From assembly GCF_021531915.1 (NCBI RefSeq), contig NZ_JAFBIV010000001.1, positions 248,001-312,000 of the forward strand: a stretch of 64,000 nt of DNA, given 5' to 3'. The translations under genes were made by a program, and so were the position numbers. Below are positions 1 to 64,000 of the stretch, piece by piece. Each line of letters starts with the position of its first letter. The stretch's first letter is position 1. The notes under the pieces were generated by a model. It ran no database searches. It saw nothing but the letters and a program-made list of their open reading frames with translations, and was not told where the DNA came from. The DNA is from Oscillibacter valericigenes (GTDB lineage: Bacteria; Bacillota; Clostridia; Oscillospirales; Oscillospiraceae).

Positions 1-782
1 GCGCCCAGAGCGCGGCCCTGGCCTTTTACCTGCTGTTCATGCTGTTTCCCTTTCTGATCTTCCTCAGTGCCCTGCTGGGCCTGCTGCAATTGGATGTGGC
101 GGGCATCCTGAGGGCCCTGGGGGAGTTCCTGCCGGCCCAGGTGGTGGATGTGGTGGAGGTCTATCTGACCTATGTGGGCAGCAGCCCCAGCCCCCAGTTG
201 CTGGTGTTCGGTCTGGTATTCTCCATCTATTTCCCCATGCGGGCCACCAACGCTCTCATGCGCTCCGTGCGGACGGCCTACCATCTGGGCCCGGCCCACG
301 GTGTGGTCCAGGTGCTCAAGACCCTGCTGTACACGGTGCTGCTCATTGCCGCCATCGCCCTGACCCTGGTGCTCATGAGCGTCAGCGACCGGCTGCTGGC
401 CTACTGCGTGGCCAATTTCGGCCTTCCCGTTTTCATCGCGGAGCTGTGGGCCAAGCTGCGGTTCCCCCTGGCGGCAGTGGTGGGCTACTTTGCCCTATTC
501 CTTCTGTACGCCCTGGCCCAGGACGGCCGCCAGCCCTGGCGGAACATCTGGCCCGGGACCCTGGCGGCTCTGGCGGCCTGGATGGGCCTGAGCTGGCTGT
601 ACGCCTGGTACGTGGAGCACATGGCCCACTACTCCCTGCTGTACGGCTCCATCGGTACGGTGATCGTCCTGCTGATCTGGCTGAATCTCAGCGCCACGGC
701 CCTCATCATGGGGGCGGAGCTGAACGGCACCCTCATCAGCCTTCGTAAGGAGCCGCGGCCGCCGCGGAAGACCTCCAACTGA
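1..782 (+). CDS. YihY/BrkB family inner-membrane protein, 5' partial
   Basis: The reading frame is open from the first complete codon at base 3, before the first ATG at 39, so the gene begins outside the window. The visible protein is almost entirely hydrophobic, with about five to six membrane segments, and starts with the family-typical Ala-rich first helix ending in a Phe-Pro-Phe stretch. The C-terminal end is a short basic tail. This is the YihY/BrkB (UPF0761) fold, formerly called ribonuclease BN by mistake; its transport role is not established. GC content is high, as in the other host genes. The remaining N-terminus should be only a few dozen residues. Confidence 0.85.
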   Translation, partial: AQSAALAFYLLFMLFPFLIFLSALLGLLQLDVAGILRALGEFLPAQVVDVVEVYLTYVGSSPSPQLLVFGLVFSIYFPMRATNALMRSVRTAYHLGPAHGVVQVLKTLLYTVLLIAAIALTLVLMSVSDRLLAYCVANFGLPVFIAELWAKLRFPLAAVVGYFALFLLYALAQDGRQPWRNIWPGTLAALAAWMGLSWLYAWYVEHMAHYSLLYGSIGTVIVLLIWLNLSATALIMGAELNGTLISLRKEPRPPRKTSN

Positions 783-834
783 TGTCCAAACTCATGTCCA
801 AACTGTAAAAACTGCGCGTTTCGCCGTCCTTTTC

Positions 835-863
835 TTTACTTCGGCGGCAATTTGCACTACAAT
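835..863 (+). promoter_or_regulatory. Predicted sigma-70 promoter of the aminopeptidase cluster
   Basis: A TTTACT box at 835-840 and a TACAAT box at 858-863 are separated by exactly 17 bases. They lie about 40 bases upstream of the aminopeptidase start, in an AT-richer gap. This is seen in the sequence; promoter activity is inferred. Confidence 0.5.
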
Positions 864-903
864 ATCACATCATTGAAAAATCTGCGAAAGGATGAAGCAT
901 CTC

Positions 904-2136
904 ATGGATGAAAAACTGCGGGAATACGCAAAACTGTTGATTCAGGTGGGCCTGAACGTCCAGAAGGGCCAGCGGCTGGTGATCTCCTCTCCGGTGGAGT
1001 GCGCCTACTTTGCCCGGATGTGCGCCCAGGAGGCCTATGCCATCGGCTGCAAGGAAGTGGTCATGAATTGGCACGATGACGCCATGGCCCGGATGAAGTA
1101 CCTCCAGGCCGACGACGCCATCTTCGACGAGGTGGCACTGTGGCGCCGCCACTTCTTCAACGACTACGCCCTGGAGGGGGCCGCTTACCTGGCCATCTCC
1201 GCCTCCGACCCGGAGAATTTCAAGGGTGTGGACTCCAGACGCATTATCCGCGCCCAGCAGGCCAGCGGCAAGGCCCTGAAGGACTTTGACCGGCTGCAGA
1301 TGTGCAGCGGCTTCCCCTGGTGCATCGCCTCCATCCCCATCCCCAGCTGGGCAAAGACCGTCTTTCCCGATGTCAGTGAGGACCAGGCCATGGAGCAGCT
1401 GTGGGACGCCATTTTCAAAGCCGTCCGCATCAGCGGCGACGGCAAGGCGGTGGAGAAGTGGCAGCAGCATCTGTCCACCCTCCATGAGCGGATGGAGAAA
1501 CTGAACGCCCTGAACTTCAAGTCCCTGCACTACACCAATTCCCTGGGCACCGACCTGACGGTGGAGCTGCCCGAGGGCCACATCTGGGAGGCGGGCAACG
1601 ACGTGACGTTGTCAGGTCAGGAATATATTGCCAACATTCCCACGGAGGAGCTGTTCACCTCCCCCCTGAAAACCGGGGTCAACGGCGTGGTATACTCCGC
1701 CATGCCCCTGGTGAACGACGGCACCATCATCGACGGCTTCCACTTCGTGGTGAAGGACGGCAAAATTGTGGAGGCCCACGCCAAGCGCGGCGAGGAGGCC
1801 CTGAAGGGCGCCATCTCTGTGGACGAGGGCGCCAGCTACTTCGGCGAGGTGGCCCTGGTGCCCTACGACAGCCCCATCTCCAACCAGAAGATTTTGTTCT
1901 ACAACACCCTGTTCGACGAGAATGCCGCCTGCCACATCGCCTTCGGCGAGGCGTATCCCTGCCTGAAGGGCGGCCAGCAGATGACCAAGGACGAGCTGAA
2001 GGCCCGGGGCCTGAACGACTCCATCACCCATGTGGATTTCATGATCGGCACCCCGGACCTCTCCATCGTGGGAACTACCCATGAGGGGAAAGAGGTCCCC
2101 GTGTTCGTCAACGGCAATTTCGCGCCGGAGATCTGA
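904..2136 (+). CDS. M29 family metallo-aminopeptidase
   Basis: A 410-residue cytoplasmic aminopeptidase of the M29 (AmpS/PepS/PepT2) family, which removes N-terminal residues using a two-metal centre. The expected order of features is visible: an N-terminal start of the LREYAKLL type with the GLNVQKGQ strand, and in the C-terminal half the motif with DEN, His and Glu around residues 340-350, then the His-x-Asp of HVDF near residue 378 that completes the metal site. An ATG at 892 touches the GAAAGG ribosome site directly, so I prefer the ATG at 904, which has a 12-base spacer. The gamma-carbonic anhydrase gene follows after 15 bases, suggesting one transcript. Confidence 0.92.
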   Translation: MDEKLREYAKLLIQVGLNVQKGQRLVISSPVECAYFARMCAQEAYAIGCKEVVMNWHDDAMARMKYLQADDAIFDEVALWRRHFFNDYALEGAAYLAISASDPENFKGVDSRRIIRAQQASGKALKDFDRLQMCSGFPWCIASIPIPSWAKTVFPDVSEDQAMEQLWDAIFKAVRISGDGKAVEKWQQHLSTLHERMEKLNALNFKSLHYTNSLGTDLTVELPEGHIWEAGNDVTLSGQEYIANIPTEELFTSPLKTGVNGVVYSAMPLVNDGTIIDGFHFVVKDGKIVEAHAKRGEEALKGAISVDEGASYFGEVALVPYDSPISNQKILFYNTLFDENAACHIAFGEAYPCLKGGQQMTKDELKARGLNDSITHVDFMIGTPDLSIVGTTHEGKEVPVFVNGNFAPEI

Positions 2137-2151
2137 GAAGGAGAGAGCAAC

Positions 2152-2631
2152 ATGTATAAGCTGAGAGAGACAGACGAGAATGTATTGATCTGCGACGGCG
2201 CCTGCGTGGTGGGCGACGTGACCCTGGCCAAGGGCGTCAGTGTGTGGTACAACGCCGTCCTGCGGGGCGACGAGGGCGCCATCACCGTGGGAGAGGACAC
2301 CAACATCCAGGACGGCGCCGTGCTCCATGAAGAGACGGTGGTGGGCAAGGGCTGCACCATCGGCCACAACGCCATCGTCCACGGCTGCACCGTGGGGGAC
2401 AACGTGCTGATCGGCATGGGCGCCGTGGTGCTGAACGGCGCCAAGATCGGCGACAACTGCATTGTGGGTGCCGGGGCATTGGTCACCGGCAAGATGGACG
2501 CCCCCGCCGGGTCCATGCTGCTGGGCAGCCCCGCCAAGGTGGTCCGCCCCCTGACGGAGGCGGAGATCGAGGGCAACCGGGAGTCCGCCCGGGGCTACCT
2601 CCACGCGGCGGAGCTGTGCCGCAAGGGCTGA
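2152..2631 (+). CDS. Gamma-carbonic anhydrase family hexapeptide-repeat protein
   Basis: A 159-residue left-handed beta-helix protein with repeated hexapeptides (isoleucine/valine-glycine spaced by six) across nearly all its length. The metal-binding histidines of the gamma class are present: one in the turn before the HEE segment and two in the GHNAIVHG segment around residues 66-72. Proteins of this size and layout (YrdA/CaiE/PaaY group) bind zinc or iron; some hydrate CO2 and others have no shown activity. A GGAGAG ribosome site precedes the ATG. The gene lies between the aminopeptidase and the exporter gene with very short gaps. Confidence 0.9.
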   Translation: MYKLRETDENVLICDGACVVGDVTLAKGVSVWYNAVLRGDEGAITVGEDTNIQDGAVLHEETVVGKGCTIGHNAIVHGCTVGDNVLIGMGAVVLNGAKIGDNCIVGAGALVTGKMDAPAGSMLLGSPAKVVRPLTEAEIEGNRESARGYLHAAELCRKG

Positions 2632-2635
2632 GCCT

Positions 2636-3805
2636 ATGGAGTGGAACCGACAGAATATCAAGGGCCTGCTGCTGGTGGTCTGCGGCGGCGCGGCTTTCTA
2701 CGCCGCCCTGCAGCATCTGGCCGTGGTGGCCCGTGCTCTGGGCTGGCTGGCGGGCATTCTGGCGCCCTTCCTGCTGGGGGCCGCCATCGCCTTTATCCTG
2801 AATGTGCCCATGCGGGCTATGGAGCGGCACCTGTTTCCCAACGCCAGGCGGGGCGCCGGGGCACGCCGGCCTCTGGCCCTGGTGCTGACCCTGGTTGCGG
2901 TCATCGGCGTGCTGGTGCTGGCCTCCTGTGTCATCGGCCCCGGTGTCCGGGACGCGGTCAAGTCCATTGCCAGTCAGGCCCCGGCGGCCTTTGACCGGCT
3001 GTATGACTGGCTTCTGGGGCTGGAGCAGTACCTGCCCCAGATCGAGACCTGGGTCCAGGACCTGTCCATCGACTGGAAGACCCTGTCCCAGAAGGCCATT
3101 CAGCTGGCCCAGTCCTGGGGCGGCAGCCTGCTGTCCACCGGCGGCGGGCTCATTGGCGGCGTGGTCAGCGGCGTCAGCACCTTTGTCATCGGGCTGATCT
3201 TCTCCTTCTACATCCTGCTGCAAAAGGAAAAGCTGTCCCGCCAGGGCCGGCAGGTGCTCTACGGCCTGCTGCCCGTGAAGCGGGCGGACCGGGCCCTGGA
3301 GGTCCTGCGGCTGGCAAACCGCACCTTCTCCAGCTTCCTCTCCGGCCAGTGTACCGAGGCGGTGATCCTGGGCACACTGTTCGTCATCGCCATGTCCATC
3401 TTCCGCCTGCCCTACGCCGTGCTGGTGGGGGTCCTCATTGCCCTGACGGCCCTGATCCCCATTGTGGGCGCCTTCATCGGCTGCGGCGTGGGCGCGCTGC
3501 TCATCGCCGTCACGGACCCCTGGAAGGCCGTGGTGTTCGTGATCCTGTTCCTGGTGCTCCAGCAGATCGAGGGCAACCTGATCTATCCCCATGTGGTGGG
3601 CTCCTCCGTGGGGCTGCCCTCCATCTGGGTGTTGGCCGCCGTCACGTTGGGCGGCAAGCTCATGGGCGTGGCGGGCATGCTGTTTTTCATCCCCCTCTGC
3701 TCCGTGCTGTACGCCCTGTTCCGGGACTTCGTGAAGGGGCGGCTGGCGGAGAAGAAGGTCCCCGCCGCCAAGTGGCGGGACCCGCCTCCACCCATGAAAA
3801 AATGA
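2636..3805 (+). CDS. AI-2E family transporter (PerM/YdbI type)
   Basis: A 389-residue membrane protein with paired N-terminal helices, a long soluble stretch (about residues 80-180) and five or so C-terminal helices, the usual architecture of the AI-2E transporter/permease family. Characterised relatives export autoinducer-2 or act as Na+/H+ antiporters, so the substrate cannot be assigned. The conserved block around GNLIYPHVVG near residue 315 and the following glycine-rich helix are clear. The start lies four bases after the previous stop, so translation is probably coupled. The C-terminus is a short basic, proline-rich tail, and a terminator follows. Confidence 0.88.
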   Translation: MEWNRQNIKGLLLVVCGGAAFYAALQHLAVVARALGWLAGILAPFLLGAAIAFILNVPMRAMERHLFPNARRGAGARRPLALVLTLVAVIGVLVLASCVIGPGVRDAVKSIASQAPAAFDRLYDWLLGLEQYLPQIETWVQDLSIDWKTLSQKAIQLAQSWGGSLLSTGGGLIGGVVSGVSTFVIGLIFSFYILLQKEKLSRQGRQVLYGLLPVKRADRALEVLRLANRTFSSFLSGQCTEAVILGTLFVIAMSIFRLPYAVLVGVLIALTALIPIVGAFIGCGVGALLIAVTDPWKAVVFVILFLVLQQIEGNLIYPHVVGSSVGLPSIWVLAAVTLGGKLMGVAGMLFFIPLCSVLYALFRDFVKGRLAEKKVPAAKWRDPPPPMKK

Positions 3806-3811
3806 TGGTCC

Positions 3812-3846
3812 AAAAATCTCCGGGAAAATTTTCCGGAGATTTTTTA
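3812..3846 (+). terminator. Intrinsic terminator after the AI-2E gene
   Basis: AATCTCCGG and CCGGAGATT form a nine-base-pair stem around a GAAAATTTT-rich loop, followed by a run of six T. It starts seven bases after the stop codon. Confidence 0.85.
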
Positions 3847-3855
3847 TTTCGGGTA

Positions 3856-3908
3856 TTGACAAGAATCCTTGTCAGTGCTATCTTATGTTTGACAAGAATA
3901 ATTGTCAA
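3856..3908 (+). promoter_or_regulatory. Promoter with two palindromic operators
   Basis: Two inverted repeats share the half-site TTGACAAG: one at 3856-3875 with CTTGTCA as its right arm, and one at 3889-3908 reading TTGACAAGAATAATTGTCAA. The first half-site doubles as a TTGACA -35 box, with TATCTT at 3879-3884 after 17 bases. The next gene encodes an XRE repressor, so these are most simply its own operators, overlapping the promoter. Seen directly; autoregulation is inferred. Confidence 0.7.
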
Positions 3909-3945
3909 CTTGACTTGGAAAGTTGTCAGGAAAGGAGACCGGCCT

Positions 3946-4164
3946 ATGCCGCTGTATAACCGTTTGAAAGAGTACCGTGCCCGTCTTGGTGTGAACCAGC
4001 AGGAGATGGGGGCTCTGGCGGGGGTATCCCGTCAGACCATCAGCCAGATCGAGCGGGGAGACTACTCCCCGTCGGTGACCCTGGCGCTGAAGATCGCCAA
4101 GATCTGCCAGGTGTCTGTGGAGGATATTTTTTCCTATGAGGAGGATGAAAACGATGGAGAATAA
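3946..4164 (+). CDS. Small XRE-family transcriptional regulator
   Basis: A 72-residue Cro/CI-type helix-turn-helix protein with no other domain. The HTH spans about residues 5-60, with the recognition helix in the GVSRQTISQIERG segment typical of the YozG/YgzD group. The ATG at 3946 has a strong AGGAAAGGAG site ten bases upstream. Its end overlaps the start of the membrane-protein gene that follows, a pairing common in Firmicutes, where the regulator controls its membrane partner. Two palindromes in the promoter are the probable operators. Confidence 0.92.
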   Translation: MPLYNRLKEYRARLGVNQQEMGALAGVSRQTISQIERGDYSPSVTLALKIAKICQVSVEDIFSYEEDENDGE

Positions 4165-4909
4165 CACTGTGAAAAAGGATAACCGCAAGGCCCTGCCCAA
4201 GTATCTGCTGATTTTGTTTGTGGCTGCCATCTTCGGCGGCGTGCTGGGCTTTGCCGCCGGCTGGCTGGGCCATGACAACCTCTCGGAGGTCATCGCCGCG
4301 GTTGTTGCCGATGGCCTGATTGCCGCCGCCCCCTGGGCGCTGCTGGGTACCTCGGTGGTGTCCATGGTACTGATCCTGTGGCTGTACCGTGGGGCAAAAG
4401 CCCTTTACACCGGCTGGGACGGCGAGGATGACGATGTGATGGACCGGGCGAATCAGAAGCTGAACTGGGCTTTGTTACTGACTGCCGCCCAGCTGGTGCT
4501 GGATATGTTCTTCTTCGCCGTGGCACAGTCCGCGCATAATATGACGGCGCTGTGGAGCGTCCTGTTTTTCCTCGTCTCCATCTTCCTGCTGGTCTTTGCC
4601 CAGCAGAAGATCGTGGACCTGACCCGGAAGATGAACCCGGAGAAAAAGGGCAGCGTCTATGACACGAAGTTCAAGAAGAAGTGGTTTGAGAGCTGTGACG
4701 AGGCGGAGCAGAAGCAGATCGGCCGGGCGGCCTACAAGGCCTTCAACGTGGTGAGCACCGCCTGCCCCATCCTGTGGGGAGCCCTGTTGCTGTTGAGCTA
4801 TGCGTTCAACTTCAGTCTGCTGATGCCCACATTCATCGTGTGCTTCATCTGGCTGCTGCAGCAGGTGTCCTACTGCCTGGAGTGCATCCGCCTGGGCAAG
4901 CGGAAGTAA
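4154..4909 (+). CDS. DUF3169 family membrane protein
   Basis: A 251-residue protein with two N-terminal helices (about residues 15-75), two central helices and two at the C-terminus, separated by a charged segment containing a KFKKKWFESCDEAE-type stretch. This is the DUF3169 family, usually found directly downstream of a small XRE regulator as here. Its function is unknown. The ATG at 4145 abuts the GAGGAGG site, so the ATG at 4154, nine bases away, is the better start; either one overlaps the end of the regulator gene. Confidence 0.85.
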   Translation: MENNTVKKDNRKALPKYLLILFVAAIFGGVLGFAAGWLGHDNLSEVIAAVVADGLIAAAPWALLGTSVVSMVLILWLYRGAKALYTGWDGEDDDVMDRANQKLNWALLLTAAQLVLDMFFFAVAQSAHNMTALWSVLFFLVSIFLLVFAQQKIVDLTRKMNPEKKGSVYDTKFKKKWFESCDEAEQKQIGRAAYKAFNVVSTACPILWGALLLLSYAFNFSLLMPTFIVCFIWLLQQVSYCLECIRLGKRK

Positions 4910-4980
4910 AAGGGTTCAACATCTGACCTTATAAAATTTTCTCATTTTGATACTTTCGATAAAACCACATTGGGGATAGA

Positions 4981-5016
4981 ATATGGAAAACGATATGAAA
5001 GAAGGTTTTCCATATG
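4981..5016 (+). promoter_or_regulatory. Perfect inverted repeat enclosing the RBS and start codon
   Basis: ATATGGAAAAC (4981-4991) and its exact reverse complement GTTTTCCATAT (5005-5015) flank a 13-base loop that holds the GAAAGAAGG ribosome site. The right arm includes the first two bases of the ATG at 5014. In RNA this would hide the start codon in a stem. A translation switch or temperature-sensitive structure is inferred; no known riboswitch aptamer is visible upstream. Confidence 0.55.
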
Positions 5017-5544
5017 TCTTCTGCAACTGATCTGCGCAAGGTCCGTCCGGTCAAGTGGCTGACCGTCACCGCCATGCTGATGGCCCTGAACATCGCCATG
5101 AGTTCCTTCAGCATTCCCGTTCCCGGCGGCCACCTGTATCTGAACGACGCCGTCATCTGCACCGCCGCCATCCTGCTGGACCCCCTGGGTGCTTTCATCG
5201 TGGGCGGCGTGGGCGCTTTCCTGGGCGACTTTTTCTTCTATCCCGCTCCCATGTTCGTCTCCCTGGTGACCCATGGCCTCCAGGCCGTGGTGGTGTCCCT
5301 GTGTGCCCACAAGCTGTTCGGTGAACGCCGCGGCCGTGCTGCCCTGGTGGGCGTCATCCTGGGCGTGATCATCAACGTGGTGGGCTACTCCATTGGCCGT
5401 GCCTATGTGTACGCCACGCCGGAGGCTGCCGTGCTGAAGTTCCCCTTCCAGGTGTTCCAGGCCACCTTCGGCGCCGTGGTGTCCATGCTGCTGTGCTTCA
5501 AGGCGGGGCTGCTGAGCTTCTGGAACAAGTTCTCCGTCCGCTGA
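5014..5544 (+). CDS. ECF transporter S component, substrate unknown
   Basis: A 176-residue protein with six membrane helices, the size and layout of energy-coupling-factor substrate-binding (S) subunits. The first helix carries an Ala-Met-rich MALNIAM segment, and an acidic residue follows the LYLNDA turn, as in the ECF-ribofla_trS-like group. S components capture a vitamin or metal and use a shared EcfA/EcfT module, which is not in this window. The specificity cannot be read from sequence. The gene is monocistronic: a strong terminator follows and a start-codon hairpin precedes it. Confidence 0.85.
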   Translation: MSSATDLRKVRPVKWLTVTAMLMALNIAMSSFSIPVPGGHLYLNDAVICTAAILLDPLGAFIVGGVGAFLGDFFFYPAPMFVSLVTHGLQAVVVSLCAHKLFGERRGRAALVGVILGVIINVVGYSIGRAYVYATPEAAVLKFPFQVFQATFGAVVSMLLCFKAGLLSFWNKFSVR

Positions 5545-5556
5545 ATCTGCCCCTGC

Positions 5557-5591
5557 ATCGCCCGGGACCGCCGTCCCGGGCGATTGTTTTT
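5557..5591 (+). terminator. Strong intrinsic terminator after the ECF S gene
   Basis: ATCGCCCGGGAC and GTCCCGGGCGAT form a perfect 12-base-pair GC-rich stem with a four-base loop, followed by TGTTTTT. Confidence 0.93.
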
Positions 5592-5617
5592 GCATTTTCG
5601 AGGAAAGCTGATATAAT
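5590..5617 (+). promoter_or_regulatory. Predicted sigma-70 promoter of the YjdF-like gene
   Basis: TTGCAT at 5590-5595 and a consensus TATAAT at 5612-5617 with a 16-base spacer, 34 bases upstream of the gene start and just after the previous terminator. Confidence 0.6.
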
Positions 5618-5650
5618 AGAAAATACAGCGCTGGCAAGGGAGGAATCGCT

Positions 5651-6541
5651 TTGAAAAAGATGACGAAGCAGGAGAAGAAGACGGAAAAGAAGAATTTCCG
5701 GCATGCTATGGCGCGGGAGCTGCGGGAGCACCGCAATTCGTTTATTGTCTTCTATGTGCTGCGTGTTCTGGTGCTGGTATCCCTGGTGCGTCAGATCATG
5801 CTGCGCAACTATGAGGGCGCGTTCTTCTGTATCCTGACCATCGTACTGCTCTATGTCCCCAGCTGGATCCAGGTGAAGCTGCACATCGAGCTGCCGCCAG
5901 CCCTGGAGATCACCATTCTGTGCTTCATTTTCGCGGCGGAGATTCTGGGCGAGGTCAACGCCTTTTACGTGAACGTCCCCCACTGGGACACCATGCTCCA
6001 CACCCTCAACGGCTTCCTGGCGGCGGCGGTGGGCTTCTCCATGGTCTTGCTGCTGAACGACGACGAGCGGCTGACCTTCGACCTGTCACCATTCTTCCTG
6101 GCACTGATGGCCTTCTGCTTCTCCATGACCATCGGTGTGCTGTGGGAGTTCTTCGAGTTCGGCATGGACTATTTCTTCCACACGGATATGCAGAAGGACA
6201 CCATCATCCACAATCTGTACACCGTGGCGCTGGACACCACCCGCACCAACAAGGTGGTGGCAGTGAAGGACATTCAGGACGTGGTCATCAACGGGGAGAG
6301 CCTGGGTCTGGGCGGCTATCTGGACATCGGCATTATTGACACCATGAAGGACCTGTCCGTGAACTTCGTCGGCGCCGTGGTGTTCTCCGTCACCGGCTTT
6401 TTCTACGCCAGGAGCAAGGGCAAGAAAAAGACGGCGGCCCAGAATTTCGTCCCCAGTCGAAAGACAGAGGAGACGGATTACCTGCAGCAGGCCCGGAAGG
6501 AGTCGGCGGAGAAGGAGCAGTCTCCCGAAAACGGTGTGTAA
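5651..6541 (+). CDS. YjdF/DUF2238-like membrane protein
   Basis: A 296-residue protein with a basic N-terminus, six to seven predicted membrane helices and a charged C-terminal tail. The central PHWDTMLHTLNGFLAA stretch (His, Asp, His spaced as in the YjdF/DUF2238 signature) and the later WEFFEF helix support the family call; its function is unknown. I chose the TTG at 5651 because AGGGAGG lies seven bases upstream. The ATG at 5660 is 16 bases from that site and is the alternative. A promoter before and a terminator after make it a single-gene unit. Confidence 0.7.
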   Translation: MKKMTKQEKKTEKKNFRHAMARELREHRNSFIVFYVLRVLVLVSLVRQIMLRNYEGAFFCILTIVLLYVPSWIQVKLHIELPPALEITILCFIFAAEILGEVNAFYVNVPHWDTMLHTLNGFLAAAVGFSMVLLLNDDERLTFDLSPFFLALMAFCFSMTIGVLWEFFEFGMDYFFHTDMQKDTIIHNLYTVALDTTRTNKVVAVKDIQDVVINGESLGLGGYLDIGIIDTMKDLSVNFVGAVVFSVTGFFYARSKGKKKTAAQNFVPSRKTEETDYLQQARKESAEKEQSPENGV

Positions 6542-6552
6542 AAGAGAATGGG

Positions 6553-6586
6553 AAAAGCAGCCCTATGTATGGGGCTGCTTTTTTAT
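6553..6586 (+). terminator. Intrinsic terminator after the YjdF-like gene
   Basis: AAAAGCAGCCC and GGGCTGCTTTTTT form an 11-base-pair stem around TATGTATG with a T-rich tail. Confidence 0.9.
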
Positions 6587-6663
6587 TTGGATGATAGGTT
6601 TCACAAAAAAAGAAAAATGATAAATGTTTTAAATATTGTAACCGCTTAAGGGGCGGAAAAGAA

Positions 6664-6692
6664 TTGAATTTTGTTGAAATAGCTGATAAAAT
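6664..6692 (+). promoter_or_regulatory. Predicted promoter of the c-di-GMP operon
   Basis: TTGAAT at 6664-6669 and TAAAAT at 6687-6692 are 17 bases apart in an AT-rich gap between a terminator and the GGDEF/EAL gene. No riboswitch-like fold is evident in the short leader. Confidence 0.55.
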
Positions 6693-6777
6693 AAAATCGT
6701 ATTCAAATGCGCACTGAAACGACAGAACCAAAAGCTCGGCAGGCGCCGGGATGATCAGGGAGGGGAGGTTTCAAACG

Positions 6778-9120
6778 ATGCAGATTCTGCAAGGTGATCA
6801 CGGGCTGCTGACGGCTGCTGCCGTACTGATCGCGGCTGTCATGGCGGTCCTTGCCATCGTGTACCGTTCCAAACTGAAGAAAGTCCGGCAGGATGCCTTG
6901 GTGGATTCCATCACCGGAGGCACCAACGGAGCCGGTTTCCAGCTGGCGGTGGAAAAGCTGCGGAAAAAGGAAGAGGTCTGTCACTCCATGGTCTCCATGG
7001 AGGTCCTGAATTATGACCAGATCAGAAAGACCTTCGGACCTCAGAACAGCAAGCGCCTGCTGGCCCATATCCACAATGTGCTGCGGACCAGTCTGGGCAG
7101 CAATGAGCCTGTGGGCAGAATGGCCGGAGATGTGTTTTACTTCCTGCTGAAAAACCGGCAGGAGGATGAGGTCCGCGCCCGCCTGAAGCGGATCTGCGAC
7201 GCGGTGAACCGCTTCAACGAGACCCGGAAGGACGTCTATTATATCGATCTGCGTTTCGGCATCTATATACCGGCGGGACCCAATGAGGATCTGCTGGAGA
7301 TGCAGGGAAAGGCAGCCGAGGCGCGGAAAACGCCGGGCAGCGACCTGCGTTACCGCTTCTACACCGGGAGTTCCCATGAGACGGACCCCCGGGACCGGGA
7401 TCTGGTGAATCAGGTGGACCGCGCCCTGCAGAACCGGGAGTTTGTGCTGTTTTTGCAGCCCAGAGTGCGCCTGGGCGACCGGCGGATCGCCGGCGCGGAG
7501 GCGCTGGTGCGCTGGAAGCACCCGGAACGGGGGATGCTGGCCTCCGGAACCTTTGTCCCGCTGCTGGAGGAATACCATATGATCTCCCGGCTGGACCTCT
7601 ACCTGTTTGAGGAGGTTTGCCGCACCCTGACCGGGTGGAAGCGGGAAGGCAAGGAATTGTGCCCAATCTCTGTCAAGCTCCCCCGGGAGAGCATGGAGAA
7701 TCCGAATTTTGCGGAGGCATACAGCAATATCTGCGGCCGGTATGGAGTGGCTCCGGGCCTGATGGAATTTGAACTGGCGGAGCCTGCTTCGCTGGAGGAC
7801 CGACGGCGGCTCCGTGCCGTGGTGGAGGAGCTCCACTCCTATGGGTTCCAGTGTGCGCTGGACAACTTCGGCAAGCGCTTCATCGCTCTGGATCTCCTGC
7901 GGGAGCTGGATGTGGACGCCATCAAGCTGGACCGGAGTTTTTTCTACGGAGAGAACAACAACCGCCGCAGCCGCTATATCATTGAGGCCGTTCTCAGACT
8001 GGCGGCGCAGATGCACATCCGTACCGTTGCGGAGGGTGTGGACAACGCCAGCCAGGTCCAGTATCTCCAGCAGGCGGCCTGCGATCTGGTTCAGGGCGTC
8101 TATTACTTCAAGCCCATGCCGACGGAGGAGTTCCGGGGGACCGCCTATCAGGATGGTGCGCTGCGGTATGTGGAGAGCGAGAGCAGCCGGCCCGGAGATC
8201 GGAAGCCGCCGGCGGTCCGCTTGGCAGACGGCAATCTGGTCATGTTCTCCTACGCGCCCGCCGAGGACCGGGTGGTATTTTCTTCCGCTTTTTCTCCGGT
8301 GCTGGGCAGCCAGCTGGTCTTTTCCAACGCCCAGGCGCTGTTCCGGGGCTCTGAACTGATCCATGAGAATGACCGGGACGACTTTATGCGGCTGCTGGAG
8401 CGGTGCCGCCGGGAGGACGGCTGGGTGCGGAACACCCTGCGGTTCTATGTGTCCGAGGGGCGCTACACATGGCTGGATGTCCACCTGCACGAGGATGACA
8501 GTCTGGACTCCGGTCAGGAAGGCGTCATCTCCGGCACCCTGGTCAACATGGCCGGGTGGAAGAGAGAGGTGGACCGCTGGAAGGAGAAGGCCAACCGGGA
8601 TGCTCTGACGGGCCTGTTCAACCGGGAGTATTTCGAGCATTTTGCCAATACCCAGATGGAGCGGGAGGAACTGACCTCTGCGGCCATCGTATTCATCGAT
8701 ATTGACGATTTCAAGCATGTGAACGACACCCTGGGCCATATGTTCGGCGACGATGTGCTGTGCTGCGTGGCCAAACGCATTCTGGGCGTGTTCCGCCATT
8801 CTGATGTGGCGGCCCGGTACGGCGGCGACGAGTTTGTGGTGTTTGTGAATGCCATCACCAGGGAGGTCCTGGAAGAGCGGCTGCAGCAGCTGTGCGAGGT
8901 CTTCCGCTATCCCTACCGCAGCGATACGGTGGAATACAAGATCTCCGGCAGTATCGGTGGGGCCATGTATCCCGGGGATGGAACGGACTATGAGACGCTG
9001 CTGAACCACGCGGACTGCGCCCTGTATGAGGCGAAGAAGCTGGGCAAGGACCAGTACGTGCTCTATGAGCCCCGTATGCAGGGGATATCCGCCAGAAAAC
9101 AGACGCCGATGGACGGCTGA
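6778..9120 (+). CDS. GGDEF-EAL-PAS-GGDEF cyclic-di-GMP signalling protein
   Basis: A 780-residue protein with one N-terminal membrane helix. In order: a degenerate GGDEF domain (AGDVF near residue 115), an EAL-type domain (AEALVRW near 240), a PAS-like region (about 490-600) and a canonical C-terminal GGDEF (YGGDEF near 681) with an intact RHSD inhibitory site just before it. The EAL domain keeps its EAL residues, but the DDFG motif reads DNFG and the EGVE motif reads EGVD, so phosphodiesterase activity is doubtful. Overall it probably makes c-di-GMP with a regulatory EAL domain. The ATG at 6778 follows a GGGAGGGGAGG site by nine bases; the ATG at 6751 lies upstream of that site. It is the first gene of a four-gene operon. 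Confidence 0.93.
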   Translation: MQILQGDHGLLTAAAVLIAAVMAVLAIVYRSKLKKVRQDALVDSITGGTNGAGFQLAVEKLRKKEEVCHSMVSMEVLNYDQIRKTFGPQNSKRLLAHIHNVLRTSLGSNEPVGRMAGDVFYFLLKNRQEDEVRARLKRICDAVNRFNETRKDVYYIDLRFGIYIPAGPNEDLLEMQGKAAEARKTPGSDLRYRFYTGSSHETDPRDRDLVNQVDRALQNREFVLFLQPRVRLGDRRIAGAEALVRWKHPERGMLASGTFVPLLEEYHMISRLDLYLFEEVCRTLTGWKREGKELCPISVKLPRESMENPNFAEAYSNICGRYGVAPGLMEFELAEPASLEDRRRLRAVVEELHSYGFQCALDNFGKRFIALDLLRELDVDAIKLDRSFFYGENNNRRSRYIIEAVLRLAAQMHIRTVAEGVDNASQVQYLQQAACDLVQGVYYFKPMPTEEFRGTAYQDGALRYVESESSRPGDRKPPAVRLADGNLVMFSYAPAEDRVVFSSAFSPVLGSQLVFSNAQALFRGSELIHENDRDDFMRLLERCRREDGWVRNTLRFYVSEGRYTWLDVHLHEDDSLDSGQEGVISGTLVNMAGWKREVDRWKEKANRDALTGLFNREYFEHFANTQMEREELTSAAIVFIDIDDFKHVNDTLGHMFGDDVLCCVAKRILGVFRHSDVAARYGGDEFVVFVNAITREVLEERLQQLCEVFRYPYRSDTVEYKISGSIGGAMYPGDGTDYETLLNHADCALYEAKKLGKDQYVLYEPRMQGISARKQTPMDG

Positions 9121-9133
9121 AGGAGAAGCACAC

Positions 9134-9724
9134 ATGCCTGCACTGAGCCTGGGGATCGGGGGCTTCCTTCTGTATCTCCTGTATGACATCAACAGCTTCA
9201 AATGGCAGTCCCGGCTGCTGCACACCGCCTTCGCCCTGGGCACTCTGCTGGTGGGAACGGCCACGGCGCTGGACCTGCTGGAGGCCTGGCGGCTTGGAGC
9301 TTTTTCAGGACCGGGGGACGCGGTGCTGCTGCTGACTGCCGCGGCCTGCCTGACAGCGCTGGTGTACTGCCTGTTTTTCGCCCTGCCCTTTCAGGAGACC
9401 TACCGGGAGCAGGAGACCGGACGGCACGCTTACGACGGCGGGGCCTACGCCCTCTGCCGCCACCCGGGCATCCTGTGTTTTTTCGGACTGTACCTGTGCC
9501 TGGGCCTGGCGGCCCTGCCGGGAAGACTGCTGGTCCACGGCATGGTGTTTTCCCTGCTGGACCTGGCCTATGCCGGGTTCCAGGACCGCATGACATTCCC
9601 CAGAACCTTTTGCGACTATGAGGCCTACCGGCAAAGGGCCCCGTTCCTGATCCCCACAGGGGACAGTATCCGCCGGGCGCGGCAGACCTGGGGCCGCTCT
9701 GTCAGCAAGGAGGAGGAACCATGA
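9134..9724 (+). CDS. Isoprenylcysteine/phospholipid methyltransferase-like membrane protein
   Basis: A 196-residue protein with about five membrane helices. The segment GAYALCRHPGILCFFG near residue 110 matches the G-x-Y-x-x-x-RHP signature of the ICMT/PEMT (isoprenylcysteine carboxyl or phospholipid methyltransferase) superfamily, and the FCDYEAYRQR-type stretch near the C-terminus matches its SAM/substrate-side motif. The bacterial substrate is unknown. It sits 13 bases after the GGDEF/EAL gene with an AAGGAG site and overlaps the next gene by ATGA, so it is part of the signalling operon. Confidence 0.7.
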   Translation: MPALSLGIGGFLLYLLYDINSFKWQSRLLHTAFALGTLLVGTATALDLLEAWRLGAFSGPGDAVLLLTAAACLTALVYCLFFALPFQETYREQETGRHAYDGGAYALCRHPGILCFFGLYLCLGLAALPGRLLVHGMVFSLLDLAYAGFQDRMTFPRTFCDYEAYRQRAPFLIPTGDSIRRARQTWGRSVSKEEEP

Positions 9725-11364
9725 GATTTCAGGAAAAGCTCCATGAATATTCGAAAGAGGAGATCTGGGAGGAGTATTGCGGCTTCCTGACCCTCAGTAC
9801 GGATGAATTCATGAATATCCAGAAGCGGCTGCTGCTGGAGCAGATGGAGCTGTGGTCCTCCAGCGGACTGGGCCAGAGTATCCTGAAGGGCAAGTGCCCC
9901 CGCACCATCGAGGAATTCCGGGAGATGGTCCCCCTGACCACCTACGAGGATTATGCCCCCACACTGCTGTCCAAGCAGGTCAGCGCCCTGCCGGGGGCTC
10001 CGGTGCTGTGGGTCCAGACCACCTGGGAGGGCGGCGTCCATCCCATCAAGGTGGCGCCCTACACCAAGGCCATGCTGGACACCTTCAAGCACAATGTTAT
10101 GAGCTGCCTGATCCTGGCCACCAGCCGGGAAAAGGGCGAGTTTGACATCAGCGTCACGGACCACATGCTCTACGCCCTGGCTCCCATGCCCTTTGTCACC
10201 GGACTGTTGCCGCTGCTGTTCAAGGACGAGATCGACATCGAGTTCCTGCCCTCCGTGAAGGAGGCGGTCCACATGTCCTTCAAGGAGCGGAACGTCCAGG
10301 GCTTCAAGATGGGCATGAAAAAGGGCATCGAGTATTTCTTCGGTCTGGGCAGCGTGCTGTACTATGTGAGCCAGAGCGTGGGCGCCATGACTTCGGGCCG
10401 GAAAAAGAGCCTGCGGGAGCATCTGGAGAGCACCTCTCCCGGAATGATGGCCCGGTATCTGATGGCCAGGAAGAAGTGCCAGCGGGAGAACCGGGAGCTG
10501 CTGCCCAAGGATCTGTTCCAACTGAAGGGCTTTATGTGCGCCGGGACCGACAACCGCTGCTACAAGGCGGACCTGGAGCGGATGTGGGGTATTTCACCCA
10601 TGGAGATTTTTGCCGGGACGGAGCCCACCTGCATCGGCTGCGAGACCTGGAGCCGGGAGGGCGTGTACTTCTTCCCGGACGCCTGCTTCTATGAGTTCAT
10701 CCCGGAAGATGAGATGGACAAAAACATTGCCGACCCCAGCTACCAGCCCCACACCGTCCTCTGGGATGAGGTGGTGCCCGGCGGGGTCTATGAGATCGTG
10801 CTGACGGTGCTGAAGGGCGGCGCCTTTGCCCGCTACCGGGTGGGTGACGTGTTCCGCTGCACCGGCATCGGCAGCCAGCTGGAAAACAACCAGATCCCCC
10901 GCTTCCAGTATATTGACCGTGTGCCGCAGATCATTGATATCGCAGGCTTTACCCGCATTACGGAGAAGTCCATCAACCAGGCCATCGAGCTGTCCCGGCT
11001 GCCCATTGCCGCCTGGACGGCCAAGAAGGAATTCACCGAAAATAACCGCCCATACCTGCATCTGTATGTGGAACTGGAGCGCAGCAATCTGATCAACAGT
11101 GCCGTCAGCATCCGTATTCTGCAGGATCAGCTGGGCATCTATTTCCGGTATCTGGACCAGGACTATGAGGACCTGAAAAAGATCCTCGGCGTGGACCCTC
11201 TGAAGATCACCCTGCTGAAATGCGGCACCTTTGAGGCCTATCAGCGGAAGTACGGCGCGCCCATCCGGACCATGAATCCGGAGAGCTGCGAGATCAATGA
11301 TCTGCTGATCTGCCACCGGATCGACAGCGTCGGAAAGGGGGATCTCCTGAATGAATGGATATAG
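9721..11364 (+). CDS. GH3 auxin-responsive promoter family protein (adenylating enzyme)
   Basis: A 547-residue member of the GH3 family, within the acyl-adenylate-forming superfamily. Plant relatives conjugate amino acids to hormones; bacterial members are poorly characterised. The N-terminal block with VPLTTYEDY (about residues 75-85), the central Tyr/Phe-rich ATP-binding region and the YRVGDVFRCTG block near residue 370 are the family landmarks. It starts inside the ATGA overlap with the methyltransferase gene and ends 14 bases inside the HD-GYP gene, so translational coupling is likely. A GH3 enzyme in a c-di-GMP operon is unusual and no shared substrate is known. Confidence 0.85.
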   Translation: MRFQEKLHEYSKEEIWEEYCGFLTLSTDEFMNIQKRLLLEQMELWSSSGLGQSILKGKCPRTIEEFREMVPLTTYEDYAPTLLSKQVSALPGAPVLWVQTTWEGGVHPIKVAPYTKAMLDTFKHNVMSCLILATSREKGEFDISVTDHMLYALAPMPFVTGLLPLLFKDEIDIEFLPSVKEAVHMSFKERNVQGFKMGMKKGIEYFFGLGSVLYYVSQSVGAMTSGRKKSLREHLESTSPGMMARYLMARKKCQRENRELLPKDLFQLKGFMCAGTDNRCYKADLERMWGISPMEIFAGTEPTCIGCETWSREGVYFFPDACFYEFIPEDEMDKNIADPSYQPHTVLWDEVVPGGVYEIVLTVLKGGAFARYRVGDVFRCTGIGSQLENNQIPRFQYIDRVPQIIDIAGFTRITEKSINQAIELSRLPIAAWTAKKEFTENNRPYLHLYVELERSNLINSAVSIRILQDQLGIYFRYLDQDYEDLKKILGVDPLKITLLKCGTFEAYQRKYGAPIRTMNPESCEINDLLICHRIDSVGKGDLLNEWI

Positions 11365-13981
11365 TTGGGCAGCAGTGATCTCCCTGTGCTGTTATCTGTT
11401 TTTGCTTCTGCCGTTTTTCACGGCGCAGAAGACCAAAAAGGTACTCTATACCTTCATGGGCATGCTGGCGGTGATGATCCTCTGGAACGGCGGCTCCCTC
11501 TTTATGCGGATGCAGCTGTGGCCGTCGGTCTACCTCTGGCATCATGTGTCCCTGTTGGGCATGATGCTGCTTCCGGTGGTGTACTATCATTTTATCCTGG
11601 ACTTTCTGGAGGAGAAAAACAGCCACGGCAGGGCCTTCTGGACCGTGTTCTACCTGCTGATGTTCATCGTCAACTGCGTGACGGGCTTCTTTGTTCCGCT
11701 GCCGGAGGTGGTGACCATCGGGGGTAAAGCACAGTTCATCTACCACTATCAATGGCACATCTACCTGCTGTTCCTGTCTGTGGTGCTGACCTTCCTGCAG
11801 CTGGCGTTTATCATCCGCCGGCACTGCATGGGAAACCAGATCGCCTTCCGGCAGCTGGTGCCGGTGATCTGGGGCGTGGTCATCATGATCGTGGGCCACG
11901 GCCTTGCCACCCTGCCTGTTTTCGCCGGTGTTCCGCTGGATATCCTCTCCGGCGTGATCAATGCGGTATTTCTGTTCTATGCCCTGTATAAAAAGCGGCT
12001 GCTGCGCATGACGCTGCTGCTGTCCAAGTCCAATTACTGTGCGCTGTCTGTGATTCTGGGAGCGCTGATCTTTTCACGGTTCGCCCTGCGCTTTGAGGAT
12101 CTTCTTACCGAAAGGGCCGGCCTGGACCGGACCTTCACCATGCTCATTATCGCGGTGCTGCTGGCGGTTGTCATCGTTGCGCTGTACTTCCTCATCACCC
12201 GGACGCTGGACGGCATCTTCGCGCAGACGGAGCAGAGGCAGCAGGAGCTGATCCAGAACTTTGGTGAGGACATTACCCACATGCTCAGCGTTGCCGCTAT
12301 TTTGCAGGGCCTGTCGGATACGATCCAGGAGGCTGTCCATGCGGACCGCATCTTTGTATTCATCCGGGATCTGGATGGGGAGTACCGCATCGAGCATACC
12401 ACCAACCCGCTGGAGGAGAAGAACTTCTATGTCCGCTCCGACCATCCCCTGCTGGCTTATCTGAAGAACCACGGCAGCTGTGTGCTCCAGCAGGAATTTT
12501 CCCGCACGACCGTCTACCGCAGCATGTGGGAGAAGGAAAAACTCCTTCTGAGGACCCTGGATATCGAGTGCTTTGTTCCCATGATGGCGGAGGGTGACCT
12601 GATCGGCCTGGTGATGCTGGCGGGGAAAAAGGACAAAAAACCCTACCAGTCCGGCGATATGAACTTCCTGCAGTCCCTCTGCGGCATCTGTGCCGGCGCC
12701 GTCAAAAACGCATATACCTATGAGCGGGCCCTGGAGGGCGCCCGAAAGGACAGCCTGACCAACCTGGTCAACCGAAAATTCTTCTTCGAACTGCTGGAAC
12801 GGGAGTTTGAGAAGTATAAGGATACGGCGCTGTCCCTGTGCCTGCTGAACGTGGATGACTTCAAGCTGTACAACCAGCTGTACGGCACCCAGGAGGGCAA
12901 TTTGGCCCTGCAGCGGGTGGCCGGCATCCTGTCGGCCAGCATCAGCGAAAACTGCTATGCGGCCCGCATCGGCGGCAAGGAATTCGCCCTGATCCTGCCG
13001 GGCTATGACATCTATTCCGCCAAATGTCTGGCGGAGAACGTGGCGGCCCAGATCGGAGAGATCAACCATTACAGCAACGGCGAGACCGCCGGCAGACTGA
13101 CGGTCAGCGTGGGCATCTGCGCGGCGCCCTATATGGCGTCTTCCGCCAAGGAACTGTTCAAAAACGCGGATATGGCCGTGTATACGGTGAAGCGCTCCGG
13201 CAAGAACGCGGTCCTCATGTATTCTGCGGAGATCAGCCGGCGGGAAGAGCAGCACGCCAGATACAAGAGCGGCTACAGCGAGCATGCCAGCACCATCTAT
13301 GCCCTGACCGCTGCCGTGGATACCAAGGATCACTACACCTTCCAGCACTCCCAGAACGTGGCCTATTACGCCTCCGAGCTGGCAAAGGCCGCCGGCATGG
13401 ACCCGGACCTGGTGGAGATCGTGAAGGAAGCGGGACTGCTCCACGACATCGGCAAGATCGGCGTGCGGGAGGATATTCTCAACAAGACCGGCAAGCTGAC
13501 GCCGGAGGAGTACGAGATCATGAAGGGGCATGTGGAGAACGCGGTGAACATCATCCGGTATCTGCCCTCCCTGGACTACGTGATCCCCACGGTACTCTCC
13601 CATCACGAGCGGTATGACGGAAAAGGCTATCCCCGAAGACTGGCGGGCGAGGAGATCCCCATCATGGGCCGGGTTCTCTGTATCGCTGATGCCTTTGACG
13701 CCATCACCTCCGTCCGTTCCTACAAGGACGCAGTGCCCCCCCGGGAGGCTGTCCGGATCCTGCGGGAGGAAGCCGGCAAGCAGTTTGACCCCGGGCTGGT
13801 GACCGTTTTTGCGGATCTGGTGGAGGAAAACAAGATCGAGCTGCAGGGGCAGCGCGATGACAGGCCCTATCCGCCCGTGATGTTCTCCGCCGATGCGGAG
13901 GAAAGGGGCCGGATGTCTGAAGAAAAACCCGATGAGGCGTTCTTTGAAAACCGCGACCGGGACCCCGAAATACAGGACTGA
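11351..13981 (+). CDS. 7TM-GAF-GGKEF-HD-GYP c-di-GMP phosphodiesterase
   Basis: An 876-residue protein. Residues 1-230 form seven membrane helices of the HisKA_7TM sensor type, about 300-450 form a GAF-like domain, about 460-610 a GGDEF domain, and about 630-840 an HD-GYP domain. The GGDEF signature reads GGKEF (near residue 540), so cyclase activity is probably lost. The HD-GYP residues are intact: the HD pair in LLHDIGKIG (near 695) and HHERYDGKGYP (near 755). The protein should hydrolyse c-di-GMP in response to an external or membrane cue, opposing the first gene of the operon. Its tail is acidic, and an intrinsic terminator follows. Confidence 0.92.
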   Translation: MNGYSWAAVISLCCYLFLLLPFFTAQKTKKVLYTFMGMLAVMILWNGGSLFMRMQLWPSVYLWHHVSLLGMMLLPVVYYHFILDFLEEKNSHGRAFWTVFYLLMFIVNCVTGFFVPLPEVVTIGGKAQFIYHYQWHIYLLFLSVVLTFLQLAFIIRRHCMGNQIAFRQLVPVIWGVVIMIVGHGLATLPVFAGVPLDILSGVINAVFLFYALYKKRLLRMTLLLSKSNYCALSVILGALIFSRFALRFEDLLTERAGLDRTFTMLIIAVLLAVVIVALYFLITRTLDGIFAQTEQRQQELIQNFGEDITHMLSVAAILQGLSDTIQEAVHADRIFVFIRDLDGEYRIEHTTNPLEEKNFYVRSDHPLLAYLKNHGSCVLQQEFSRTTVYRSMWEKEKLLLRTLDIECFVPMMAEGDLIGLVMLAGKKDKKPYQSGDMNFLQSLCGICAGAVKNAYTYERALEGARKDSLTNLVNRKFFFELLEREFEKYKDTALSLCLLNVDDFKLYNQLYGTQEGNLALQRVAGILSASISENCYAARIGGKEFALILPGYDIYSAKCLAENVAAQIGEINHYSNGETAGRLTVSVGICAAPYMASSAKELFKNADMAVYTVKRSGKNAVLMYSAEISRREEQHARYKSGYSEHASTIYALTAAVDTKDHYTFQHSQNVAYYASELAKAAGMDPDLVEIVKEAGLLHDIGKIGVREDILNKTGKLTPEEYEIMKGHVENAVNIIRYLPSLDYVIPTVLSHHERYDGKGYPRRLAGEEIPIMGRVLCIADAFDAITSVRSYKDAVPPREAVRILREEAGKQFDPGLVTVFADLVEENKIELQGQRDDRPYPPVMFSADAEERGRMSEEKPDEAFFENRDRDPEIQD

Positions 13982-13983
13982 GC

Positions 13984-14019
13984 AAAAAGGACGGTAACTA
14001 TCGTTACCGTCCTTTTTTT
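13984..14019 (+). terminator. Intrinsic terminator of the c-di-GMP operon
   Basis: AAAAAGGACGGTAAC and GTTACCGTCCTTTTTT make a near-perfect 15-base-pair stem with a four-base loop and T tail. Confidence 0.93.
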
Positions 14020-14162
14020 GCTGACCGGAACAGCGCCGCACTGCGCCAATCGGTGAAAAAGACGATTTCCATACCGCCTCGAACGCGAATCCAGCGCAGC
14101 GAATCGCGGTCGAAAGCGGGGCGCAGCAGAATGAGCGCGGGATGAGTTTTTAATGCGGAGCA

Positions 14163-14200
14163 TAAAAACTCGTCGCAAGCGATATGGCGCTTGCGACGAG
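14163..14200 (-). terminator. Terminator of the tRNA-Arg gene (minus strand)
   Basis: CTCGTCGCAAGCG (14169-14181) and its complement (14188-14200) form a 13-base-pair stem one base beyond the tRNA 3' end. On the minus strand it is followed by TTTTTAT. It is host DNA, left behind with the tRNA 3' end. The rest of 14,020-14,162 holds no gene that I can see. Confidence 0.85.
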
Positions 14201-14201
14201 C

Positions 14202-14246
14202 TGGCGTCCCCGGCGCGATTCGAACGCGCGGCCTTCCGCTTAGGAG
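14202..14246 (-). tRNA. 3' fragment of tRNA-Arg(CCT), attL of the ICE
   Basis: On the minus strand this reads from the anticodon loop (CTCCTAA, anticodon CCT at 14242-14244) through the 3' anticodon stem GCGGA, variable loop, a five-base-pair T stem around TTCGAAT, the seven-base acceptor strand CGGGGAC, discriminator G and an encoded CCA. The 5' half is absent: the base before the loop cannot pair with GCGGA, and the upstream sequence does not fold as D arm or acceptor. The break within the anticodon loop is where tyrosine integrases often cross over. The intact tRNA should lie at the far end of the ICE, outside the window. Confidence 0.9.
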
Positions 14247-14430
14247 AACCATTGAACATTTGTCATCTGTGTTCACCTATGTACAGGAAAGTCGCTATCC
14301 GTCAGGCTTTTTTCGTATTCCGAGTCGCTCCGTGTTCGTCCAAGTTCACCGGTGTCGTTAGATGTTCACCAGTTCATTTTAGCAGTTTTTTGGATTTTTC
14401 TAAAAAGGGGAACTAGAACATTTTTCATCT
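14247..14430. repeat. ICE left end with candidate integrase arm-binding repeats
   Basis: Short direct repeats lie between the split tRNA and the integrase gene. TGTTCACC occurs at 14270-14277 and 14363-14370, with AGTTCACC at 14343-14350. GAACATTTGTCATCT at 14254-14268 recurs with one change at 14416-14430. Such arrays next to an attachment core are typical arm-type sites for tyrosine integrases. The repeats are seen; binding is inferred. No gene lies in this stretch. Confidence 0.55.
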
Positions 14431-14537
14431 ACCGCCAATTTTAGCACATTTTTGAGTAAAAATCCATCTGCAGTCGAACCGCAAGCCTAAACGAAATATC
14501 TCACGTCTCCCTGAAAAGCACTCGCTGGGGAAGACGA

Positions 14538-14595
14538 TAAAAAAGAGAGTATTGCATTCCCGGTTCGAATGAAATCCGAGTTTACAATACTCTCT
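14538..14595 (-). terminator. Terminator of the integrase gene
   Basis: On the minus strand AGAGAGTATTG and CAATACTCTCT form an 11-base-pair stem with a 30-base loop, followed by TTTTTTAT. It lies 35 bases beyond the integrase stop and faces the host genes. Confidence 0.7.
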
Positions 14596-14629
14596 ATGTA
14601 AGTGGTGGGCCGGTGATCCGGCCCTTATT

Positions 14630-16033
14630 TTAGTTCAGGCTCTTCGCCAGGCTTGTCAGCAGCGCTGCCATTTCCGGATTACTGAGTATCTTTGCCAGAA
14701 GGTCAGGATCCACACCTGAAGGGGCTGCTTTTGCTTCGGATCCGGTTTCAGCCGGTGGCTCAATACTGTCTGAACCTTTCCCGCTGTAAAAGGCTTTCTC
14801 AAACAATGCTGCGTTGTTCTTACGGTCATCATCAAGAATGTGGGAATATTGATCCGTAACCATCTGCGCCTGCGCATGACCAGAATCACCCTGAACCGAT
14901 TTGATATCGCCGCCGTTCAGCTTCAGCTTATAAGTGATGCTGGAATGACGAAGACTGTGAAAGACGACCTTTGGCAGATCATTCTTCTCAATCAGTTCTG
15001 CAAAGAGGGCAGTGATGCGGGATTGCTCTGTCGGCATGCCCAGGCCATTGGCCATGACCAGATCGAAATCTGCGTATTCATTGCCAAGGGCTTCTTTCGT
15101 GAAATCCTGCTCTCGCTTCCACTCTACCAGCATCTCAGCGACGGTCTTCGGAAGAAAGATCTTGCGGGTACTGGTTGCCGTCTTCGGTTTCTTCAATACA
15201 AGGACTGTTTTATTGCTTTCCCGCAGTTCCGGGAAGACACGAAGAACATCCTTCTTGCCCAAAGCCTTCATAACACTCTTATCGACACGCTGCAGTTCTT
15301 TATTCACATAAACATAGGCTTTTCCGGCGGCAATGCTTTCCGGTGAGATGTCTACGCAATCCCAGGTCAGGCCAAGCAGTTCCCCAATTCGAAGGGAACA
15401 GGCAAATGCCAGGTTGATGGCCAGCTTCAGGCGCTCATCCTCACATACCTCAAGGGCATGAAACAGAGTAGGAGCATCCCAGATTTCGCGTTTTTTCGCT
15501 TCGGATTTTGGAACCGTTGCATACATGGCAGGGTTCTTCTCCATAAGCTCCCATTTCACAGCCTGGTGAAAGGCGCTGCGCAGAATGTTATGTATCTTTC
15601 TTACGGTCGGCGGAGCCACATAAATCACATTTTTAGAATTCACTTTCTGAGTGATTCGGTGCACGGAAGGAGTCTTCAGAAGCTGCATATAATACTTCTC
15701 CAGAACCCGTGCTGTCACGTCACTGAGCTTCATACTGCCGATGATTGGTGAGATGTAATGCTCGATCAGAGCGGTATTGCTTCCGTAGACGGACATGGAC
15801 CATGTGGTCTTGCCATAGAGAGCAACATACTCTTTCAGCAATTCATCCACCGTCTTGCACTGATGGATCACCATAGTTCCTATTTCCTGCCGATATTCAA
15901 TCTCAGCTTTCCGGCGCTTTGCATCAGCCATGGTCTTGAAGCTTTCCCATTTCTGCTTTCGCTTGCCGGTTGCTTCATCGTCATAGAGATAAACGACATT
16001 GTAACGGTTATTTCTCTGTACAATGGATGCCAT
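14630..16033 (-). CDS. int: Tyrosine site-specific integrase of the ICE
   Basis: A 467-residue phage-type integrase: N-terminal Arm DNA-binding (AP2-like) segment (about 1-60), core-binding SAM-like domain (about 65-170), then the catalytic domain. The catalytic set is visible: Arg in SLRIGELLG near 214, the HSLRH box near 362 and Tyr in DQYSHI near 395, with an extra alanine/proline-rich tail of about 60 residues. It would excise and integrate the element at the adjacent tRNA-Arg. The ATG at 16033 has a GGAAAGGAG site. It lies nearest the attachment site, as is usual, and just downstream of two excisionase-like genes. Confidence 0.95.
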   Translation of the reverse strand: MASIVQRNNRYNVVYLYDDEATGKRKQKWESFKTMADAKRRKAEIEYRQEIGTMVIHQCKTVDELLKEYVALYGKTTWSMSVYGSNTALIEHYISPIIGSMKLSDVTARVLEKYYMQLLKTPSVHRITQKVNSKNVIYVAPPTVRKIHNILRSAFHQAVKWELMEKNPAMYATVPKSEAKKREIWDAPTLFHALEVCEDERLKLAINLAFACSLRIGELLGLTWDCVDISPESIAAGKAYVYVNKELQRVDKSVMKALGKKDVLRVFPELRESNKTVLVLKKPKTATSTRKIFLPKTVAEMLVEWKREQDFTKEALGNEYADFDLVMANGLGMPTEQSRITALFAELIEKNDLPKVVFHSLRHSSITYKLKLNGGDIKSVQGDSGHAQAQMVTDQYSHILDDDRKNNAALFEKAFYSGKGSDSIEPPAETGSEAKAAPSGVDPDLLAKILSNPEMAALLTSLAKSLN

Positions 16034-16050
16034 TGTCTTTCACTCCTTTC

Positions 16051-16920
16051 CTAGTTCTCGCGTTCGAGTTTCTGCTGAAACAGGAACCACTTAATATCAT
16101 CTCGAGGAATCAGATACTTGAGTCCGTATTTCTTGGCTTCAATTTCTCCGGTCTGAATCAGCCTGCGCACCTCATTGTATGTAAGGTCAAGAAGTACAGC
16201 GGCCTCCTGCAGGGTAAATGCTGCCTTTGTTTCGTCCACCTTGAGACGAGGCTTCACTGCTTCCTGCTGCTTTCTCTCAATCGCCATGATCTCCTCCGGG
16301 GATCTGTCGCAAAGTTTGCGATATTTGTTCTGACCGGCATACCAGCGCTCAAAGCTGTCCTTTGTTACGCGCCGACGGTCTGCAATATAGACAAACTCAA
16401 ACTGATCTTTATCTCTGCCGGTAAGAAGGATATTGTAGACTTCCTTCCGGGTAATCAAAAGCAGTCTGGCCATTTCCGGCATCGTCATAGATGCTGCTTC
16501 CAGTTCTGCATCTCGTTCTCGATCCGCTTGGGTTCGATACTTGGTCTGCGTCTTATACCATGCCTCAAAAACATCCTTTCGGATACGCATCCAGGTATCC
16601 ACCTCAAAGGTCTCAATGTGATCCCGCTTGATCAAAGTGTAAACCGTATCATCGGACACACCGAGCAACTCCGCCAACTCCGGAACTGAGTAAGAATATG
16701 CTCTGAGCTCCGTACCGGGCGGCGATCCATCCACCTTCTTGTACTTGATCTGATTTGCATACCAGTGCTCAAAGCTGTCAATCACAACTCGCATCTTGCC
16801 TGCGACAATGATCGTTTCAAAGCACTGCCTATGTACCAGCCAGTAAGAATCGGTTTTTCCAAGCCCCAACATCCGCCGCATCTCCGGAACGGACATCGTA
16901 GTCTTTTTCTTTTCATCCAT
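16051..16920 (-). CDS. Protein of four tandem excisionase-like HTH domains
   Basis: A 289-residue protein made of four repeats of a MerR/excisionase-type winged helix unit, starting at about residues 9, 82, 150 and 232. Each has a 'M/V-P-E-M-A-x-L-L-x-(3)-V-Y' helix pair. The first three end in a conserved F-x-x-W-Y-x-x-Q-x-K-Y-x-K linker and the last in WFLFQQK. Single domains of this type bend DNA in excision complexes. Four in one chain could bind several sites at the ICE ends, though this is inferred. It lies 17 bases upstream of the integrase gene, almost certainly cotranscribed, with an AAGGAGG site. Confidence 0.75.
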   Translation of the reverse strand: MDEKKKTTMSVPEMRRMLGLGKTDSYWLVHRQCFETIIVAGKMRVVIDSFEHWYANQIKYKKVDGSPPGTELRAYSYSVPELAELLGVSDDTVYTLIKRDHIETFEVDTWMRIRKDVFEAWYKTQTKYRTQADRERDAELEAASMTMPEMARLLLITRKEVYNILLTGRDKDQFEFVYIADRRRVTKDSFERWYAGQNKYRKLCDRSPEEIMAIERKQQEAVKPRLKVDETKAAFTLQEAAVLLDLTYNEVRRLIQTGEIEAKKYGLKYLIPRDDIKWFLFQQKLEREN

Positions 16921-16942
16921 ATCGGTTCCTCCTTATAAAGTG

Positions 16943-17024
16943 ATAGCCAGGTCTTAAGACCTGGCTACATCGTAGCGGTTATCCGTTCGGATTGTTAGGA
17001 TGTCGCAGAACAGCTCGACATCCT
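16943..17024. other. Two perfect hairpins between Xis-like genes
   Basis: TAGCCAGGTC-TTAA-GACCTGGCTA at 16943-16966 is a perfect palindrome; GGATGTCG and CGACATCC at 16999-17024 form a second stem. Both lie between two excisionase-like genes. No T run follows either on the minus strand, so they may be binding sites or RNA-processing structures, not terminators. Confidence 0.6.
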
Positions 17025-17031
17025 TGACAGC

Positions 17032-17250
17032 TTACAGCTTGTTGTCCAACCACTCATCGAAGCTCTTCTTTGAAATTCGATAGGCGGTTCCAATCTTAAA
17101 CCAGCGAAATTCCTGCTGCTCCAACAGCTTATATACCGTGCCGCGGCTGATGCCGAGGATGATCTGCAGATCCTCAACGGTATAGCAGCGCTTCTCTGTG
17201 ATGGGTATTGCATTTTCCGCCGGTAACTCAAAAGTCTCAATTGCTTCCAT
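17032..17250 (-). CDS. Excisionase-like helix-turn-helix protein
   Basis: A 72-residue protein with a single MerR/excisionase-type HTH: YTVEDLQIILGISRGTVYKLL near residues 24-44, then a beta-wing ending in the RISKKSFDEWL segment. This is the DNA-binding family of Xis proteins in Tn916/Tn1549-type elements, which direct integrase toward excision. It is preceded by a MazF-like gene and followed by the four-HTH protein and integrase. Confidence 0.85.
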   Translation of the reverse strand: MEAIETFELPAENAIPITEKRCYTVEDLQIILGISRGTVYKLLEQQEFRWFKIGTAYRISKKSFDEWLDNKL

Positions 17251-17296
17251 ATGTCATTCCTCGCTTTCCGTTTTCATCTTTTCCGTAAATATCAAA

Positions 17297-17695
17297 TCAG
17301 GGAAACTCCACGCACTCTGGAATGGGTAAGGTATCGTCCGGATCCAGATGAAGGCTTACGCGGATGCTGTCATCAATGCTCTCCATATGCTTCTTGCTCG
17401 TGCGCCCCAGATACTTGATTACCTGACACTTGTTGATGGTGACGATCTGTTCTGCCTCACTCATGGAGGTTTCATCCAGACCGCGCTGCTTTTTGAGAAC
17501 GCAGTGTGTAGGCTGCCCCAGCTTTTTCAGCTCCGTGGTAAGCGGCACGACGATCAATGTCGGACCGAAGAAATTGCCGCTGTTGTTCTGAATATTGATA
17601 ACCGGTCGAACGCCGCCCTGGATATTTCCGCGATGCTCGCCCAGGTCTGCCAGATAGATATCACCGCGTCTATAATTCCAATCTTTTCTAAGCAT
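17297..17695 (-). CDS. PemK/MazF-family toxin-like protein
   Basis: A 132-residue protein of the MazF/PemK fold. The N-terminal YRRGDIYLADLG strand, the GVRPVINIQNN turn with its conserved Arg, and the LIVVPLT strand carry the family's RNA-cleavage site residues. MazF enzymes cut single-stranded mRNA at short motifs. No antitoxin gene is seen on either side: upstream is a noncoding stretch ending in a terminator, downstream the Xis-like gene. It may use an unusual or RNA partner, or have been reused as a regulator, as seems common for lone copies in conjugative elements. The AGGAGGAG site is strong. Confidence 0.8.
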   Translation of the reverse strand: MLRKDWNYRRGDIYLADLGEHRGNIQGGVRPVINIQNNSGNFFGPTLIVVPLTTELKKLGQPTHCVLKKQRGLDETSMSEAEQIVTINKCQVIKYLGRTSKKHMESIDDSIRVSLHLDPDDTLPIPECVEFP

Positions 17696-17724
17696 GTTTT
17701 CTCCTCCTCATGTAGGTTCTATGT

Positions 17725-17751
17725 AAAAGGGCGGGATATCGCTTCCCACCC
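17725..17751 (-). terminator. Terminator closing the noncoding segment
   Basis: GGGTGGG (complement of 17745-17751) and CCCGCCC (complement of 17729-17735) form a stem with one mismatch, followed by TTTTACAT on the minus strand, 30 bases before the MazF-like gene. Confidence 0.6.
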
Positions 17752-18210
17752 AAGAAAGCCGCTAAGGGCTTAATCTCAATAATATGTTATCCCCACATTT
17801 GTCCTCGACACCCCTGGGAACTGACAGGTGCTCTGACCTGCCGGGAATACATTCAGGCGTCTGGCTGCTACCAGATCCATGGGACTCTAACCCCTCCGTG
17901 GTTCTCACCGAGCTGCGTACAGAAGTATCATTGTGCTGTGATGGATCAATGCTGTATATCGGAAGCAATCCGATACTTACAGGCCGGTTCACGCTCCCGC
18001 CTTCTAATGGCGATCGTTGCGTTCATCCGCTGATGTGACTCCCCATCACAGGGCTGTGCCTGAAGAATGGTATGTAATTTTCAAGGTTCCTGTAGAGGAG
18101 TCGTTTGGCTCCTTACATGTACAAGTTTAGCCCATGCGGATGGATTTCTTTAGGTACTGGCTGTACGGGTTGCCCGCCCTGGTTGTACGGATTTGCAGAT
18201 TTTTTTGCGA
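17725..18210 (-). ncRNA. Candidate large structured RNA of the ICE
   Basis: From 17,696 to 18,284 there is no credible ORF on either strand, although the stretch is GC-rich relative to the surrounding cargo and shows many short stems on the minus strand: TATCGGA/TCCGATA (near 17,955-17,975), CAGGT/ACCTG (near 17,828), GTGA/TCAC (near 18,045) and AAGCC/GGCTT (near 17,757). It ends in a terminator-like hairpin. A transcribed RNA of roughly 480 bases would explain this. Large ornate RNAs such as ROOL or GOLLD have similar settings, but I cannot match either by eye. The 5' limit is a guess. Confidence 0.4.
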
Positions 18211-18219
18211 GTGATGCCT

Positions 18220-18272
18220 TGAACTTGCTTTTTCGTGCAAATTCTGCTCTTCTGAACTTGCTTTTTCGTGCA
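18220..18272. repeat. Two 20-bp direct repeats spaced 33 bp
   Basis: TGAACTTGCTTTTTCGTGCA occurs exactly at 18220-18239 and again at 18253-18272. The 33-base period is about three helical turns, so a protein could contact both copies on one face. They lie just past the stop of the XRE gene and upstream of the candidate RNA, so they may be operators for the RNA's promoter. Confidence 0.75.
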
Positions 18273-18284
18273 TTGCTGTTAGAC

Positions 18285-18572
18285 TTACAAGCTTTTTGCG
18301 ATTTCCGTCAGCTGAGTCACCACATCCAGAAGCTTCGTACGGCTGTCCACCATGTCATGATCTTTTCCCATGAGCAGATAGTCGGTGCTCACATGAAAAT
18401 AGCAGGCCATGGCAATGATCAGGTCAATGGACGGTTTTCTCTTACCGCGTTCCATCTTGCTGAGATGCTCCAAACTGATATTGAGTGCTTCGGCCATTTC
18501 CTCCTGGGTCATTCCCTGTGCCTTGCGAAGGGTGCTCAGGCGAGCTGCGAATTCGGTTGCGTCAAAATACAT
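18285..18572 (-). CDS. XRE-family regulator
   Basis: A 95-residue protein with a Cro/CI HTH (about residues 7-62: LSTLRKAQGMTQEEMAEALNISLEHLSKMERGKRKPS) and a short helical tail that may dimerise. I chose the ATG at 18572, which has an AAAGGA site; the open frame extends 17 codons further but without a better site. Regulators like this control excision and transfer genes in conjugative elements. Its position between the candidate RNA and the LexA-like gene suggests it belongs to the ICE switch. Confidence 0.88.
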   Translation of the reverse strand: MYFDATEFAARLSTLRKAQGMTQEEMAEALNISLEHLSKMERGKRKPSIDLIIAMACYFHVSTDYLLMGKDHDMVDSRTKLLDVVTQLTEIAKSL

Positions 18573-18961
18573 ACTGTTTTCCTTTCCGCCTGCTGCGGAA
18601 GAGCAAAGGATACCATTGCTCACAGTACGCTCCTGACCCTGTCCCCGAAAATGGGTGCACTAAAGAAAGGGTACCGATACTGCTTTCCTGAAAATCAGAA
18701 ATCGAGCAATATATGTATCCTCAGCCCTTAATGCATGTCAGGCTTTCGATGTGATGTTTTGGTTTCGAAAGCCTTGCCGAAAAAAGAAAAAGACCACCGG
18801 CAAGGCAGGGATTCTACGGATATAGGAATCCCGTCTTGTCGGCAGCCTCTCATGTATGTCTGGTTTAACTGACCGATCATTACAGCATGTGACCTGGAGA
18901 TGGATTTACGCAGCATGTTTCATCTCAACCATTCCGTCGTTATGCCAAATTGATTCAATTA
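18573..18961. other. Noncoding stretch with strong hairpins
   Basis: I see no gene here. Two stems stand out: GCCTTGCCG/CGGCAAGGC (near 18,770-18,806) with a poly-purine loop, and GGGATTC/GAATCCC (near 18,809-18,834). A weaker CTTTCGA/TCGAAAG pair lies near 18,743. They could be terminators or leader structures between the zinc-finger gene and the XRE gene. Confidence 0.45.
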
Positions 18962-19162
18962 TTAAATGCGCTCCTGACCCCGTGGGGCGTATATGTCAAT
19001 GCGGTCATGCCTGCGTCCCATCGATTTGCTGACCATCACGGTCCTGCACCTGTCGCAGGTCATTCGGGTTATGCCATCTTTGCCTTCATAGCCAGTCACT
19101 AACTGGCGGCAGTTGGGGCAGTATATCTTTCTCGAGCGCCATCCAAAGTTTTCATGTGGCAC
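18962..19162 (-). CDS. Small zinc-ribbon protein
   Basis: A 66-residue protein with two CxxC knuckles, CPNC (residues 15-18) and CDRC (36-39), the shape of a zinc ribbon, then a basic tail ending in a PRGQER segment. The best start is GTG at 19162, with AAGGGAG nine bases upstream. The function is unknown; small zinc ribbons in conjugative elements may bind DNA or regulators. It is followed by a noncoding stretch and preceded by another zinc-ribbon gene. Confidence 0.65.
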   Translation of the reverse strand: MPHENFGWRSRKIYCPNCRQLVTGYEGKDGITRMTCDRCRTVMVSKSMGRRHDRIDIYAPRGQERI

Positions 19163-19220
19163 TTATTTAACTCCCTTCTTATCTACATGTGTGTACGCAA
19201 TCGGCAGGTACGACCTGCGC

Positions 19221-19391
19221 CTACAGATTTCGGATTACAAATACCGGAATCTGTTTTTTTGTCTGCGGTTCCCAGCAGTATTTTGCCGTATGACCACAGT
19301 GCTCGCATTCCATCCAGCCATCCGTCTCTTCAAGAAATAGGCTGTGATTGACTACGCCGCATACCAGGCATTTCACGTCATATGTATTCAT
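19221..19391 (-). CDS. Second small zinc-ribbon protein
   Basis: A protein of about 56 residues with CLVCG and CEHCG knuckles about 24 residues apart, a typical zinc ribbon, and no other feature. ATG at 19391 is chosen; a GTG at 19406 directly after a GGAGG site would add five residues. It starts shortly after the LexA-like gene on the same strand, so the two are probably cotranscribed. Confidence 0.55.
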   Translation of the reverse strand: MNTYDVKCLVCGVVNHSLFLEETDGWMECEHCGHTAKYCWEPQTKKQIPVFVIRNL

Positions 19392-19427
19392 AATCTCGTA
19401 CTTCACCTCCGGTGATAACAATATCGT

Positions 19428-20048
19428 TTATAATGCTTTGATTACGTGCTTGGCTACGCCCTGGACGATCAGCTGCTTTACGCGGATCTCTTCGTCCGGA
19501 TATTTTGCCTGATTCCGATACTCAAGAATGGCTTCCTGGGTATCTTCATCGATTCCTGCGTAAACCTTCAGTGTACTTTCGCTATAGCCGGTAAGGGCGA
19601 CAACGATATCGCCAATCTCAGCATTGCAGTCTGTCCTGATAACGACCAGATCTCCGCTATCGATACCCGCATCAACCATGGAATCACCGGAAGCCTCCAG
19701 AATATAGTACCGGCCATTCCCGAAAAGGGAAACAGGAAGGCTGACATATTCACGGATATTTTCTTCCTCTGTCTGCGCGGAACCACATGGGATGGATCCG
19801 ACGAGAGGACAGGGGGCAGAATCGGGAGCAAATTTCTTGATCATCGGAGTACGAATGGTACGAGATTTACCATCGTATTCGAGCATTCCGCGGTTGTCCA
19901 TTTCGACCAGGTAGCGAAAAGCAGTCGTTTTAGGAATACCTACGCCCAATGCGATCTCATTTACAGAGGGAGTGGTATGTTTGTCGCAGAAGTATTGATC
20001 AACATAGGAAATGATGTTTTGCATCGTTTCTGTGCTCATAGCTCTCAT
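19428..20048 (-). CDS. LexA-family self-cleaving repressor
   Basis: A 206-residue protein with an N-terminal winged helix (about 1-65) and a C-terminal S24 peptidase domain. The active serine sits in ASGDSMVDAGIDSGD near 121, the lysine in ESTLKVY near 158, and a plausible Cys-Gly cleavage point in the GSIPCG segment near 86. LexA proteins release their operators when RecA-ssDNA triggers autocleavage. Here it more likely times ICE excision or cargo expression after DNA damage than it runs the host SOS response. A perfect 15-base palindrome lies just upstream in its promoter. Start ATG 20048 has an AAAGGA site. Confidence 0.9.
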   Translation of the reverse strand: MRAMSTETMQNIISYVDQYFCDKHTTPSVNEIALGVGIPKTTAFRYLVEMDNRGMLEYDGKSRTIRTPMIKKFAPDSAPCPLVGSIPCGSAQTEEENIREYVSLPVSLFGNGRYYILEASGDSMVDAGIDSGDLVVIRTDCNAEIGDIVVALTGYSESTLKVYAGIDEDTQEAILEYRNQAKYPDEEIRVKQLIVQGVAKHVIKAL

Positions 20049-20074
20049 GGTTTTAATTCCTTTCTCTCGATAAC

Positions 20075-20131
20075 GGAACGAATCGTTCCATTGACTGTAT
20101 TATAATACCCCTTGCTCTGGGAAGCAAGGGG
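20075..20131 (-). promoter_or_regulatory. Promoter and operator of the LexA-like gene
   Basis: On the minus strand TTGCTT (complement of 20122-20127) and TATAAT (complement of 20099-20104) are 17 bases apart. Downstream lies the palindrome GGAACGAATCGTTCC (20075-20089), similar to but one base wider than the Firmicute GAAC-N4-GTTC LexA box. A second perfect repeat, CCCCTTGC/GCAAGGGG (20108-20131), spans the -35 and spacer. Autorepression is inferred. Confidence 0.72.
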
Positions 20132-20205
20132 TGAATTGTTTAGTGGAACGCAGGTGCACGGTATTTTGGGCACCTCAACAACTTCTCTATAACCATATTT
20201 CATAC

Positions 20206-22395
20206 TCAGGTTACTATCGTTGCAATGTAGGCTTTCAACTTTTCAATTCTATCCTCGATATCAATACCAGACTCATTCTGTAAGACCTGAACTGTATCGA
20301 TTATTGATTCATCTTCATTGCTACGGAGTATATACGCATCATTTGCACAGATAATATGTTGATCTCCATAAACAAGACGTTGTCCCATAGAATCTTTTGA
20401 AAGATGAGCATCATCAGCAGCCTTCAGATACGGCATATAGGTATTGGATGACCATTGTGTTTTCGTTTGCATGACAGAGAACAGATACGGCTTCTCGCTG
20501 GCATGGCTGTTGCTGAGTTTTCCATAAGCTGCCGGGCGGAAGACAGAATACTTCACATAGTAATATCTCCAAGGATAAACCTTTTCCTCTTCACAGGAAG
20601 ATGTAAAAGTATCAATCACTGTCTGCAATTCAGCATCTGTGAATGTTTCTCTAGAGGAAAGCAATTCGATTAACACTTGCTTTGTATTATCGAAACCAGC
20701 ATTTGCGCTCTTATGGAACAATTCATTCCAGGCATACAGCATGCCCCTTGATGCAAACTGATATCTCCACTTATTTCTTTCCTGCTGACCGTAATTTCCA
20801 ATCGCCATCAAGGCACAATCGATCTTGTCCCACTTACAGGAGAATAGCGAATAAAAGCGGTCAACATAGTCAATATGATCCAGTCCCACAATACTGATCT
20901 GTCCACGCAGCATGGAATGGTCCTCCAACTTGAAAACAGACTCAGCCTTATCCGGATTGCTCACAAGAAAAGCAATCTTTTCTTTTTCTTCTGCGAGCTG
21001 ATTTACATTGAAGTTATTTTCAATGGTTTCATCAATCTCGCCCGTCAGAATAATGGCATCAACCTCGCTGAGGATTGCCGGAATACGATTGCGATCAGTT
21101 CTGTCACTGACCTCATCTTCAGAATTCTGGATCAGGTTGTTGACGATACGAATTCTTCTTGCGAATTGCTCAGCTGAGATACTGTCGCTGTTCTGAAGAT
21201 AGATAGTAATTGCATACAGCAGCACAATACGATTTAACGGGAACTGTCTGATTCTTCCGGTCTTATCCGAATAGGAATGCAGGCAATCCTCAAAAATATC
21301 GATTTTATAACGATTCTCTACAAGAATGTTGCCAGGCGCATGTGTGCTAGACATAAAGCTTGCCAGGAAATCTGTCGGGTTATCATAGCCCGGAATATTA
21401 CACCAGCAATCAAAAAATCCTTCCAGTGTCTCTATATTCTTAAGAGAATCTGCATTCTTTGCAGAGAAATAGCGCTGAAGAAGATCAAATTCATCATTAC
21501 TCTTGCCCTGCGGCGATTCACCATTTCTATAGCAGATAATATCGCATACAAACTTAAAATAGCGCAGGAACTCATCATCTGTGATGACATCATCAGATGA
21601 ACCATTTCCACCATCACGATATTTCCAAAGAAGATCCGTCCATTCGCGGTCAATTTTCGCAATGACACGGTTTGCAATCTCTTCATTCTGGGAACGAATT
21701 TCACGCTCCAGCTCCGCCTTAAAATGCTCAAACATTGTGAGCGGCTTTCCTCTGGAATTCATTTTGATATAAAGCTCGTCAGTCAGGCCCATGTCTTTAA
21801 TCGGGAGAAAATAGAAAGTGATTGCATTGCCCTTCAGTTTATCCCAAAGATCCGGCACATCAGAAAACTTTGCATCGATAGCATCCAGCATAACCAGCAT
21901 GGAGCTGATCGTAGAATCCTTCTTCCAGTCCAGCGGAAACCACGCCTGATTGATAATCTCTTTTGAAAGAGGGCCTGTAAAAGTCGGAATGTAATCAATC
22001 AGTTCAAGGCAAAAATATCTTGCACTATACCGGGTTTCATAGCTAAAGCGTTTAAGAAATTCCATCTCCTCAGCCGGAATATTCTGTTTTCTCGCCGCAT
22101 ACCAGTGCAGTAAGAACAGTGTTGTGAGTCGTTGCTGACCATCGAGAGGAGTCATAATTCCTTTATCATCGATATCGCCATAAACGAAATCAAGCGTTAT
22201 CGGCTTTTCAGTTACTGCAGCATAAAGAGAATCCAGGAAACGACTTCTAACCCTGTTTACATCCGGATCCTTACGTCCCTGGGCATAGTCGCGCTGAATA
22301 ATTGGAATGGTGATTTTCTTAAGCTGTACTGCATCCTGGCCTTCGCCAAATTCGGTATCAAAAATATCGATAAAGGAGTGAAGCGCTGTACTCAT
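20206..22395 (-). CDS. DUF262 domain protein (GmrS/ParB-like)
   Basis: A 729-residue protein with an N-terminal DUF262 domain (about 25-250), the ParB/Srx-fold domain of GmrSD-type restriction systems and relatives. The signature DGQQRLTTLFLLHWY lies near residue 80, and the QRDYAQGR segment near 33 is the usual N-terminal partner motif. The rest has no domain I recognise. Relatives use nucleotides to drive cleavage of modified phage DNA. The ATG follows AAGGAGGATGAATAA, and the stop of the paired DUF262-HNH gene abuts it, so the two are translated as a pair. Confidence 0.82.
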   Translation of the reverse strand: MSTALHSFIDIFDTEFGEGQDAVQLKKITIPIIQRDYAQGRKDPDVNRVRSRFLDSLYAAVTEKPITLDFVYGDIDDKGIMTPLDGQQRLTTLFLLHWYAARKQNIPAEEMEFLKRFSYETRYSARYFCLELIDYIPTFTGPLSKEIINQAWFPLDWKKDSTISSMLVMLDAIDAKFSDVPDLWDKLKGNAITFYFLPIKDMGLTDELYIKMNSRGKPLTMFEHFKAELEREIRSQNEEIANRVIAKIDREWTDLLWKYRDGGNGSSDDVITDDEFLRYFKFVCDIICYRNGESPQGKSNDEFDLLQRYFSAKNADSLKNIETLEGFFDCWCNIPGYDNPTDFLASFMSSTHAPGNILVENRYKIDIFEDCLHSYSDKTGRIRQFPLNRIVLLYAITIYLQNSDSISAEQFARRIRIVNNLIQNSEDEVSDRTDRNRIPAILSEVDAIILTGEIDETIENNFNVNQLAEEKEKIAFLVSNPDKAESVFKLEDHSMLRGQISIVGLDHIDYVDRFYSLFSCKWDKIDCALMAIGNYGQQERNKWRYQFASRGMLYAWNELFHKSANAGFDNTKQVLIELLSSRETFTDAELQTVIDTFTSSCEEEKVYPWRYYYVKYSVFRPAAYGKLSNSHASEKPYLFSVMQTKTQWSSNTYMPYLKAADDAHLSKDSMGQRLVYGDQHIICANDAYILRSNEDESIIDTVQVLQNESGIDIEDRIEKLKAYIATIVT

Positions 22396-24114
22396 TTATT
22401 CATCCTCCTTCTCTAGTGTGATTGGCTCAGCCAAATATTCTTTCAGGACTTCGTTGATAGCATCAACATAAGCTCGTCTGTCTGCCTGTCCCCAGAAATG
22501 CAGCTGATTTTCTGCAGACGGGGTATAGTATTTCAAAAAGACCATTCTTGTACAGAACGGAATGTACTGGCCACTTTTATCCATCTCAATGATGACATTT
22601 CTCTTTACATCAAAGGTTGAATTATTGAGGGCCGCATTATCACTGGAATTCAGCAATGCCATATTGCTGATAGAATGCAGATATTCCGCATTGCCTTTTA
22701 CAGAAAGCAGTTCGATGACTTGCTGCTGAAGCTGGTCGAATTCAGTTCTATCAAGCTTTTCTTTATCCATTGCTGCCTGCATCTGTGCAAGAAGCTCAGC
22801 ACAATCATCGCCCACAACCTGAACGGAAGGAATATGAAGACGCAGCCATTCCTTCCACATTTCCTGTGTTCGGAGACCTTCAGACTGCTGGGCATGGATA
22901 TGCTCCAAGCTCCAAGTTACTTTGCCGCCTTTGTTGAACTTGAATTTATCAAATGGGAACCACTGGGTATTCTCACCATTACGACGAACAGACTCAACAT
23001 TAAAGAGCAGAAGAAGCGTGCTGATCTTTTTCTGATCCAAATGCTTCTCGTATGTAAGCTCTGAATAGTTACCCTGGATTGCAATACTCTGACGAATATA
23101 ATCATCAAGAGATGCCCGGAAATCATCCTTTGTTTTGCCTTGAGATAAAGCAAAAATCTGTCCAAGTGACATTGTTCCGGATGCAATCAGATAACCGATT
23201 TTGTGGTACAGTTCATGATCCTCAAACCAATCCTTCAAAAGGAGGAAGGTCTGCTGGATCTTACGCCAGATATCATCCAAAGATTTTGACTGACGCATTT
23301 CATCGAATTTGAAGAAGGTGTAGTATTTCTCGCGATTGTCATCAGGCTTACCTGAAATCAGATCCAACACCAGGTCAATTCTCGTCTGATATCTGACATT
23401 GGTTTTATTTGTAAGGAAATACCAAAGAGAAACATTATGGAGTTCCTTCTCCATGTTGTCCCACTGGAGAGATATTTCCTCCTGCTTCTCCTTGTCCATA
23501 TCTGTTCCGAGACCTTTGCTCAAGAACATTGCTTTAACAAGCTCTGCACTTGTAAGCGGAATCTTACCAATATTCAATCGAGTGAACAGAGAAATAGCAT
23601 CCTCACTTTCACCGACCTCATACCAGATAACTTTTACGATTTCATCAAAGTATTTGTTTACATTGGTCAGCGTTGACTTGCGATCACGCTTTTCAAACCA
23701 ATTGCGAATACTTTCATAGGCAGAAGAAATGAACCAGAAATCAATGTTCTCTTCCTTGCGGGAAATATCGATTGATTTCAAAAACTCCTCGGATTTTTCT
23801 CTTGTGCCATAGGAAAGTGAAAACCGAGGTTCATCAATGAAGCCGAAGCTAGCCTCATTCATATAGCGATAGATCAGATATAATGTCGTTAGGCGCTGCT
23901 GTCCATCAATCAATTCGAACTGGTCACCATTCTTGCGGACAACAACGGGCTGGAGACAATAATTGCGTTTACCTTCAGTCGCATAAATATCATCTAGTAG
24001 GCGTACAACTTCAGTATCTCCCCATCTGTAACCTCTCTGATAGGAAGGGACAAAAAAGGCCCCCTGAATGTCACCTACAAGTTTTGTGTCTAATTTTATC
24101 TCTGTAGTATTCAT
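22396..24114 (-). CDS. DUF262 + DUF1524 (HNH) protein, GmrSD-type
   Basis: A 572-residue protein with DUF262 (IDGQQRLTTLYLIYRY near residue 70, with SYQRGYRWG near 24) and a C-terminal DUF1524 nuclease region. The latter shows LEHIHAQQ near 415, where His-x-x-x/His-x-His matches the HNH core, and a SNMALLNSSDNAALNN stretch near 500 that matches the family's Asn-rich strand. GmrSD and related type IV enzymes cut glucosylated or otherwise modified DNA. ATG 24114 is preferred because the ATG at 24132 contains the GGAGG site. It is immediately followed by a second DUF262 gene, a frequent defence pairing. Confidence 0.88.
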   Translation of the reverse strand: MNTTEIKLDTKLVGDIQGAFFVPSYQRGYRWGDTEVVRLLDDIYATEGKRNYCLQPVVVRKNGDQFELIDGQQRLTTLYLIYRYMNEASFGFIDEPRFSLSYGTREKSEEFLKSIDISRKEENIDFWFISSAYESIRNWFEKRDRKSTLTNVNKYFDEIVKVIWYEVGESEDAISLFTRLNIGKIPLTSAELVKAMFLSKGLGTDMDKEKQEEISLQWDNMEKELHNVSLWYFLTNKTNVRYQTRIDLVLDLISGKPDDNREKYYTFFKFDEMRQSKSLDDIWRKIQQTFLLLKDWFEDHELYHKIGYLIASGTMSLGQIFALSQGKTKDDFRASLDDYIRQSIAIQGNYSELTYEKHLDQKKISTLLLLFNVESVRRNGENTQWFPFDKFKFNKGGKVTWSLEHIHAQQSEGLRTQEMWKEWLRLHIPSVQVVGDDCAELLAQMQAAMDKEKLDRTEFDQLQQQVIELLSVKGNAEYLHSISNMALLNSSDNAALNNSTFDVKRNVIIEMDKSGQYIPFCTRMVFLKYYTPSAENQLHFWGQADRRAYVDAINEVLKEYLAEPITLEKEDE

Positions 24115-24209
24115 GGAAACTATTTCCTCCATGGACCATCTATTTACAACATGCAGATGAGTAATATATTAACAAGGTCCATTCTTTTGTGGCTACTGTA
24201 AACCTTCTA

Positions 24210-25187
24210 TTACATGTCTAGAGCAGCCTTTGCCATCTCATGATATGTTTTAACGACTGCTTCCGGCCCTATGATTTTCATGCTGCCGCAAAATCCAAAT
24301 ACCCAACGATAGAAGGTTGGACTGGTACAAACCATGACTTTAGCCTGGAAGTGGTCTTCATCCACCGGCGTGGTATCCACATCCAATCCGAAATTATCGA
24401 TTAGCACCTTCATAACAGACTCTTTGCAAAGAAGGGTTACTTCCTGAGGCTCATCGGTATCGTACATACGGAATACGGACTTACTGTACTCCGCAATGCT
24501 GTAATCCTCCGGTTTCGGAACAGCAGGATCTCGGAGAATATCCGGCTGCTTTGCAATACGGTCAAGACGGAAGGTTCTCATGGCCTGACGCTCATCACAG
24601 TAACCGCGAAGATAGTAATAATCGCCGTCCCACATCAGCGTGTACGGACTGACAGTATAAGGAATACCCTCGTTGGTCAGATGGCGGTTCTTATTGATGT
24701 CATAATCCGTGTAACAGAAGGATATCTTTCTTTTGGTATCGATGGCCTCATTGATGGCATCAACTATGTAATATCCTCGTTCATTATCGGACTTTACCCG
24801 ATCAGAGGCGTAGATATGTCGGCGCAACTTAACAGCACTATGCCTCGGCACGAGGGTAAGAAGCTTGTTAATGAGCTCCTCACTCTTATGCTCGGTTATG
24901 AACTTGGAAGAGGAGACCGCATCTATCAGGATCTTCAATTCCGGTATGCTGAAAAGCTGTCCATCGAAATAATACTTGTTTTGTGTTGAATGAATGACTT
25001 CAACCTGAAGGTCACAGTCACTCAGCATCAGAAGATCATCGCTGATCGTGTTTCGACTGACCTTGATATTGTGTTTTTCCTTCAACATCTTCATCAGATC
25101 AACCGTTGATTCCGGATGATCTGGATCTGTATTCTGAATCAGGTGCTGATAAAGATATAGAATTCTCAGTTTTGTGCCATTTTCCAT
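24210..25187 (-). CDS. HTH-WYL transcriptional regulator
   Basis: A 325-residue protein with an N-terminal DeoR-like helix-turn-helix (about 1-75), a WYL domain (about 140-215, with YTVSPYTLMWDGDYYYLRGYC and FRLDRI) and a WCX-type C-terminal extension. WYL proteins bind nucleotides or nucleic acid and several (BrxR, CapW) repress phage-defence operons. Its place between the methylase/ATPase genes and the DUF262 pair fits control of one or both sets. It lies 34 bases after the SfsA-like gene and 95 bases before the DUF262-HNH gene. Confidence 0.88.
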   Translation of the reverse strand: MENGTKLRILYLYQHLIQNTDPDHPESTVDLMKMLKEKHNIKVSRNTISDDLLMLSDCDLQVEVIHSTQNKYYFDGQLFSIPELKILIDAVSSSKFITEHKSEELINKLLTLVPRHSAVKLRRHIYASDRVKSDNERGYYIVDAINEAIDTKRKISFCYTDYDINKNRHLTNEGIPYTVSPYTLMWDGDYYYLRGYCDERQAMRTFRLDRIAKQPDILRDPAVPKPEDYSIAEYSKSVFRMYDTDEPQEVTLLCKESVMKVLIDNFGLDVDTTPVDEDHFQAKVMVCTSPTFYRWVFGFCGSMKIIGPEAVVKTYHEMAKAALDM

Positions 25188-25221
25188 AGACTAAACCTCA
25201 TGATAAAAGCTTTACTCGTTT

Positions 25222-25911
25222 TCAAATGTCAACAGCAATTCTTTTGCTTAGAGTAATATTATTTCCTCTCAACATTGCAGTAAGACCATAGACTACCATC
25301 CCTTTTTCCATGCAGTTATTAAAACCTATTGAAAATTCAGGGATCTGGTGATTCAGGGATAGTGTACTCACAGAAGGGTTTAATGAAACAAACAAATAAC
25401 AAACCTTATAGCCTTTATCAAGCAAATCCTCAAGACATTTTAACTGATGAATGGCTCGTTCGGAGAATACAGCTGGAAAGAATGCTTGTCCTTCAAGCGA
25501 AAGAATACATTTTACTTCAATTATTGTTTTCGACTCTGGTAAATACAAATCGCATTTATAGCCTTCAATCAATAGTTCTCTTTGTATGTTTTTTCTTGTT
25601 CCAAGGAAAGCAAAACAGCGTCTGGATAACTGTTCCTTTACAACTGAGTTCATCCCCGAAAGATTTATTGGAATATATCGTCGCCCAATTTTTATTGCGA
25701 ACACGCTATATCGAGTACGAGCCTTAGGAGACGCTACTGGAGATAATAAAACCTTACGGCCCTCCATATGCAAAAAGTTACTAAGCCGACAGGAGGAAGG
25801 AATGTAGCATATTTCATTTGTCCCTTTGATATTTACCGTACAAAGAAAACGATTCTTTATTTCTTCTACAAAAATACCCTGTACAAAAGCTTTTTCTTCC
25901 ATATCCTTCAC
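25222..25911 (-). CDS. SfsA-like DNA-binding/nuclease protein
   Basis: A 229-residue protein with the two-part SfsA layout. An N-terminal OB-like region (NRFLCTV near 17, then IPSSCRLSNFL) replaces the classical HCPNTG motif with IPSSCR. A C-terminal PD-(D/E)xK-like domain carries GYKCDLYLP, IIEVKCILS (Glu and Lys near 132-134), then AFFPAVFSERAIHQLKCL, which matches the conserved FPDAVTERGxKHL block. SfsA proteins bind DNA and some show nuclease activity. An SfsA-like enzyme inside a methylase/ATPase operon is unusual. The start is GTG 25911, with an in-frame ATG nine bases later. Confidence 0.72.
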   Translation of the reverse strand: MKDMEEKAFVQGIFVEEIKNRFLCTVNIKGTNEICYIPSSCRLSNFLHMEGRKVLLSPVASPKARTRYSVFAIKIGRRYIPINLSGMNSVVKEQLSRRCFAFLGTRKNIQRELLIEGYKCDLYLPESKTIIEVKCILSLEGQAFFPAVFSERAIHQLKCLEDLLDKGYKVCYLFVSLNPSVSTLSLNHQIPEFSIGFNNCMEKGMVVYGLTAMLRGNNITLSKRIAVDI

Positions 25912-25930
25912 CCCCGTCAGATATTACTGT

Positions 25931-26287
25931 TTACAAATAATCTACCAAAGAAAGCTTTCCGGACTCATCAATTTGATTGCCAATATATTCAAGCCCATAT
26001 ACCATGAGACTTCTTAAACAAGTTCTTGGCATATCGGTGTGATACAATGTTCTGAGCAGTATGTCCCATGTACCATCCTTGTCAAAAGAAGTATATGCAT
26101 AATTGGAGCCATTTGAATCCGGAACTACATACGCCAATGGATCAAAAGAATCGAATTGTGTATTAAGAATGTATGCAGCCGCAAAAATTGCTGCTTCATT
26201 TGCACTATCAAACCAGCCTTCCGTCTTAAAACGTTCAGCCACTTGACTTGCACGAGCAGATAATCGGATATCTGTGCTATCAGCCAT
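25931..26287 (-). CDS. Unrecognised 118-aa protein of the defence operon
   Basis: A small acidic protein. Residues 5-45 (RLSARASQVAERFKTEGWFDSANEAAIFAAAYIL) look like a helical DNA-binding or dimerisation segment, broadly of the DndE or ribbon-helix kind, but I cannot assign a family. The C-terminal half has a TWDILLRTLYHT helix. It starts two bases after the stop of the Rad50/DndD-like ATPase gene and ends 19 bases before the SfsA-like gene, so it is cotranscribed and probably a subunit of the same system. Confidence 0.6.
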   Translation of the reverse strand: MADSTDIRLSARASQVAERFKTEGWFDSANEAAIFAAAYILNTQFDSFDPLAYVVPDSNGSNYAYTSFDKDGTWDILLRTLYHTDMPRTCLRSLMVYGLEYIGNQIDESGKLSLVDYL

Positions 26288-26289
26288 CT

Positions 26290-28299
26290 TTAGACACCCC
26301 CTTTGACGATTCTTGAATGCCTACTATTGACACGTTCAATAGAATACTCTTGTACAAGGTTAGCTCCCAAATCGTTTCTTGTTGTTCCTTCATCAATTTC
26401 TCCAGGGAATGCAAGTAGCACGACCTGATCAGATAACTTAGGAAGGGCTTTAACCATATTGGCCTTTTTGATTCTACTGATTCGTATAAATGGCGAATCC
26501 ATGAATACAGGCCCCTCCAATGGAGCATTACGATGAAGAGCACCGATTAGTGCAAAAGCCACCATATGTTCCCATCCCGCAGAGCGGTTCGGGGCCGGAG
26601 TTCCATCCTTCGTGATAATAGACAAGCCATAATTATCATTGATTTCAAGATGGTCATAATCCTCTTCATCACTCATTGCTAAGAATAATTCTGTAGCATC
26701 CGCTTCAACTTCTTTACGAAGTCTATTTCTATATTCATCAATAGCTTCAGCAAATATGCATTCCAGATCAGTTACTAATTGAACCACTCGGTTTGCTTCC
26801 TGAACATCCTTGTTTTGGCTAAGAGTAGCTATTTTCTTATTGAAGTCGGCAATCTTTGCAATCAAATCGTCAATTGCTTTCTGCGTATTCTCTATTCCCT
26901 GAGAAATAACTTTCATCTCTTGCTCACAGGAAGCTAATCTCTTTGCTGCTTCAAAAGGAGCGTCGGGATCATCCTTATAAGTTGCCAAGTATGTTGCAAT
27001 ATCTGCCTTAACAGAATGCAGCTGCGTATCTTTCAGGTCCGAAATCTTCACCCTGAGATCGTCAATTTCCCGAAGGAGTTTCTTTAATTCATTTGCCCTA
27101 CTTAATTCAACTCGAACGGAAGCTAAGCTTGCTAATTCATTGGATTCGCTTTCCAACTGAGAAGCTTCCTCTGGAGTCAATCCGGAAGCATTGCTTCTCA
27201 AAGCATCCATTTTTGCTCTTAGTTGTACCAGTTCCTCAGGAGTACAGTCATGCTCACATATAGGGCAACTGGTTTCATCTATGGCAGTCTGCAGATAGTC
27301 TAACAATGCTTGCTGTACACTTGCAGATGATTTTTTGGCAGACAATTTGCTTATATTACTCTGCAGCCCGGTCCGTCGTTGTTCAATGGGCGTTTTAATC
27401 ATCCATCTCCATGCATCCTTTAAGATCAAAACGGAATCTGCAATCTTGTCCTTCAGCTGGGCCTCCATTGTTTCGATTCTGGCTATGAGAGCATCTCTCT
27501 TTGTAACCAATTCACGATAATGGGCACTCTGCTTTAATTCTTCTTCAAGAGCGCGTTTCTCATTTTGGAGTTTTGCCAGTTCACCCTCTAAGCGGTCCTT
27601 TTCCTTTTCCTGTTCAGCTTTTCGGGCCTGCGCTTGAGCTAAGTGGTTGGCATATTTAGCCGTGTTTGAATCATTCTGGGCGATTTTTACGGCGTCAGCA
27701 GAATATGTTGCAACACTAGAACTGATATCCTTTCTGCCAAAAGTGAGGATTGGAAGTCCCAAAATCTGCTCAATAGAATTTTTGATGGTTATTCCATTAG
27801 TGGATTTTTCGTTCAGAAGATCTTCATACTCTTGCAGCAGTTCACCATCAAACAAGAAAAAACGAGAGACTTCTTTGGGTATTATATTATTTACGATATG
27901 ATTGGCTTCTGTTGAGTCAACAATAAAACCGTTCGAATTCACCTGAAGCTGAGCAATTAAATCATCATTGGATTGTGGCACTGTTACTCCAGGTCTAGGA
28001 CTAATGGATCGGCGAATGATATAATGCTGTTCATCATCAGATACATCAAGCGATACTTGAAATGAATAGCGTCCATCAGCAGCGCCATTAACATTGATGG
28101 CGCTTATAAAGTCATTTGTATTGCCTTTTCTATCACGTACCTCGCCAAACAATACAAAGTTGAGTGCATTAGAAATAGATGTCTTTCCTCGACCATTATC
28201 ACCCCAAACAATTGTAACACCGTTATCGGAACTTAATACAATTCGCTCTTTATCCTTAAACGGTCCGAAGTTTTCTATGGTTATCCAGTTAAATCGCAT
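26290..28299 (-). CDS. Rad50/DndD-like SMC ATPase with zinc hook
   Basis: A 669-residue SMC-type ATPase. The Walker A is WGDNGRGKTS near residue 32. Long coiled coils (about 190-320 and 375-530) flank a CPIC zinc-hook motif near residue 338. The signature and Walker B regions lie at the C-terminus, with GPVFMDSPF near 607. It resembles DndD and Rad50-class defence ATPases, which sense or move along DNA and drive a nuclease partner. It starts two bases after a 63-aa ORF and is followed by the 118-aa and SfsA-like genes, the probable partners. The match to DndD is by architecture; no other dnd gene is present. Confidence 0.88.
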   Translation of the reverse strand: MRFNWITIENFGPFKDKERIVLSSDNGVTIVWGDNGRGKTSISNALNFVLFGEVRDRKGNTNDFISAINVNGAADGRYSFQVSLDVSDDEQHYIIRRSISPRPGVTVPQSNDDLIAQLQVNSNGFIVDSTEANHIVNNIIPKEVSRFFLFDGELLQEYEDLLNEKSTNGITIKNSIEQILGLPILTFGRKDISSSVATYSADAVKIAQNDSNTAKYANHLAQAQARKAEQEKEKDRLEGELAKLQNEKRALEEELKQSAHYRELVTKRDALIARIETMEAQLKDKIADSVLILKDAWRWMIKTPIEQRRTGLQSNISKLSAKKSSASVQQALLDYLQTAIDETSCPICEHDCTPEELVQLRAKMDALRSNASGLTPEEASQLESESNELASLASVRVELSRANELKKLLREIDDLRVKISDLKDTQLHSVKADIATYLATYKDDPDAPFEAAKRLASCEQEMKVISQGIENTQKAIDDLIAKIADFNKKIATLSQNKDVQEANRVVQLVTDLECIFAEAIDEYRNRLRKEVEADATELFLAMSDEEDYDHLEINDNYGLSIITKDGTPAPNRSAGWEHMVAFALIGALHRNAPLEGPVFMDSPFIRISRIKKANMVKALPKLSDQVVLLAFPGEIDEGTTRNDLGANLVQEYSIERVNSRHSRIVKGGV

Positions 28300-28301
28300 G
28301 A

Positions 28302-28493
28302 TTATACCTCCTTGGTGGAAGCAACATACTGAGCAATCGCCTTGTACGTCTCTGCCTCGCGTCTTGCTGGATCATCTTGGTATGCTGCTTGAATCTCAAC
28401 TATTTTTGTAAGGATTTCCGGACTAATGTGAGGATACTTGGTTAATCGAATCTCCTCAATAGTTGAGATCAATTCTTCAAGGCTATTCTTCAT
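28302..28493 (-). CDS. Small helical protein between helicase and ATPase
   Basis: A 63-residue, mostly helical, acidic protein. It overlaps the end of the helicase gene by 11 bases and lies two bases before the SMC-ATPase gene, so its translation is coupled to both. From memory, small proteins in this position have been labelled as DNA-modification-system-associated; I cannot verify that here. It may bridge the ATPase and helicase. There is no motif to suggest catalysis. Confidence 0.65.
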   Translation of the reverse strand: MKNSLEELISTIEEIRLTKYPHISPEILTKIVEIQAAYQDDPARREAETYKAIAQYVASTKEV

Positions 28494-30594
28494 CTTCTAC
28501 ACCTCCATCTAAGAATTCTTCGTAATTAATTCCGAAGTGTAAAGCAATTAATTGTAAATCAGTTATGCAAGCTGGATTCTCTGCGCTTTTACCAAATTCT
28601 ATTGCACGAGAAAGTTCAGCAGCAACAATAGAAAGACTCTTATCCTCTAATACTGACGCTGTATTTGGAACAGCAATTACATCATATAGTGTCGAGAAAT
28701 GCTTGTTCTCATATAGACGAAGGATTCTTCCTCGTCTTTGAATAAACTCGCGAGGATTTTTTGATGAGGCTAAAACAAGAGCATGCGTAGTTGCTGGGAT
28801 ATCTACACCCTCGTCCAAACATTTAATAGAGACCAATACGCCTCCGTTTGTTGCAAAATACGAAAGAGTAGCATTTGTGTCTCCGGGCATATCAGAATAA
28901 TAGACATATGTATCAATGCCCAATTGAGAGATTTCCGTATACACCTTATTTAACTGATCCTTGTCCTCACAATATACAAGCCACTTTTCTCCGTCTTTAT
29001 AGTTCTTCTCAACTATTTCGATAGCTTTCTTGATTTTTCCCTTAGCTTTCTTGATAATACGTGCACGCGTAATCATCAGCATTTGAAGGTAATTATCAAC
29101 AGAAGAACCGTTTTTTCCCTGACTGATAGCATATCTTTTAGATATTTCGCGTGAGAGATTATCCCATTCTTCTTGCTCATCTACCGTTAACGAAACGCTT
29201 TGAGGATGGTAAAAATACGGAGTCAAAACTTTGTCACGAATAGCATCGGCCAATGTGTATGGCGGTTTTAAGATATCTCCAAAATATGACAGTATAGCAT
29301 GAGTGCCTTCGGAATCTCCATATCTCTCCGGCGTTGCAGATACTCCAAAGCGAGCACCCGAAGCAATAGAAAAGAAATTACGTCGGCGATTGCTTCCCAT
29401 GCGATGTACCTCATCTGCCACAACAAACAGATGCTCTCCCCCATAAACTTTCCCAATATATTCCTCTGAACTGGCTGTATCCATTATTGCAATTACAATT
29501 TTGTGTAATGTATCGGAAGGACTCGTCCAATCATTTAATGTAGATGCTTTTCTCCAAGCATTATTACCATCTCCACATAGGAGTATTTGAAGATCTGTCA
29601 TATCAGCAATAACTCTTCGAATTTCCTTTTCCCAATGGTATAGCAGTTCTTTTGCTGGAACTAACACCATGACAGTTTTCTTCATGTCGAGCATCTTACG
29701 AATCGCAGAAATTGCGATAATGGTTTTTCCGCATCCAGTACAGCCTTGATATATTCCGTGATAGCCTTGTTCTTCCCAGCGCTCCAGTGCATCCACCTGG
29801 TGAGGTTTTAATGTAATTGGAGATCTTTTCTTACTTGGAGACCACTTCTCACCGGACCGTCGTTTTACTTGAATCTCTTCGAGAAGTTCTTCCCACGAAT
29901 ATCCGGAACTTTCTTTGCTGATCAGGCTTTTGAACTCACTTGGGAGGGAATACAAAGAGATATTTGAGTATCGTTCTTCCCATATATCATGGAAACATTT
30001 TTCAATAGCTTTTAGTCGCTCTAAATCTTTTCCACCATCCCAGCTTTGAAACACATCTGCAGATTCAATATTTCCGTCACTCGAGAGTCCCTTAAAAGTT
30101 TCATTAAATGATCCACGAAATGCGACTCGATCTCCAGCTAAATCCGAAAAGACTCCGGCTTTATCATGATATAGTTTTCTGACATCTGGGGCACAGTTCT
30201 CTGTGATTATCGCTATTTTCAGTTCGATAATTCCAGCTGCAATTAGACAGGCCAATAAACGAGCTGGCTTTGACAGGGAAGGGCTGTTCAAAAGTTCCTC
30301 TGTTTCTTTCTTTAAAGCCTCTGAAATGAGTGTATCATTTGCTGCGGAACGGCCCTCCTCAATGGCAAGCATATCTTCGTCGGAAAGATATGGGGAACAT
30401 ATCACACGCATCTTACCACCGTGAGATACAAATTCTTTTAAGGCATCCCAAGCAATAATATATATTGTGCTCCCGAAATAGCCAGAAATCCGGTCATATC
30501 TAAATGCATTCGACATGCATGGAATATAGAATTCCTGAGCAACGTCATTATCAAGTTTGTTGTAGGAGCTTAAAAACTCATAATCATGTAGCAT
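28483..30594 (-). CDS. PLD-nuclease/superfamily-2 helicase fusion
   Basis: A 703-residue two-part protein. The N-terminus (about 1-200) is a phospholipase-D-like nuclease: KMRVICSPYL near 58, then YHDKAGVFSDL near 140 and GSFNET near 158, giving the HxK(x)nD and GSxN motif. From about 260 it is an SF2 helicase: Walker A GCTGCGKTI (near 286), DEVH box VADEVHRMG (near 390), SATPERYG (near 415), and motifs V-VI in LDEGVDIP...QRRGRILR (near 600-640). Such fusions occur in restriction-like defence operons, where the helicase tracks DNA and the PLD domain cuts. Its start overlaps the stop of the 459-aa gene. Confidence 0.9.
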   Translation of the reverse strand: MLHDYEFLSSYNKLDNDVAQEFYIPCMSNAFRYDRISGYFGSTIYIIAWDALKEFVSHGGKMRVICSPYLSDEDMLAIEEGRSAANDTLISEALKKETEELLNSPSLSKPARLLACLIAAGIIELKIAIITENCAPDVRKLYHDKAGVFSDLAGDRVAFRGSFNETFKGLSSDGNIESADVFQSWDGGKDLERLKAIEKCFHDIWEERYSNISLYSLPSEFKSLISKESSGYSWEELLEEIQVKRRSGEKWSPSKKRSPITLKPHQVDALERWEEQGYHGIYQGCTGCGKTIIAISAIRKMLDMKKTVMVLVPAKELLYHWEKEIRRVIADMTDLQILLCGDGNNAWRKASTLNDWTSPSDTLHKIVIAIMDTASSEEYIGKVYGGEHLFVVADEVHRMGSNRRRNFFSIASGARFGVSATPERYGDSEGTHAILSYFGDILKPPYTLADAIRDKVLTPYFYHPQSVSLTVDEQEEWDNLSREISKRYAISQGKNGSSVDNYLQMLMITRARIIKKAKGKIKKAIEIVEKNYKDGEKWLVYCEDKDQLNKVYTEISQLGIDTYVYYSDMPGDTNATLSYFATNGGVLVSIKCLDEGVDIPATTHALVLASSKNPREFIQRRGRILRLYENKHFSTLYDVIAVPNTASVLEDKSLSIVAAELSRAIEFGKSAENPACITDLQLIALHFGINYEEFLDGGVEDEE

Positions 30595-31973
30595 TATTGT
30601 TCTCCTAACAATCTGTCAGCATACAGCTGTAATCTCTTGGTTAAGGCAGCTGTGAGGTTCTTCCGACTCGACAAGACTACAATTTCTCCACTTTTTTTGG
30701 TCTGTAGAACGACATCCTCATATGCAGTTTCTAAAATAGGGTCTAGTTTGGTTTGAAGATTTGCCGAATATGCAAAAGTACGGTGTTCTTCAGCGTCCCA
30801 TAGAACATACACACCATTGGTCTGATCTCCATAAGGCATTGCATACCCAACCAGCAGAATGAAAGTTCCGTCTGTATCATCAAGGTAGCCTCTTTCATTT
30901 CTCTGCTGTCCATCAAGAATTAACTGGCTCTTAAATTCATCTGGTTTCCGTCCTCCCGGAGGGCAGGTGCAGTTAAACATATACACTTTGATTTTGCACA
31001 GGAAGGGAGAAGCAAGCTCTATGATAAGCGGTTTTTTCTGCAGATCATCGACCTTTAAAACGGCAGGCCCCAAATCACTAATAAACAATGTATGAAGCTC
31101 TTTCTGTTTTAGCTTTTTTGAACTTTTCATTTCCATAGGCTTTTTCTTTTTTCCCTTCGCTGACGCAGCCTTAGAATAGTACAAGGCAAGTTTTTTCGAA
31201 ACGATATCCCGAATAGTGTTGATGTCGTCTATTGTAAATTCGCGATACAAGTTAGGGGAAATCGAAAAATATTCAACTCCTTCAATTACTTCTTTATTGA
31301 AGAATCCCTTTTGCGAAATAGCTTTGAATGGATTATTGATTATTAATTGATACACCTCTGTTTCAGAGCACATCTCCGGGGAAAACAGGATACTGCTAGA
31401 ATCCGTTTCCGCTTTTAACCCTGACTTTATCCGATTTCTGTAAAAGTCCAGAAACCTGTTAGTAAAGACGTCCGTCCGAATTCTTTCAGCTAAAATGTCA
31501 CTGGAGAAATAACACATATAAAAAGCCAACTTATATGATTTCACATAACCATAGAGGCTTGTTTCATCGCCAAGATATTCAAAGAAAGACCGCTTCATAT
31601 TATCATCTATAATTGGAACTTGCTCAAAGCACTTGAATTCCAAGGTATTATCGGCCACAGACCATATTTCGACATATTGTTTCTCCCGTGCTTCTGTGGG
31701 ATTTACAAAAACATCTCTTAGATGTTTTCCTAAAGGTGATCCCTCAGAATAACGGATTTGAAATATTTCTCTATCAGCAACTTTCATATCAACATGGGTA
31801 AAGATTGCCGAATATGAGATTTCATTCACTATAATACTTATTTGAGATTTTTCTCCGCGCTTTAATGTCAATCCCAATGCTTGCATAAATGCTGCTGATA
31901 GACTCACAGGAATTGTGAGCCCAGCTTTAAGCAATGATTTGTCAACCGTTTTTTTTAGCAAAAGAGTCTTCAT
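30594..31973 (-). CDS. Unrecognised 459-aa defence-operon protein
   Basis: I do not recognise the family. Residues 1-80 read as a beta-rich domain, about 110-270 as helical, and 270-300 as a lysine-rich linker. The last 150 residues contain CPPGGRKPDEFKSQLILDGQQ, then a TFILLVGYAMPYGD strand and a VLWDAEEH strand. That GGRK-DEFK-QL pattern followed by a 'gxxLLVGY' strand recalls sequence- or modification-sensing domains of some restriction endonucleases, but no catalytic set can be named. It overlaps the helicase gene by one base and follows the methyltransferase genes, so it is a candidate specificity or nuclease subunit. Confidence 0.6.
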   Translation of the reverse strand: MKTLLLKKTVDKSLLKAGLTIPVSLSAAFMQALGLTLKRGEKSQISIIVNEISYSAIFTHVDMKVADREIFQIRYSEGSPLGKHLRDVFVNPTEAREKQYVEIWSVADNTLEFKCFEQVPIIDDNMKRSFFEYLGDETSLYGYVKSYKLAFYMCYFSSDILAERIRTDVFTNRFLDFYRNRIKSGLKAETDSSSILFSPEMCSETEVYQLIINNPFKAISQKGFFNKEVIEGVEYFSISPNLYREFTIDDINTIRDIVSKKLALYYSKAASAKGKKKKPMEMKSSKKLKQKELHTLFISDLGPAVLKVDDLQKKPLIIELASPFLCKIKVYMFNCTCPPGGRKPDEFKSQLILDGQQRNERGYLDDTDGTFILLVGYAMPYGDQTNGVYVLWDAEEHRTFAYSANLQTKLDPILETAYEDVVLQTKKSGEIVVLSSRKNLTAALTKRLQLYADRLLGEQ

Positions 31974-32012
31974 ATATTCAACCCTTTCATTAAACTTGGG
32001 AGTTTTTTAGTC

Positions 32013-32849
32013 TTAAAGCAATTGATTGAAACTCCGGGTTGCAACATCAACATACTCCTGAAAAATATCAAAGCCTATGAATCTTCTCCCAAGAGATAAA
32101 GCAGCAATCCCCGTAGTACCTGATCCCATCCAAGGATCAAGAACAATATCCGATTCCTGCGTAGTTGCTTTTATATATTTTTCTGGAAGATATACCGGTT
32201 GAACAGCTTGGTGAATTCCCTTTTTAGAAGATACTCCGCCAGTAATAACATTAAGCGGCAATGCACCTAATGGATTTGGCTCGATTACCTTCTGTTTTCG
32301 CACATATGACAGTCCATTAGTTCTGGGCTTGTATTCGTAACCTTGATATGTTTCCAAGCTATGGGATTCGTAGGGCCGCCTAATTGCGTCAAGATTGATT
32401 TTCCATTTTGGAGCCACAGAGAACCAAAGATTTTGTTCGTATGCATCCTGGCATGCGCACCGCAAACCTGTGGGAACTGGATTACCTTTCACCCAAATTT
32501 CAATGTCAACACAAGAAAGCTCAAACTCTTCCTCCATAAGAATCGCCAATTTCTCAACAATCAGAGAACGCTTTGAGGAATGCTTTGTTGTCGCCTTGTC
32601 ACGGTTTGCCTTAACATTGATAACAATAAAACCATCATCCTGCAAAACATGTCGTGCACCGGCTAAAAATGGTTTCATGTGCTCAAGATAGTCCTTACTT
32701 TTCCATACACCATAATTTCTATCCGCATTAGGATATGGAGGAGATCCATAGATTAGTTTGACGCTTTTGGGTGGGAGAGCCATCATTCCTGCTGCACCAT
32801 CCTGGCACGATGTATAAAACTTAGTGGAAGATGCAATAATATCATTCAT
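32013..32849 (-). CDS. Beta-class DNA methyltransferase (N4-C or N6-A)
   Basis: A 278-residue amino-methyltransferase with motif IV (SPPYPNADRNYG, near residue 35) before motif I (DPWMGSGTTG, near 240), the order of the beta class. SPPY is commonest in N4-cytosine enzymes but occurs in N6-adenine enzymes too, so the target base is open. A long variable region between the motifs would be the target-recognition part. The ATG at 32849 has an AAGGA site nine bases upstream and overlaps the end of the other methyltransferase gene by eight bases. The pair probably protects the host from the rest of the operon or marks self DNA. Confidence 0.9.
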   Translation of the reverse strand: MNDIIASSTKFYTSCQDGAAGMMALPPKSVKLIYGSPPYPNADRNYGVWKSKDYLEHMKPFLAGARHVLQDDGFIVINVKANRDKATTKHSSKRSLIVEKLAILMEEEFELSCVDIEIWVKGNPVPTGLRCACQDAYEQNLWFSVAPKWKINLDAIRRPYESHSLETYQGYEYKPRTNGLSYVRKQKVIEPNPLGALPLNVITGGVSSKKGIHQAVQPVYLPEKYIKATTQESDIVLDPWMGSGTTGIAALSLGRRFIGFDIFQEYVDVATRSFNQLL

Positions 32850-33714
32850 TGTTCTCATTCCTTATCATTGTTATCCATTCCTGTGCCAATTCACAAAACT
32901 GAGGATTAATCTCAATGCAAATCCAATTTCTCCCCAGTCTTTCAGACACAACAGCGGTTGTTCCTGACCCTGAAAAGGGATCCAGCACAACATCACCTTC
33001 ATTGGATCCAGAAAGGATAAAAAACTCCGCAAGCTTTTGAGGAAAACGTGCAGGATGTGAAATACCCGCTGCCTTACATAGTTTATGGAAGGCATCGTTG
33101 CTACTTGTATTTCCTAGCGTAATAACACTACCTGGATCAGATCCTCCATGGTTTTGCCATTTCTGATCTAGCTTAAAATTGTGTCTGCTTGGACGCGTAT
33201 TATCGGCACGATCACCTTTCCCTTTTCCTTGTAAAAACTTCTGCATATCTTTGCTATAAGGTTTCCGAATAGGGTCCATATTGAAAGTCCACTCGTCTGA
33301 TTTACTAAACCAAAAACAATACTCATGAGATTTTTTTGTTCGTCCCATGTTGCCCCTCGAAAAAACATTAGGCGGAGTTGCCGGATTATACCAAATATAA
33401 TCTCTTATCAAATGAAATCCTGCATCCTCACATATTGCAACCACAAGCTTAAACACAAATAAGTCCTGATACTTTCCGACAAGCTTATCACTGATGTTAA
33501 GAACAAAACTGCCGGTTGGTTTCAATACACGATAAAGTTCTTTGACTTTTGGAATGAACCATTCAACATATTTGTCAGTTGAAATTCTTTTTACTTTTTC
33601 ACCGTAATCCTTAATCTGATCCGCATAGGGAGGAGAAGTAAACACTAAATCAACGCATTCGTCCGGAAGTCTTTTCAGTTCTTCCTCACAATCACCGCAA
33701 ATAAACTCATTCAT
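32842..33714 (-). CDS. Second beta-class DNA methyltransferase
   Basis: A 290-residue enzyme with motif IV TSPPYADQ near residue 28 and motif I LDPFSGSGTTAV near 252, again the beta-class order. It shares the frame of its neighbour but differs in the target-recognition region (about 100-220), so the two may modify different sites or different strands of an asymmetric site. Its ATG overlaps the stop of the HTH gene (ATGA), so it is translated straight after it. In defence operons, paired methylases of this sort often allow hemi- or fully modified states. Confidence 0.92.
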   Translation of the reverse strand: MNEFICGDCEEELKRLPDECVDLVFTSPPYADQIKDYGEKVKRISTDKYVEWFIPKVKELYRVLKPTGSFVLNISDKLVGKYQDLFVFKLVVAICEDAGFHLIRDYIWYNPATPPNVFSRGNMGRTKKSHEYCFWFSKSDEWTFNMDPIRKPYSKDMQKFLQGKGKGDRADNTRPSRHNFKLDQKWQNHGGSDPGSVITLGNTSSNDAFHKLCKAAGISHPARFPQKLAEFFILSGSNEGDVVLDPFSGSGTTAVVSERLGRNWICIEINPQFCELAQEWITMIRNENNE

Positions 33715-33911
33715 GAATTTTCACCTTTTTCTTTCACGTATTTGCCACTTTTTACACGTTCATCTCTCGGCTTCTCAGCATCTGCAGGAACCGCCCAGAA
33801 AGATCCAATTTTCGTTGCACCACTTATGCGTCCCTCAGAACACAAAACATTTATTCTTCTGGCTGAAAGACCCCATTTCGCTGCCGTTTGACTAATCGAT
33901 AAATATTCCAT
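33711..33911 (-). CDS. Small HTH regulator heading cargo 1
   Basis: A 66-residue protein with an excisionase/MerR-like HTH (SISQTAAKWGLSARRINVLCSEGRI, about 5-30), a beta-wing and a basic tail with an AEKPRDERV segment. It closely resembles the small HTH protein heading cargo 2 at 48.2 kb: the helix pair, the EGRI-x-GA-x-K turn and the AEKPxDxR tail align without gaps. GGAG lies eight bases before the ATG. It is the first gene of the defence operon and overlaps the first methyltransferase by ATGA, so it may autoregulate the whole set. Confidence 0.82.
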   Translation of the reverse strand: MEYLSISQTAAKWGLSARRINVLCSEGRISGATKIGSFWAVPADAEKPRDERVKSGKYVKEKGENS

Positions 33912-33952
33912 AAGTTGTTCTCCATTTTGAGTGAGAAAATACGTTTATCCTT

Positions 33953-33981
33953 ATTATAATATAGTCTTAACCTCGAATAAA
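33953..33981 (-). promoter_or_regulatory. Probable promoter of cargo 1
   Basis: TATAAT on the minus strand (complement of 33953-33958) lies 42 bases upstream of the small HTH gene. A 17-base spacer leads to a weak TTTATT -35. The -10 box is clear, the -35 is not. Confidence 0.4.
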
Positions 33982-34089
33982 ATCAACATATTTCTGCTCT
34001 TCTATTGCCCAAATTCCTTGTCACCTCAACATGATTCACTAATTTGCAAGCAATGTTTCCTTGGCCAAGCCCTGCGAAAACTGCGTTAT

Positions 34090-34174
34090 CCCGAAACGGG
34101 ACAACTTGCTTGTTGGGATATTCCCAAACCCTTATCGAACATCACTTTGTGATGACTGCGCGTTTCTTCGAAAC
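34090..34174. other. Cluster of four hairpins, candidate oriT
   Basis: CCCGAAACGGG (34090-34100), TTGGGATATTCCCAA (34113-34127), CATCACTTTGTGATG (34140-34154) and GTTTCTTCGAAAC (34162-34174) follow one another in 85 bases next to the relaxase gene. Clusters of inverted repeats beside a relaxase gene are typical of transfer origins. No nick-site consensus is recognised. The remainder of 33,912-34,239 holds the cargo 1 promoter and the relaxase terminator. Confidence 0.35.
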
Positions 34175-34177
34175 ACT

Positions 34178-34225
34178 AAAAAAGCAAGGTCCGAGCAGCA
34201 GTACCATGACTGTTACCCAGACCTT
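34178..34225 (-). terminator. Terminator of the relaxase gene
   Basis: AAGGTC and GACCTT (34186-34191 and 34220-34225) close a branched stem with an inner GCAGT/ACTGT pairing, and TTTTTT follows on the minus strand. It is 14 bases beyond the relaxase stop. Confidence 0.7.
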
Positions 34226-34239
34226 TTGATTTGCCAGAC

Positions 34240-35640
34240 TTAATGACTATGTTCATCCTTCCGGCGTTTCTGCTCTTCTTCCTTGCGCTCTGCATCGTAG
34301 AGAGAAGCAATATTCTGCTGAGCAATCAGAAGCTCCTGAGTATCATTTTTCGCCAGTCTGTATTCGGCATAGGCCTGCTTTTTTGCTGCCAGCACCTCAG
34401 CATATTCAATACTGAGATCCTTTACCCTTGGAAGCTTCTTTACGCCCAATTCATCGAAAGCCGCCTTTGCTGCTTTATGAATCGTAATCTCTTCCCGATG
34501 TGCCTCCAGAAACTTTTTGCTGTAACCGGCTTTGCGGTACTCCTCATAAGTGGCACGCGTCTTAGAATAGTTGATGATATGCTTTTTCAGAGTGCCGATC
34601 TCCGCCAATCGCTTTTCCGATTGCTGAATAGAGGAGAGCAGAGCATCTCTTTTGGCAGTCTGCTGCTGCACAAGCTGATCCAGCTGCTCCATGCTTTCAA
34701 TCTTATGATCCCGCAGAAACAGCAGCGTCTTCGACATCTGCTTTAGGTTATAAACCGATGCCCAGCGCTGATATCCGGCACCTTTGTTCTGCAACTTGCT
34801 CTGGATATCAATGACAAGATTGAAGGGGCGGACATCTGTGTGGCGGTTACGTTTTTCTCTCGGCTTGCGTTCCTGCTGTCCGAGGAAATGAGCTCGCAGA
34901 TCTGTCTCGGTATAGCCGTCCTCCAGAGAGGACAGGCGGATAAAACGGGCCTGATTTTTCCCTTTGACGGAAATATGCTTTCCGCATTTTATCTCATAAT
35001 CCAGTGCCTGCAGTTCCTGCAGAAATGCTTCAAAGGACTCCGGCTTCTTCTGCAGAACAGCATCGATATCCTCACAAAGAACATCTCTGTTTTTTACTCT
35101 GCGAGGGTAGTCTGTTCGTTTTGCACGCTCCCTGTATGGCTTCGGAGTAATTACAGATAGTCCGTTTTCCAGGCAAACCAGATCACTGACTTTCTGCAGG
35201 GCAATGCTGGATAGCCAGAAGTTTTTGAACTTTCTGGTTCCGTCAATGGAGGTGGAATTGAATACGATGTGGTTATGGACATGGGCCCGATCCGTATGAG
35301 TTGCTACGATAAAGGCATACTTGCCTTTTGTAAAACGGAGAGCCAGCTCCTGTCCCAATCGGTTCGCTTCCTCCGGTGTGATCTCGCCGGGTTTGAAGGA
35401 CTGACGGATCTGATAAGCAATCACTTCATGCCTCTGGCGGCGGCCGGTGATCTGCTCATATTGGCGTTTGGACAGCATGAATTCTTCATCCACGGTCATG
35501 GGATCGCACTGATACCCGGTGACAAGTTCACCCTTGTCCGTCTTCTCCGGATTCTTCGCATAATCCGTTCTGTCGCCCAGACTCTGGGCGAGGGTTTTTC
35601 CTTTATTCACATGCATGGGTATCAGTCTTGTTGCTGCCAT
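34240..35640 (-). CDS. MobP-type relaxase of the ICE
   Basis: A 466-residue relaxase with a Relaxase/PF03432 domain. The nicking tyrosine should lie in the N-terminal segment (LGDRTDYAKN near 28), and the metal-binding motif is HTDRAHVHNHIVF near residue 133. Residues beyond 260 are helical and lysine/glutamate-rich, with coiled coils. It would nick oriT, stay attached to the 5' end and pilot the strand to the coupling protein. The ATG at 35640, nine bases after AGGAG, is better than the two upstream ATGs. Its partners MobC and a membrane protein lie just upstream. Confidence 0.92.
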   Translation of the reverse strand: MAATRLIPMHVNKGKTLAQSLGDRTDYAKNPEKTDKGELVTGYQCDPMTVDEEFMLSKRQYEQITGRRQRHEVIAYQIRQSFKPGEITPEEANRLGQELALRFTKGKYAFIVATHTDRAHVHNHIVFNSTSIDGTRKFKNFWLSSIALQKVSDLVCLENGLSVITPKPYRERAKRTDYPRRVKNRDVLCEDIDAVLQKKPESFEAFLQELQALDYEIKCGKHISVKGKNQARFIRLSSLEDGYTETDLRAHFLGQQERKPREKRNRHTDVRPFNLVIDIQSKLQNKGAGYQRWASVYNLKQMSKTLLFLRDHKIESMEQLDQLVQQQTAKRDALLSSIQQSEKRLAEIGTLKKHIINYSKTRATYEEYRKAGYSKKFLEAHREEITIHKAAKAAFDELGVKKLPRVKDLSIEYAEVLAAKKQAYAEYRLAKNDTQELLIAQQNIASLYDAERKEEEQKRRKDEHSH

Positions 35641-35674
35641 GGGCATCCGCTCCTTTCTCAAATTTGTGCAAATG

Positions 35675-35706
35675 AAAAGACCTGAGGCGTATCAATTCCT
35701 CAGGTC
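35675..35706 (-). terminator. Terminator upstream of the relaxase gene
   Basis: GACCTGAGG (35679-35687) and CCTCAGGTC (35698-35706) form a perfect nine-base-pair stem, followed on the minus strand by TTTTCATTT. It lies between the small membrane gene and the relaxase gene and may limit relaxase expression. Confidence 0.75.
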
Positions 35707-35723
35707 CGTTAAGTTATGATTCG

Positions 35724-36017
35724 TCATGAAAAGATAAATTTCGACAATTTCCCGGTCAATGCTTCTAGCCCGAGAGAGACTGCCTCGGCAAACATGATTG
35801 CCAGGAAAACCAGAACGGCAAATCCAAATAGGAGCGCCGCATAGATCCAGGCATGCTGAAAAAGAAGCATCACAATGCAGACGACTAATACCAGATACAC
35901 CAGTCCGGCGACCATCGCCGAAAGGTTCAAGGCGAGGGAGTAGAAGATAGAGAGTACGGCAACAATTGCCATGATCGGCAGCGCGAGTATTCGAAAAGGG
36001 AGTTTGATCAGCCACAT
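35724..36017 (-). CDS. Small membrane protein of the mobilization region
   Basis: A 97-residue protein with three predicted membrane helices and a short charged C-terminus, found at this place in Tn1549-like elements between MobC and the relaxase. No motif points to a biochemical role. It may localise the relaxosome or be an entry-exclusion factor; both are guesses. A terminator follows it. Confidence 0.65.
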   Translation of the reverse strand: MWLIKLPFRILALPIMAIVAVLSIFYSLALNLSAMVAGLVYLVLVVCIVMLLFQHAWIYAALLFGFAVLVFLAIMFAEAVSLGLEALTGKLSKFIFS

Positions 36018-36109
36018 AAACGAGTCCTCCTTTGGTTTTTTGAGTATAGTCTATAAAGCGATTTTTCCGAAGTCAAGGATGTCAATGCAGCGCTCCGGTG
36101 CTTCCTATG

Positions 36110-36144
36110 TATCCGGTGTGACATCAATCTGCCACACCGTTTCT
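36110..36144. other. Inverted repeat beyond mobC, second oriT candidate
   Basis: On the minus strand CGGTGTG and CACACCG (36114-36140) form a stem just after the mobC stop, followed by CCGG and GC-rich repeats but no T run, so it is not a normal terminator. Repeats in this setting often flank nick sites. Confidence 0.3.
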
Positions 36145-36477
36145 TTACTGGATCGTCGCCAGTCTTGCCAGAATCTCTTTCGCAATTTCCCAGATTTCAT
36201 TTTGCCTGTTCTGCAGATCCCGGATGTCCTCCGCATAGATAGAGCCGGTCTCATTGGCTCGCTTGGCATACTGATTCAGATTGTTGCTGCAATATCGAAG
36301 AAGGGAGACCATTTCCTTCACATCATCCAGTTCCAGATTGACACAGTAGCCGTCCAGCGCCATCTTTCGAAGATAAGAGCTCTTGTTGCGGATACCCAGT
36401 TCATCCATCTTTTGCTTCATGCGCTCCAGTTCTTCCTGAGACATTACAAAGTGGACCCATTTATCTCTTGCCTGCAT
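36145..36477 (-). CDS. mobC: MobC-family relaxosome accessory protein
   Basis: A 110-residue protein with a ribbon-helix-helix-like N-terminus and the MobC domain (LRYCSNNLNQYAKRANETGSIY near residues 63-82, the N-Q-(I/L)-A-K-x-x-N signature). MobC proteins bind oriT and help open the strand for the relaxase. It stands upstream of the membrane gene and relaxase in the same direction, matching Tn1549-type organisation. Confidence 0.88.
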   Translation of the reverse strand: MQARDKWVHFVMSQEELERMKQKMDELGIRNKSSYLRKMALDGYCVNLELDDVKEMVSLLRYCSNNLNQYAKRANETGSIYAEDIRDLQNRQNEIWEIAKEILARLATIQ

Positions 36478-36500
36478 GGGGCACCTCCTGATGTTTATTT

Positions 36501-37016
36501 TTACTCACGAACCCTTTCCTCCGGACCACAGAAAATAAAAGGACGCTCCGGTCTGTGAGGCGGTTCATGCAGCTGCTGTTCCTTCAGCTTTGCAAGCACA
36601 GACTGCTTTGCCTCCTCATCGGCACATTTGCATGCCTGAAGCGTCGGATCCGGTTCCGGAAGGTTATTGATGATGCCGTCAAAGCTGTTATCGTTCTGCT
36701 CCACCGCGTCTTCCACAGCGCGAAGGGCAGCTCTTCCGGGATCTCTTTCCGGAAACCGTTCCGGATGAAGAATGATCTCCACGCGGTTCATCACCTGGGG
36801 ATCATCGAAGACTACACCATTCAGCCACTCCTCGCATTCATGCCAGCCGCCCATGGTAATGACCTGACCGCCTTCGCCAAAGAAGCGGAGATTATCGTTT
36901 GTACTTTCAAGGCCGTCATAGGTATAACCGGCTGCTTCCATCGCTGCAATCAGCGGATCCTTATCTGCCGGAGTATCATGCATGGGCTCGGTAAATTCAT
37001 CATGCCAATCACTCAT
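36501..37016 (-). CDS. Hypothetical ICE protein (171 aa)
   Basis: An acidic protein of 171 residues that I cannot place in a named family. A GYTYDGLESTNDNLRFFGEGG stretch near residue 30, followed by MGGWHECEEWLNGVVFDDP, is the most distinctive part and looks like an alpha/beta fold. Similar proteins accompany ArdC and TTRAP in conjugative elements. The ATG at 37016 overlaps the previous stop (ATGAGTGA), so translation is coupled; the C-terminus ends 24 bases before mobC. Confidence 0.6.
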   Translation of the reverse strand: MSDWHDEFTEPMHDTPADKDPLIAAMEAAGYTYDGLESTNDNLRFFGEGGQVITMGGWHECEEWLNGVVFDDPQVMNRVEIILHPERFPERDPGRAALRAVEDAVEQNDNSFDGIINNLPEPDPTLQACKCADEEAKQSVLAKLKEQQLHEPPHRPERPFIFCGPEERVRE

Positions 37017-37227
37017 TTTTCTCATCCTCCTCATACACGGTAAAGTCAATAGCAGCGAAGTCTGCGTCGGTCATGGCCGACATTTTCTTCAGCGTCTTCT
37101 CGCAGAGTTCCTTCAGTTCATGGTCCTCGATATTCGGGATACTGGTTTTTATGTCGAAAATCGCCATTCTTCGACAAGTGTGATTCATAGCCTGAATCAG
37201 ATTCATTTCTTCTACAGTAAACATCAT
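37009..37227 (-). CDS. TTRAP-like transposon-transfer assisting protein
   Basis: A 72-residue helical protein that begins MFTVEEMNLI and ends in an acidic tail, matching the small TTRAP family (PF14203) found beside ArdC in conjugative transposons. The family's biochemical role is unknown. Its start overlaps the ArdC stop as ATGATG and its stop overlaps the next start, so three genes are coupled. Confidence 0.75.
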   Translation of the reverse strand: MMFTVEEMNLIQAMNHTCRRMAIFDIKTSIPNIEDHELKELCEKTLKKMSAMTDADFAAIDFTVYEEDEKNE

Positions 37228-38690
37228 CGCGATTCCTCCTTTTTCTGTTTCTTTTGTTTCTTCCGAGCAGTCTTTGTTTTCGGTTTTGAAGACTTCTCCT
37301 TTTCAGATTCTTCTTTCTTTGCCTGCAGATCTGCAAGGGCAGAGGGAGGGGATAGTGCTGTTTCTTTCTGCTCCACAACCTCCCAGAATTTCTGGCACTG
37401 CTCTTGTGAAAGGCCAAGGTTTTCCGTCTCCATAAATCCGAAAGTAACTTCTTTTACAGCTTTCGCAGTCTCTGCTTTTTCAACTTGAGATGTCCAGTAG
37501 TGAAGCTCAGCCGTCGATGTCAGAACCGGTTCCAACTTTCGGAGCTCACTCTCCGTCATGGCATCCCAGACATCTTTTCCCTCAGAATGAATGGTAAAGC
37601 CTTCACCATCATCATGCTGGGATACCGTAAGCTTCAGCGTCATTGGTTCACCAACGATTTCACAGGAAAAGGTGTGCTCTGCCATACGGGAATGCGGCAT
37701 ATACTCTGAATCGATACATTCGATGTTCTTCACGTCATCTGCTGTCAGGTGAGCCCAGGCATATTCCTTCTGCAGTACCGCCAGACGCTCATCAATTTCC
37801 GTGATCATCTCCGAAGCAGTCTTACGGATCTTATCCAGGGAGGCCTTCAGCTCCGGAGTATCTTTCCCATGAGACCAGCCTGCTACATAGGCAAAGCTGT
37901 AATCTCCGGTATCAATTCCGTAATGCTGACATACGGTGAAGGCCACCGATTCCGCCTCCACCTCCTTGTGATTTCTGGTAAGCTTCGGCTCCAGAGGGTC
38001 CACCTTGATTGTGGGGTCAATGGAGTGAAGCTTCTGGTGGGTCATCTCGTGGATTGCTGTTTTCACAGTCTGCACCTGGCTCATGCCTTCCTGAATGGCG
38101 ATGCGGTTCTCGACGGTGTGGAAATATCCCTTTGCTCCGCCTGTGATCTGCTCAAAATCCATCGGTACAGGACAGGCCTTCTTCAATGCTTCGAAGAACA
38201 TTTCATACTGCGCTACATCGCCGGTCAGTTCATTTACACCGAGAGTGGGCAAAGGCTTTCCATCAGTCTGACTGACATCGAAAACATTGACCACCTTGAA
38301 CGCAGGCATCAGGACTTCCTTCGTTTCCTTTACACTGGTCCCATCCGGATTTGTAAGGATCTCACCGGTGACAGGATCGGTTTTCTCAACCTCCATTTTC
38401 TTTTTGTAGGGAGTAGGGGCGAGAATGCGAATGCCGTTTTCGCCTTTCTGCACCTGACGCCCGAACTGCTTCTGCCAGGCGGTGTATCCGGCCACCAGCG
38501 TGGCATCCGGCTTCTGCATGGCAATCAGGATCGTATTGTTCAGGGAATAATCATGGAACTTAGAAAGCGTTTTCAGATACTGCTTGAATTTGTCGCTTTC
38601 AAAAAGTGCCTGTATTCCGGCCTCCAGCTGATCCGTGATCGCCTTTACCTTCTCGAATTGCGAAGGGTAGGTTTTCTGTTCTGTGCTCAT
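37224..38690 (-). CDS. ArdC-like antirestriction protein with HExxH motif
   Basis: A 488-residue protein. Residues about 10-130 form the ArdC N-terminal ssDNA-binding domain (YSLNNTILIAMQKPDATLVAGYTAWQ near 50), followed by a zincin-like domain with IHEMTHQKLH near 240. A C-terminal part with repeated Trp/Leu patterns resembles large-polyvalent-protein domains. ArdC proteins cover incoming single-stranded DNA and so evade restriction after transfer. ATG 38690 has GGAGG seven bases upstream. It is coupled to the TTRAP-like gene downstream and overlaps the 301-aa gene upstream. Confidence 0.85.
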   Translation of the reverse strand: MSTEQKTYPSQFEKVKAITDQLEAGIQALFESDKFKQYLKTLSKFHDYSLNNTILIAMQKPDATLVAGYTAWQKQFGRQVQKGENGIRILAPTPYKKKMEVEKTDPVTGEILTNPDGTSVKETKEVLMPAFKVVNVFDVSQTDGKPLPTLGVNELTGDVAQYEMFFEALKKACPVPMDFEQITGGAKGYFHTVENRIAIQEGMSQVQTVKTAIHEMTHQKLHSIDPTIKVDPLEPKLTRNHKEVEAESVAFTVCQHYGIDTGDYSFAYVAGWSHGKDTPELKASLDKIRKTASEMITEIDERLAVLQKEYAWAHLTADDVKNIECIDSEYMPHSRMAEHTFSCEIVGEPMTLKLTVSQHDDGEGFTIHSEGKDVWDAMTESELRKLEPVLTSTAELHYWTSQVEKAETAKAVKEVTFGFMETENLGLSQEQCQKFWEVVEQKETALSPPSALADLQAKKEESEKEKSSKPKTKTARKKQKKQKKEESR

Positions 38691-39592
38691 AAGCATTCCT
38701 CCGACTTCTTCTTTTCAGAAACGAGCTTGAGGCGGGAATCCGTATCAGACGCCCTGACACCATTCGCCATGCGTTTTTCATGGAGCTGCTTCAGTACAGA
38801 GTTCAGTTTTTCCTCCGCGACATCAGCTGCTCGATCTTCAACCATGTCATAATCCATTTCGGCAAAGTTTTTATGCTGCCAACCGAGGTCCTGCAAAATC
38901 ATATCTCTGCATTCCTGAATCGTGATGCTTGCCAGATCAATCTGACCGCCATCTACTTCAGCAAAGCTTTTGTCGTAGATTGAGTAGTCCCAGCCGTCAT
39001 CCGTGGCGTGGATGGAGAGATACTCCCGGTGGCCAACCTGCCATGCAGCCTGATCCTTCAGCATTTCCGGTTCCGGGCTGGCTTTTCCGTCGCCTCGTTC
39101 CAGAATCTCAGCAAACTGACAGATGTGGTAAACCTCGCCGCCGATCCGGGTATGGTAATCGTCGATGTACTCACAGGGCGCAACGAAGCTTCGGTCCGGA
39201 TAATCGATCTTTACCTTTCCGCCGTCAGGGATACGGAACAATTCATCATAGTTGCTGGTGATAAAGCGGATGCTGTGGTCATGAGGATCCTCCCGGTGCG
39301 CCTTTCGATAGGCTCGTCTGGCGTCCTTGATCTGATCCAGGGTGCGAAGAGCAACTCCGGAAACCACTTCCCCCTTGAAGCCAATCTCCTGAATCGCCAT
39401 CACTCTGGCACAGGCAAGAGGATTTCGAATCGGATTCTCCAGCATATCCTCATAGGTGATCAGACCGGTGTACTGAGCAGCGCCGGTAGTCTTATCAAAG
39501 GCTTCATAGGCAAATCCCGTCTCCATTTCCTTCAAGTGAAGATAGGACTCATTGTCTACCAGATACAGTGCTTCCTTTTTATCGGAAATCAT
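38687..39592 (-). CDS. Large-polyvalent-protein-domain ICE protein (301 aa)
   Basis: A 301-residue acidic protein with repeated alpha/beta motifs. A YEDMLENPIRNPLACARVMA segment (near 48) and an EYLSIHATDDGWDYSIYDK segment (near 192) recall LPD/YodL-type domains of conjugative elements. The function is unknown; family members are thought to be injected with DNA. Overlaps of a few bases on both sides (topB upstream, ArdC downstream) put it in one translationally coupled unit. Confidence 0.6.
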   Translation of the reverse strand: MISDKKEALYLVDNESYLHLKEMETGFAYEAFDKTTGAAQYTGLITYEDMLENPIRNPLACARVMAIQEIGFKGEVVSGVALRTLDQIKDARRAYRKAHREDPHDHSIRFITSNYDELFRIPDGGKVKIDYPDRSFVAPCEYIDDYHTRIGGEVYHICQFAEILERGDGKASPEPEMLKDQAAWQVGHREYLSIHATDDGWDYSIYDKSFAEVDGGQIDLASITIQECRDMILQDLGWQHKNFAEMDYDMVEDRAADVAEEKLNSVLKQLHEKRMANGVRASDTDSRLKLVSEKKKSEECL

Positions 39593-41706
39593 TTTTCTCC
39601 ACCTCCCTTGATGCCGCTGCGGCTATTTTCAAATTCCAGATGGAAGTTGGCCCGTCCGTTCTCTTCCGTGGTGAGAAGCAAAGTGGCGTTGTAGTTCTTT
39701 CCGGATTTCTGACTCTTGCAGTCCTTCAGGCGAATGCGGCCATCCAAAAGCAGCTTCTCAACCATTCCGGAGGATAGATGCTTCCCGATACTCTTGAAAA
39801 AAGCATTGTCCTTCCAGAGAACAAAGCGACATTCCTTTTTGCTACAGAACCAGCCCTTCTGTTTTTCCAGCACATCCGCCTGACAGCAGGGACAGGCTCC
39901 GACTCGTTTGTGATCTGACATAAGTGTTTCTGCTCCTTTCACAGCCTCGTAGTTTTGAACCAGCCCGGAAATCATGTCCGTGATCTCCCGCATGAAGTCC
40001 CTGGCCTCATAATCACCACGCTCCATCCGGAGAAGCTTTTGCTCCCAGTCTGCCGTCATAGAAGCAGACTGAATCTGCTCCGGCATGACCGTAATCAGAG
40101 AATTGCCCTTATCGGTGGAAACAAGATAGCGTGTTTTCTTGTCGCTTTTGCGCTCCATGAAGCCCTTCTGAACCAGCTTTTCAATCGTGCCTGCGCGAGT
40201 GGCAGGGGTACCAAGGCCTTTTCGTTCAGCATCCTCCGGAATATCCTCGGCACCGGCGGTCTCCATGGCAGAGAGGAGGGTATCCTCAGTAAAACGCTTC
40301 GGCGCAGTTGTTTTCCCTTCTTTGATTTCTGCCTGGGATAAAGAAATAATGGCATCCGGCGAAAGGGTTGGACCGGTATAGGCTTCCTTTTCCTTATCCT
40401 TCACCGGATAGAACCGCTGCCAGATATCTTTCCAGCCCCCAAAGAGGACTGTCTTGATCTTTTTCGAAAACTCTTCGCCGCCGCAGGTCAGGACAATGGT
40501 ATCCTCCGCATAGCGATGGTCGGGAGCTGCGGCACAAAGCAGCCTGACCGCAATCAGCTGAAGAATTGCCTTCTCACCGGAGGGAAGCGCGGTAAGATTG
40601 GCAGCGCACATGGTTTTTGTCGGAATAATGGCGTGGTGATCGCTGACCTTCCGGCTATCACACATCACATCTACAGCGATTTCTGTGTTGTCGTCAGATT
40701 TCAATGCAGATGCATCAACACCGATTTTCCCCGCCACCTGAGAAATGAGAGGAGGAAGCATCGGCTTCATGTCATCTGTCAGATATCTGCTGTCGGTACG
40801 GGGATAGGTCACAAACTTCTTTTCATAAAGCGCCTGGGTGTAGTCCAGCGTCTGCTGTGCGGTAAAGCCGAGGATACGGTTGGCATCACGCTGCAGGCTG
40901 GTCAGGTCATAGAGAAGCGGGGCTCGCTCCGTTTTCTCCTTTCGGTTCAAGGACTTGATCACGGCTTTCATGGTCTCCTTACATTTGGCAAGCAGCTGCT
41001 GTGCATCGCCTTTTTCATCAAAACGCCTGCTGGTTGCAATGATACCGTTCAGCCCAAGCTGCACGGTGTAGAAGGGCTTCGGCTGGAAGGCGGCGATCTC
41101 GGCATCACGCATGACGACCATTGCCAGAGTCGGTGTCATTACGCGGCCAACGTTCAGGGTCTGGTGATACAGGCATGAAAAAAGCCGGGTGGCGTTCATT
41201 CCGACAATCCAGTCGGCACGCTCCCGGCAAAGGGCTGCTTCATACAAAGCATCATATTTGCTTGACGGTTCCAGATGGACAAATCCATCCTTGATGGCCT
41301 GATCCTCCATACTGGAGATCCAGAGCCTTTCGAAGGGCTTCCTGCAGCCTGCCTGATGATAGACCAAACGGAAGATGAGTTCTCCTTCACGTCCGGCATC
41401 CGTTGCACAGACAAGGCTTTCGACATCATCGCGCTTCATCAGCTTTTTCAGGATGCCGAACTGCTTCTTGGTAGAAGCTGAGACCTGATACTTCCAGGTG
41501 GCTGGCAGAATAGGAAGGTCTGTAAGTCGCCATTTGGCATAGGTCTCATCGTAGGCCTCCGGCGGCGAGAGCTCTACCAGGTGCCCAACGCACCAGCTGA
41601 CGATATAGTCATTGCCTTCCAAATAACCGTCGCATCGTTTGTTTGCACCCAGAACCTTAGCCAGGGACCGGGCAACCGAGGGTTTCTCGGCAAGTACGAG
41701 TTTCAT
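39589..41706 (-). CDS. topB: DNA topoisomerase III
   Basis: A 705-residue type IA topoisomerase. A Toprim domain is at 1-140 (LAEKPSVARSLAKVLG at the start, CATDAGREGELIFR near 104). The active tyrosine is in FVTYPRTDSRYL near 305, and a C-terminal zinc-ribbon region (CPCC and FCSKKEC, about 620-645) follows. ICE-borne TopB helps separate DNA strands during rolling-circle transfer. Its 3' end overlaps the 301-aa gene. Immediately upstream is the end of cargo 2, separated by a terminator-like hairpin. Confidence 0.95.
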   Translation of the reverse strand: MKLVLAEKPSVARSLAKVLGANKRCDGYLEGNDYIVSWCVGHLVELSPPEAYDETYAKWRLTDLPILPATWKYQVSASTKKQFGILKKLMKRDDVESLVCATDAGREGELIFRLVYHQAGCRKPFERLWISSMEDQAIKDGFVHLEPSSKYDALYEAALCRERADWIVGMNATRLFSCLYHQTLNVGRVMTPTLAMVVMRDAEIAAFQPKPFYTVQLGLNGIIATSRRFDEKGDAQQLLAKCKETMKAVIKSLNRKEKTERAPLLYDLTSLQRDANRILGFTAQQTLDYTQALYEKKFVTYPRTDSRYLTDDMKPMLPPLISQVAGKIGVDASALKSDDNTEIAVDVMCDSRKVSDHHAIIPTKTMCAANLTALPSGEKAILQLIAVRLLCAAAPDHRYAEDTIVLTCGGEEFSKKIKTVLFGGWKDIWQRFYPVKDKEKEAYTGPTLSPDAIISLSQAEIKEGKTTAPKRFTEDTLLSAMETAGAEDIPEDAERKGLGTPATRAGTIEKLVQKGFMERKSDKKTRYLVSTDKGNSLITVMPEQIQSASMTADWEQKLLRMERGDYEARDFMREITDMISGLVQNYEAVKGAETLMSDHKRVGACPCCQADVLEKQKGWFCSKKECRFVLWKDNAFFKSIGKHLSSGMVEKLLLDGRIRLKDCKSQKSGKNYNATLLLTTEENGRANFHLEFENSRSGIKGGGEK

Positions 41707-41733
41707 TGTGGGTTTCCTCCTTACATAGAATAA

Positions 41734-41762
41734 CCCCTCCGATCCGATGAGGAAGGGAGGGG
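41734..41762 (-). terminator. Hairpin between cargo 2 and topB
   Basis: CCCCTCC (41734-41740) and GGAGGGG (41756-41762) form a seven-base-pair GC-rich stem. On the minus strand a weak TTATTCT follows, so this may only partly terminate cargo 2 transcription before topB. Confidence 0.5.
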
Positions 41763-41774
41763 TATGTAAGAAGA

Positions 41775-43298
41775 TTAAATATTAAATGGCAATTTGACGG
41801 TTGAAGCAAACTCCTTAAATGCTCCTTTGACTTCTTCCAGTTTTTCAGGAGCGGACTGCGCAACCGCATCTATCGTCTGGTTAGCAAACTCATTTGCTTT
41901 AGTTGCCAGAAACTCTGCCCCTTCTGATCCTAACTCGACTACAGTCTCATAGGCTTCAGTCGCAACAACACAACCGACAACTCCTCCAACAATACCGCCA
42001 GCAACTGTACCAACAGGTCCTGCCACTGTTCCTATAGCAGCGCCTATTTGCGCACCTTCAATGCCACCGGCAACCATTGCAGCATTTCCTCCCAAATTAT
42101 ACGCTAATTCTAATCCATCTATTTTTCCTTGCGCATAATCAGAGATATCCTCATATGACTGAACTGCAAAAGATACCGCTGCGGCAGGAAGACAAGAACC
42201 GCCTATGCTTTGAATCAGTTGATTTGATGAAGCACGCATAGTTTGAGCAACAGCAGTGCTTACGAATGCAGTTCCATAACCCAATGCGCCTGCAGCTGCA
42301 GTATCTTCAACTACATCAACAACCATCTCTGTAGCCGTTATTTCTCCCTCAAAATATGAAGAAACATTATCAACTGTAGATACCACTGCAGTAATACCCG
42401 CAGCCAATGCACCGCTCTTAAGCCCTTCAGCATTACTGACTTTTGCAACCTCACTGGTATACATTTTAGCGGCATACGCTTTAGGATGCATCCGTGCATA
42501 AACAGCCTCATCTGTTGAGACCGTGCTTTTTTCAGCCATTTGTTCCAACTGATTCAATTTGTCAATTCGCCGTTCTAAAGACTGTACAACATCAGTTTTG
42601 CCATCTGCGGAAACTCGTTCCAATTGCTGTTGAAGACTGGCACGTCTATCTTTGATTGCTACTAAAGCGTCATCGTAATAATCTTTAGGACATTCAATTT
42701 TGTCGACAGACCCATCAAAGTATTTGTCGAAATCTTTGGACATCATCTTTGATACCCATTCTTTTCCATTGGCACCAACGAATTTGGTTTGAATACGTTC
42801 AACAATCTGTCCATTAGCATCCACACGAACTTTATCTACAAACTGGTCATTTCGCTTGAATAATTCCGGAAGGTCATCAGCACGAACTGTTTTAATTCCA
42901 GTTCCCTCAGTTTGAGCTATCATATTTTCTTTCCAGGTTGAAACAACCTCAGCTGCATAACCGGATTGCTGTTTGATGTTTTGGACTGCATATTCAGGAT
43001 TGATCTTCCAACTGCTGATTTCTTCAAGGCCTAGCGTGTGGAAGCCATTTTTCTCTATACCATACAGCAATTGGCGTGTTGACTCCATTATCGTTGGACG
43101 TAAAGCAGCTACAGTCGCAGTGTCGTCTATTCCGATTGTTCTAGCAATACTCTCATCCACCGCTGGATCAATACTCTGATAGAAGCCATCCCGGGGTTGC
43201 ACATTTGTATCAAAACCACGGTGTAAAATCTCAAGATGCGCACGCAAATCCAACTGTTCAACTTGGAGGCCTTTTGTATCTAAACTATCTAGTGTCAT
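41775..43298 (-). CDS. Glycine-zipper membrane protein of cargo 2
   Basis: A 507-residue protein not placed in a known family. The N-terminal half is soluble and helical. A DKVRVDANGQIVERIQTKFVG segment near 155-175 has a beta-hairpin pattern seen in some toxin-associated domains, which I cannot name. From about 290 to 470 it has Ala/Gly-rich hydrophobic stretches, the strongest at 420-455, where GxxxG repeats (GAAIGTVAGPVGTVAGG, then GVVG) match a glycine zipper able to span membranes. The C-terminus is amphipathic. Its start overlaps the HerA gene stop by four bases. A role as membrane effector is inferred from the zipper. Confidence 0.7.
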   Translation of the reverse strand: MTLDSLDTKGLQVEQLDLRAHLEILHRGFDTNVQPRDGFYQSIDPAVDESIARTIGIDDTATVAALRPTIMESTRQLLYGIEKNGFHTLGLEEISSWKINPEYAVQNIKQQSGYAAEVVSTWKENMIAQTEGTGIKTVRADDLPELFKRNDQFVDKVRVDANGQIVERIQTKFVGANGKEWVSKMMSKDFDKYFDGSVDKIECPKDYYDDALVAIKDRRASLQQQLERVSADGKTDVVQSLERRIDKLNQLEQMAEKSTVSTDEAVYARMHPKAYAAKMYTSEVAKVSNAEGLKSGALAAGITAVVSTVDNVSSYFEGEITATEMVVDVVEDTAAAGALGYGTAFVSTAVAQTMRASSNQLIQSIGGSCLPAAAVSFAVQSYEDISDYAQGKIDGLELAYNLGGNAAMVAGGIEGAQIGAAIGTVAGPVGTVAGGIVGGVVGCVVATEAYETVVELGSEGAEFLATKANEFANQTIDAVAQSAPEKLEEVKGAFKEFASTVKLPFNI

Positions 43299-46200
43299 TT
43301 CATTACCTCCTCAGTGGACGAGAGCAAGAAGCATATTTCTTCAATGTTTTTTGCATTCAACCCTGCAACCTTGGTTCCAACCATCTGTCTGAGTTCTCCG
43401 GGAGAAGAAATGTTGCCAAGTGTCGTGTTGCTTATGCCGAGTACTTCTTTTAGCAAATCTTGTAATTCAGCTAATCTTTCCTGTTTCCAAATCAAATGAC
43501 CACCGAAGACGATGTAGTCATCAATCAGATGTGAGATTTTCTTTCGTGTACCACGTGTAAGATCCAGAACCTTCAGAGATTCTTCTAAAGTGGTTCTATC
43601 AATAGGATTTCCGCTTATCCATGGCTGCATCAGCATTCTAACAATCTTATTTCGCGCAGTTTTTGCTGTTCTTATTACTGGCAAAACCCCAGGCTGATAT
43701 GCTTCTTCGGTGACATTTGCTTTATGGATAAGGGTCAAGACTGGGCTTATCCAATTATTCTGATATACTACTGCAACACCGCTCGGGAGTTTAGCAATTT
43801 CCTCAACCTGATCGTTAGTTAAGCCAATAGATCTGCCAACCGCTTCTCTGTCATGTGCCTCAGGAGTACGCAACACGATTTTAGTATTTGTATTCTTGAT
43901 AGCCGCAATATCAACTGATGAAGGCGACTGATCCACAATAATAAAGCCTTCGCCATAAGTGCGGATTTCGGCAATTGTATTAGTAAGCATCTCGACTGAT
44001 TTTCCTACCAGCTCAGAAGAAGCATTAGTGGTATTTTTTAATAAATTATGTGCTTCTTCAAGAACCGTAATATGCCGAAGCCCGCTATTGTTACCCTTTT
44101 TTTGATCCATTCGGTATTCATTCAAGATATAAACCATAAGACCCATAATTAGAGCCTTGGTTTCCGTTGATTTCACACGACTAATATCGAGAATACAGTT
44201 CTGATCAAAGAGTTTCTCATACGAAGTCTGCTCATTGGTAAAGATATATTTGTTGAGACCCACTGTAAGAGATTTTACTCTTGTTAGCAAAGCACCTCTG
44301 TAATTTGACTTAATATCAGATGCATACTCTGAATTCCCGATAAGTTCGTCTAATTGTTCTGTGAGCACCTCGAAATCCGGATATTCCAATTCATCCCCTT
44401 CAAAAGTAGAGGAGCCCAAATCCCAACCAATAACCTCGTATGATTTTAATATTGCGTCCTTAAAGAATGCCGGCATAGCATCATACATGGGCCAACAAAC
44501 ACTGAATATTTCAACCAAACCATCAACATGCTCCAGTACATGAATGGAGTCCGGAAACATAAACGGATTCAAGTTAATTAGCGGTGCAATGTTAGGATTT
44601 GTGGAATAAACATTTACATCCGGCAAGTTTCCAAAAACATCCTTATACTCACCTTTAGCGGGCTCTACCACAAGGAACGGAATTTTGTCTTGCCGTAGTT
44701 CCGAAAGCATTTGATATACCGCATTACTTTTACCAGATCCAGTCGAGCCCGTAATAAAAGTATGCATATTGAGGCTTCTGTTATTTAATTCAACAACCTT
44801 GTCTGTCGGATGTCCCAAGTCAAATATGCGACCTATTGTCATGCGGTCTTCTGGAGCTGCACTATTAGCAGTGGAAAACAACTGGTAAGAAGTTACTTCC
44901 TTTCCAAATTCCGCATGTTCAATTACAGGGAGACCAGGAACTGTTGCCCGCGGAAGGCCCAAATGGAGCCCTAACTCTTTGCCACTAACTGCGGTAGCTG
45001 CATTTACACGAATATCTCCACCATAAATAAACTGCGGATGTACAAATCGAGATAAATATGTTGTTAGATCTTCAAAATCCCCAAGGTTTTCAGAATTATT
45101 GCTTCGCCATGAATTAATAGCGGATACCTCACGCCCGGAATTCTCACCATTCATTAGTGAGCGATAGTTGCTTGCTGCAATTTCAGCTGCAGACATATCA
45201 TCAGAAATAAAGTACCCCGCAACATGCCACAGTCCATAACTATCATACTCACTGGTCTTCTTGAGCAAATCATCAACCAGCGACATCATGTCTGTTACCG
45301 CTTTGTTCTCGATAGTAGATGATGTTGTTTGTGATGAGCTCGCAGTTATCTGCTCATTAGGGGCAAGTGAGTTAATAAACCCATTTAATTGTCCGGCAAC
45401 TTGTCCGCCCAACATAGCACCACCTACAGCGCCAATTCCTTGAACGGGAGCCCCTTTTAATGCACCAATTGCCACTCCTGCAATAGATGCAGCAGCTCCA
45501 CCAATCATAGCAGCCTTCTGTTTACCATTCATTTCTGAAAAGGATTTGCTTTTTGACGAAGAAGATCCCGTAGTGTCCGATATCTGCGTTTTTTGAAGGG
45601 GAGACAAGCGCGTATACAAATCCTGATAACTTTTTCGCATCATTTGAATGCTTTGTGGTGACTGGTTATCTGCAATAATCAAACCAGTAAAGGCGCGACC
45701 GCTCATAGCGAGAGAAAGCTTCTCTAAGCCCTGCACAAATTGCTCATTTGGAAGATCCTTTTGTGTTTTACTGTTGCCGACAACACTAACTGAAGCAACA
45801 TTGTTCAATGCCGACAACTTCTTTGAAAGTTCTGCAATGGTTTTCCTATTTTCGTTTTGTACTTTTATACCGGGGAAATGCCCAATGAGAGTCTGTTTCA
45901 GTGTATCTCCAAGAGTAACTGTGGAACGCTTGAATGGAGATCCATCCGGCTCATTATTTCTCACGCCAAGGTAAAACTTTGTCTCTTTACCATCCGAATC
46001 GATAAGCACAAAAACAGAGGCATTATATGTGGCAAGAGTATTAAATACGGTAGTAAATTTATCTGTAACGGGTTCTCCTTTTTGATAAACCATTTCTGTT
46101 ATCCTATACAGACGAATATTACTGATAATGTCCTCCTCGAGCGGGATAAGATCTGTAATCGGAGCAATTGGCATCTCAGATAAACGCGCCAAATACTTTT

Positions 46201-46300
46201 TCCTTACACCCTCATCAATTATCTCTAGTCTGTTTTCTATCGTTATCTGTTGTGGGTCTATGATTTCTACAGAGTCCCTACTTGCCAATGTTGTCTCCAT
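43295..46300 (-). CDS. HerA-type (DUF87) ATPase with glycine-zipper insert
   Basis: A 1,001-residue protein with a HerA/VirB4-like hexameric ATPase domain in its C-terminal half. Walker A GSTGSGKSNA lies near 520, Walker B ITVLEEAHNL near 750, then the FIIVDQSPSS sensor segment near 790. Before it are a 250-residue alpha/beta region of unknown fold and a striking Ser/Gly-rich stretch (about 255-310) holding a second glycine zipper (GGAAASIAGVAIGALKG). HerA ATPases pump DNA or form defence complexes with an effector. It overlaps the membrane protein gene downstream and is two bases from the coiled-coil gene upstream. No NurA or SIR2 partner is present. Confidence 0.85.
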   Translation of the reverse strand: METTLASRDSVEIIDPQQITIENRLEIIDEGVRKKYLARLSEMPIAPITDLIPLEEDIISNIRLYRITEMVYQKGEPVTDKFTTVFNTLATYNASVFVLIDSDGKETKFYLGVRNNEPDGSPFKRSTVTLGDTLKQTLIGHFPGIKVQNENRKTIAELSKKLSALNNVASVSVVGNSKTQKDLPNEQFVQGLEKLSLAMSGRAFTGLIIADNQSPQSIQMMRKSYQDLYTRLSPLQKTQISDTTGSSSSKSKSFSEMNGKQKAAMIGGAAASIAGVAIGALKGAPVQGIGAVGGAMLGGQVAGQLNGFINSLAPNEQITASSSQTTSSTIENKAVTDMMSLVDDLLKKTSEYDSYGLWHVAGYFISDDMSAAEIAASNYRSLMNGENSGREVSAINSWRSNNSENLGDFEDLTTYLSRFVHPQFIYGGDIRVNAATAVSGKELGLHLGLPRATVPGLPVIEHAEFGKEVTSYQLFSTANSAAPEDRMTIGRIFDLGHPTDKVVELNNRSLNMHTFITGSTGSGKSNAVYQMLSELRQDKIPFLVVEPAKGEYKDVFGNLPDVNVYSTNPNIAPLINLNPFMFPDSIHVLEHVDGLVEIFSVCWPMYDAMPAFFKDAILKSYEVIGWDLGSSTFEGDELEYPDFEVLTEQLDELIGNSEYASDIKSNYRGALLTRVKSLTVGLNKYIFTNEQTSYEKLFDQNCILDISRVKSTETKALIMGLMVYILNEYRMDQKKGNNSGLRHITVLEEAHNLLKNTTNASSELVGKSVEMLTNTIAEIRTYGEGFIIVDQSPSSVDIAAIKNTNTKIVLRTPEAHDREAVGRSIGLTNDQVEEIAKLPSGVAVVYQNNWISPVLTLIHKANVTEEAYQPGVLPVIRTAKTARNKIVRMLMQPWISGNPIDRTTLEESLKVLDLTRGTRKKISHLIDDYIVFGGHLIWKQERLAELQDLLKEVLGISNTTLGNISSPGELRQMVGTKVAGLNAKNIEEICFLLSSTEEVMK

Positions 46301-46302
46301 GA

Positions 46303-47925
46303 TTAACCCCTTTCTATGGTATAAAGCTTGTCTCTAAATGTAGCAAGCCAATCATTATCTTGTTGAAGTTTCTTTTCATCATCTGAAAGAGTTGAAGCCA
46401 CCTGTTCTTTTTCAGCTGCTAATTCTGTTAATAAACCAATTAAATGGTTATGATAGTCTTCCGCCTGAAGAGCATAATATTTATTTAGAGCAGCTGAGTT
46501 TTCAGCAATGAATTGCTCTGCCAAATAAAGCAATTTTTCTTCAGCCACGGATCTCCATTGTTCTAAATAACTTGTTGCCACTCGAATTTGTTCTGGTTCA
46601 ACGTCTGGACTCTTTTTGAACAATCCAAAGAAATCACCTTTCGCTTCTTCGAATGTTATCTGCTTCAAGGCGATGAATTCATCTTTTAACGAGGGAGAAA
46701 GAATAGTTGAAGCAGAGGTAAAGTCATTTGCCTCGGGATAGTATGAAGTATCTATTTGTCCTCCTTCATAAACAGAGTGTAAATCACTTTGGATTTCACT
46801 TGCGGCTGTTCGAGTAATATCTGTAACTCTATCAATAAAACTCTGAAATGCCCTTGAAAGATAGGTATCATACTCTATAGCTGCATTTTCCGCTTCTACA
46901 TCACCAACAATTTTCGTTTTTCGATTACGCCATTTTCGAATCTGATCAATTAATTCATCCTTTGCGCTTTCAAACGAATGCGGCGCAACATAATTATCTC
47001 GCTGCACAAAGAAATTGTCGGTCTCTTTTAAACGCAAAAGGCTGGCTTCAAGTAAATCTATTTTGGCATGAATCCCTGCATTTATCGCTATGCTTTCTTC
47101 ATTTTCAGCCTCCAATATAGTACCGATATCTTCTGCAACTGCCTCAAATACAGCAATAACATCTCGAATATATTCGGTTACAGGGTAATTCCTAATATAT
47201 TTTTTGATTGCCTCATCAAAATAATCCGATACCACCTGTGGAGTACTAACGCCCAAATCCTCAATCATTCTTGTGATTTGATGATGATTCATAGCAGGAT
47301 TTATCATAAAGAATAATTGCTCTTGCCGAACATCGTTACGTGACAATAGAATGTTTAGATCTTTCCTTCGCTGATCTATATTTTCACTGCTGATATAAAG
47401 CAAGATTGGCGTACTTGTCAGGACTGTCGTTGACAATTCCTTTGCGTTAGATATTGTTTCAAACTCAATATGTGAATCTGATTTTTCTGGGGCTGGACCA
47501 CCGAGCACAATGTATGTGTACGCTCCTTCAAACAGTTCTAAGTTCTCATTCCAGAATGAAGAAAAATTGAATTTGCGATTGGGATTTTCACGAAGCCAAT
47601 TTACCAGCTCTTCAACTTCTTGACATTTTGTGTCTGCATCTTCAATTTCATTTTTGTGAATGAGACGCACATCGCTTTCCGCAACGCCTGCCAACTTAAA
47701 TGCAAGTTTTACCTCTTCAAAATCCGGGGATGTTCCTGTAAATAAGAAGTCAAAATCATACCCATTCATTTCGTCGTAGAAGATGCTAGGAACCAAGTGA
47801 ACCCAATCCTTTAAAGGTTGATGTTCATGTTTCTCAATTTGACTATTTATTCTTGGAGCCTGTCCATTAAATTTTACCGATGTAAGCAGTAGATAAGGAT
47901 TATGGCTTAATTCTGCACTTATCAT
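46303..47925 (-). CDS. Unknown protein of cargo 2 with helical C-terminus
   Basis: A 540-residue protein with no recognised domain and no Walker motif. The N-terminal ~220 residues alternate strands and helices (a LFTGTSPDFEEV turn, then TYIVLGGPAPEK and LLYISSENID), suggesting a Rossmann-like fold. Residues 230-540 are mostly long charged helices, probably coiled coil. ATG 47925, eight bases after AAAGGAG, is preferred to the upstream TTG. It sits between the HTH gene and the HerA gene and is most likely a regulator or adapter of the ATPase. Confidence 0.65.
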   Translation of the reverse strand: MISAELSHNPYLLLTSVKFNGQAPRINSQIEKHEHQPLKDWVHLVPSIFYDEMNGYDFDFLFTGTSPDFEEVKLAFKLAGVAESDVRLIHKNEIEDADTKCQEVEELVNWLRENPNRKFNFSSFWNENLELFEGAYTYIVLGGPAPEKSDSHIEFETISNAKELSTTVLTSTPILLYISSENIDQRRKDLNILLSRNDVRQEQLFFMINPAMNHHQITRMIEDLGVSTPQVVSDYFDEAIKKYIRNYPVTEYIRDVIAVFEAVAEDIGTILEAENEESIAINAGIHAKIDLLEASLLRLKETDNFFVQRDNYVAPHSFESAKDELIDQIRKWRNRKTKIVGDVEAENAAIEYDTYLSRAFQSFIDRVTDITRTAASEIQSDLHSVYEGGQIDTSYYPEANDFTSASTILSPSLKDEFIALKQITFEEAKGDFFGLFKKSPDVEPEQIRVATSYLEQWRSVAEEKLLYLAEQFIAENSAALNKYYALQAEDYHNHLIGLLTELAAEKEQVASTLSDDEKKLQQDNDWLATFRDKLYTIERG

Positions 47926-47964
47926 AATGATCTCCTTTACCAAAAGTTCTATTAGCTGATAATG

Positions 47965-48207
47965 TTACGTGGGACTCTCACTATTGTTCCCGGAGAGGCT
48001 ACATTCTTTTTTCTTTCGCCAATTACGACAAGAACCATTAACAATCCGTTTGTCTCCAGGCTTTTCTGCACTTGCCGGTATCGCCCATTCTCTTCCTAAT
48101 TTTGCCGCGCCCTCGATACGACCTTCGACGCAATATGTCTGAACTCGTCGAGGTGTTACATTCCATATTTCTGCGGCTTCTTTAATGCTCATATATCCTT
48201 CGATCAT
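47965..48207 (-). CDS. Small HTH regulator heading cargo 2
   Basis: An 80-residue excisionase/MerR-like protein: SIKEAAEIWNVTPRRVQTYCVEGRI (about 7-31), a short wing, an AEKPGDKRI tail and a basic C-terminus. It is clearly paralogous to the HTH protein heading cargo 1. The ATG at 48207 is seven bases after GGAGG; the longer frame starts at TTG inside the riboswitch terminator tail and is unlikely. It is the first gene after the riboswitch. Confidence 0.83.
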   Translation of the reverse strand: MIEGYMSIKEAAEIWNVTPRRVQTYCVEGRIEGAAKLGREWAIPASAEKPGDKRIVNGSCRNWRKKKECSLSGNNSESPT

Positions 48208-48226
48208 TCTCTGTCCTCCAAAAAAC

Positions 48227-48260
48227 AAAAAAACATCGCCGATATAGAAATCAGCAATGT
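48227..48260 (-). terminator. Riboswitch expression platform (intrinsic terminator)
   Basis: On the minus strand ACATTGCTGA and TCGGCGATGT form a ten-base-pair stem (two G-U pairs) around TTTCTATA, followed by TTTTTTTG. It lies between the GEMM-I aptamer and the HTH gene, so aptamer folding can decide whether cargo 2 is transcribed. Confidence 0.85.
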
Positions 48261-48261
48261 C

Positions 48262-48340
48262 GTCAATCCGAATTGCAGCTGGCTGCCATTTTACAGGCCC
48301 TGTAGCTTTGCGTCATATCCTTTCGAATATTTTGCCAAAA
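48262..48340 (-). promoter_or_regulatory. GEMM-I (c-di-GMP-I class) riboswitch aptamer
   Basis: On the minus strand the order of GEMM-I landmarks is intact: GGCAAA, a short stem closed by a GAAA tetraloop (ATATTC-GAAA-GGATAT), then GACGCAAAGC, a second stem CTACAGGGCCTGTAAAATGG, CAGCCAGC and a 3' CGG that pairs weakly with the 5' side. The GAAA loop plus the GACGCAAAGC and ATGGCAGCC receptor are diagnostic of this class. Whether the ligand is c-di-GMP or cGAMP cannot be fixed by eye. A promoter lies upstream and a terminator downstream. Confidence 0.88.
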
Positions 48341-48353
48341 TCTATATATTTCT

Positions 48354-48382
48354 ATCATATTCCGACAAACGAAGGATGTCAA
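48354..48382 (-). promoter_or_regulatory. Sigma-70 promoter of cargo 2
   Basis: On the minus strand a perfect TTGACA (complement of 48377-48382), a 17-base spacer and TATGAT (complement of 48354-48359). The aptamer begins about 15 bases downstream of the -10 box. Confidence 0.8.
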
Positions 48383-48440
48383 TTTGTTTTCACAAAAGCG
48401 CAACGAGGTGCGCGATATTCTGTGCACCTGTTCTCTATGT

Positions 48441-48461
48441 AAAGGGCGGCTTGTGCCGCCC
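48441..48461 (-). terminator. Hairpin after the DUF4366 gene
   Basis: GGGCGGC and GCCGCCC (48444-48450 and 48455-48461) form a perfect seven-base-pair stem with a short loop, followed by TTTACATAG on the minus strand. It isolates cargo 2 from upstream transcription. The hairpin after the second maff-2 copy is similar. Confidence 0.65.
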
Positions 48462-48480
48462 CGGGACACGCCCTTATTCA

Positions 48481-49611
48481 TTATTCCTGAGAGACCTCAA
48501 CCTCTTCAGAATCGTCCTCACCCAGATACTCGCTTTCATCTTCGTCATTGTCATCTTCCGGTATCTCGTACTCATCGTCGTCATCCTCGGTATAATCCGC
48601 ATCCGGATCAGGTCTCTGTTCAGAGGCCTTTTTCTTTTTCGTCTGCATCATGAAGTAACCGCCTCCGCAGGCAATCAGGACGGTGATCACACCAACGATA
48701 GGCAGCATGTTCACAGGCTTCTTTTCCGTCACCTGAGGCTCCTGGTTCTCAGACTCTGCATCTTCATCGGGTGCAGGTGGAGTGACCTCTGGTTCCTCTT
48801 CCTCGGCATTGGCGGCATCCTGTGCCGTCTGGAACGCCTTTACCTGCTCCTCATCCATGAGTGCAAAGAGATCCGCTTCGTCCACCAAGTTCAGGAGATG
48901 TACGTTCTCTTCGCCCTTGTCGTTGCGGTCGATGATCAGATAGAAATAGTTTCCGGATTTAGTCACCATGGTAATAAACTGCTGACCGGCCCCGGTGGAG
49001 GGACCGATATCATCAACCAGTGTCAGGTTACCGTCAGGGGTAAGGGGAAGAGAAGTGTCTGTTTGATTCATGCTGCTCATCATGAGATAAAGCAGCATTG
49101 CCAGGAACTCTTCATCAATGGTTCCGCTTTCTTCTTCCTTTTTCAGCATGTCCACATAGTCCTTGTACACATAGCCGGTTCTCTCGGGGATCACAACCTG
49201 ATACCAGTCGCCATCCTCGCTGATCACCTGGACCTTTTCGCCGGGAAGCAAATGGCCGATGATCTCATATTCCATGCCGGAACCGGAGCGAAGATTCAGA
49301 TAACTTCTGACCTTGTTGTTGACCGTCGCGTCGGTTCCATCCGTTTCCATGTCTTCGGTGGACCATTCCCAGTCCCCGAAGGAGAAGGTGTAATTGCCGT
49401 CCTCATCAACGCTCACATCGTAAGGGAGCTTTTCCTCCTCCGTTTCCTCTGTGCCAGCCACATCAGGGGTGGTAGTCGCATTTTCTGAAATTACCTCGGG
49501 CTGCTTTTCTGTGCTGTCGCTGTCTGCCGCAGCTGCAAAGCAGGTCGTGGAAAGGGTTCCCATCATCAGGATACCTGCCATGAGTCCTACCATCATTCTC
49601 TTAATAATCAT
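48481..49611 (-). CDS. DUF4366 (CD1107-like) mobile-element surface protein
   Basis: A 376-residue exported protein. It has a signal peptide ([13 protein letters not shown]...CFA, about 1-25), an SH3b-like domain ([11 protein letters not shown] near 110 and [14 protein letters not shown] near 142), a DUF4366 part that ends in an Asp/Glu-rich cytoplasmic tail, and one membrane helix near 300-320. It belongs to the CD1107 family found in Tn1549-like elements and probably helps pass the cell wall. The ATG at 49611, after a GAGGAGGACAG site, is preferred to an upstream in-frame start lacking a signal peptide. Confidence 0.85.
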
Positions 49612-49867
49612 TTTCTCTGTCCTCCTCGTTACTGATTTCAGGCACATCGACCTGTTCCGGATAAACACCGACAGCTCCTTTGGCTGCCAGTTCGATGATC
49701 TGGGCAAGCTGCTCCGGAGTCAGATTGGCAGCGTGAACCATGGAATGAATCACACTGTTTTCCTCCTCGCGATAGCGGTTCTCCAGATCCTTCACGCGCT
49801 GATTCCATTCGGCCTGCTTTATGCGGGCACGCTTCAGGTCAGCGCCGATCTTTTCAAGCTTTGTCAA
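49601..49867 (-). CDS. DUF4315 family protein
   Basis: An 88-residue, strongly helical protein that begins with the [26 protein letters not shown] coil of DUF4315, a small protein next to DUF4366 in Tn1549-type elements. I take the TTG at 49867, since GGAGG sits seven bases before it. The function is unknown; its position suggests a part or chaperone of the transfer apparatus. It overlaps the DUF4366 start. Confidence 0.75.
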
Positions 49868-49880
49868 TTGCGTTCCTCCT

Positions 49881-51659
49881 TTAATCAGGAATTCGTCCAT
49901 AGCAGTAGAAGTGCTGCTGCCAGTAGGACGTGTTGATAGATGCATAGGAAATCGGGTTTCCGCAGTGGATCATCATGCCGTTGCCGACATAGATACCGAC
50001 ATGACTGGCTCCCGATGTGTTGTAGGTTCCCTGGAAGAAAATCAGGTCACCGGGCTTTGCCTCACTGGGTCGGATAATTGAGCAGTGATTCATCAAACCG
50101 CTTGCCGTCAGTCGGCCCACGTTCCAACCATTTCCACAGTGATTGATTACCCATGAAACAAAACCGGAGCAGTCAAAGCTGGTGGAAGGGGAAGAACCTC
50201 CCCAGACATAGGGATATCCCAGGTATTTCTCCGCCTCACGGATCATGTTGGCAAATCGCTCATCCGTCAGCGCTTCACCCGGAATGTCGTATTTCAGATA
50301 CTCACTGCTGGTCGTGACATAAGGATCATCCGCAAAAAGATATTCCTTATTGCCCTTGGTCTGAAGCAGGATAGCATAACGCTCCGCCTGATCCTCATTC
50401 ATACCGCCGGACTCTGTGATCACATGGCCCAGGTTCTTATTGGTCAGTGTGACATTGAGGATGTAGTACTCATAAGGGACCTCAACCTCATATTCGTATT
50501 CCTCTTCCGTTACTTCGCCGGTCTCCGGATCCGTGGAAGTGGTGGCGCCTGTTCTGGTCTCTGTTCGGTATCGGATCTCAATCTCTTCCTCAAGCTTTAG
50601 CTCATACTGACGATCAAAGAGGGAACGCAAAGTGGACTGGACCTCACTTCTGGTGTAATCCTCGAATTGAACCGTCAGATAGGCTGCCAGCTGATAGGGG
50701 TCATGGCCGATCTCATCCAGATAGTAGTTGTATTCGTCATAGCCGGGATAGGTGGATTCGATGTTATTGACCTTCCGCTGCAGCTCTGCTTCCAGCGCCT
50801 TGTAGTCGTTGTTTGCACCGATGATATCTTCATCCTCTGCTGTAAACGTGGTTGCCACAATGGCTCCGGAACCTCCCGGAAGGAAAGCAGAGCAGGAAGA
50901 CAGCGATGACAAAACGATCATGATCAGAACCGCCAATGCTCCAATGGCCAGAAATACCTGCGGATGCTCGGTCACATACTCAAAGGCCTTGTCCTTGAAG
51001 TCAACAAGCCTCTGCCCAAGGGTTTTTACCCCGGCAGCACCTTCCTTGGCTGCCGCACTTGCATTTGCCGCTGTTTCTTCAGCTCGTCTGGCTGCCGCAT
51101 ATTCTTTTTGGATCGCCTTTTTCTGCTGCCAGCGGGATACCGGGTTGGAGAATTCCTCCGGATGCTCCGCCATACGCTGCTGATAGATGGCTTCCACATT
51201 GGCGGCATCGGATTTGGTCTGCAGATATTCCGCCTTTTCATAGGACTTCAGCTTCTTACTGTAGACAGCATGATCAATGGCATGTGCACTGACCTCAGCT
51301 GCTTCTGCAGAGGTATCGACAGCCTGGACTGCCGTATTATCGTCCTGGTTATTGGCAGAAATCTGTCCGTGAATTGTTCCGGACACGGCTGCAGTCGTGG
51401 AATGAACCGCCGATCTGGTGAAACGGTTGCCCCTGCCGGTCAGTTCACCGACAGGGATCTCCTGCTTTTCAAAGGTGAGGTGCGCCTTTCGTCCGGCTGC
51501 CTTGTCCGCATCCAGCTTCAGCTTTCTCTTCTTCGGCGTTTTTGCTGCCGCCCGATCCGCTTTGTCCGCCGCCCGTTCGGCTTTGGACGCAGCCTTTTTG
51601 ACCCTGGGATTTGCAAGCTCATCCTCTGTGAAATGGAGCCTGGTCGCTTTCTTCGCCAT
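49881..51659 (-). CDS. NlpC/P60 peptidoglycan hydrolase of the conjugation machine
   Basis: A 592-residue protein. The N-terminal 240 residues are charged, alanine-rich and helical. A membrane helix lies near 250-270, then a region with acidic and coiled segments, and residues 475-592 form an NlpC/P60 (C40) domain. Its catalytic Cys is in SFDCSGFVSW and the His in SHVGIYVG. It cuts cell-wall peptides to open a path for the conjugation channel, like CwlT of Tn916 or the CD1108-type proteins. The start follows the VirB4 gene stop by one base. Confidence 0.9.
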   Translation of the reverse strand: MAKKATRLHFTEDELANPRVKKAASKAERAADKADRAAAKTPKKRKLKLDADKAAGRKAHLTFEKQEIPVGELTGRGNRFTRSAVHSTTAAVSGTIHGQISANNQDDNTAVQAVDTSAEAAEVSAHAIDHAVYSKKLKSYEKAEYLQTKSDAANVEAIYQQRMAEHPEEFSNPVSRWQQKKAIQKEYAAARRAEETAANASAAAKEGAAGVKTLGQRLVDFKDKAFEYVTEHPQVFLAIGALAVLIMIVLSSLSSCSAFLPGGSGAIVATTFTAEDEDIIGANNDYKALEAELQRKVNNIESTYPGYDEYNYYLDEIGHDPYQLAAYLTVQFEDYTRSEVQSTLRSLFDRQYELKLEEEIEIRYRTETRTGATTSTDPETGEVTEEEYEYEVEVPYEYYILNVTLTNKNLGHVITESGGMNEDQAERYAILLQTKGNKEYLFADDPYVTTSSEYLKYDIPGEALTDERFANMIREAEKYLGYPYVWGGSSPSTSFDCSGFVSWVINHCGNGWNVGRLTASGLMNHCSIIRPSEAKPGDLIFFQGTYNTSGASHVGIYVGNGMMIHCGNPISYASINTSYWQQHFYCYGRIPD

Positions 51660-51660
51660 A

Positions 51661-54048
51661 TCACACCGCCTTTGCTTCTGCCACCTCGGACAGCTTTGTG
51701 GTCATGATACGGTAGAGCTCCAGATCCGTCGGGAAATGATCCACGAAGGGCAGGATGACATTGCCGTAGAACAGGAGACCTTCGCCTTCGCCGGAGTGGG
51801 TCACATAGGAAAGCTGATGGGGAGAAATATTCAGCTGCTGCGCCAGAATCTGGCGGTCACCGGCAGCCTGGTTCAGCATATACACGAAGTCTGAGTTTTC
51901 GAAGATGTTCTCCACCTCGCGGCTGGAAAGTAGATCCTTTACGTTCTGCGTGATACCGGTGGGAATGCCGCCCCATTTACGGAAGCGCTTCCAGATCTCA
52001 ACGGAGTAGGAAGCGGTCTGCTCCTCCTTCAGAAGAAGATGGAACTCGTCCATATAGTAGCGGGTCGTCTTACCGGCAGAACGGTTGGCCGTGACGCGGC
52101 CCCAGACCTGATCCTGAACAATCAGCATACCCAGCTTTTTCAGCTGCTTCCCCAGTTCCTTAATGTCATAGCAGACGAAACGGTTCCGGATATCGACGTT
52201 GGTTCTGTGGTTGAAAAGGTTCAGGGAGCCCTTAACATAGATTTCGAGCGCCGTTGCCACACGATGGGCTTCCTTTTCCTCCTGCTGTAAGAGCGCATTG
52301 TAAAGGTCCTCCAGAAGCGGCATGTTTTCCGGTTTAGGATCCTCGAAGTAGTGCTGATAGATCTGGTGCACACAACGGTCAATTACCGTCTTTTCGATGG
52401 GCTGCAGACCATCCTTACCCCCAACGATCAGCTCACAGAGGGAAAGAATGAAGTCCGCCTTCAGTGCCAGCGGATTGTCATCCTCGGAGTAGGACTCATT
52501 GATATCCATGGGGTTGATATAGTGGGTGCTGGTCGGACTGATCTTGATGACTTGGCCCTCCAGACAGTTGACCAGTGCCGTGTACTCGGCTTCAGGATCG
52601 CAGATGATGATATCATCGTCGGTAACCAGGAAGGCATTGGTGATCTCTCGCTTTGCCGAAAAGGATTTACCGGAACCGGGCGTACCGAGGATCAGACCAT
52701 TCGGATTCTTCAGCTTCTTCCGATCCACCATGATCAGGTTGTTGGAAAGGGCATTCAGGCCGTAATATAAGGCATCATCGCCATTCTGGAACAGTTCCTG
52801 TGTGGTAAAAGGAATGAAGATCGCCGTGGAGCTGGTGGTCAGAGCACGCTGGATCTCAATCAGGTTATTGGCAAGAGGGAGACTGCTCATGAGCCCCTGC
52901 TCCTGCTGAAAATCCAGTCTTCGAAGGTTGCAGTTGTGCTTCTGAGCAATGGAGGATGCCTGAAACACGTTGTTCTCAAGCTCCTGCTGGGTCTTGCCGG
53001 TATTCATGATCAGGAAAGTGATCAGAAACATACGCTCATTCTGGGACTGCAGCTCCTTCAGAAGGGCCTTTGCATCCTTACCGTAGGTGGCCAGGTCGGA
53101 AGGGATAATGTCCATGTCATAACCGGAACGGACTGCCTTTTTCTGCTCCTCAATCTTGCTGCGGTCAAGCTCGGTAATGGTGTGCTTGATCTGCTTGATG
53201 GCAGTGGTCTGGTCTACCGACTGGATGTGCATGGTGACGATCTCGCTGGACTCCATATCCAGAAAATCCTTCAGAAGCTGGTCGGAAAGATCCGATGCTG
53301 TGATCTGCAGATAACTCATGGCTCCGTACAGGCTGCCCATGGTAAAGGTCTTTCCGCCCGGGAAGGAAAAGGATGTGGGAGCAATGAAGTCCTTCACGGA
53401 TAGTCCGGAGCCTGCCAGCCAGCTCCAGTCGAAGTAAAAACGGTCAGTATCGCCCATGTGAAACATGGCATGCATCAGCTGCAGACGTTCCTTCCCATTG
53501 AGCACCCTGGCGGATACGCCGAGGCGCTTGAAGTTATTCATCAGGTTGGTCTGCACATGCTCTAGGCGGGGCTTTGCCTCGCGCATGGACTCGGCTTCAA
53601 TGCCGAAGGTGATATATTTGGTCTTTGTCAGACCGTTATTGCCCTGAGCCAGCTGCATCTTCAGCATCTGACTGTACTCGCTGCGGACATTGTTGAAGTT
53701 GTCATTGCGGTACGGAATGCGAATGTTCTTCTCAAAGACTTCGGCATCCGTCGCCATATTCATGAAAGACAGCTCGAAGTGGATGGAGCTGTCGAAAAAA
53801 TTCAGGAAGGAGCACCACTCTTCAAAGATCGCGGTCTTGTCCTCCTGCTGAGCCAGCTGATAGTTGATGTCCTGATACTGGATGGTCTTGGTATAATACT
53901 TGTCGCTGACGCGGCAGATGCCATCCGGGAACATACGCTGGAACGGGATCGACTGCTGCGCGGTGCGGGGAATGCCGTCATCACGCCTTGCGCGGTCGAT
54001 GATCTCCTGAACCTGCCTTGCCTGAGCCTTAGTCAGATTCTTCGGCAT
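51661..54048 (-). CDS. VirB4/TraE-type conjugation ATPase
   Basis: A 795-residue AAA+ ATPase of the VirB4 family. The N-terminal half is the membrane-associated alpha/beta domain; Walker A GTPGSGKSFSAK lies near 455, with DPEAEYTALV and Walker B-like segments after it, and a C-terminal NVKDLLSSREVENIFEN region that contacts partner ATPases. It powers the type IV secretion channel. The start is ATG 54048, with a weak AAAGAAA site; a longer TTG start would overlap the PrgI gene deeply. Confidence 0.92.
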   Translation of the reverse strand: MPKNLTKAQARQVQEIIDRARRDDGIPRTAQQSIPFQRMFPDGICRVSDKYYTKTIQYQDINYQLAQQEDKTAIFEEWCSFLNFFDSSIHFELSFMNMATDAEVFEKNIRIPYRNDNFNNVRSEYSQMLKMQLAQGNNGLTKTKYITFGIEAESMREAKPRLEHVQTNLMNNFKRLGVSARVLNGKERLQLMHAMFHMGDTDRFYFDWSWLAGSGLSVKDFIAPTSFSFPGGKTFTMGSLYGAMSYLQITASDLSDQLLKDFLDMESSEIVTMHIQSVDQTTAIKQIKHTITELDRSKIEEQKKAVRSGYDMDIIPSDLATYGKDAKALLKELQSQNERMFLITFLIMNTGKTQQELENNVFQASSIAQKHNCNLRRLDFQQEQGLMSSLPLANNLIEIQRALTTSSTAIFIPFTTQELFQNGDDALYYGLNALSNNLIMVDRKKLKNPNGLILGTPGSGKSFSAKREITNAFLVTDDDIIICDPEAEYTALVNCLEGQVIKISPTSTHYINPMDINESYSEDDNPLALKADFILSLCELIVGGKDGLQPIEKTVIDRCVHQIYQHYFEDPKPENMPLLEDLYNALLQQEEKEAHRVATALEIYVKGSLNLFNHRTNVDIRNRFVCYDIKELGKQLKKLGMLIVQDQVWGRVTANRSAGKTTRYYMDEFHLLLKEEQTASYSVEIWKRFRKWGGIPTGITQNVKDLLSSREVENIFENSDFVYMLNQAAGDRQILAQQLNISPHQLSYVTHSGEGEGLLFYGNVILPFVDHFPTDLELYRIMTTKLSEVAEAKAV

Positions 54049-54454
54049 GTTCAGGTTTCTTTTTTCTGTTTTTCGGAACAGATTTTTCACCGTAAACAAT
54101 GTGATTTACCTCCATTTCTGCCTGTGCCTGACGGATCAGGACGGCATAATAGTTGTTCGTCTGATAGGGACGGACCTTCGGCCTTACAAACTTGGCCTGA
54201 ATTAACTGCTTTGCGATCTTTTCCAGCGGCTGGCCGTCCCGTTCATACATTCCGAGAAAGAAGAACGGCAGCATGATGATGATCATACAGATGGATGCCA
54301 TGCTGGTATTGCCGCCCGCCTTGAGCAAAAAGAAAGACGGAACACCGATAAGTGCACCCGCCCCAAAGCAGAGAAGCTGACGTTTTGTCAGGTTGAATAG
54401 GATTTTTGATTTGACCCTCGTAAGATCGCGAGGGACAGGAATATAAGCTGCCAC
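54029..54454 (-). CDS. PrgI (VirB3-like) channel protein
   Basis: A 141-residue protein with two adjacent N-terminal helices (about 28-70), IPVPRDLTRVKSKILFNLTKRQL before them and a basic tail, as in the PrgI family of Gram-positive conjugation systems. It binds VirB4 in the inner membrane. It overlaps the VirB4 start by 20 bases, so the two are translated together. Confidence 0.9.
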   Translation of the reverse strand: MAAYIPVPRDLTRVKSKILFNLTKRQLLCFGAGALIGVPSFFLLKAGGNTSMASICMIIIMLPFFFLGMYERDGQPLEKIAKQLIQAKFVRPKVRPYQTNNYYAVLIRQAQAEMEVNHIVYGEKSVPKNRKKKPEHAEESD

Positions 54455-54474
54455 TATTTACTGAACCTCCTTCC

Positions 54475-55341
54475 TTAGTGTGCCGAGAAGACGCTTTTTG
54501 CAAGAGCACCGGTCTTGAATAATGTGAAGCACAGCAGCACCGTGTATCCGAGGATGCCCCAGATGGATCCGATAATGTCATCCGAGACGGAGACGCTCTG
54601 GATCAGCACGGCATAGATGCCGACACAGATCATGATCAGAAAGCCCTGGAAGCCAAGTGCAAACAGAGATCTGAGATAGTTCTGTCCCACCATGCTCTGT
54701 TCCCGGTTTCCAAAGGTCGAGAACGGGATCGGTGCCATACTGGTCATCAGGTAGATTTCGATCATTCGTCCATAGACGATGACGAAAATCACAACACTGA
54801 GTGCCTTGATGGTAAACTGAACGACCATGCACTGCAGGAACAGTGCAAACAGCGGTCCGATTTCCATGGCCTCCAGCGTATCCTGCATGGTCTCTAAGGC
54901 TGCAGCATCCACCGCCGTATTCCCGGCAATGAGCCCGCCTGCATTATTGATCACATGCTGCGTCACATCAAAGACCGCCATCACAATATTGAAGGTATTG
55001 GTGATGAGTGTCACGGCTACAAAGGTCTTGAAGACCCATTTGAAGAAGATCCAGGTTTCAAAGTTGGCAAGGTTATTGTGGTCAATGATCATCTGAATCA
55101 GCTCGTAGCAGGCAATGAAGGTCAATATCAAGCCTGCGACCGGGATAATCACTGATTCGGAAACATTCCGGATCATGGCGAAGACGCCCGGCGAGAAGTT
55201 CGCCGGAGTCGTCCCCACCTGCGTCGCAATATCGCCAACCTGAGTGTTTACCGAATCAAACAGTCCCGTCAGCTGGTTCATGATTCCGGAAACAAGCAGT
55301 TCCTTCAGCCATTCACCAATCTGATCGAGTACGCTGTCCAA
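54475..55341 (-). CDS. TrbL/VirB6-like polytopic membrane protein
   Basis: A 288-residue protein with a signal-like N-terminus, five or six membrane helices (about 55-80, 100-125, 165-190, 200-225 and 245-285) and a short polar loop after the first, the layout of TrbL/VirB6-type channel subunits. It is the usual neighbour of PrgI and Maff-2 in Tn1549-like elements. The start is TTG 55341 with an AAGGAGTG site about nine bases before. Confidence 0.82.
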   Translation of the reverse strand: MDSVLDQIGEWLKELLVSGIMNQLTGLFDSVNTQVGDIATQVGTTPANFSPGVFAMIRNVSESVIIPVAGLILTFIACYELIQMIIDHNNLANFETWIFFKWVFKTFVAVTLITNTFNIVMAVFDVTQHVINNAGGLIAGNTAVDAAALETMQDTLEAMEIGPLFALFLQCMVVQFTIKALSVVIFVIVYGRMIEIYLMTSMAPIPFSTFGNREQSMVGQNYLRSLFALGFQGFLIMICVGIYAVLIQSVSVSDDIIGSIWGILGYTVLLCFTLFKTGALAKSVFSAH

Positions 55342-55358
55342 CGATTAACACTCCTTTC

Positions 55359-55574
55359 TTAGCCGAAGAGTCCGGAGAGCAGGGGAACCAGAGTGATACC
55401 GATGAGGGCCACGCCGCCACCGGCCATCAGCTGCTTCATACCCTGAGACTTTGCACCGGGGTTATCGTTGCCGTAGCCCTCCAGAAGGTTGATCGCGCCC
55501 CAGATACCAAGACCTGCACCGAGAGCTACAACGAGAGTCTGCAGTACACCGACTGCACTATTGAAAAATGCCAT
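55359..55574 (-). CDS. Maff-2 family protein, copy A
   Basis: A 71-residue hydrophobic protein of the Maff-2 family: MAFFNSAV, a membrane helix (LQTLVVALGAGLGIWGAINLL, about 10-30), a polar GYGNDNPGAK turn and a second helix rich in glycine. Small two-helix proteins like this are VirB2/pilin-like parts of the channel. It is almost identical (one residue) to copy B 1.5 kb away but differs at many third codon positions, so the duplication is not recent. It starts 17 bases before the TrbL gene. Confidence 0.88.
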   Translation of the reverse strand: MAFFNSAVGVLQTLVVALGAGLGIWGAINLLEGYGNDNPGAKSQGMKQLMAGGGVALIGITLVPLLSGLFG

Positions 55575-55650
55575 AGTAATTTCCTCCTTGCCCGGATCCC
55601 GAATATAGTTTGATGGACCTGCGGGCTGATCATATGGTTGATAAACAACA

Positions 55651-55732
55651 ATGCCCCTCTGCCCGCATGTGCACCTGCGGGCAGAAGGGCATAAAAATAG
55701 CCAGGTAGCTGATCAAGTCAGTTCCTGGCTAT
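55651..55732 (-). terminator. Twin hairpins between cargo 3 and maff-2 copy A
   Basis: ATAGCCAGG (55697-55705) and CCTGGCTAT (55724-55732) form a terminator with TTTTAT on the minus strand, ending the GNAT gene. Next to it ATGCCCCTCTGCCCGCA (55651-55667) and its near-complement (55676-55692) make a very strong second stem. The latter may be a second terminator or an end of the inserted block. Confidence 0.72.
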
Positions 55733-55735
55733 GTA

Positions 55736-56176
55736 TTATTGTCTAGTTAAAATGAACCATGAGCCATATTGGTCATGTGTTTCAAAACAGAACCCCTGTT
55801 TCTCTAAAATGTGTTGGGACTCGTCGTTGTTGCTTATCAGAGCATATAAATAAGGCACTTTCGTATTTGTAAAAATCCAATTTACAAAGAACGCTAATGC
55901 TTCTTGCATATAGCCTTTTCTTCTGAAATCAATTTCTGTGCCGTAGGAAATCTCAAATTCACGCCGCTTATTTTCAAAATGGATGTGGCATATATTTTCA
56001 GTACCATTTTTCTCATAAAACATGAATCCATATTCCATTCCACTTCGTGGTTGAAGATTCAGCAGATTGATTAAACTTATTTCTCCGTTGTTTGCTGGTT
56101 CTGGTGGCACAGGAATTCCGTTTTTCAATTCAATATCTGATTTACAGACCATTCTAGCCGTATATTCTTCAATCAT
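55736..56176 (-). CDS. GNAT-like acetyltransferase
   Basis: A 146-residue protein of the GNAT fold: strands at 40-75, EIDFRRKGYMQEAL (near 88-100), which carries the R/Q-x-x-G-x-G/A acetyl-CoA turn in relaxed form (RRKGYM), then a helix, YLYALISNNDESQHILEKQGF (near 117-137), the usual end motif of RimJ/RimL-type enzymes. The substrate is unknown. The ATG at 56176 is preferred over an upstream start in the neighbouring gene. It overlaps or abuts the nucleotidyltransferase-like gene, so the two are a unit. Confidence 0.72.
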   Translation of the reverse strand: MIEEYTARMVCKSDIELKNGIPVPPEPANNGEISLINLLNLQPRSGMEYGFMFYEKNGTENICHIHFENKRREFEISYGTEIDFRRKGYMQEALAFFVNWIFTNTKVPYLYALISNNDESQHILEKQGFCFETHDQYGSWFILTRQ

Positions 56177-56198
56177 TGTGTAATTTCTCCCCGATACT

Positions 56199-56864
56199 TT
56201 AATCCTGATATTGCTGGATTTGATTATAAACATTGTGTACTGCTTCCAAATACAGCACGCAAGAGCGCTTGTTTGGATCGTTGTTGCGATTCTTTAACTT
56301 CAAGTACTCTTCACGAATCCAATTCCAGCCTTGCTCGTCGTTATATTCAAAGATCTCCTCAAGCTTCCAGCCTACATTTCTTGATTGACTTCTTTTCTCA
56401 AAAGTATAATGGCCATCATCCCAGTGTTTCAAATAATAGTACCCTTCAGATTCATCGTCTCCATAATAGATAATGGCAAAATCTCCCCCGTAAATCACCT
56501 TGCTATGATCTTTGTCTATATGCTTCAGCTGGATTACAGATGTTCTATGCTTTGGAAAAGAATAGGATGTTCCACGACATGCTTTTTGAAATGCCTGCAT
56601 GAATTGATCTGCTATAACCTTTGGCTTATAGCTCCAACCTTCTTTAAGTGGAGGAAGAATAATATTGTAATCCAAGTCGAAGCCTTTGTTACCACCCTTT
56701 ATGCGAGTCACAAGATGACGGTCACCACTTCCAATCAATCGATAGCGGACACCAGGCAAATCGTATTCTCTTTGCATAATAGAAACAACTCTATCAAGGA
56801 TTGTTTTCTGCTCGTGTTTTACAGGGTAATATTCTTTTTTGTGAACATATTCAAATTCAGCCAT
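56199..56864 (-). CDS. Nucleotidyltransferase-like protein
   Basis: A 221-residue protein that I place in the nucleotidyltransferase superfamily with moderate confidence. The segment from RLIGSGDRHLVTRIKGG to the FDLDYNI strand (near 42-67) has the G-S-G turn and D-x-D pair typical of these enzymes. The rest has a FAIIYY strand and helical C-terminus. Relatives include antibiotic-inactivating transferases and immune nucleotide cyclases; the target cannot be read here. With the GNAT gene it forms an AT-rich pair between two maff-2 copies. ATG 56864 is used. Confidence 0.6.
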   Translation of the reverse strand: MAEFEYVHKKEYYPVKHEQKTILDRVVSIMQREYDLPGVRYRLIGSGDRHLVTRIKGGNKGFDLDYNIILPPLKEGWSYKPKVIADQFMQAFQKACRGTSYSFPKHRTSVIQLKHIDKDHSKVIYGGDFAIIYYGDDESEGYYYLKHWDDGHYTFEKRSQSRNVGWKLEEIFEYNDEQGWNWIREEYLKLKNRNNDPNKRSCVLYLEAVHNVYNQIQQYQD

Positions 56865-56984
56865 ATGACTTTCCCTTTCTTTCCCCGAGCCTCCCATTTA
56901 GATTTATTCTAAATCATTACATCATAAAACTCAAACATAAAAAAGTCAATCAAAGAATATGCCAATTTATAAAAACTTATATGT

Positions 56985-57010
56985 AACGGGCAGCTTGCGC
57001 CGCCCGGCCG
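56985..57010 (-). terminator. Hairpin after maff-2 copy B
   Basis: GGGCAGC (56988-56994) and GCCGCCC (56999-57005) form a seven-pair stem with one G-U, and GTTACATAT follows on the minus strand. Together with the tail it resembles the hairpin at 48.4 kb. No T run, so it may be a weak terminator. Confidence 0.45.
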
Positions 57011-57047
57011 GATCACTGCTCCGGCAAGCAGTCAGACTCTATTCGGA

Positions 57048-57263
57048 TTAACCGAAGAGACCGGAAAGCAGAGGTACCAGAGTGATACCGATGAGGGCAA
57101 CGCCGCCGCCAGCCATAAGCTGCTTCATACCCTGAGACTTTGCACCAGGGTTATCGTTACCGTAACCTTCCAGAAGGTTGATCGCACCCCAGATACCAAG
57201 ACCTGCACCGAGTGCTACTACGAGAGTCTGCAGAACAGTGACTGCGCTGTTGAAAAATGCCAT
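57048..57263 (-). CDS. Maff-2 family protein, copy B
   Basis: A 71-residue protein identical to copy A except Thr for Gly at position 9. The DNA differs at synonymous sites along the gene, about nine in ten bases being identical by eye. The open frame extends further upstream but lacks the family start; ATG 57263 with GGAGG is correct. It is the copy that continues the backbone from the TraG side. It is followed by the cargo 3 pair, so the two copies flank it in direct orientation. Confidence 0.88.
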   Translation of the reverse strand: MAFFNSAVTVLQTLVVALGAGLGIWGAINLLEGYGNDNPGAKSQGMKQLMAGGGVALIGITLVPLLSGLFG

Positions 57264-57400
57264 AATAAAATCCTCCTTGCCGCTTTGGGCTGAAATAATG
57301 ATAGTTGCTGCCATTATGTTCGCCGTGTCCTTTTTGGCCTGATTTGTTTTTTCGCTAACCGCGTCGGTTTGCCACAGAACGCAGAACCTCATCAGGGCAA

Positions 57401-57430
57401 AATAAAAGCCTTCTGTTTTCTCACAGAAGA
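57401..57430 (-). terminator. Terminator after the 65-aa gene
   Basis: TCTTCTGT and ACAGAAGG (57423-57430 and 57409-57416) form an eight-pair stem (one G-U) with a GAGAAA loop, followed by CTTTTATTTT on the minus strand. The 57,264-57,447 gap holds nothing else that I see except a probable second promoter for maff-2 copy B. Confidence 0.78.
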
Positions 57431-57447
57431 CTTACAAACGATAGTGA

Positions 57448-57645
57448 TTAAAATTTGATCTCGACCTTCCGGCTGTCATAGTAGCCTAAGATATCGAGGA
57501 TCTCTTCCAGGTATTTCTTACTCCTGGCATATTTGTCTCCGGTATCCAACCGGATCCAGATGGTTGCTGTACCCGGGCTGGCATCAATGCTGATGATGTG
57601 ATCTGCATTAATATACTCCTCACCGGTGTATACGAATGTCGCCAT
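57448..57645 (-). CDS. Small ICE protein (65 aa)
   Basis: A 65-residue soluble protein with a beta-rich N-terminal half (FVYTGEEYINADHIISIDA) and a C-terminal helix. I do not recognise it beyond its being a common small gene between the 175-aa gene and maff-2. A GGAGG site precedes the ATG. Function unknown. Confidence 0.6.
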   Translation of the reverse strand: MATFVYTGEEYINADHIISIDASPGTATIWIRLDTGDKYARSKKYLEEILDILGYYDSRKVEIKF

Positions 57646-57653
57646 TTTGCCTC

Positions 57654-58181
57654 CTACCTGGTCGCTTCCTGCTTCTTAGAAGCCTTACCGGAAGGGCTGG
57701 CTGCCGCTGTTTCTTCCTTCCGGTCAGACAAGTCCGAGAGGACAGAGCCTCTGGATTTATCTTTATAGGACTCCATCAGGGCCTTCAGTTCCGTGTTGGT
57801 CACTTCTCTGGTCTCACGACCCCAGATGGATCTTCCGGTTTCATCCATGCCGGTCTTCACCGAACGGGAAAGTCGGGTCGTTCCCTCCTCGGGGAGCTTC
57901 ATCCAGACACCTTTTCCGAACTGATTATCGTGAATCATCTTTGGGGAAATCACAAAGGATTCCCAGGGGCGGGTATCTGATTTATCCGGATTTGGAATAC
58001 TGACTTCCACCAGCTCCTTACCGCTTTTCGAAGTAAAGGGCTCACCCACGAGCCCCTTACCGAATTTGATCGTTACCTCGGCCAGCGGCTGACCAAAGGT
58101 TTCGCCACGCGCCATGGCTTCCTCCGCTTCTCTTACGAAGTCGGGAACATCCATCGGCAACGGATTTCTTTCATCTGCCAT
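57654..58181 (-). CDS. Conserved ICE protein (175 aa)
   Basis: A 175-residue soluble protein of the sort found next to the coupling protein in Tn1549-type elements. Residues 35-110 alternate strands (AEVTIKFGKGLVG, FVISPKMIHDN, VWMKLPEEG), giving a single-domain beta-rich fold that may bind DNA. The C-terminus is low-complexity, Ser/Lys-rich and probably disordered. The start has AAGGAGG upstream. No known function. Confidence 0.6.
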   Translation of the reverse strand: MADERNPLPMDVPDFVREAEEAMARGETFGQPLAEVTIKFGKGLVGEPFTSKSGKELVEVSIPNPDKSDTRPWESFVISPKMIHDNQFGKGVWMKLPEEGTTRLSRSVKTGMDETGRSIWGRETREVTNTELKALMESYKDKSRGSVLSDLSDRKEETAAASPSGKASKKQEATR

Positions 58182-58195
58182 TGCGGCTTACCTCC

Positions 58196-58999
58196 TTATT
58201 TTTCTGCTTCTATAACAAAAAACTCATCCTTCGGATGAAGCTTTGCCCTGGTACTCAGGTACTTCTCAATGTCGAAGGTGAGTTTCTTATCATAATCGGC
58301 TGTGTATTTGTAGTTCGGGTGCTGTGTCAGATCGTACTTATCCGACAGGAAGGGACGGACGCCTCTCAGCTGAAGGACACATTTGCTGCCGTCCATAACA
58401 GCCAGTTCATCACGACTCATGAGCTCCTTGCCCAGTTTCTGGTAGTTGGTTCCGTAGCTTGGACTATTGCCTCGTGTATCCGAGGTATTGAAGGTATCGA
58501 TCGTTTCCTTGCCGAGGGCTTCGGAGAGTTCTTTCAGAGTGGTAGGTTCAGAGCCGCCCAGGAAGACCTGGCTGTCCATGTTGCCGATGATGGTATCGGC
58601 ATTGTCCTTGTAAATAGCCTTCAGCTGAGACCGGGCCTGCAGCACCAGACAGGCACTGATCTCACGGGAACGGATGGTGGCGACCAGCTTTTCCAGGTTT
58701 GGGATCTGGCCGATGTTTGCCGCCTCATCGATCAGGCACCGCACATGGACCGGGAGTCTGCCGCCATAGACATCATCCGCTTTTTCACACAGCAGGTTGA
58801 ACAGCTGTGTGTAGATCATACTGATCAGGAAATTGAAGCTGCCGTCCGTATCCGACATCATCAGGAACAGGGCAGTTTTTTCATCTCCCAGAGTATCCAG
58901 CTCCAGCTCGTCATACATGGTAATCTCACGAACCTCCTGAATGTCAAAGGGAGCGAGACGGGCACCGGCAGACACCAGAATACTTTTCAGGGTCTTGCC
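58196..58999 (-). pseudogene. traG: C-terminal part of VirD4/TraG coupling protein, interrupted
   Basis: The frame encodes the C-terminal ~268 residues of a VirD4/TraG-type coupling ATPase: GKTLKSILVSAGARLAPFDI at the cut end, Walker B-like RCLIDEAANIGQIP near the middle, then the family's RSREISA and LGGSEPTTLKELSEALG segments. There is no Walker A part: immediately upstream of the Gly-Lys-Thr codons the frame meets a TGA at 59012-59014, and unrelated sequence (tnpW) begins. The N-terminal part should be on the far side of the inserted element. The ICE cannot make an intact coupling protein unless that element leaves. Confidence 0.9.
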
Positions 59000-59043
59000 A
59001 GAGACGAAAAGTCAAGGACTTTTTCATCAAATTCAAAAAGAAG

Positions 59044-59202
59044 TCACATTTTGCGGACTTCCTCACGGAGCATACGCTTGATTTTGTCCTCCATCGTCTC
59101 CTTGGCGGTCTCGCTGAAATGGACACGGACGATATAGGTGGTCTTGCCAATCTGCTTTCTGACAGTCGGACAAGGGGCGGTGTTGGTTGCGGTATTGTTC
59201 AT
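59044..59202 (-). CDS. tnpW: TnpW-like transposon-encoded protein
   Basis: A 52-residue protein that begins at ATG 59202 and ends at the TGA 59044-59046. A short polar lead is followed by a beta-hairpin (TTYIVRVHFS) and a helix rich in lysine and glutamate (TAKETMEDKIKRML), the layout of TnpW of Tn4451-type elements. Its function is not known. It is the last gene before the disrupted traG, as is usual for TnpW near an element end. Confidence 0.78.
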   Translation of the reverse strand: MNNTATNTAPCPTVRKQIGKTTYIVRVHFSETAKETMEDKIKRMLREEVRKM

Positions 59203-59222
59203 TCAAAATCCTCCTGTAAATG

Positions 59223-59253
59223 AAAAATGCCCGGTAACTGTTCATCATCGGGC
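59223..59253 (-). terminator. Hairpin between primase-helicase and tnpW
   Basis: GCCCG (59229-59233) and CGGGC (59249-59253) pair, followed on the minus strand by ATTTTTC. A five-pair stem is short, so it may attenuate and not fully stop transcription. Confidence 0.5.
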
Positions 59254-59344
59254 GGTGTCGGTATGATGGAACAAGGCAAGGCGGCAACATTAAGGTATCT
59301 ATAAAAACCTTGCCGTCTTTGCCACGCTTGCCGTGTTCCTGTTG

Positions 59345-61216
59345 TCAGTTTCGAAGATAGCAGACCCATGCTGTGCCGTCTTTCTCGGTCACAAGTCTGT
59401 CCCCGATACGGCTCTTTGCCGTTCTCATGGTGCGTGAAGAAATTCCACGCTCATTGACTGCCTTTTCCAACTCTGCGCTCGGCATACGCTTTCCGTCCGC
59501 AAGCAGTTCCAGAATGAGCATTTGCGCCTGTGCGGTCTTGCTCTCGGTCTTGGCGGTGTCTGTCCCGGCAAGAAGCTCGTCAGCGGTAATGTCATAAGCC
59601 CCTATCCACTCAAAACCTTTCTCATCTCCCAGAGAAAAGGCAAGGGACTGTCCGGGCGGCGCAAGGGAGCTTTTCTCATGGATAAGCACCCTCGTTGTGG
59701 GGCTGTCCTTCAGCTTGCCGATAAAAAGCAGACTGCGGACTGCCGCCGTAATGTCGATAGACCCCAATCCCCGGTAGGTGCTTTGCGTTCCTACGGCTTT
59801 GTTCAGGTGTCCGATCAGCACGATAGCGCACCCGGTAGCCTGTGCAATGTCTCCCAGACTGCGGAATATCGGGCGCACCTCGTTTGCTCTGTTCATGTCC
59901 ACATCTGCGCCCAGAAACGCCTGTACCGGGTCAATGATAACAAGCCTTGCGTTGTTTTCCCTGATTGCCCTTGCTATGCGCTCATCGGCAAGGGTCAGCG
60001 GTGTGTCCCTATCGTCAATGACAAGCACTCTTTCAAGGTCTGCTTCCGCTTCCATCAGTCGGGGCTTGACGGTATCGCCCAGACCGTCCTCTGCGGTCTG
60101 GTAGATGATGTTGAAAGGCTCAAGGGTCTCCATACCGGGTAAAGGCTTTCGGTTGGTGCAAGCCGCCGCAAGACGCATGGCAAAGTAGGTCTTGCCCTCG
60201 CCGGGGTTGCCCTGTATGATGGTCAGCTTTCCAAAGGGGATATACGGAAACCATAGCCAATCCACGCTCGTCAGCTCCACATCTGCCATGCGGAGCATGG
60301 GGACAGGCTGGGCGGTGGGCAGCTCTCGCAGCGTGATTGTCTCGGCTATGAATTTGCGGCTGGGAATGTCCCCTTGCTGACGGAGAACATCGTTCCAGTC
60401 TTTCCTTGCCGGGACAAGGCGAATGACGGCGATCTCGCCGGGAATGGACTGTGCCAGTCGGGTACAGGCTTCGCTTCCTGCGGTGTCGCTGTCAAGGCAG
60501 AGGAACACTTTTCGGGTGTCCTTGCGTTCAGAAAGGAAACGGTCAAGTGCTTTGCCAGAAACGCCGCCCAGGGCAAGATAGCTCCTTGTCTGCCAGTCTT
60601 GCGGATATAGGCAGATAAAGGATAAAAGGTCTATCGGTGCTTCAAAGACAAAGAGCTGGTTGCCGTTTCCCTCATAGCGGAACGGATAGGATTTGTCAGA
60701 CCCGGCAATGTCCTGTCTGAATGGGTCTGCCGTTCCTCGCACATGGGCGTATCTCGGCGTACCGCTTCGGTCTCTGCCGACAAACACAACATTGTGCCGC
60801 TTTGCGTCCTCGTAAATATCCCCGGAAAGAAGAAAAGTCTCAACAAGCGTTTTGTTGAGACCTCGGCTTTCTGTGAGATATTGGATTGCTCTGTCGGCTG
60901 TTCTGTTGTGCAAGGGCAAGTGAAACGCTGTGGGCGGTGCTGTGCTGGCTTCGCTCTGCCCCTCGCCGCTTTCGCCGGTCAGGAGTTGGACGGCTTCGGG
61001 AAAGGACTTGCCGTAAAACTCCATGACAAAATCAATGGGATAGCCGCCCTTGCTCTGGCTGTGGCGAAACCATTTGTTTCCCCGGACGGTCAGGCTGTCA
61101 TGTTCTTTCCAACGGTATTCCCGTCCGCTTTTGATAAGCGTCTCTCCCTGTGTACGGAGAAAATCTTCCAGCCTGACGGCGTTTGCCCGGTCAATCTGTG
61201 CTTGGGTGTACTGCAT
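59345..61216 (-). CDS. DUF3991/Toprim primase and RecA-like helicase fusion
   Basis: A 623-residue replication protein of the element. Residues 1-80 resemble a CHC2/primase N-terminal domain, about 90-150 match DUF3991 and 180-260 Toprim (LFVFEAPIDLLSF, LCLDSDTAG). From about 320 it is a RecA/AAA_25 ATPase: Walker A GNPGEGKTYFA near 345, Walker B RLVIIDPVQAF near 430, and a winged-helix tail. It probably starts replication of the excised circle. ATG 61216 follows AGGAGG; the upstream in-frame ATG has no site. Confidence 0.85.
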   Translation of the reverse strand: MQYTQAQIDRANAVRLEDFLRTQGETLIKSGREYRWKEHDSLTVRGNKWFRHSQSKGGYPIDFVMEFYGKSFPEAVQLLTGESGEGQSEASTAPPTAFHLPLHNRTADRAIQYLTESRGLNKTLVETFLLSGDIYEDAKRHNVVFVGRDRSGTPRYAHVRGTADPFRQDIAGSDKSYPFRYEGNGNQLFVFEAPIDLLSFICLYPQDWQTRSYLALGGVSGKALDRFLSERKDTRKVFLCLDSDTAGSEACTRLAQSIPGEIAVIRLVPARKDWNDVLRQQGDIPSRKFIAETITLRELPTAQPVPMLRMADVELTSVDWLWFPYIPFGKLTIIQGNPGEGKTYFAMRLAAACTNRKPLPGMETLEPFNIIYQTAEDGLGDTVKPRLMEAEADLERVLVIDDRDTPLTLADERIARAIRENNARLVIIDPVQAFLGADVDMNRANEVRPIFRSLGDIAQATGCAIVLIGHLNKAVGTQSTYRGLGSIDITAAVRSLLFIGKLKDSPTTRVLIHEKSSLAPPGQSLAFSLGDEKGFEWIGAYDITADELLAGTDTAKTESKTAQAQMLILELLADGKRMPSAELEKAVNERGISSRTMRTAKSRIGDRLVTEKDGTAWVCYLRN

Positions 61217-61227
61217 GGGCGTCCTCC

Positions 61228-61530
61228 TTACTTCTTGAAAACAGCGCATCGTCTGCAAACGCCATGCTCACGCTCGTCCAGCGTGTAGGGGCAGTTCGCA
61301 CATTCCTTGCCGTACTGCCTTGTGATAACAGGCAGATATCCCAACTCCTGCAACATATCAATCTGGCGGTCGGTGAGGGTAGCTTCAAAGGCAAGGCATT
61401 TCCGGGCGTGTTCGTCCAGCTCAATTAGGTCGGAAAGCGGTCTGCCATCGCTCAAAGGTTCTCCGCTCAAAAGGCGTTTTGCCGTTCTGCGGATGGGATT
61501 GTATTCGTTCTTCCAGTCGTATTTTTTCAT
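61228..61530 (-). CDS. Small Cys-rich IME protein
   Basis: A 100-residue protein. The N-terminal half is basic and helical (RRTAKRLLSG); the C-terminus carries CANC and CRRC knuckles about 15 residues apart, a probable zinc site. It overlaps the relaxase stop by four bases and precedes the primase gene. The function is unknown; it may regulate replication or transfer. Confidence 0.65.
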   Translation of the reverse strand: MKKYDWKNEYNPIRRTAKRLLSGEPLSDGRPLSDLIELDEHARKCLAFEATLTDRQIDMLQELGYLPVITRQYGKECANCPYTLDEREHGVCRRCAVFKK

Positions 61531-63023
61531 CGGGATATATCCTCCTTTTTCTGTCGTGTTTGGGGTCGATTTTGGTGCATTTGTTCCTCTGTACGCTCGT
61601 TAAATCGGTCGGCAGTATCTACACATGACTTGACCTTCCAAAGACGGTGTAAATCGTCTCTGACGGTCTTAAACTCGCCATAGGTGGTGTTGTGCGCCTG
61701 TTCCAGCTCGTCATACTCTTCGGTCAGCTTTTTCATATCCACCTTGCCGTCCGGGAACTCTCCGGTCAGCTTGCGTCTGGCGGCGTAGAACTGTTTCAGT
61801 TCCGTTTCATGCTCTGCCTTGTACTTGGCTCTGGGCTTCTCAAACTTGATTTTCTGCAAGCCGTCATAGACAGGCTTCAAGCTCTGGAAAGCAGCAGAGC
61901 TGTCATAGAGTTGCTTAATTGCTTTCATTCGAGCGGTCTGTTCGTCCAGCGTTTTCTTCAAGCTCTCTGTGGCAGCACTGTGTTCGCTGACACGGCGTTC
62001 CAAATCCTCAAGGGAGTAAATGCCGTTTGCCCGGAGATAATTGAAAGTCTCGTTCATCTCCTTTAGATTGCTGACCTTGCCTTTCTGCGAATATGCCCCG
62101 GCTCTGCGCTGGGTGTAATAGGCACTCAGCAGCGAAACAAGGTCGGGTGCCTGCGGCTTGGCAAGCTCCGCTTTTGCTTCGGCAATCCAATCAAACAGGA
62201 GAGTGATTTTCTTCTTGATGTCACGGATAACGGCATTGGTGGCTTTGATCCAGCGGTTGAACTCGCCTTTCTCGGTGCGTATGCCTTTCTTCTCCATTGC
62301 CCGAACGGTTGCGCCCTCGTGGACGGTGGGAAGAAGCTCCACGCCCTGACGCTCATAGCTCCGGTGGTCGATACGAACATCAATACCTTTTTCCGCAAAC
62401 TTGGCATTGCATAGCTCCGCCCATGCTTCACGCCAATGTTCCAGCGTTTCGGGACTGCCCCAGTCGGTAGTGGGAACGGCGTTGAACACAAACTTTCCGT
62501 CTGCGTCTCGGATGCGGTTGCCGTCCTCGTCCAGCTCATACACCCGGCGTTGCTTTAGTCCCCATTTGCCGTTCTGCTCGATGGGGCGGATAGGGCAAAG
62601 CACATGAAAATGCGGGTTTGGTATGCCGCCGTCCTCCCGGTCTGGCTGGTGTACGGCGAAGTCAACCACCATGCCACGGCTCACAAAGTTCTCCAACAAA
62701 AATTGCCTTGCAAGAGCGATGTTTTCCTCAAGGGAAAATTCATTCTGCAAGGCAATGTCAAAACTGTATGCAAGCTGGGCGTTCTTTCCACGCTCGGCTT
62801 TTTCCACGGCGTTCCATAGCGTCTGGCGGTCTGCGTATTCGGGCGGTGCATGGGACGGCAGGAGAATGTCGGAGCAGATCACGCCGCCCTTGCGGGTGTA
62901 GTCGCTGTACTCGCCGTAATACTCGCTATACAATCGCTCCCCGGCACGGTAGGCGGCAGAAGCGATAGCGGATTGTCCTGCGCTTCGCTTAGTCTGCGTG
63001 ACGCTCAGATGAAATAGTGCCAT
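61527..63023 (-). CDS. MobA/MobL-family relaxase
   Basis: A 498-residue relaxase of the MobA/MobL family (PF03389), the MOBQ type. The N-terminal segment ATG-AxFHLSV...SAIASAAYRAGERLY carries the nicking Tyr region; the metal motif NPHFHVLCPIRP lies near 165. The C-terminal half is helical (ARMKAIKQLYDSS) and may contact the coupling protein. This lets the IME use a resident conjugation machine, presumably that of an ICE like the one it has entered. ATG 63023 has a GGAGTGG site. Confidence 0.92.
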   Translation of the reverse strand: MALFHLSVTQTKRSAGQSAIASAAYRAGERLYSEYYGEYSDYTRKGGVICSDILLPSHAPPEYADRQTLWNAVEKAERGKNAQLAYSFDIALQNEFSLEENIALARQFLLENFVSRGMVVDFAVHQPDREDGGIPNPHFHVLCPIRPIEQNGKWGLKQRRVYELDEDGNRIRDADGKFVFNAVPTTDWGSPETLEHWREAWAELCNAKFAEKGIDVRIDHRSYERQGVELLPTVHEGATVRAMEKKGIRTEKGEFNRWIKATNAVIRDIKKKITLLFDWIAEAKAELAKPQAPDLVSLLSAYYTQRRAGAYSQKGKVSNLKEMNETFNYLRANGIYSLEDLERRVSEHSAATESLKKTLDEQTARMKAIKQLYDSSAAFQSLKPVYDGLQKIKFEKPRAKYKAEHETELKQFYAARRKLTGEFPDGKVDMKKLTEEYDELEQAHNTTYGEFKTVRDDLHRLWKVKSCVDTADRFNERTEEQMHQNRPQTRQKKEDISR

Positions 63024-63348
63024 CGGCTTTCCACTCCTTTTCTCTGTTTACTTGGCTGATGTGGGTAATCGCCATGTGACGGACGGCTCGCTGGACTTCG
63101 GACAGGGAAAAGATGTGTTCCATCAGCTCTGTCATTTCGGTGCGTGTGAGATCTTTGACCTCCGGGGCAAGGCTCTCAATCGTGCCGCCCAGATTGCAAA
63201 GGCGGTGGGTGCGCTTGGTGCGTTCGCCTTTCTCCAGATACTTCTTTCGGTTCTCCAGACGCTCCAGCTTGTGCTGTTCCTGTGCAAGCTGCGTCTCGGC
63301 TCGTTCCTTGTCGGCTCGGAGCTGTTCAAGGGTTTTCGGTTTTGTCAT
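62989..63348 (-). CDS. DUF3847 family protein
   Basis: A 119-residue, strongly helical basic protein. The N-terminal coil (LEQLRADKERAETQLAQEQ) leads to an RTHRLCNLGG segment typical of the DUF3847 family, which sits just upstream of MobA/MobL relaxase genes and may be a relaxosome accessory factor. The ATG at 63348 has a GGAGGTC site; the 24 codons upstream in frame cross a terminator region. It overlaps the relaxase start. Confidence 0.8.
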   Translation of the reverse strand: MTKPKTLEQLRADKERAETQLAQEQHKLERLENRKKYLEKGERTKRTHRLCNLGGTIESLAPEVKDLTRTEMTELMEHIFSLSEVQRAVRHMAITHISQVNREKEWKADGTISSERHAD

Positions 63349-63380
63349 TGTTATTGACCTCCTTTTTTGATTTTTGGGAT

Positions 63381-63425
63381 AAAAAAGACCGTCAACTTTT
63401 CGCACATTGCGACCAGTCAACGGTC
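63381..63425 (-). terminator. Possible terminator of the XRE-membrane gene
   Basis: GACCGT (63387-63392 complement side) and ACGGTC (63420-63425) close a stem with further partial inner pairing, followed on the minus strand by TTTTTT. The stem core is six pairs, so the call is moderate. Confidence 0.5.
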
Positions 63426-63454
63426 AGTTTTTCGGTATTCGTTATGTTCTAAAA

Positions 63455-64000
63455 TCAGTTCTTTGAAAGATGGCGTTTTTCAATCTCTAATGTTATGAGG
63501 GTAGCAGTCATTAGATAGAGGACGGCTATGACACATTCCAAAGCAAGCGAATTGATAGGGCGAGGATAAAAATGTACTAACGCCATTGCCAACAGTCTAA
63601 TCGGGAAATATGTGCCTAACCATGCAGAGACTTTATAAAACCGCTTGCGGAATTGTATTGTTCTCTCATTCTGCTCATTTGCCTTTTTTTGATATGCGTA
63701 TTCAAAGCCTCCAACCATAGCAATAAAAGGAATAAAACTCAGGACACCAAAGAAAATGTTTTGCAGGATAACAACAGACATGAATTGAATTATCAACACC
63801 ATCACTTCAAGAGTGAGCAAAAAAATCATGATCTGGTGGACGCCGTCCGTTTTGACTTCCTTAACTTTCGGCAGGTCATTGTCGCTTTGGTATTCATCAT
63901 TTAGCAAGTAGTCTGTTGTAACCTGAAACAGCCTACTGAGTTGAAGAATGTTTGTTGCATCTGGCATAGCCGTTCCCATTTCCCAACGGGAAATGGCTTG
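63455..64000 (-). CDS. XRE regulator fused to membrane helices (5' partial)
   Basis: The frame is open to the window edge. Its first visible residues (QAISRWEMG, then LQLSRLFQVTTDYLLND) are the end of an XRE helix-turn-helix; the Gln-Ala-Ile-Ser-Arg-Trp-Glu start is the recognition helix. After a linker there are about four membrane helices to the C-terminus. XRE-plus-membrane proteins of this type are common in Firmicutes and often sense an envelope signal. The N-terminal helices of the HTH lie outside the window. Confidence 0.78.
   Translation of the reverse strand, partial: QAISRWEMGTAMPDATNILQLSRLFQVTTDYLLNDEYQSDNDLPKVKEVKTDGVHQIMIFLLTLEVMVLIIQFMSVVILQNIFFGVLSFIPFIAMVGGFEYAYQKKANEQNERTIQFRKRFYKVSAWLGTYFPIRLLAMALVHFYPRPINSLALECVIAVLYLMTATLITLEIEKRHLSKN

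What the first reader, a model, noticed from the sequence alone, without database searches (positions are those of the whole stretch)
48227..48382. GEMM-I cyclic-dinucleotide riboswitch controls a mobile-element cargo operon
On the minus strand a TTGACA-17-TATGAT promoter is followed within about 15 bases by a GEMM-I aptamer (GGCAAA, GAAA tetraloop stem, GACGCAAAGC, second stem ending ATGG, CAGCC) and then a ten-pair terminator with seven T, directly before the first cargo gene. So c-di-GMP (or cGAMP) level would decide whether the four-gene HerA operon is made. A second-messenger switch on ICE cargo links the element to the host signalling state. The host in this very window encodes a GGDEF/EAL and HD-GYP operon next to the attachment site.
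Basis: partly seen in the sequence, partly recalled or inferred. Interest (0 to 1): 0.88.

Follow-up and report, generated by a model that had tools for sequence, protein, structure and literature searches.

The report
c-di-GMP riboswitch on mobile toxin-like operon
An RNA switch that senses a common bacterial signal molecule sits in front of a four-gene mobile operon that looks like a nuclease weapon or defence system, and the same arrangement recurs in other gut bacteria, so a mobile element appears to listen to its host's lifestyle signal before making its cargo.

Summary
Rfam's c-di-GMP-I model scores window 48271-48346(-) at 60.6 bits (cut-off 35). It lies between a TTGACA-17-TATGAT promoter and an intrinsic terminator, 63 nt before the first of four genes: HTH_17 protein, P540 (dynamin-like by predicted fold, tentative), HerA-type ATPase, P507. 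The ligand-discriminating base is G, pointing to c-di-GMP. The terminator lies outside the aptamer, and a competing helix pairs the aptamer's GGCAA core and 5' strand with the terminator's 5' arm and loop (1 of 200 shuffles as strong): I predict an OFF switch. The leader belongs to the cargo: no aptamer at 8 other CD1107 loci with downstream sequence. It recurs before the same module in L034, L035 and Ruminococcus albus plasmid pRUMAL01; with the window, 4 of 42 assessable loci. In relatives the P507 slot holds interchangeable nuclease domains, often with SUKH or YezG-like immunity genes next to it: a polymorphic-nuclease module. Aptamer plus HTH occurs at eight loci, window included. Ligand binding, direction and operon function are inferred.

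The parts
48354..48382 (-). sigma-70 type promoter TTGACA-17-TATGAT; the spacer carries TTCG (TTGAC-N4-TTCG), shared with some related leaders
48271..48346 (-). c-di-GMP-I (GEMM-I) riboswitch aptamer, G at the ligand-discriminating position (Vc2 G20)
   Evidence: 60.6 bits, RF01051
48232..48261 (-). intrinsic terminator hairpin, the expression platform; bases 48257-48244 (5' arm and loop) also pair with the leader and aptamer 5' strand 48345-48332 as a predicted antiterminator
47965..48207 (-). HTH_17 (excisionase-like) small DNA-binding protein, 80 aa; first gene of the operon
   Evidence: PF12728 33.5 bits
46303..47925 (-). P540: dynamin-like by predicted fold (tentative), N-terminus related to a plasmid dynamin GTPase
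43295..46300 (-). HerA-type P-loop ATPase, 1001 aa
41775..43298 (-). P507: conserved REase-like nuclease candidate region (by motif inspection) followed by a glycine-zipper-like region; the same slot holds other nucleases in relatives
39589..41706 (-). ICE core topoisomerase gene; right edge of the cargo
48481..49707 (-). ICE core CD1107-like gene; left edge of the cargo

Best explanation
A transcriptional c-di-GMP-I riboswitch controls the mobile operon HTH_17 - dynamin-like P540 - HerA ATPase - nuclease-like P507. Shown by sequence: promoter, aptamer, terminator and operon. Inferred: when c-di-GMP is bound, the aptamer holds its 5' strand and GGCAA core, the terminator forms and the operon is off. 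When c-di-GMP is low, that strand pairs with the terminator's 5' arm and loop long enough for transcription to read through. The operon is a candidate polymorphic nuclease (toxin or defence) module, so it would be made mainly in low-c-di-GMP, motile-type cells. The leader plus HTH is a cassette found in front of different cargo.
For: RF01051 hit far above cut-off; promoter and terminator. The terminator does not overlap the aptamer, the topology that PMC9262584 gives for the Cd1 OFF switch (passages). Before the terminator's 3' arm is made, the antiterminator fold is the minimum (-25.7 against -24.3 with the aptamer pairs enforced); afterwards folds with the terminator win. The competing duplex is -11.7 against a shuffle mean of -7.2, 1 of 200 as strong. 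Aptamers lie upstream of the same module in L034, L035 and L104; L104 was not in the model. Aptamer plus HTH at eight loci, window included. Nuclease swapping and immunity genes in relatives. 11 GGDEF matches over the cut-off in the host genome.
Against: No ligand or expression data. At full length the unliganded RNA is also predicted to end in a terminator fold (-30.3), so switching must be kinetic. The antiterminator beat shuffles clearly only in the window; of six other leaders L103 and L111 were marginal by duplex energy (18 and 19 of 200) and the other four were not. 38 of 42 assessable P540 loci lack an upstream aptamer, so riboswitch control is not general to the module, and L054, next to L034 in the tree, lacks it. 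The window's P507 is followed by the ICE topoisomerase, not an immunity gene, and its nuclease reading rests on motif inspection: no nuclease hit in Pfam, AlphaFold pLDDT 60.5, no fold match. P540's dynamin reading is weak (TM about 0.2; best second-aligner match is the toxin MakE). L034 has A at the discriminating position.
Confidence: 0.66

Rival explanations
1. Same riboswitch, but an ON switch: c-di-GMP binding blocks the terminator and turns the operon on.
For: The aptamer family includes ON switches (pilM in PMC9262584). The enforced-aptamer and alternative folds are close in energy, and the full-length unliganded RNA is predicted to terminate.
Against: In the pilM ON design the terminator uses an aptamer strand; here the hairpin 48261-48232 is outside the aptamer 48271-48346, and the alternative helix found disrupts both aptamer and terminator.
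Confidence: 0.18
2. The RNA senses another cyclic dinucleotide such as 3',3'-cGAMP, tying the cargo to CD-NTase-type immune signalling.
For: GEMM-I includes cGAMP binders, and the G20A change lets the class bind cGAMP (passages in PMC6274999 and PMC8835794); the HerA-linked L034 aptamer has A there.
Against: Window, L035 and L104 have G; the host has many GGDEF domains; Rfam's best family is c-di-GMP-I.
Confidence: 0.08
3. The riboswitch is an ordinary host-type GEMM that came to lie next to the cargo by chance, with no lasting link to it.
For: Only 4 of 42 assessable loci carry it; GEMMs are common in these bacteria (15 of 48 genomes).
Against: Three further aptamer+module pairings, all on the coding strand within 1.8 kb (L034 and L035 are close in the tree and may share one origin); with 1-7 GEMMs per GEMM-bearing genome far fewer than one would be expected by my estimate. 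HTH partner shared with L034.
Confidence: 0.1
4. The operon is an intracellular anti-phage system (HerA-nuclease type) rather than a delivered toxin.
For: The HerA ATPase resembles anti-phage HerAs in PADLOC and NCBIfam (below NCBIfam cut-offs) and solved HerA chains; LeoA is among the top fold matches of P540; the window P507 has no adjacent immunity gene.
Against: Swappable colicin-type, LHH, WHH and non-specific nucleases with SUKH or YezG-like immunity genes downstream are usual marks of inter-bacterial polymorphic toxins.
Confidence: 0.4

Closest known systems
c-di-GMP-I (GEMM-I) riboswitch, Rfam RF01051; Cd1 of Clostridioides difficile as OFF example
   Same: Aptamer sequence and structure; promoter-proximal; separate downstream terminator; G at the discriminating base
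   Different: Precedes a mobile-element operon; predicted antiterminator uses the leader and aptamer 5' strand, whereas the passages read of PMC9262584 describe the A strand for Cd1
Polymorphic toxin systems (nuclease toxins with SUKH immunity)
   Same: Exchangeable nuclease domains in one gene slot and immunity genes next to them in relatives
   Different: Conserved partners are P540 and a HerA ATPase; no export route identified; window copy lacks an adjacent immunity gene
Anti-phage HerA systems (SIR2-HerA, DUF4297-HerA, mads_8; first two names recalled)
   Same: HerA/DUF87 ATPase domain
   Different: PADLOC finds nothing for P540 and only weak LeoB and PDC-M09B hits for P507; partner genes differ
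LeoA / bacterial dynamins
   Same: Predicted P540 fold ranks MxA, LeoA, MxB first in the PDB by Foldseek; relatives on E. coli and Lactococcus plasmids have two annotated dynamin genes upstream of HerA
   Different: P540 has no Pfam dynamin hit; low TM-scores; GTPase activity doubtful
Tn1549/CTn-like ICEs (CD1107, CD1108, CD1110 families)
   Same: The element carrying the cargo
   Different: In three relatives CD1107 is followed by the topoisomerase within 0.4 kb; here 6.8 kb of cargo lies between

Membership tests
c-di-GMP-I riboswitch (RF01051) | Covariance-model score above gathering threshold | tested here: met
   60.6 bits against 35
c-di-GMP-I riboswitch (RF01051) | G at Vc2 position 20 (G20A admits cGAMP) | tested here: met
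   G in the window by alignment to the Rfam consensus; role of G20 from passages of PMC6274999; numbering mapped by me
c-di-GMP-I riboswitch (RF01051) | Expression platform: intrinsic terminator before the first gene | tested here: met
c-di-GMP-I riboswitch (RF01051) | Binds c-di-GMP and changes expression | not testable with these tools
   needs in-line probing, ITC, termination assay
cGAMP (GEMM-Ib) riboswitch | A at position 20 | tested here: not met
   G in the window; A in the related leader L034
Polymorphic toxin system | Conserved partner genes with exchangeable toxin domains | tested here: met
   Endonuclea_NS_2, LHH, WHH/Colicin-DNase in the third-gene slot of 7 of 10 relatives sent; P540 found at 50 of 59 HerA loci
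Polymorphic toxin system | Cognate immunity gene beside the toxin gene | tested here: inconclusive
   Of 15 relatives looked at 9 downstream genes were sent: 5 SUKH, 1 YezG-like, 3 without a family over its cut-off; 4 had no ORF in range and 2 ORFs were not sent. In the window the next gene is the topoisomerase
Polymorphic toxin system | Delivery to other cells | not testable with these tools
   needs competition assay
Known anti-phage HerA systems | Known effector partner gene | tested here: not met
   P540: no PADLOC hit; P507: only weak LeoB and PDC-M09B hits; HTH a weak mad1 hit
Dynamin superfamily (P540) | Dynamin fold | tested here: inconclusive
   Foldseek E about 2e-4 to MxA and LeoA but TM about 0.2; VIA-align best row is MakE Z 9.7, then Ras-like and receiver domains, dynamins at Z about 8, in the range the tool calls common
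Tn1549/CTn-like ICE | CD1107, CD1108, CD1110 family genes with integrase and mobilisation genes | tested here: met
   NF045971 1120 bits, NF045974 237 bits, PF14283, PF00589, MobA_MobL

The most novel reading that the evidence does not exclude
A portable 'promoter - GEMM - terminator - HTH_17' cassette puts mobile competition or defence operons, and through read-through possibly the ICE's own downstream transfer genes (no promoter-like site was found between P507 and the topoisomerase), under c-di-GMP repression. The weapon and the element's mobility would then be released when the host leaves the sessile state.
Probability: 0.3. Interest if true: 0.82.

Novelty: new variant of a known kind. 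Interest (0 to 1): 0.62.

Why it matters
c-di-GMP riboswitches are known for motility, biofilm and virulence genes. A recurrent one on a mobile P540/HerA/nuclease operon would show horizontally moving weapons or defences wired to the host lifestyle signal. It also gives a handle for testing an undescribed module: one small molecule should turn it on or off. In my literature searches no paper held both 'c-di-GMP riboswitch' and 'integrative conjugative element'. Five held it with 'conjugative transposon'; in the one I opened (PMC6200980, passages) the only use is in a reference title, though its text mentions c-di-GMP-affected genes for transfer of mobile elements.

Tried and rejected
HerA and P540 as queries in IMG/VR found almost nothing: one P540 relative, L107, no aptamer. 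P540 in 391 genomes of the class: only the window's own genome. HerA in 300 genomes of the host family: 11 with a match at E <= 1e-30, the host's own included; the ten others are at most 52% identical, and their loci, which reach only 1.5 kb beyond the HerA match, carry no aptamer. The promoter+GEMM pattern in viral contigs gave 4 stretches, none with an aptamer by the model: chance. AlphaFold of P507 was too poor to use.

I considered the TTGAC-N4-TTCG motif a fixed part of the cassette. It is exact in 5 of 36 GEMM loci listed (window, L034, L035, L103, L096) and in L163, but two letters off in L144, absent from L169, L171 and L179 and from L104. L096/L111 has no HTH as first ORF. So it is a subset feature only. 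The antiterminator argument was tested in seven leaders: window 4 of 200 shuffles by pairs and 1 of 200 by duplex; L103 24 and 18; L111 45 and 19; L104 34 and 132; L035 78 and 77; L144 101 and 65; L034 144 and 108.

Weak points of the counts: 18 of 59 HerA loci could not be judged for lack of upstream sequence or of P540; one of the judged loci, L023, shows only 1.2 kb. L035's P540 appears in two frames, perhaps an assembly error. Two of the ten other CD1107 loci, L153 and L156, end 4 bases after the match, so only eight count; in four of these eight no topoisomerase match lay within the flank, and in L149 it lay 0.9 kb away. One search was given 49 of 57 loci because of a limit of 50; the remaining 8 were searched as loci. 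The HTH profile A7 was built from aptamer-linked members, so favours them, and only the 30 loci handed out by each HTH search were scanned.

Full report
What is there. The window's minus strand reads promoter (48382-48354), c-di-GMP-I aptamer (48346-48271, 60.6 bits, cut-off 35) and terminator (48261-48232), then four genes: an HTH_17 protein, P540, a HerA-type ATPase and P507. No other promoter-like site on the minus strand was found between the terminator and P540 (a 9-of-12 match lies inside the aptamer). The own genome holds three RF01051 aptamers and 12 GGDEF domain matches, 11 over the cut-off. An EAL-GGDEF gene, a GGDEF-HD gene and the integrase lie in this window.

Ligand. The base that distinguishes c-di-GMP from cGAMP binders (G20 of Vc2; G20A binds cGAMP, PMC6274999, passages) is G in the window, L035 and L104, and A in L034. 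I mapped the numbering by hand. c-di-GMP is therefore the likely ligand here; this was not measured.

Direction. PMC9262584 (abstract, outline and passages) contrasts the OFF switch Cd1, where terminator and ligand-bound aptamer coexist and the antiterminator competes with the aptamer, with the ON switch pilM, where the terminator uses an aptamer strand. The window has the Cd1 layout. Before the terminator's 3' arm is transcribed, the lowest-energy fold pairs AUAGA..UUGGCAA (leader and aptamer core, 48345-48332) with UUGCUGA..UCUAU (terminator 5' arm and loop, 48257-48244): -25.7 kcal/mol against -24.3 with the aptamer pairs enforced. After the arm is made, folds with the terminator win: -30.3 unconstrained and -29.7 with the aptamer enforced, against -28.4 for the antiterminator. 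So even the unliganded full-length RNA is predicted to terminate at equilibrium and the switch would have to be kinetic, as PMC9262584 says of Cd1 (its antiterminator refolds with time). The duplex is stronger than 199 of 200 dinucleotide shuffles, and expected aptamer:terminator pairs exceed 196 of 200. Of six other leaders tested the same way, L103 and L111 are marginal by duplex energy, L104 shows a like-placed pairing without significance and the rest are at chance. OFF is thus an inference at about 70%.

The riboswitch travels with the cargo. HerA relatives were found at 57 loci in species-representative genomes. With L104 and L107 added, P540 relatives were found at 50 and P507 relatives at 36 of 59 loci. 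A model built from 21 aptamers, scanned over 72 HerA or P540 loci, finds aptamers in L034, L035 and L104 only. L104, the R. albus 7 plasmid pRUMAL01, was not in the model; its aptamer ends 73 bases before P540. In L034 the order is aptamer, terminator-like hairpin, HTH (56% identical to the window's), P540, HerA and P507-type gene. In L035 three other ORFs intervene (read by eye). With the window this is 4 of 42 loci that have P540 and at least 500 bases before it. On a 52-row HerA tree (quick method) the label needs 4 gains or losses, at least 3 by well-supported branches, and is not clustered. Ten other CD1107 loci were scanned and none carries an aptamer; eight of them show about 1 kb or more after the match. 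In L150-L152 the topoisomerase follows within 0.4 kb, in L149 after 0.9 kb, and in four others it was not seen within the flank. So the leader most likely entered with the cargo.

A riboswitch-HTH cassette. Relatives of the HTH gene follow an aptamer in the window, L034, L103 (=L165), L144, L163, L169, L171 and L179; L172 is a weak ninth (27.4 bits). Denominators: 2 of 30 HTH loci (the window's own and L144), 4 of 30 (plus the weak one), both sets being the loci handed out for the best matches of larger lists; L163 came from a pattern scan in which 2 of 299 genomes matched, G317 (the source of L034) and one new. No P540, HerA or P507 relative was found by tblastn in the 2.9-16 kb held around L103, L144, L163, L169, L171, L172 or L179. 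Downstream genes differ: an ABC-transporter-like gene in L196, membrane proteins in L197, AbrB- and HU-like genes in L199 (all named by eye), and in L195 an ATPase matching SpoVK and EccA models below their cut-offs. So most cassette-bearing loci carry other genes.

What the operon may do. The HerA protein matches DUF87 (42.6 bits) and several HerA models. P540 has no family; AlphaFold gives pLDDT 88.7. Foldseek ranks MxA, LeoA and MxB first with E about 2-5e-4 but TM below 0.2. The second aligner puts the pore-toxin subunit MakE first (Z 9.7), then Ras-like and receiver domains over residues 135-248, with dynamins near Z 8, a range the tool calls common. The N-terminal 80 residues align with the larger dynamin gene of an E. 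coli plasmid relative (28%, E 4e-5 for that comparison). In that plasmid the order is two dynamins, a hypothetical protein, HerA, HNH nuclease and SMI1/KNR4; a Lactococcus plasmid has two dynamins, two hypothetical proteins, HerA and HNH. P507 in the window has a conserved RADD...D...E.Q.K pattern that I read as REase-like (no search confirms it) and a glycine-rich hydrophobic region. In other loci the same slot holds Endonuclea_NS_2 (L019, L022, L035, L044), LHH (L042) or WHH/Colicin-DNase (L057, L061) (10 proteins sent, two without hits, and L043 a methyltransferase). Of nine genes just downstream in such loci, five are SUKH and one YezG-like immunity proteins; three have no family over its cut-off (six more loci looked at gave no candidate that I sent). 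The module is best read as a polymorphic nuclease system. Whether it acts on neighbours or on phage-infected cells is open.

Downstream consequence. Between P507 and the topoisomerase no promoter-like or terminator-like site passed the scan, though a C-rich/G-rich hairpin is visible by eye. Transcripts from the riboswitch promoter could reach ICE core genes, so c-di-GMP might also affect transfer. This is speculation.

Verdict. The riboswitch is an ordinary, well-scoring member of a known class. Its repeated coupling to a mobile P540/HerA/nuclease module, and its partnership with an HTH_17 gene, are the new part. I noticed no report of either in the listings of searches of an open-access library; only those listings and the passages named were read.

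Noticed in passing
window 17877-17934 (-) and 17297-17695 (-): Rfam pemK RNA (RF02913, 69.1 bits) upstream of a 132-aa ORF with a weak MazF match.
   Followed up: partly
window 20206-33714 (-): Second cargo block: two N6/N4 DNA methyltransferases, an MTaX1-domain protein, a helicase matching PbeA (668 bits), an ATPase matching PbeC (611 bits), a WYL protein and an Orf5/HEC-06-like protein: a restriction or defence island.
   Followed up: partly
window 33738-33908 (-): A second HTH_17 paralogue (47% identical) in the same ICE without a riboswitch.
   Followed up: no
L001 and L002 (own genome C10 and C22): The other two c-di-GMP-I aptamers of the genome precede large, repeat-rich, apparently secreted proteins, judged by eye from the ORF translations.
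   Followed up: no
L034:7847-7923: HerA-linked aptamer with A at the ligand-discriminating position, possibly a cGAMP or promiscuous variant.
   Followed up: no
L111:7006-7082 (-): Aptamer with the same promoter motif but followed by a short acidic ORF instead of HTH_17.
   Followed up: partly
L195:1731-2870 (-): Aptamer-HTH cassette upstream of a cluster with an ATPase matching SpoVK and EccA models below their cut-offs.
   Followed up: no
L113:12216-12530 (-): Two aptamers whose starts lie about 240 bases apart on the same strand.
   Followed up: no
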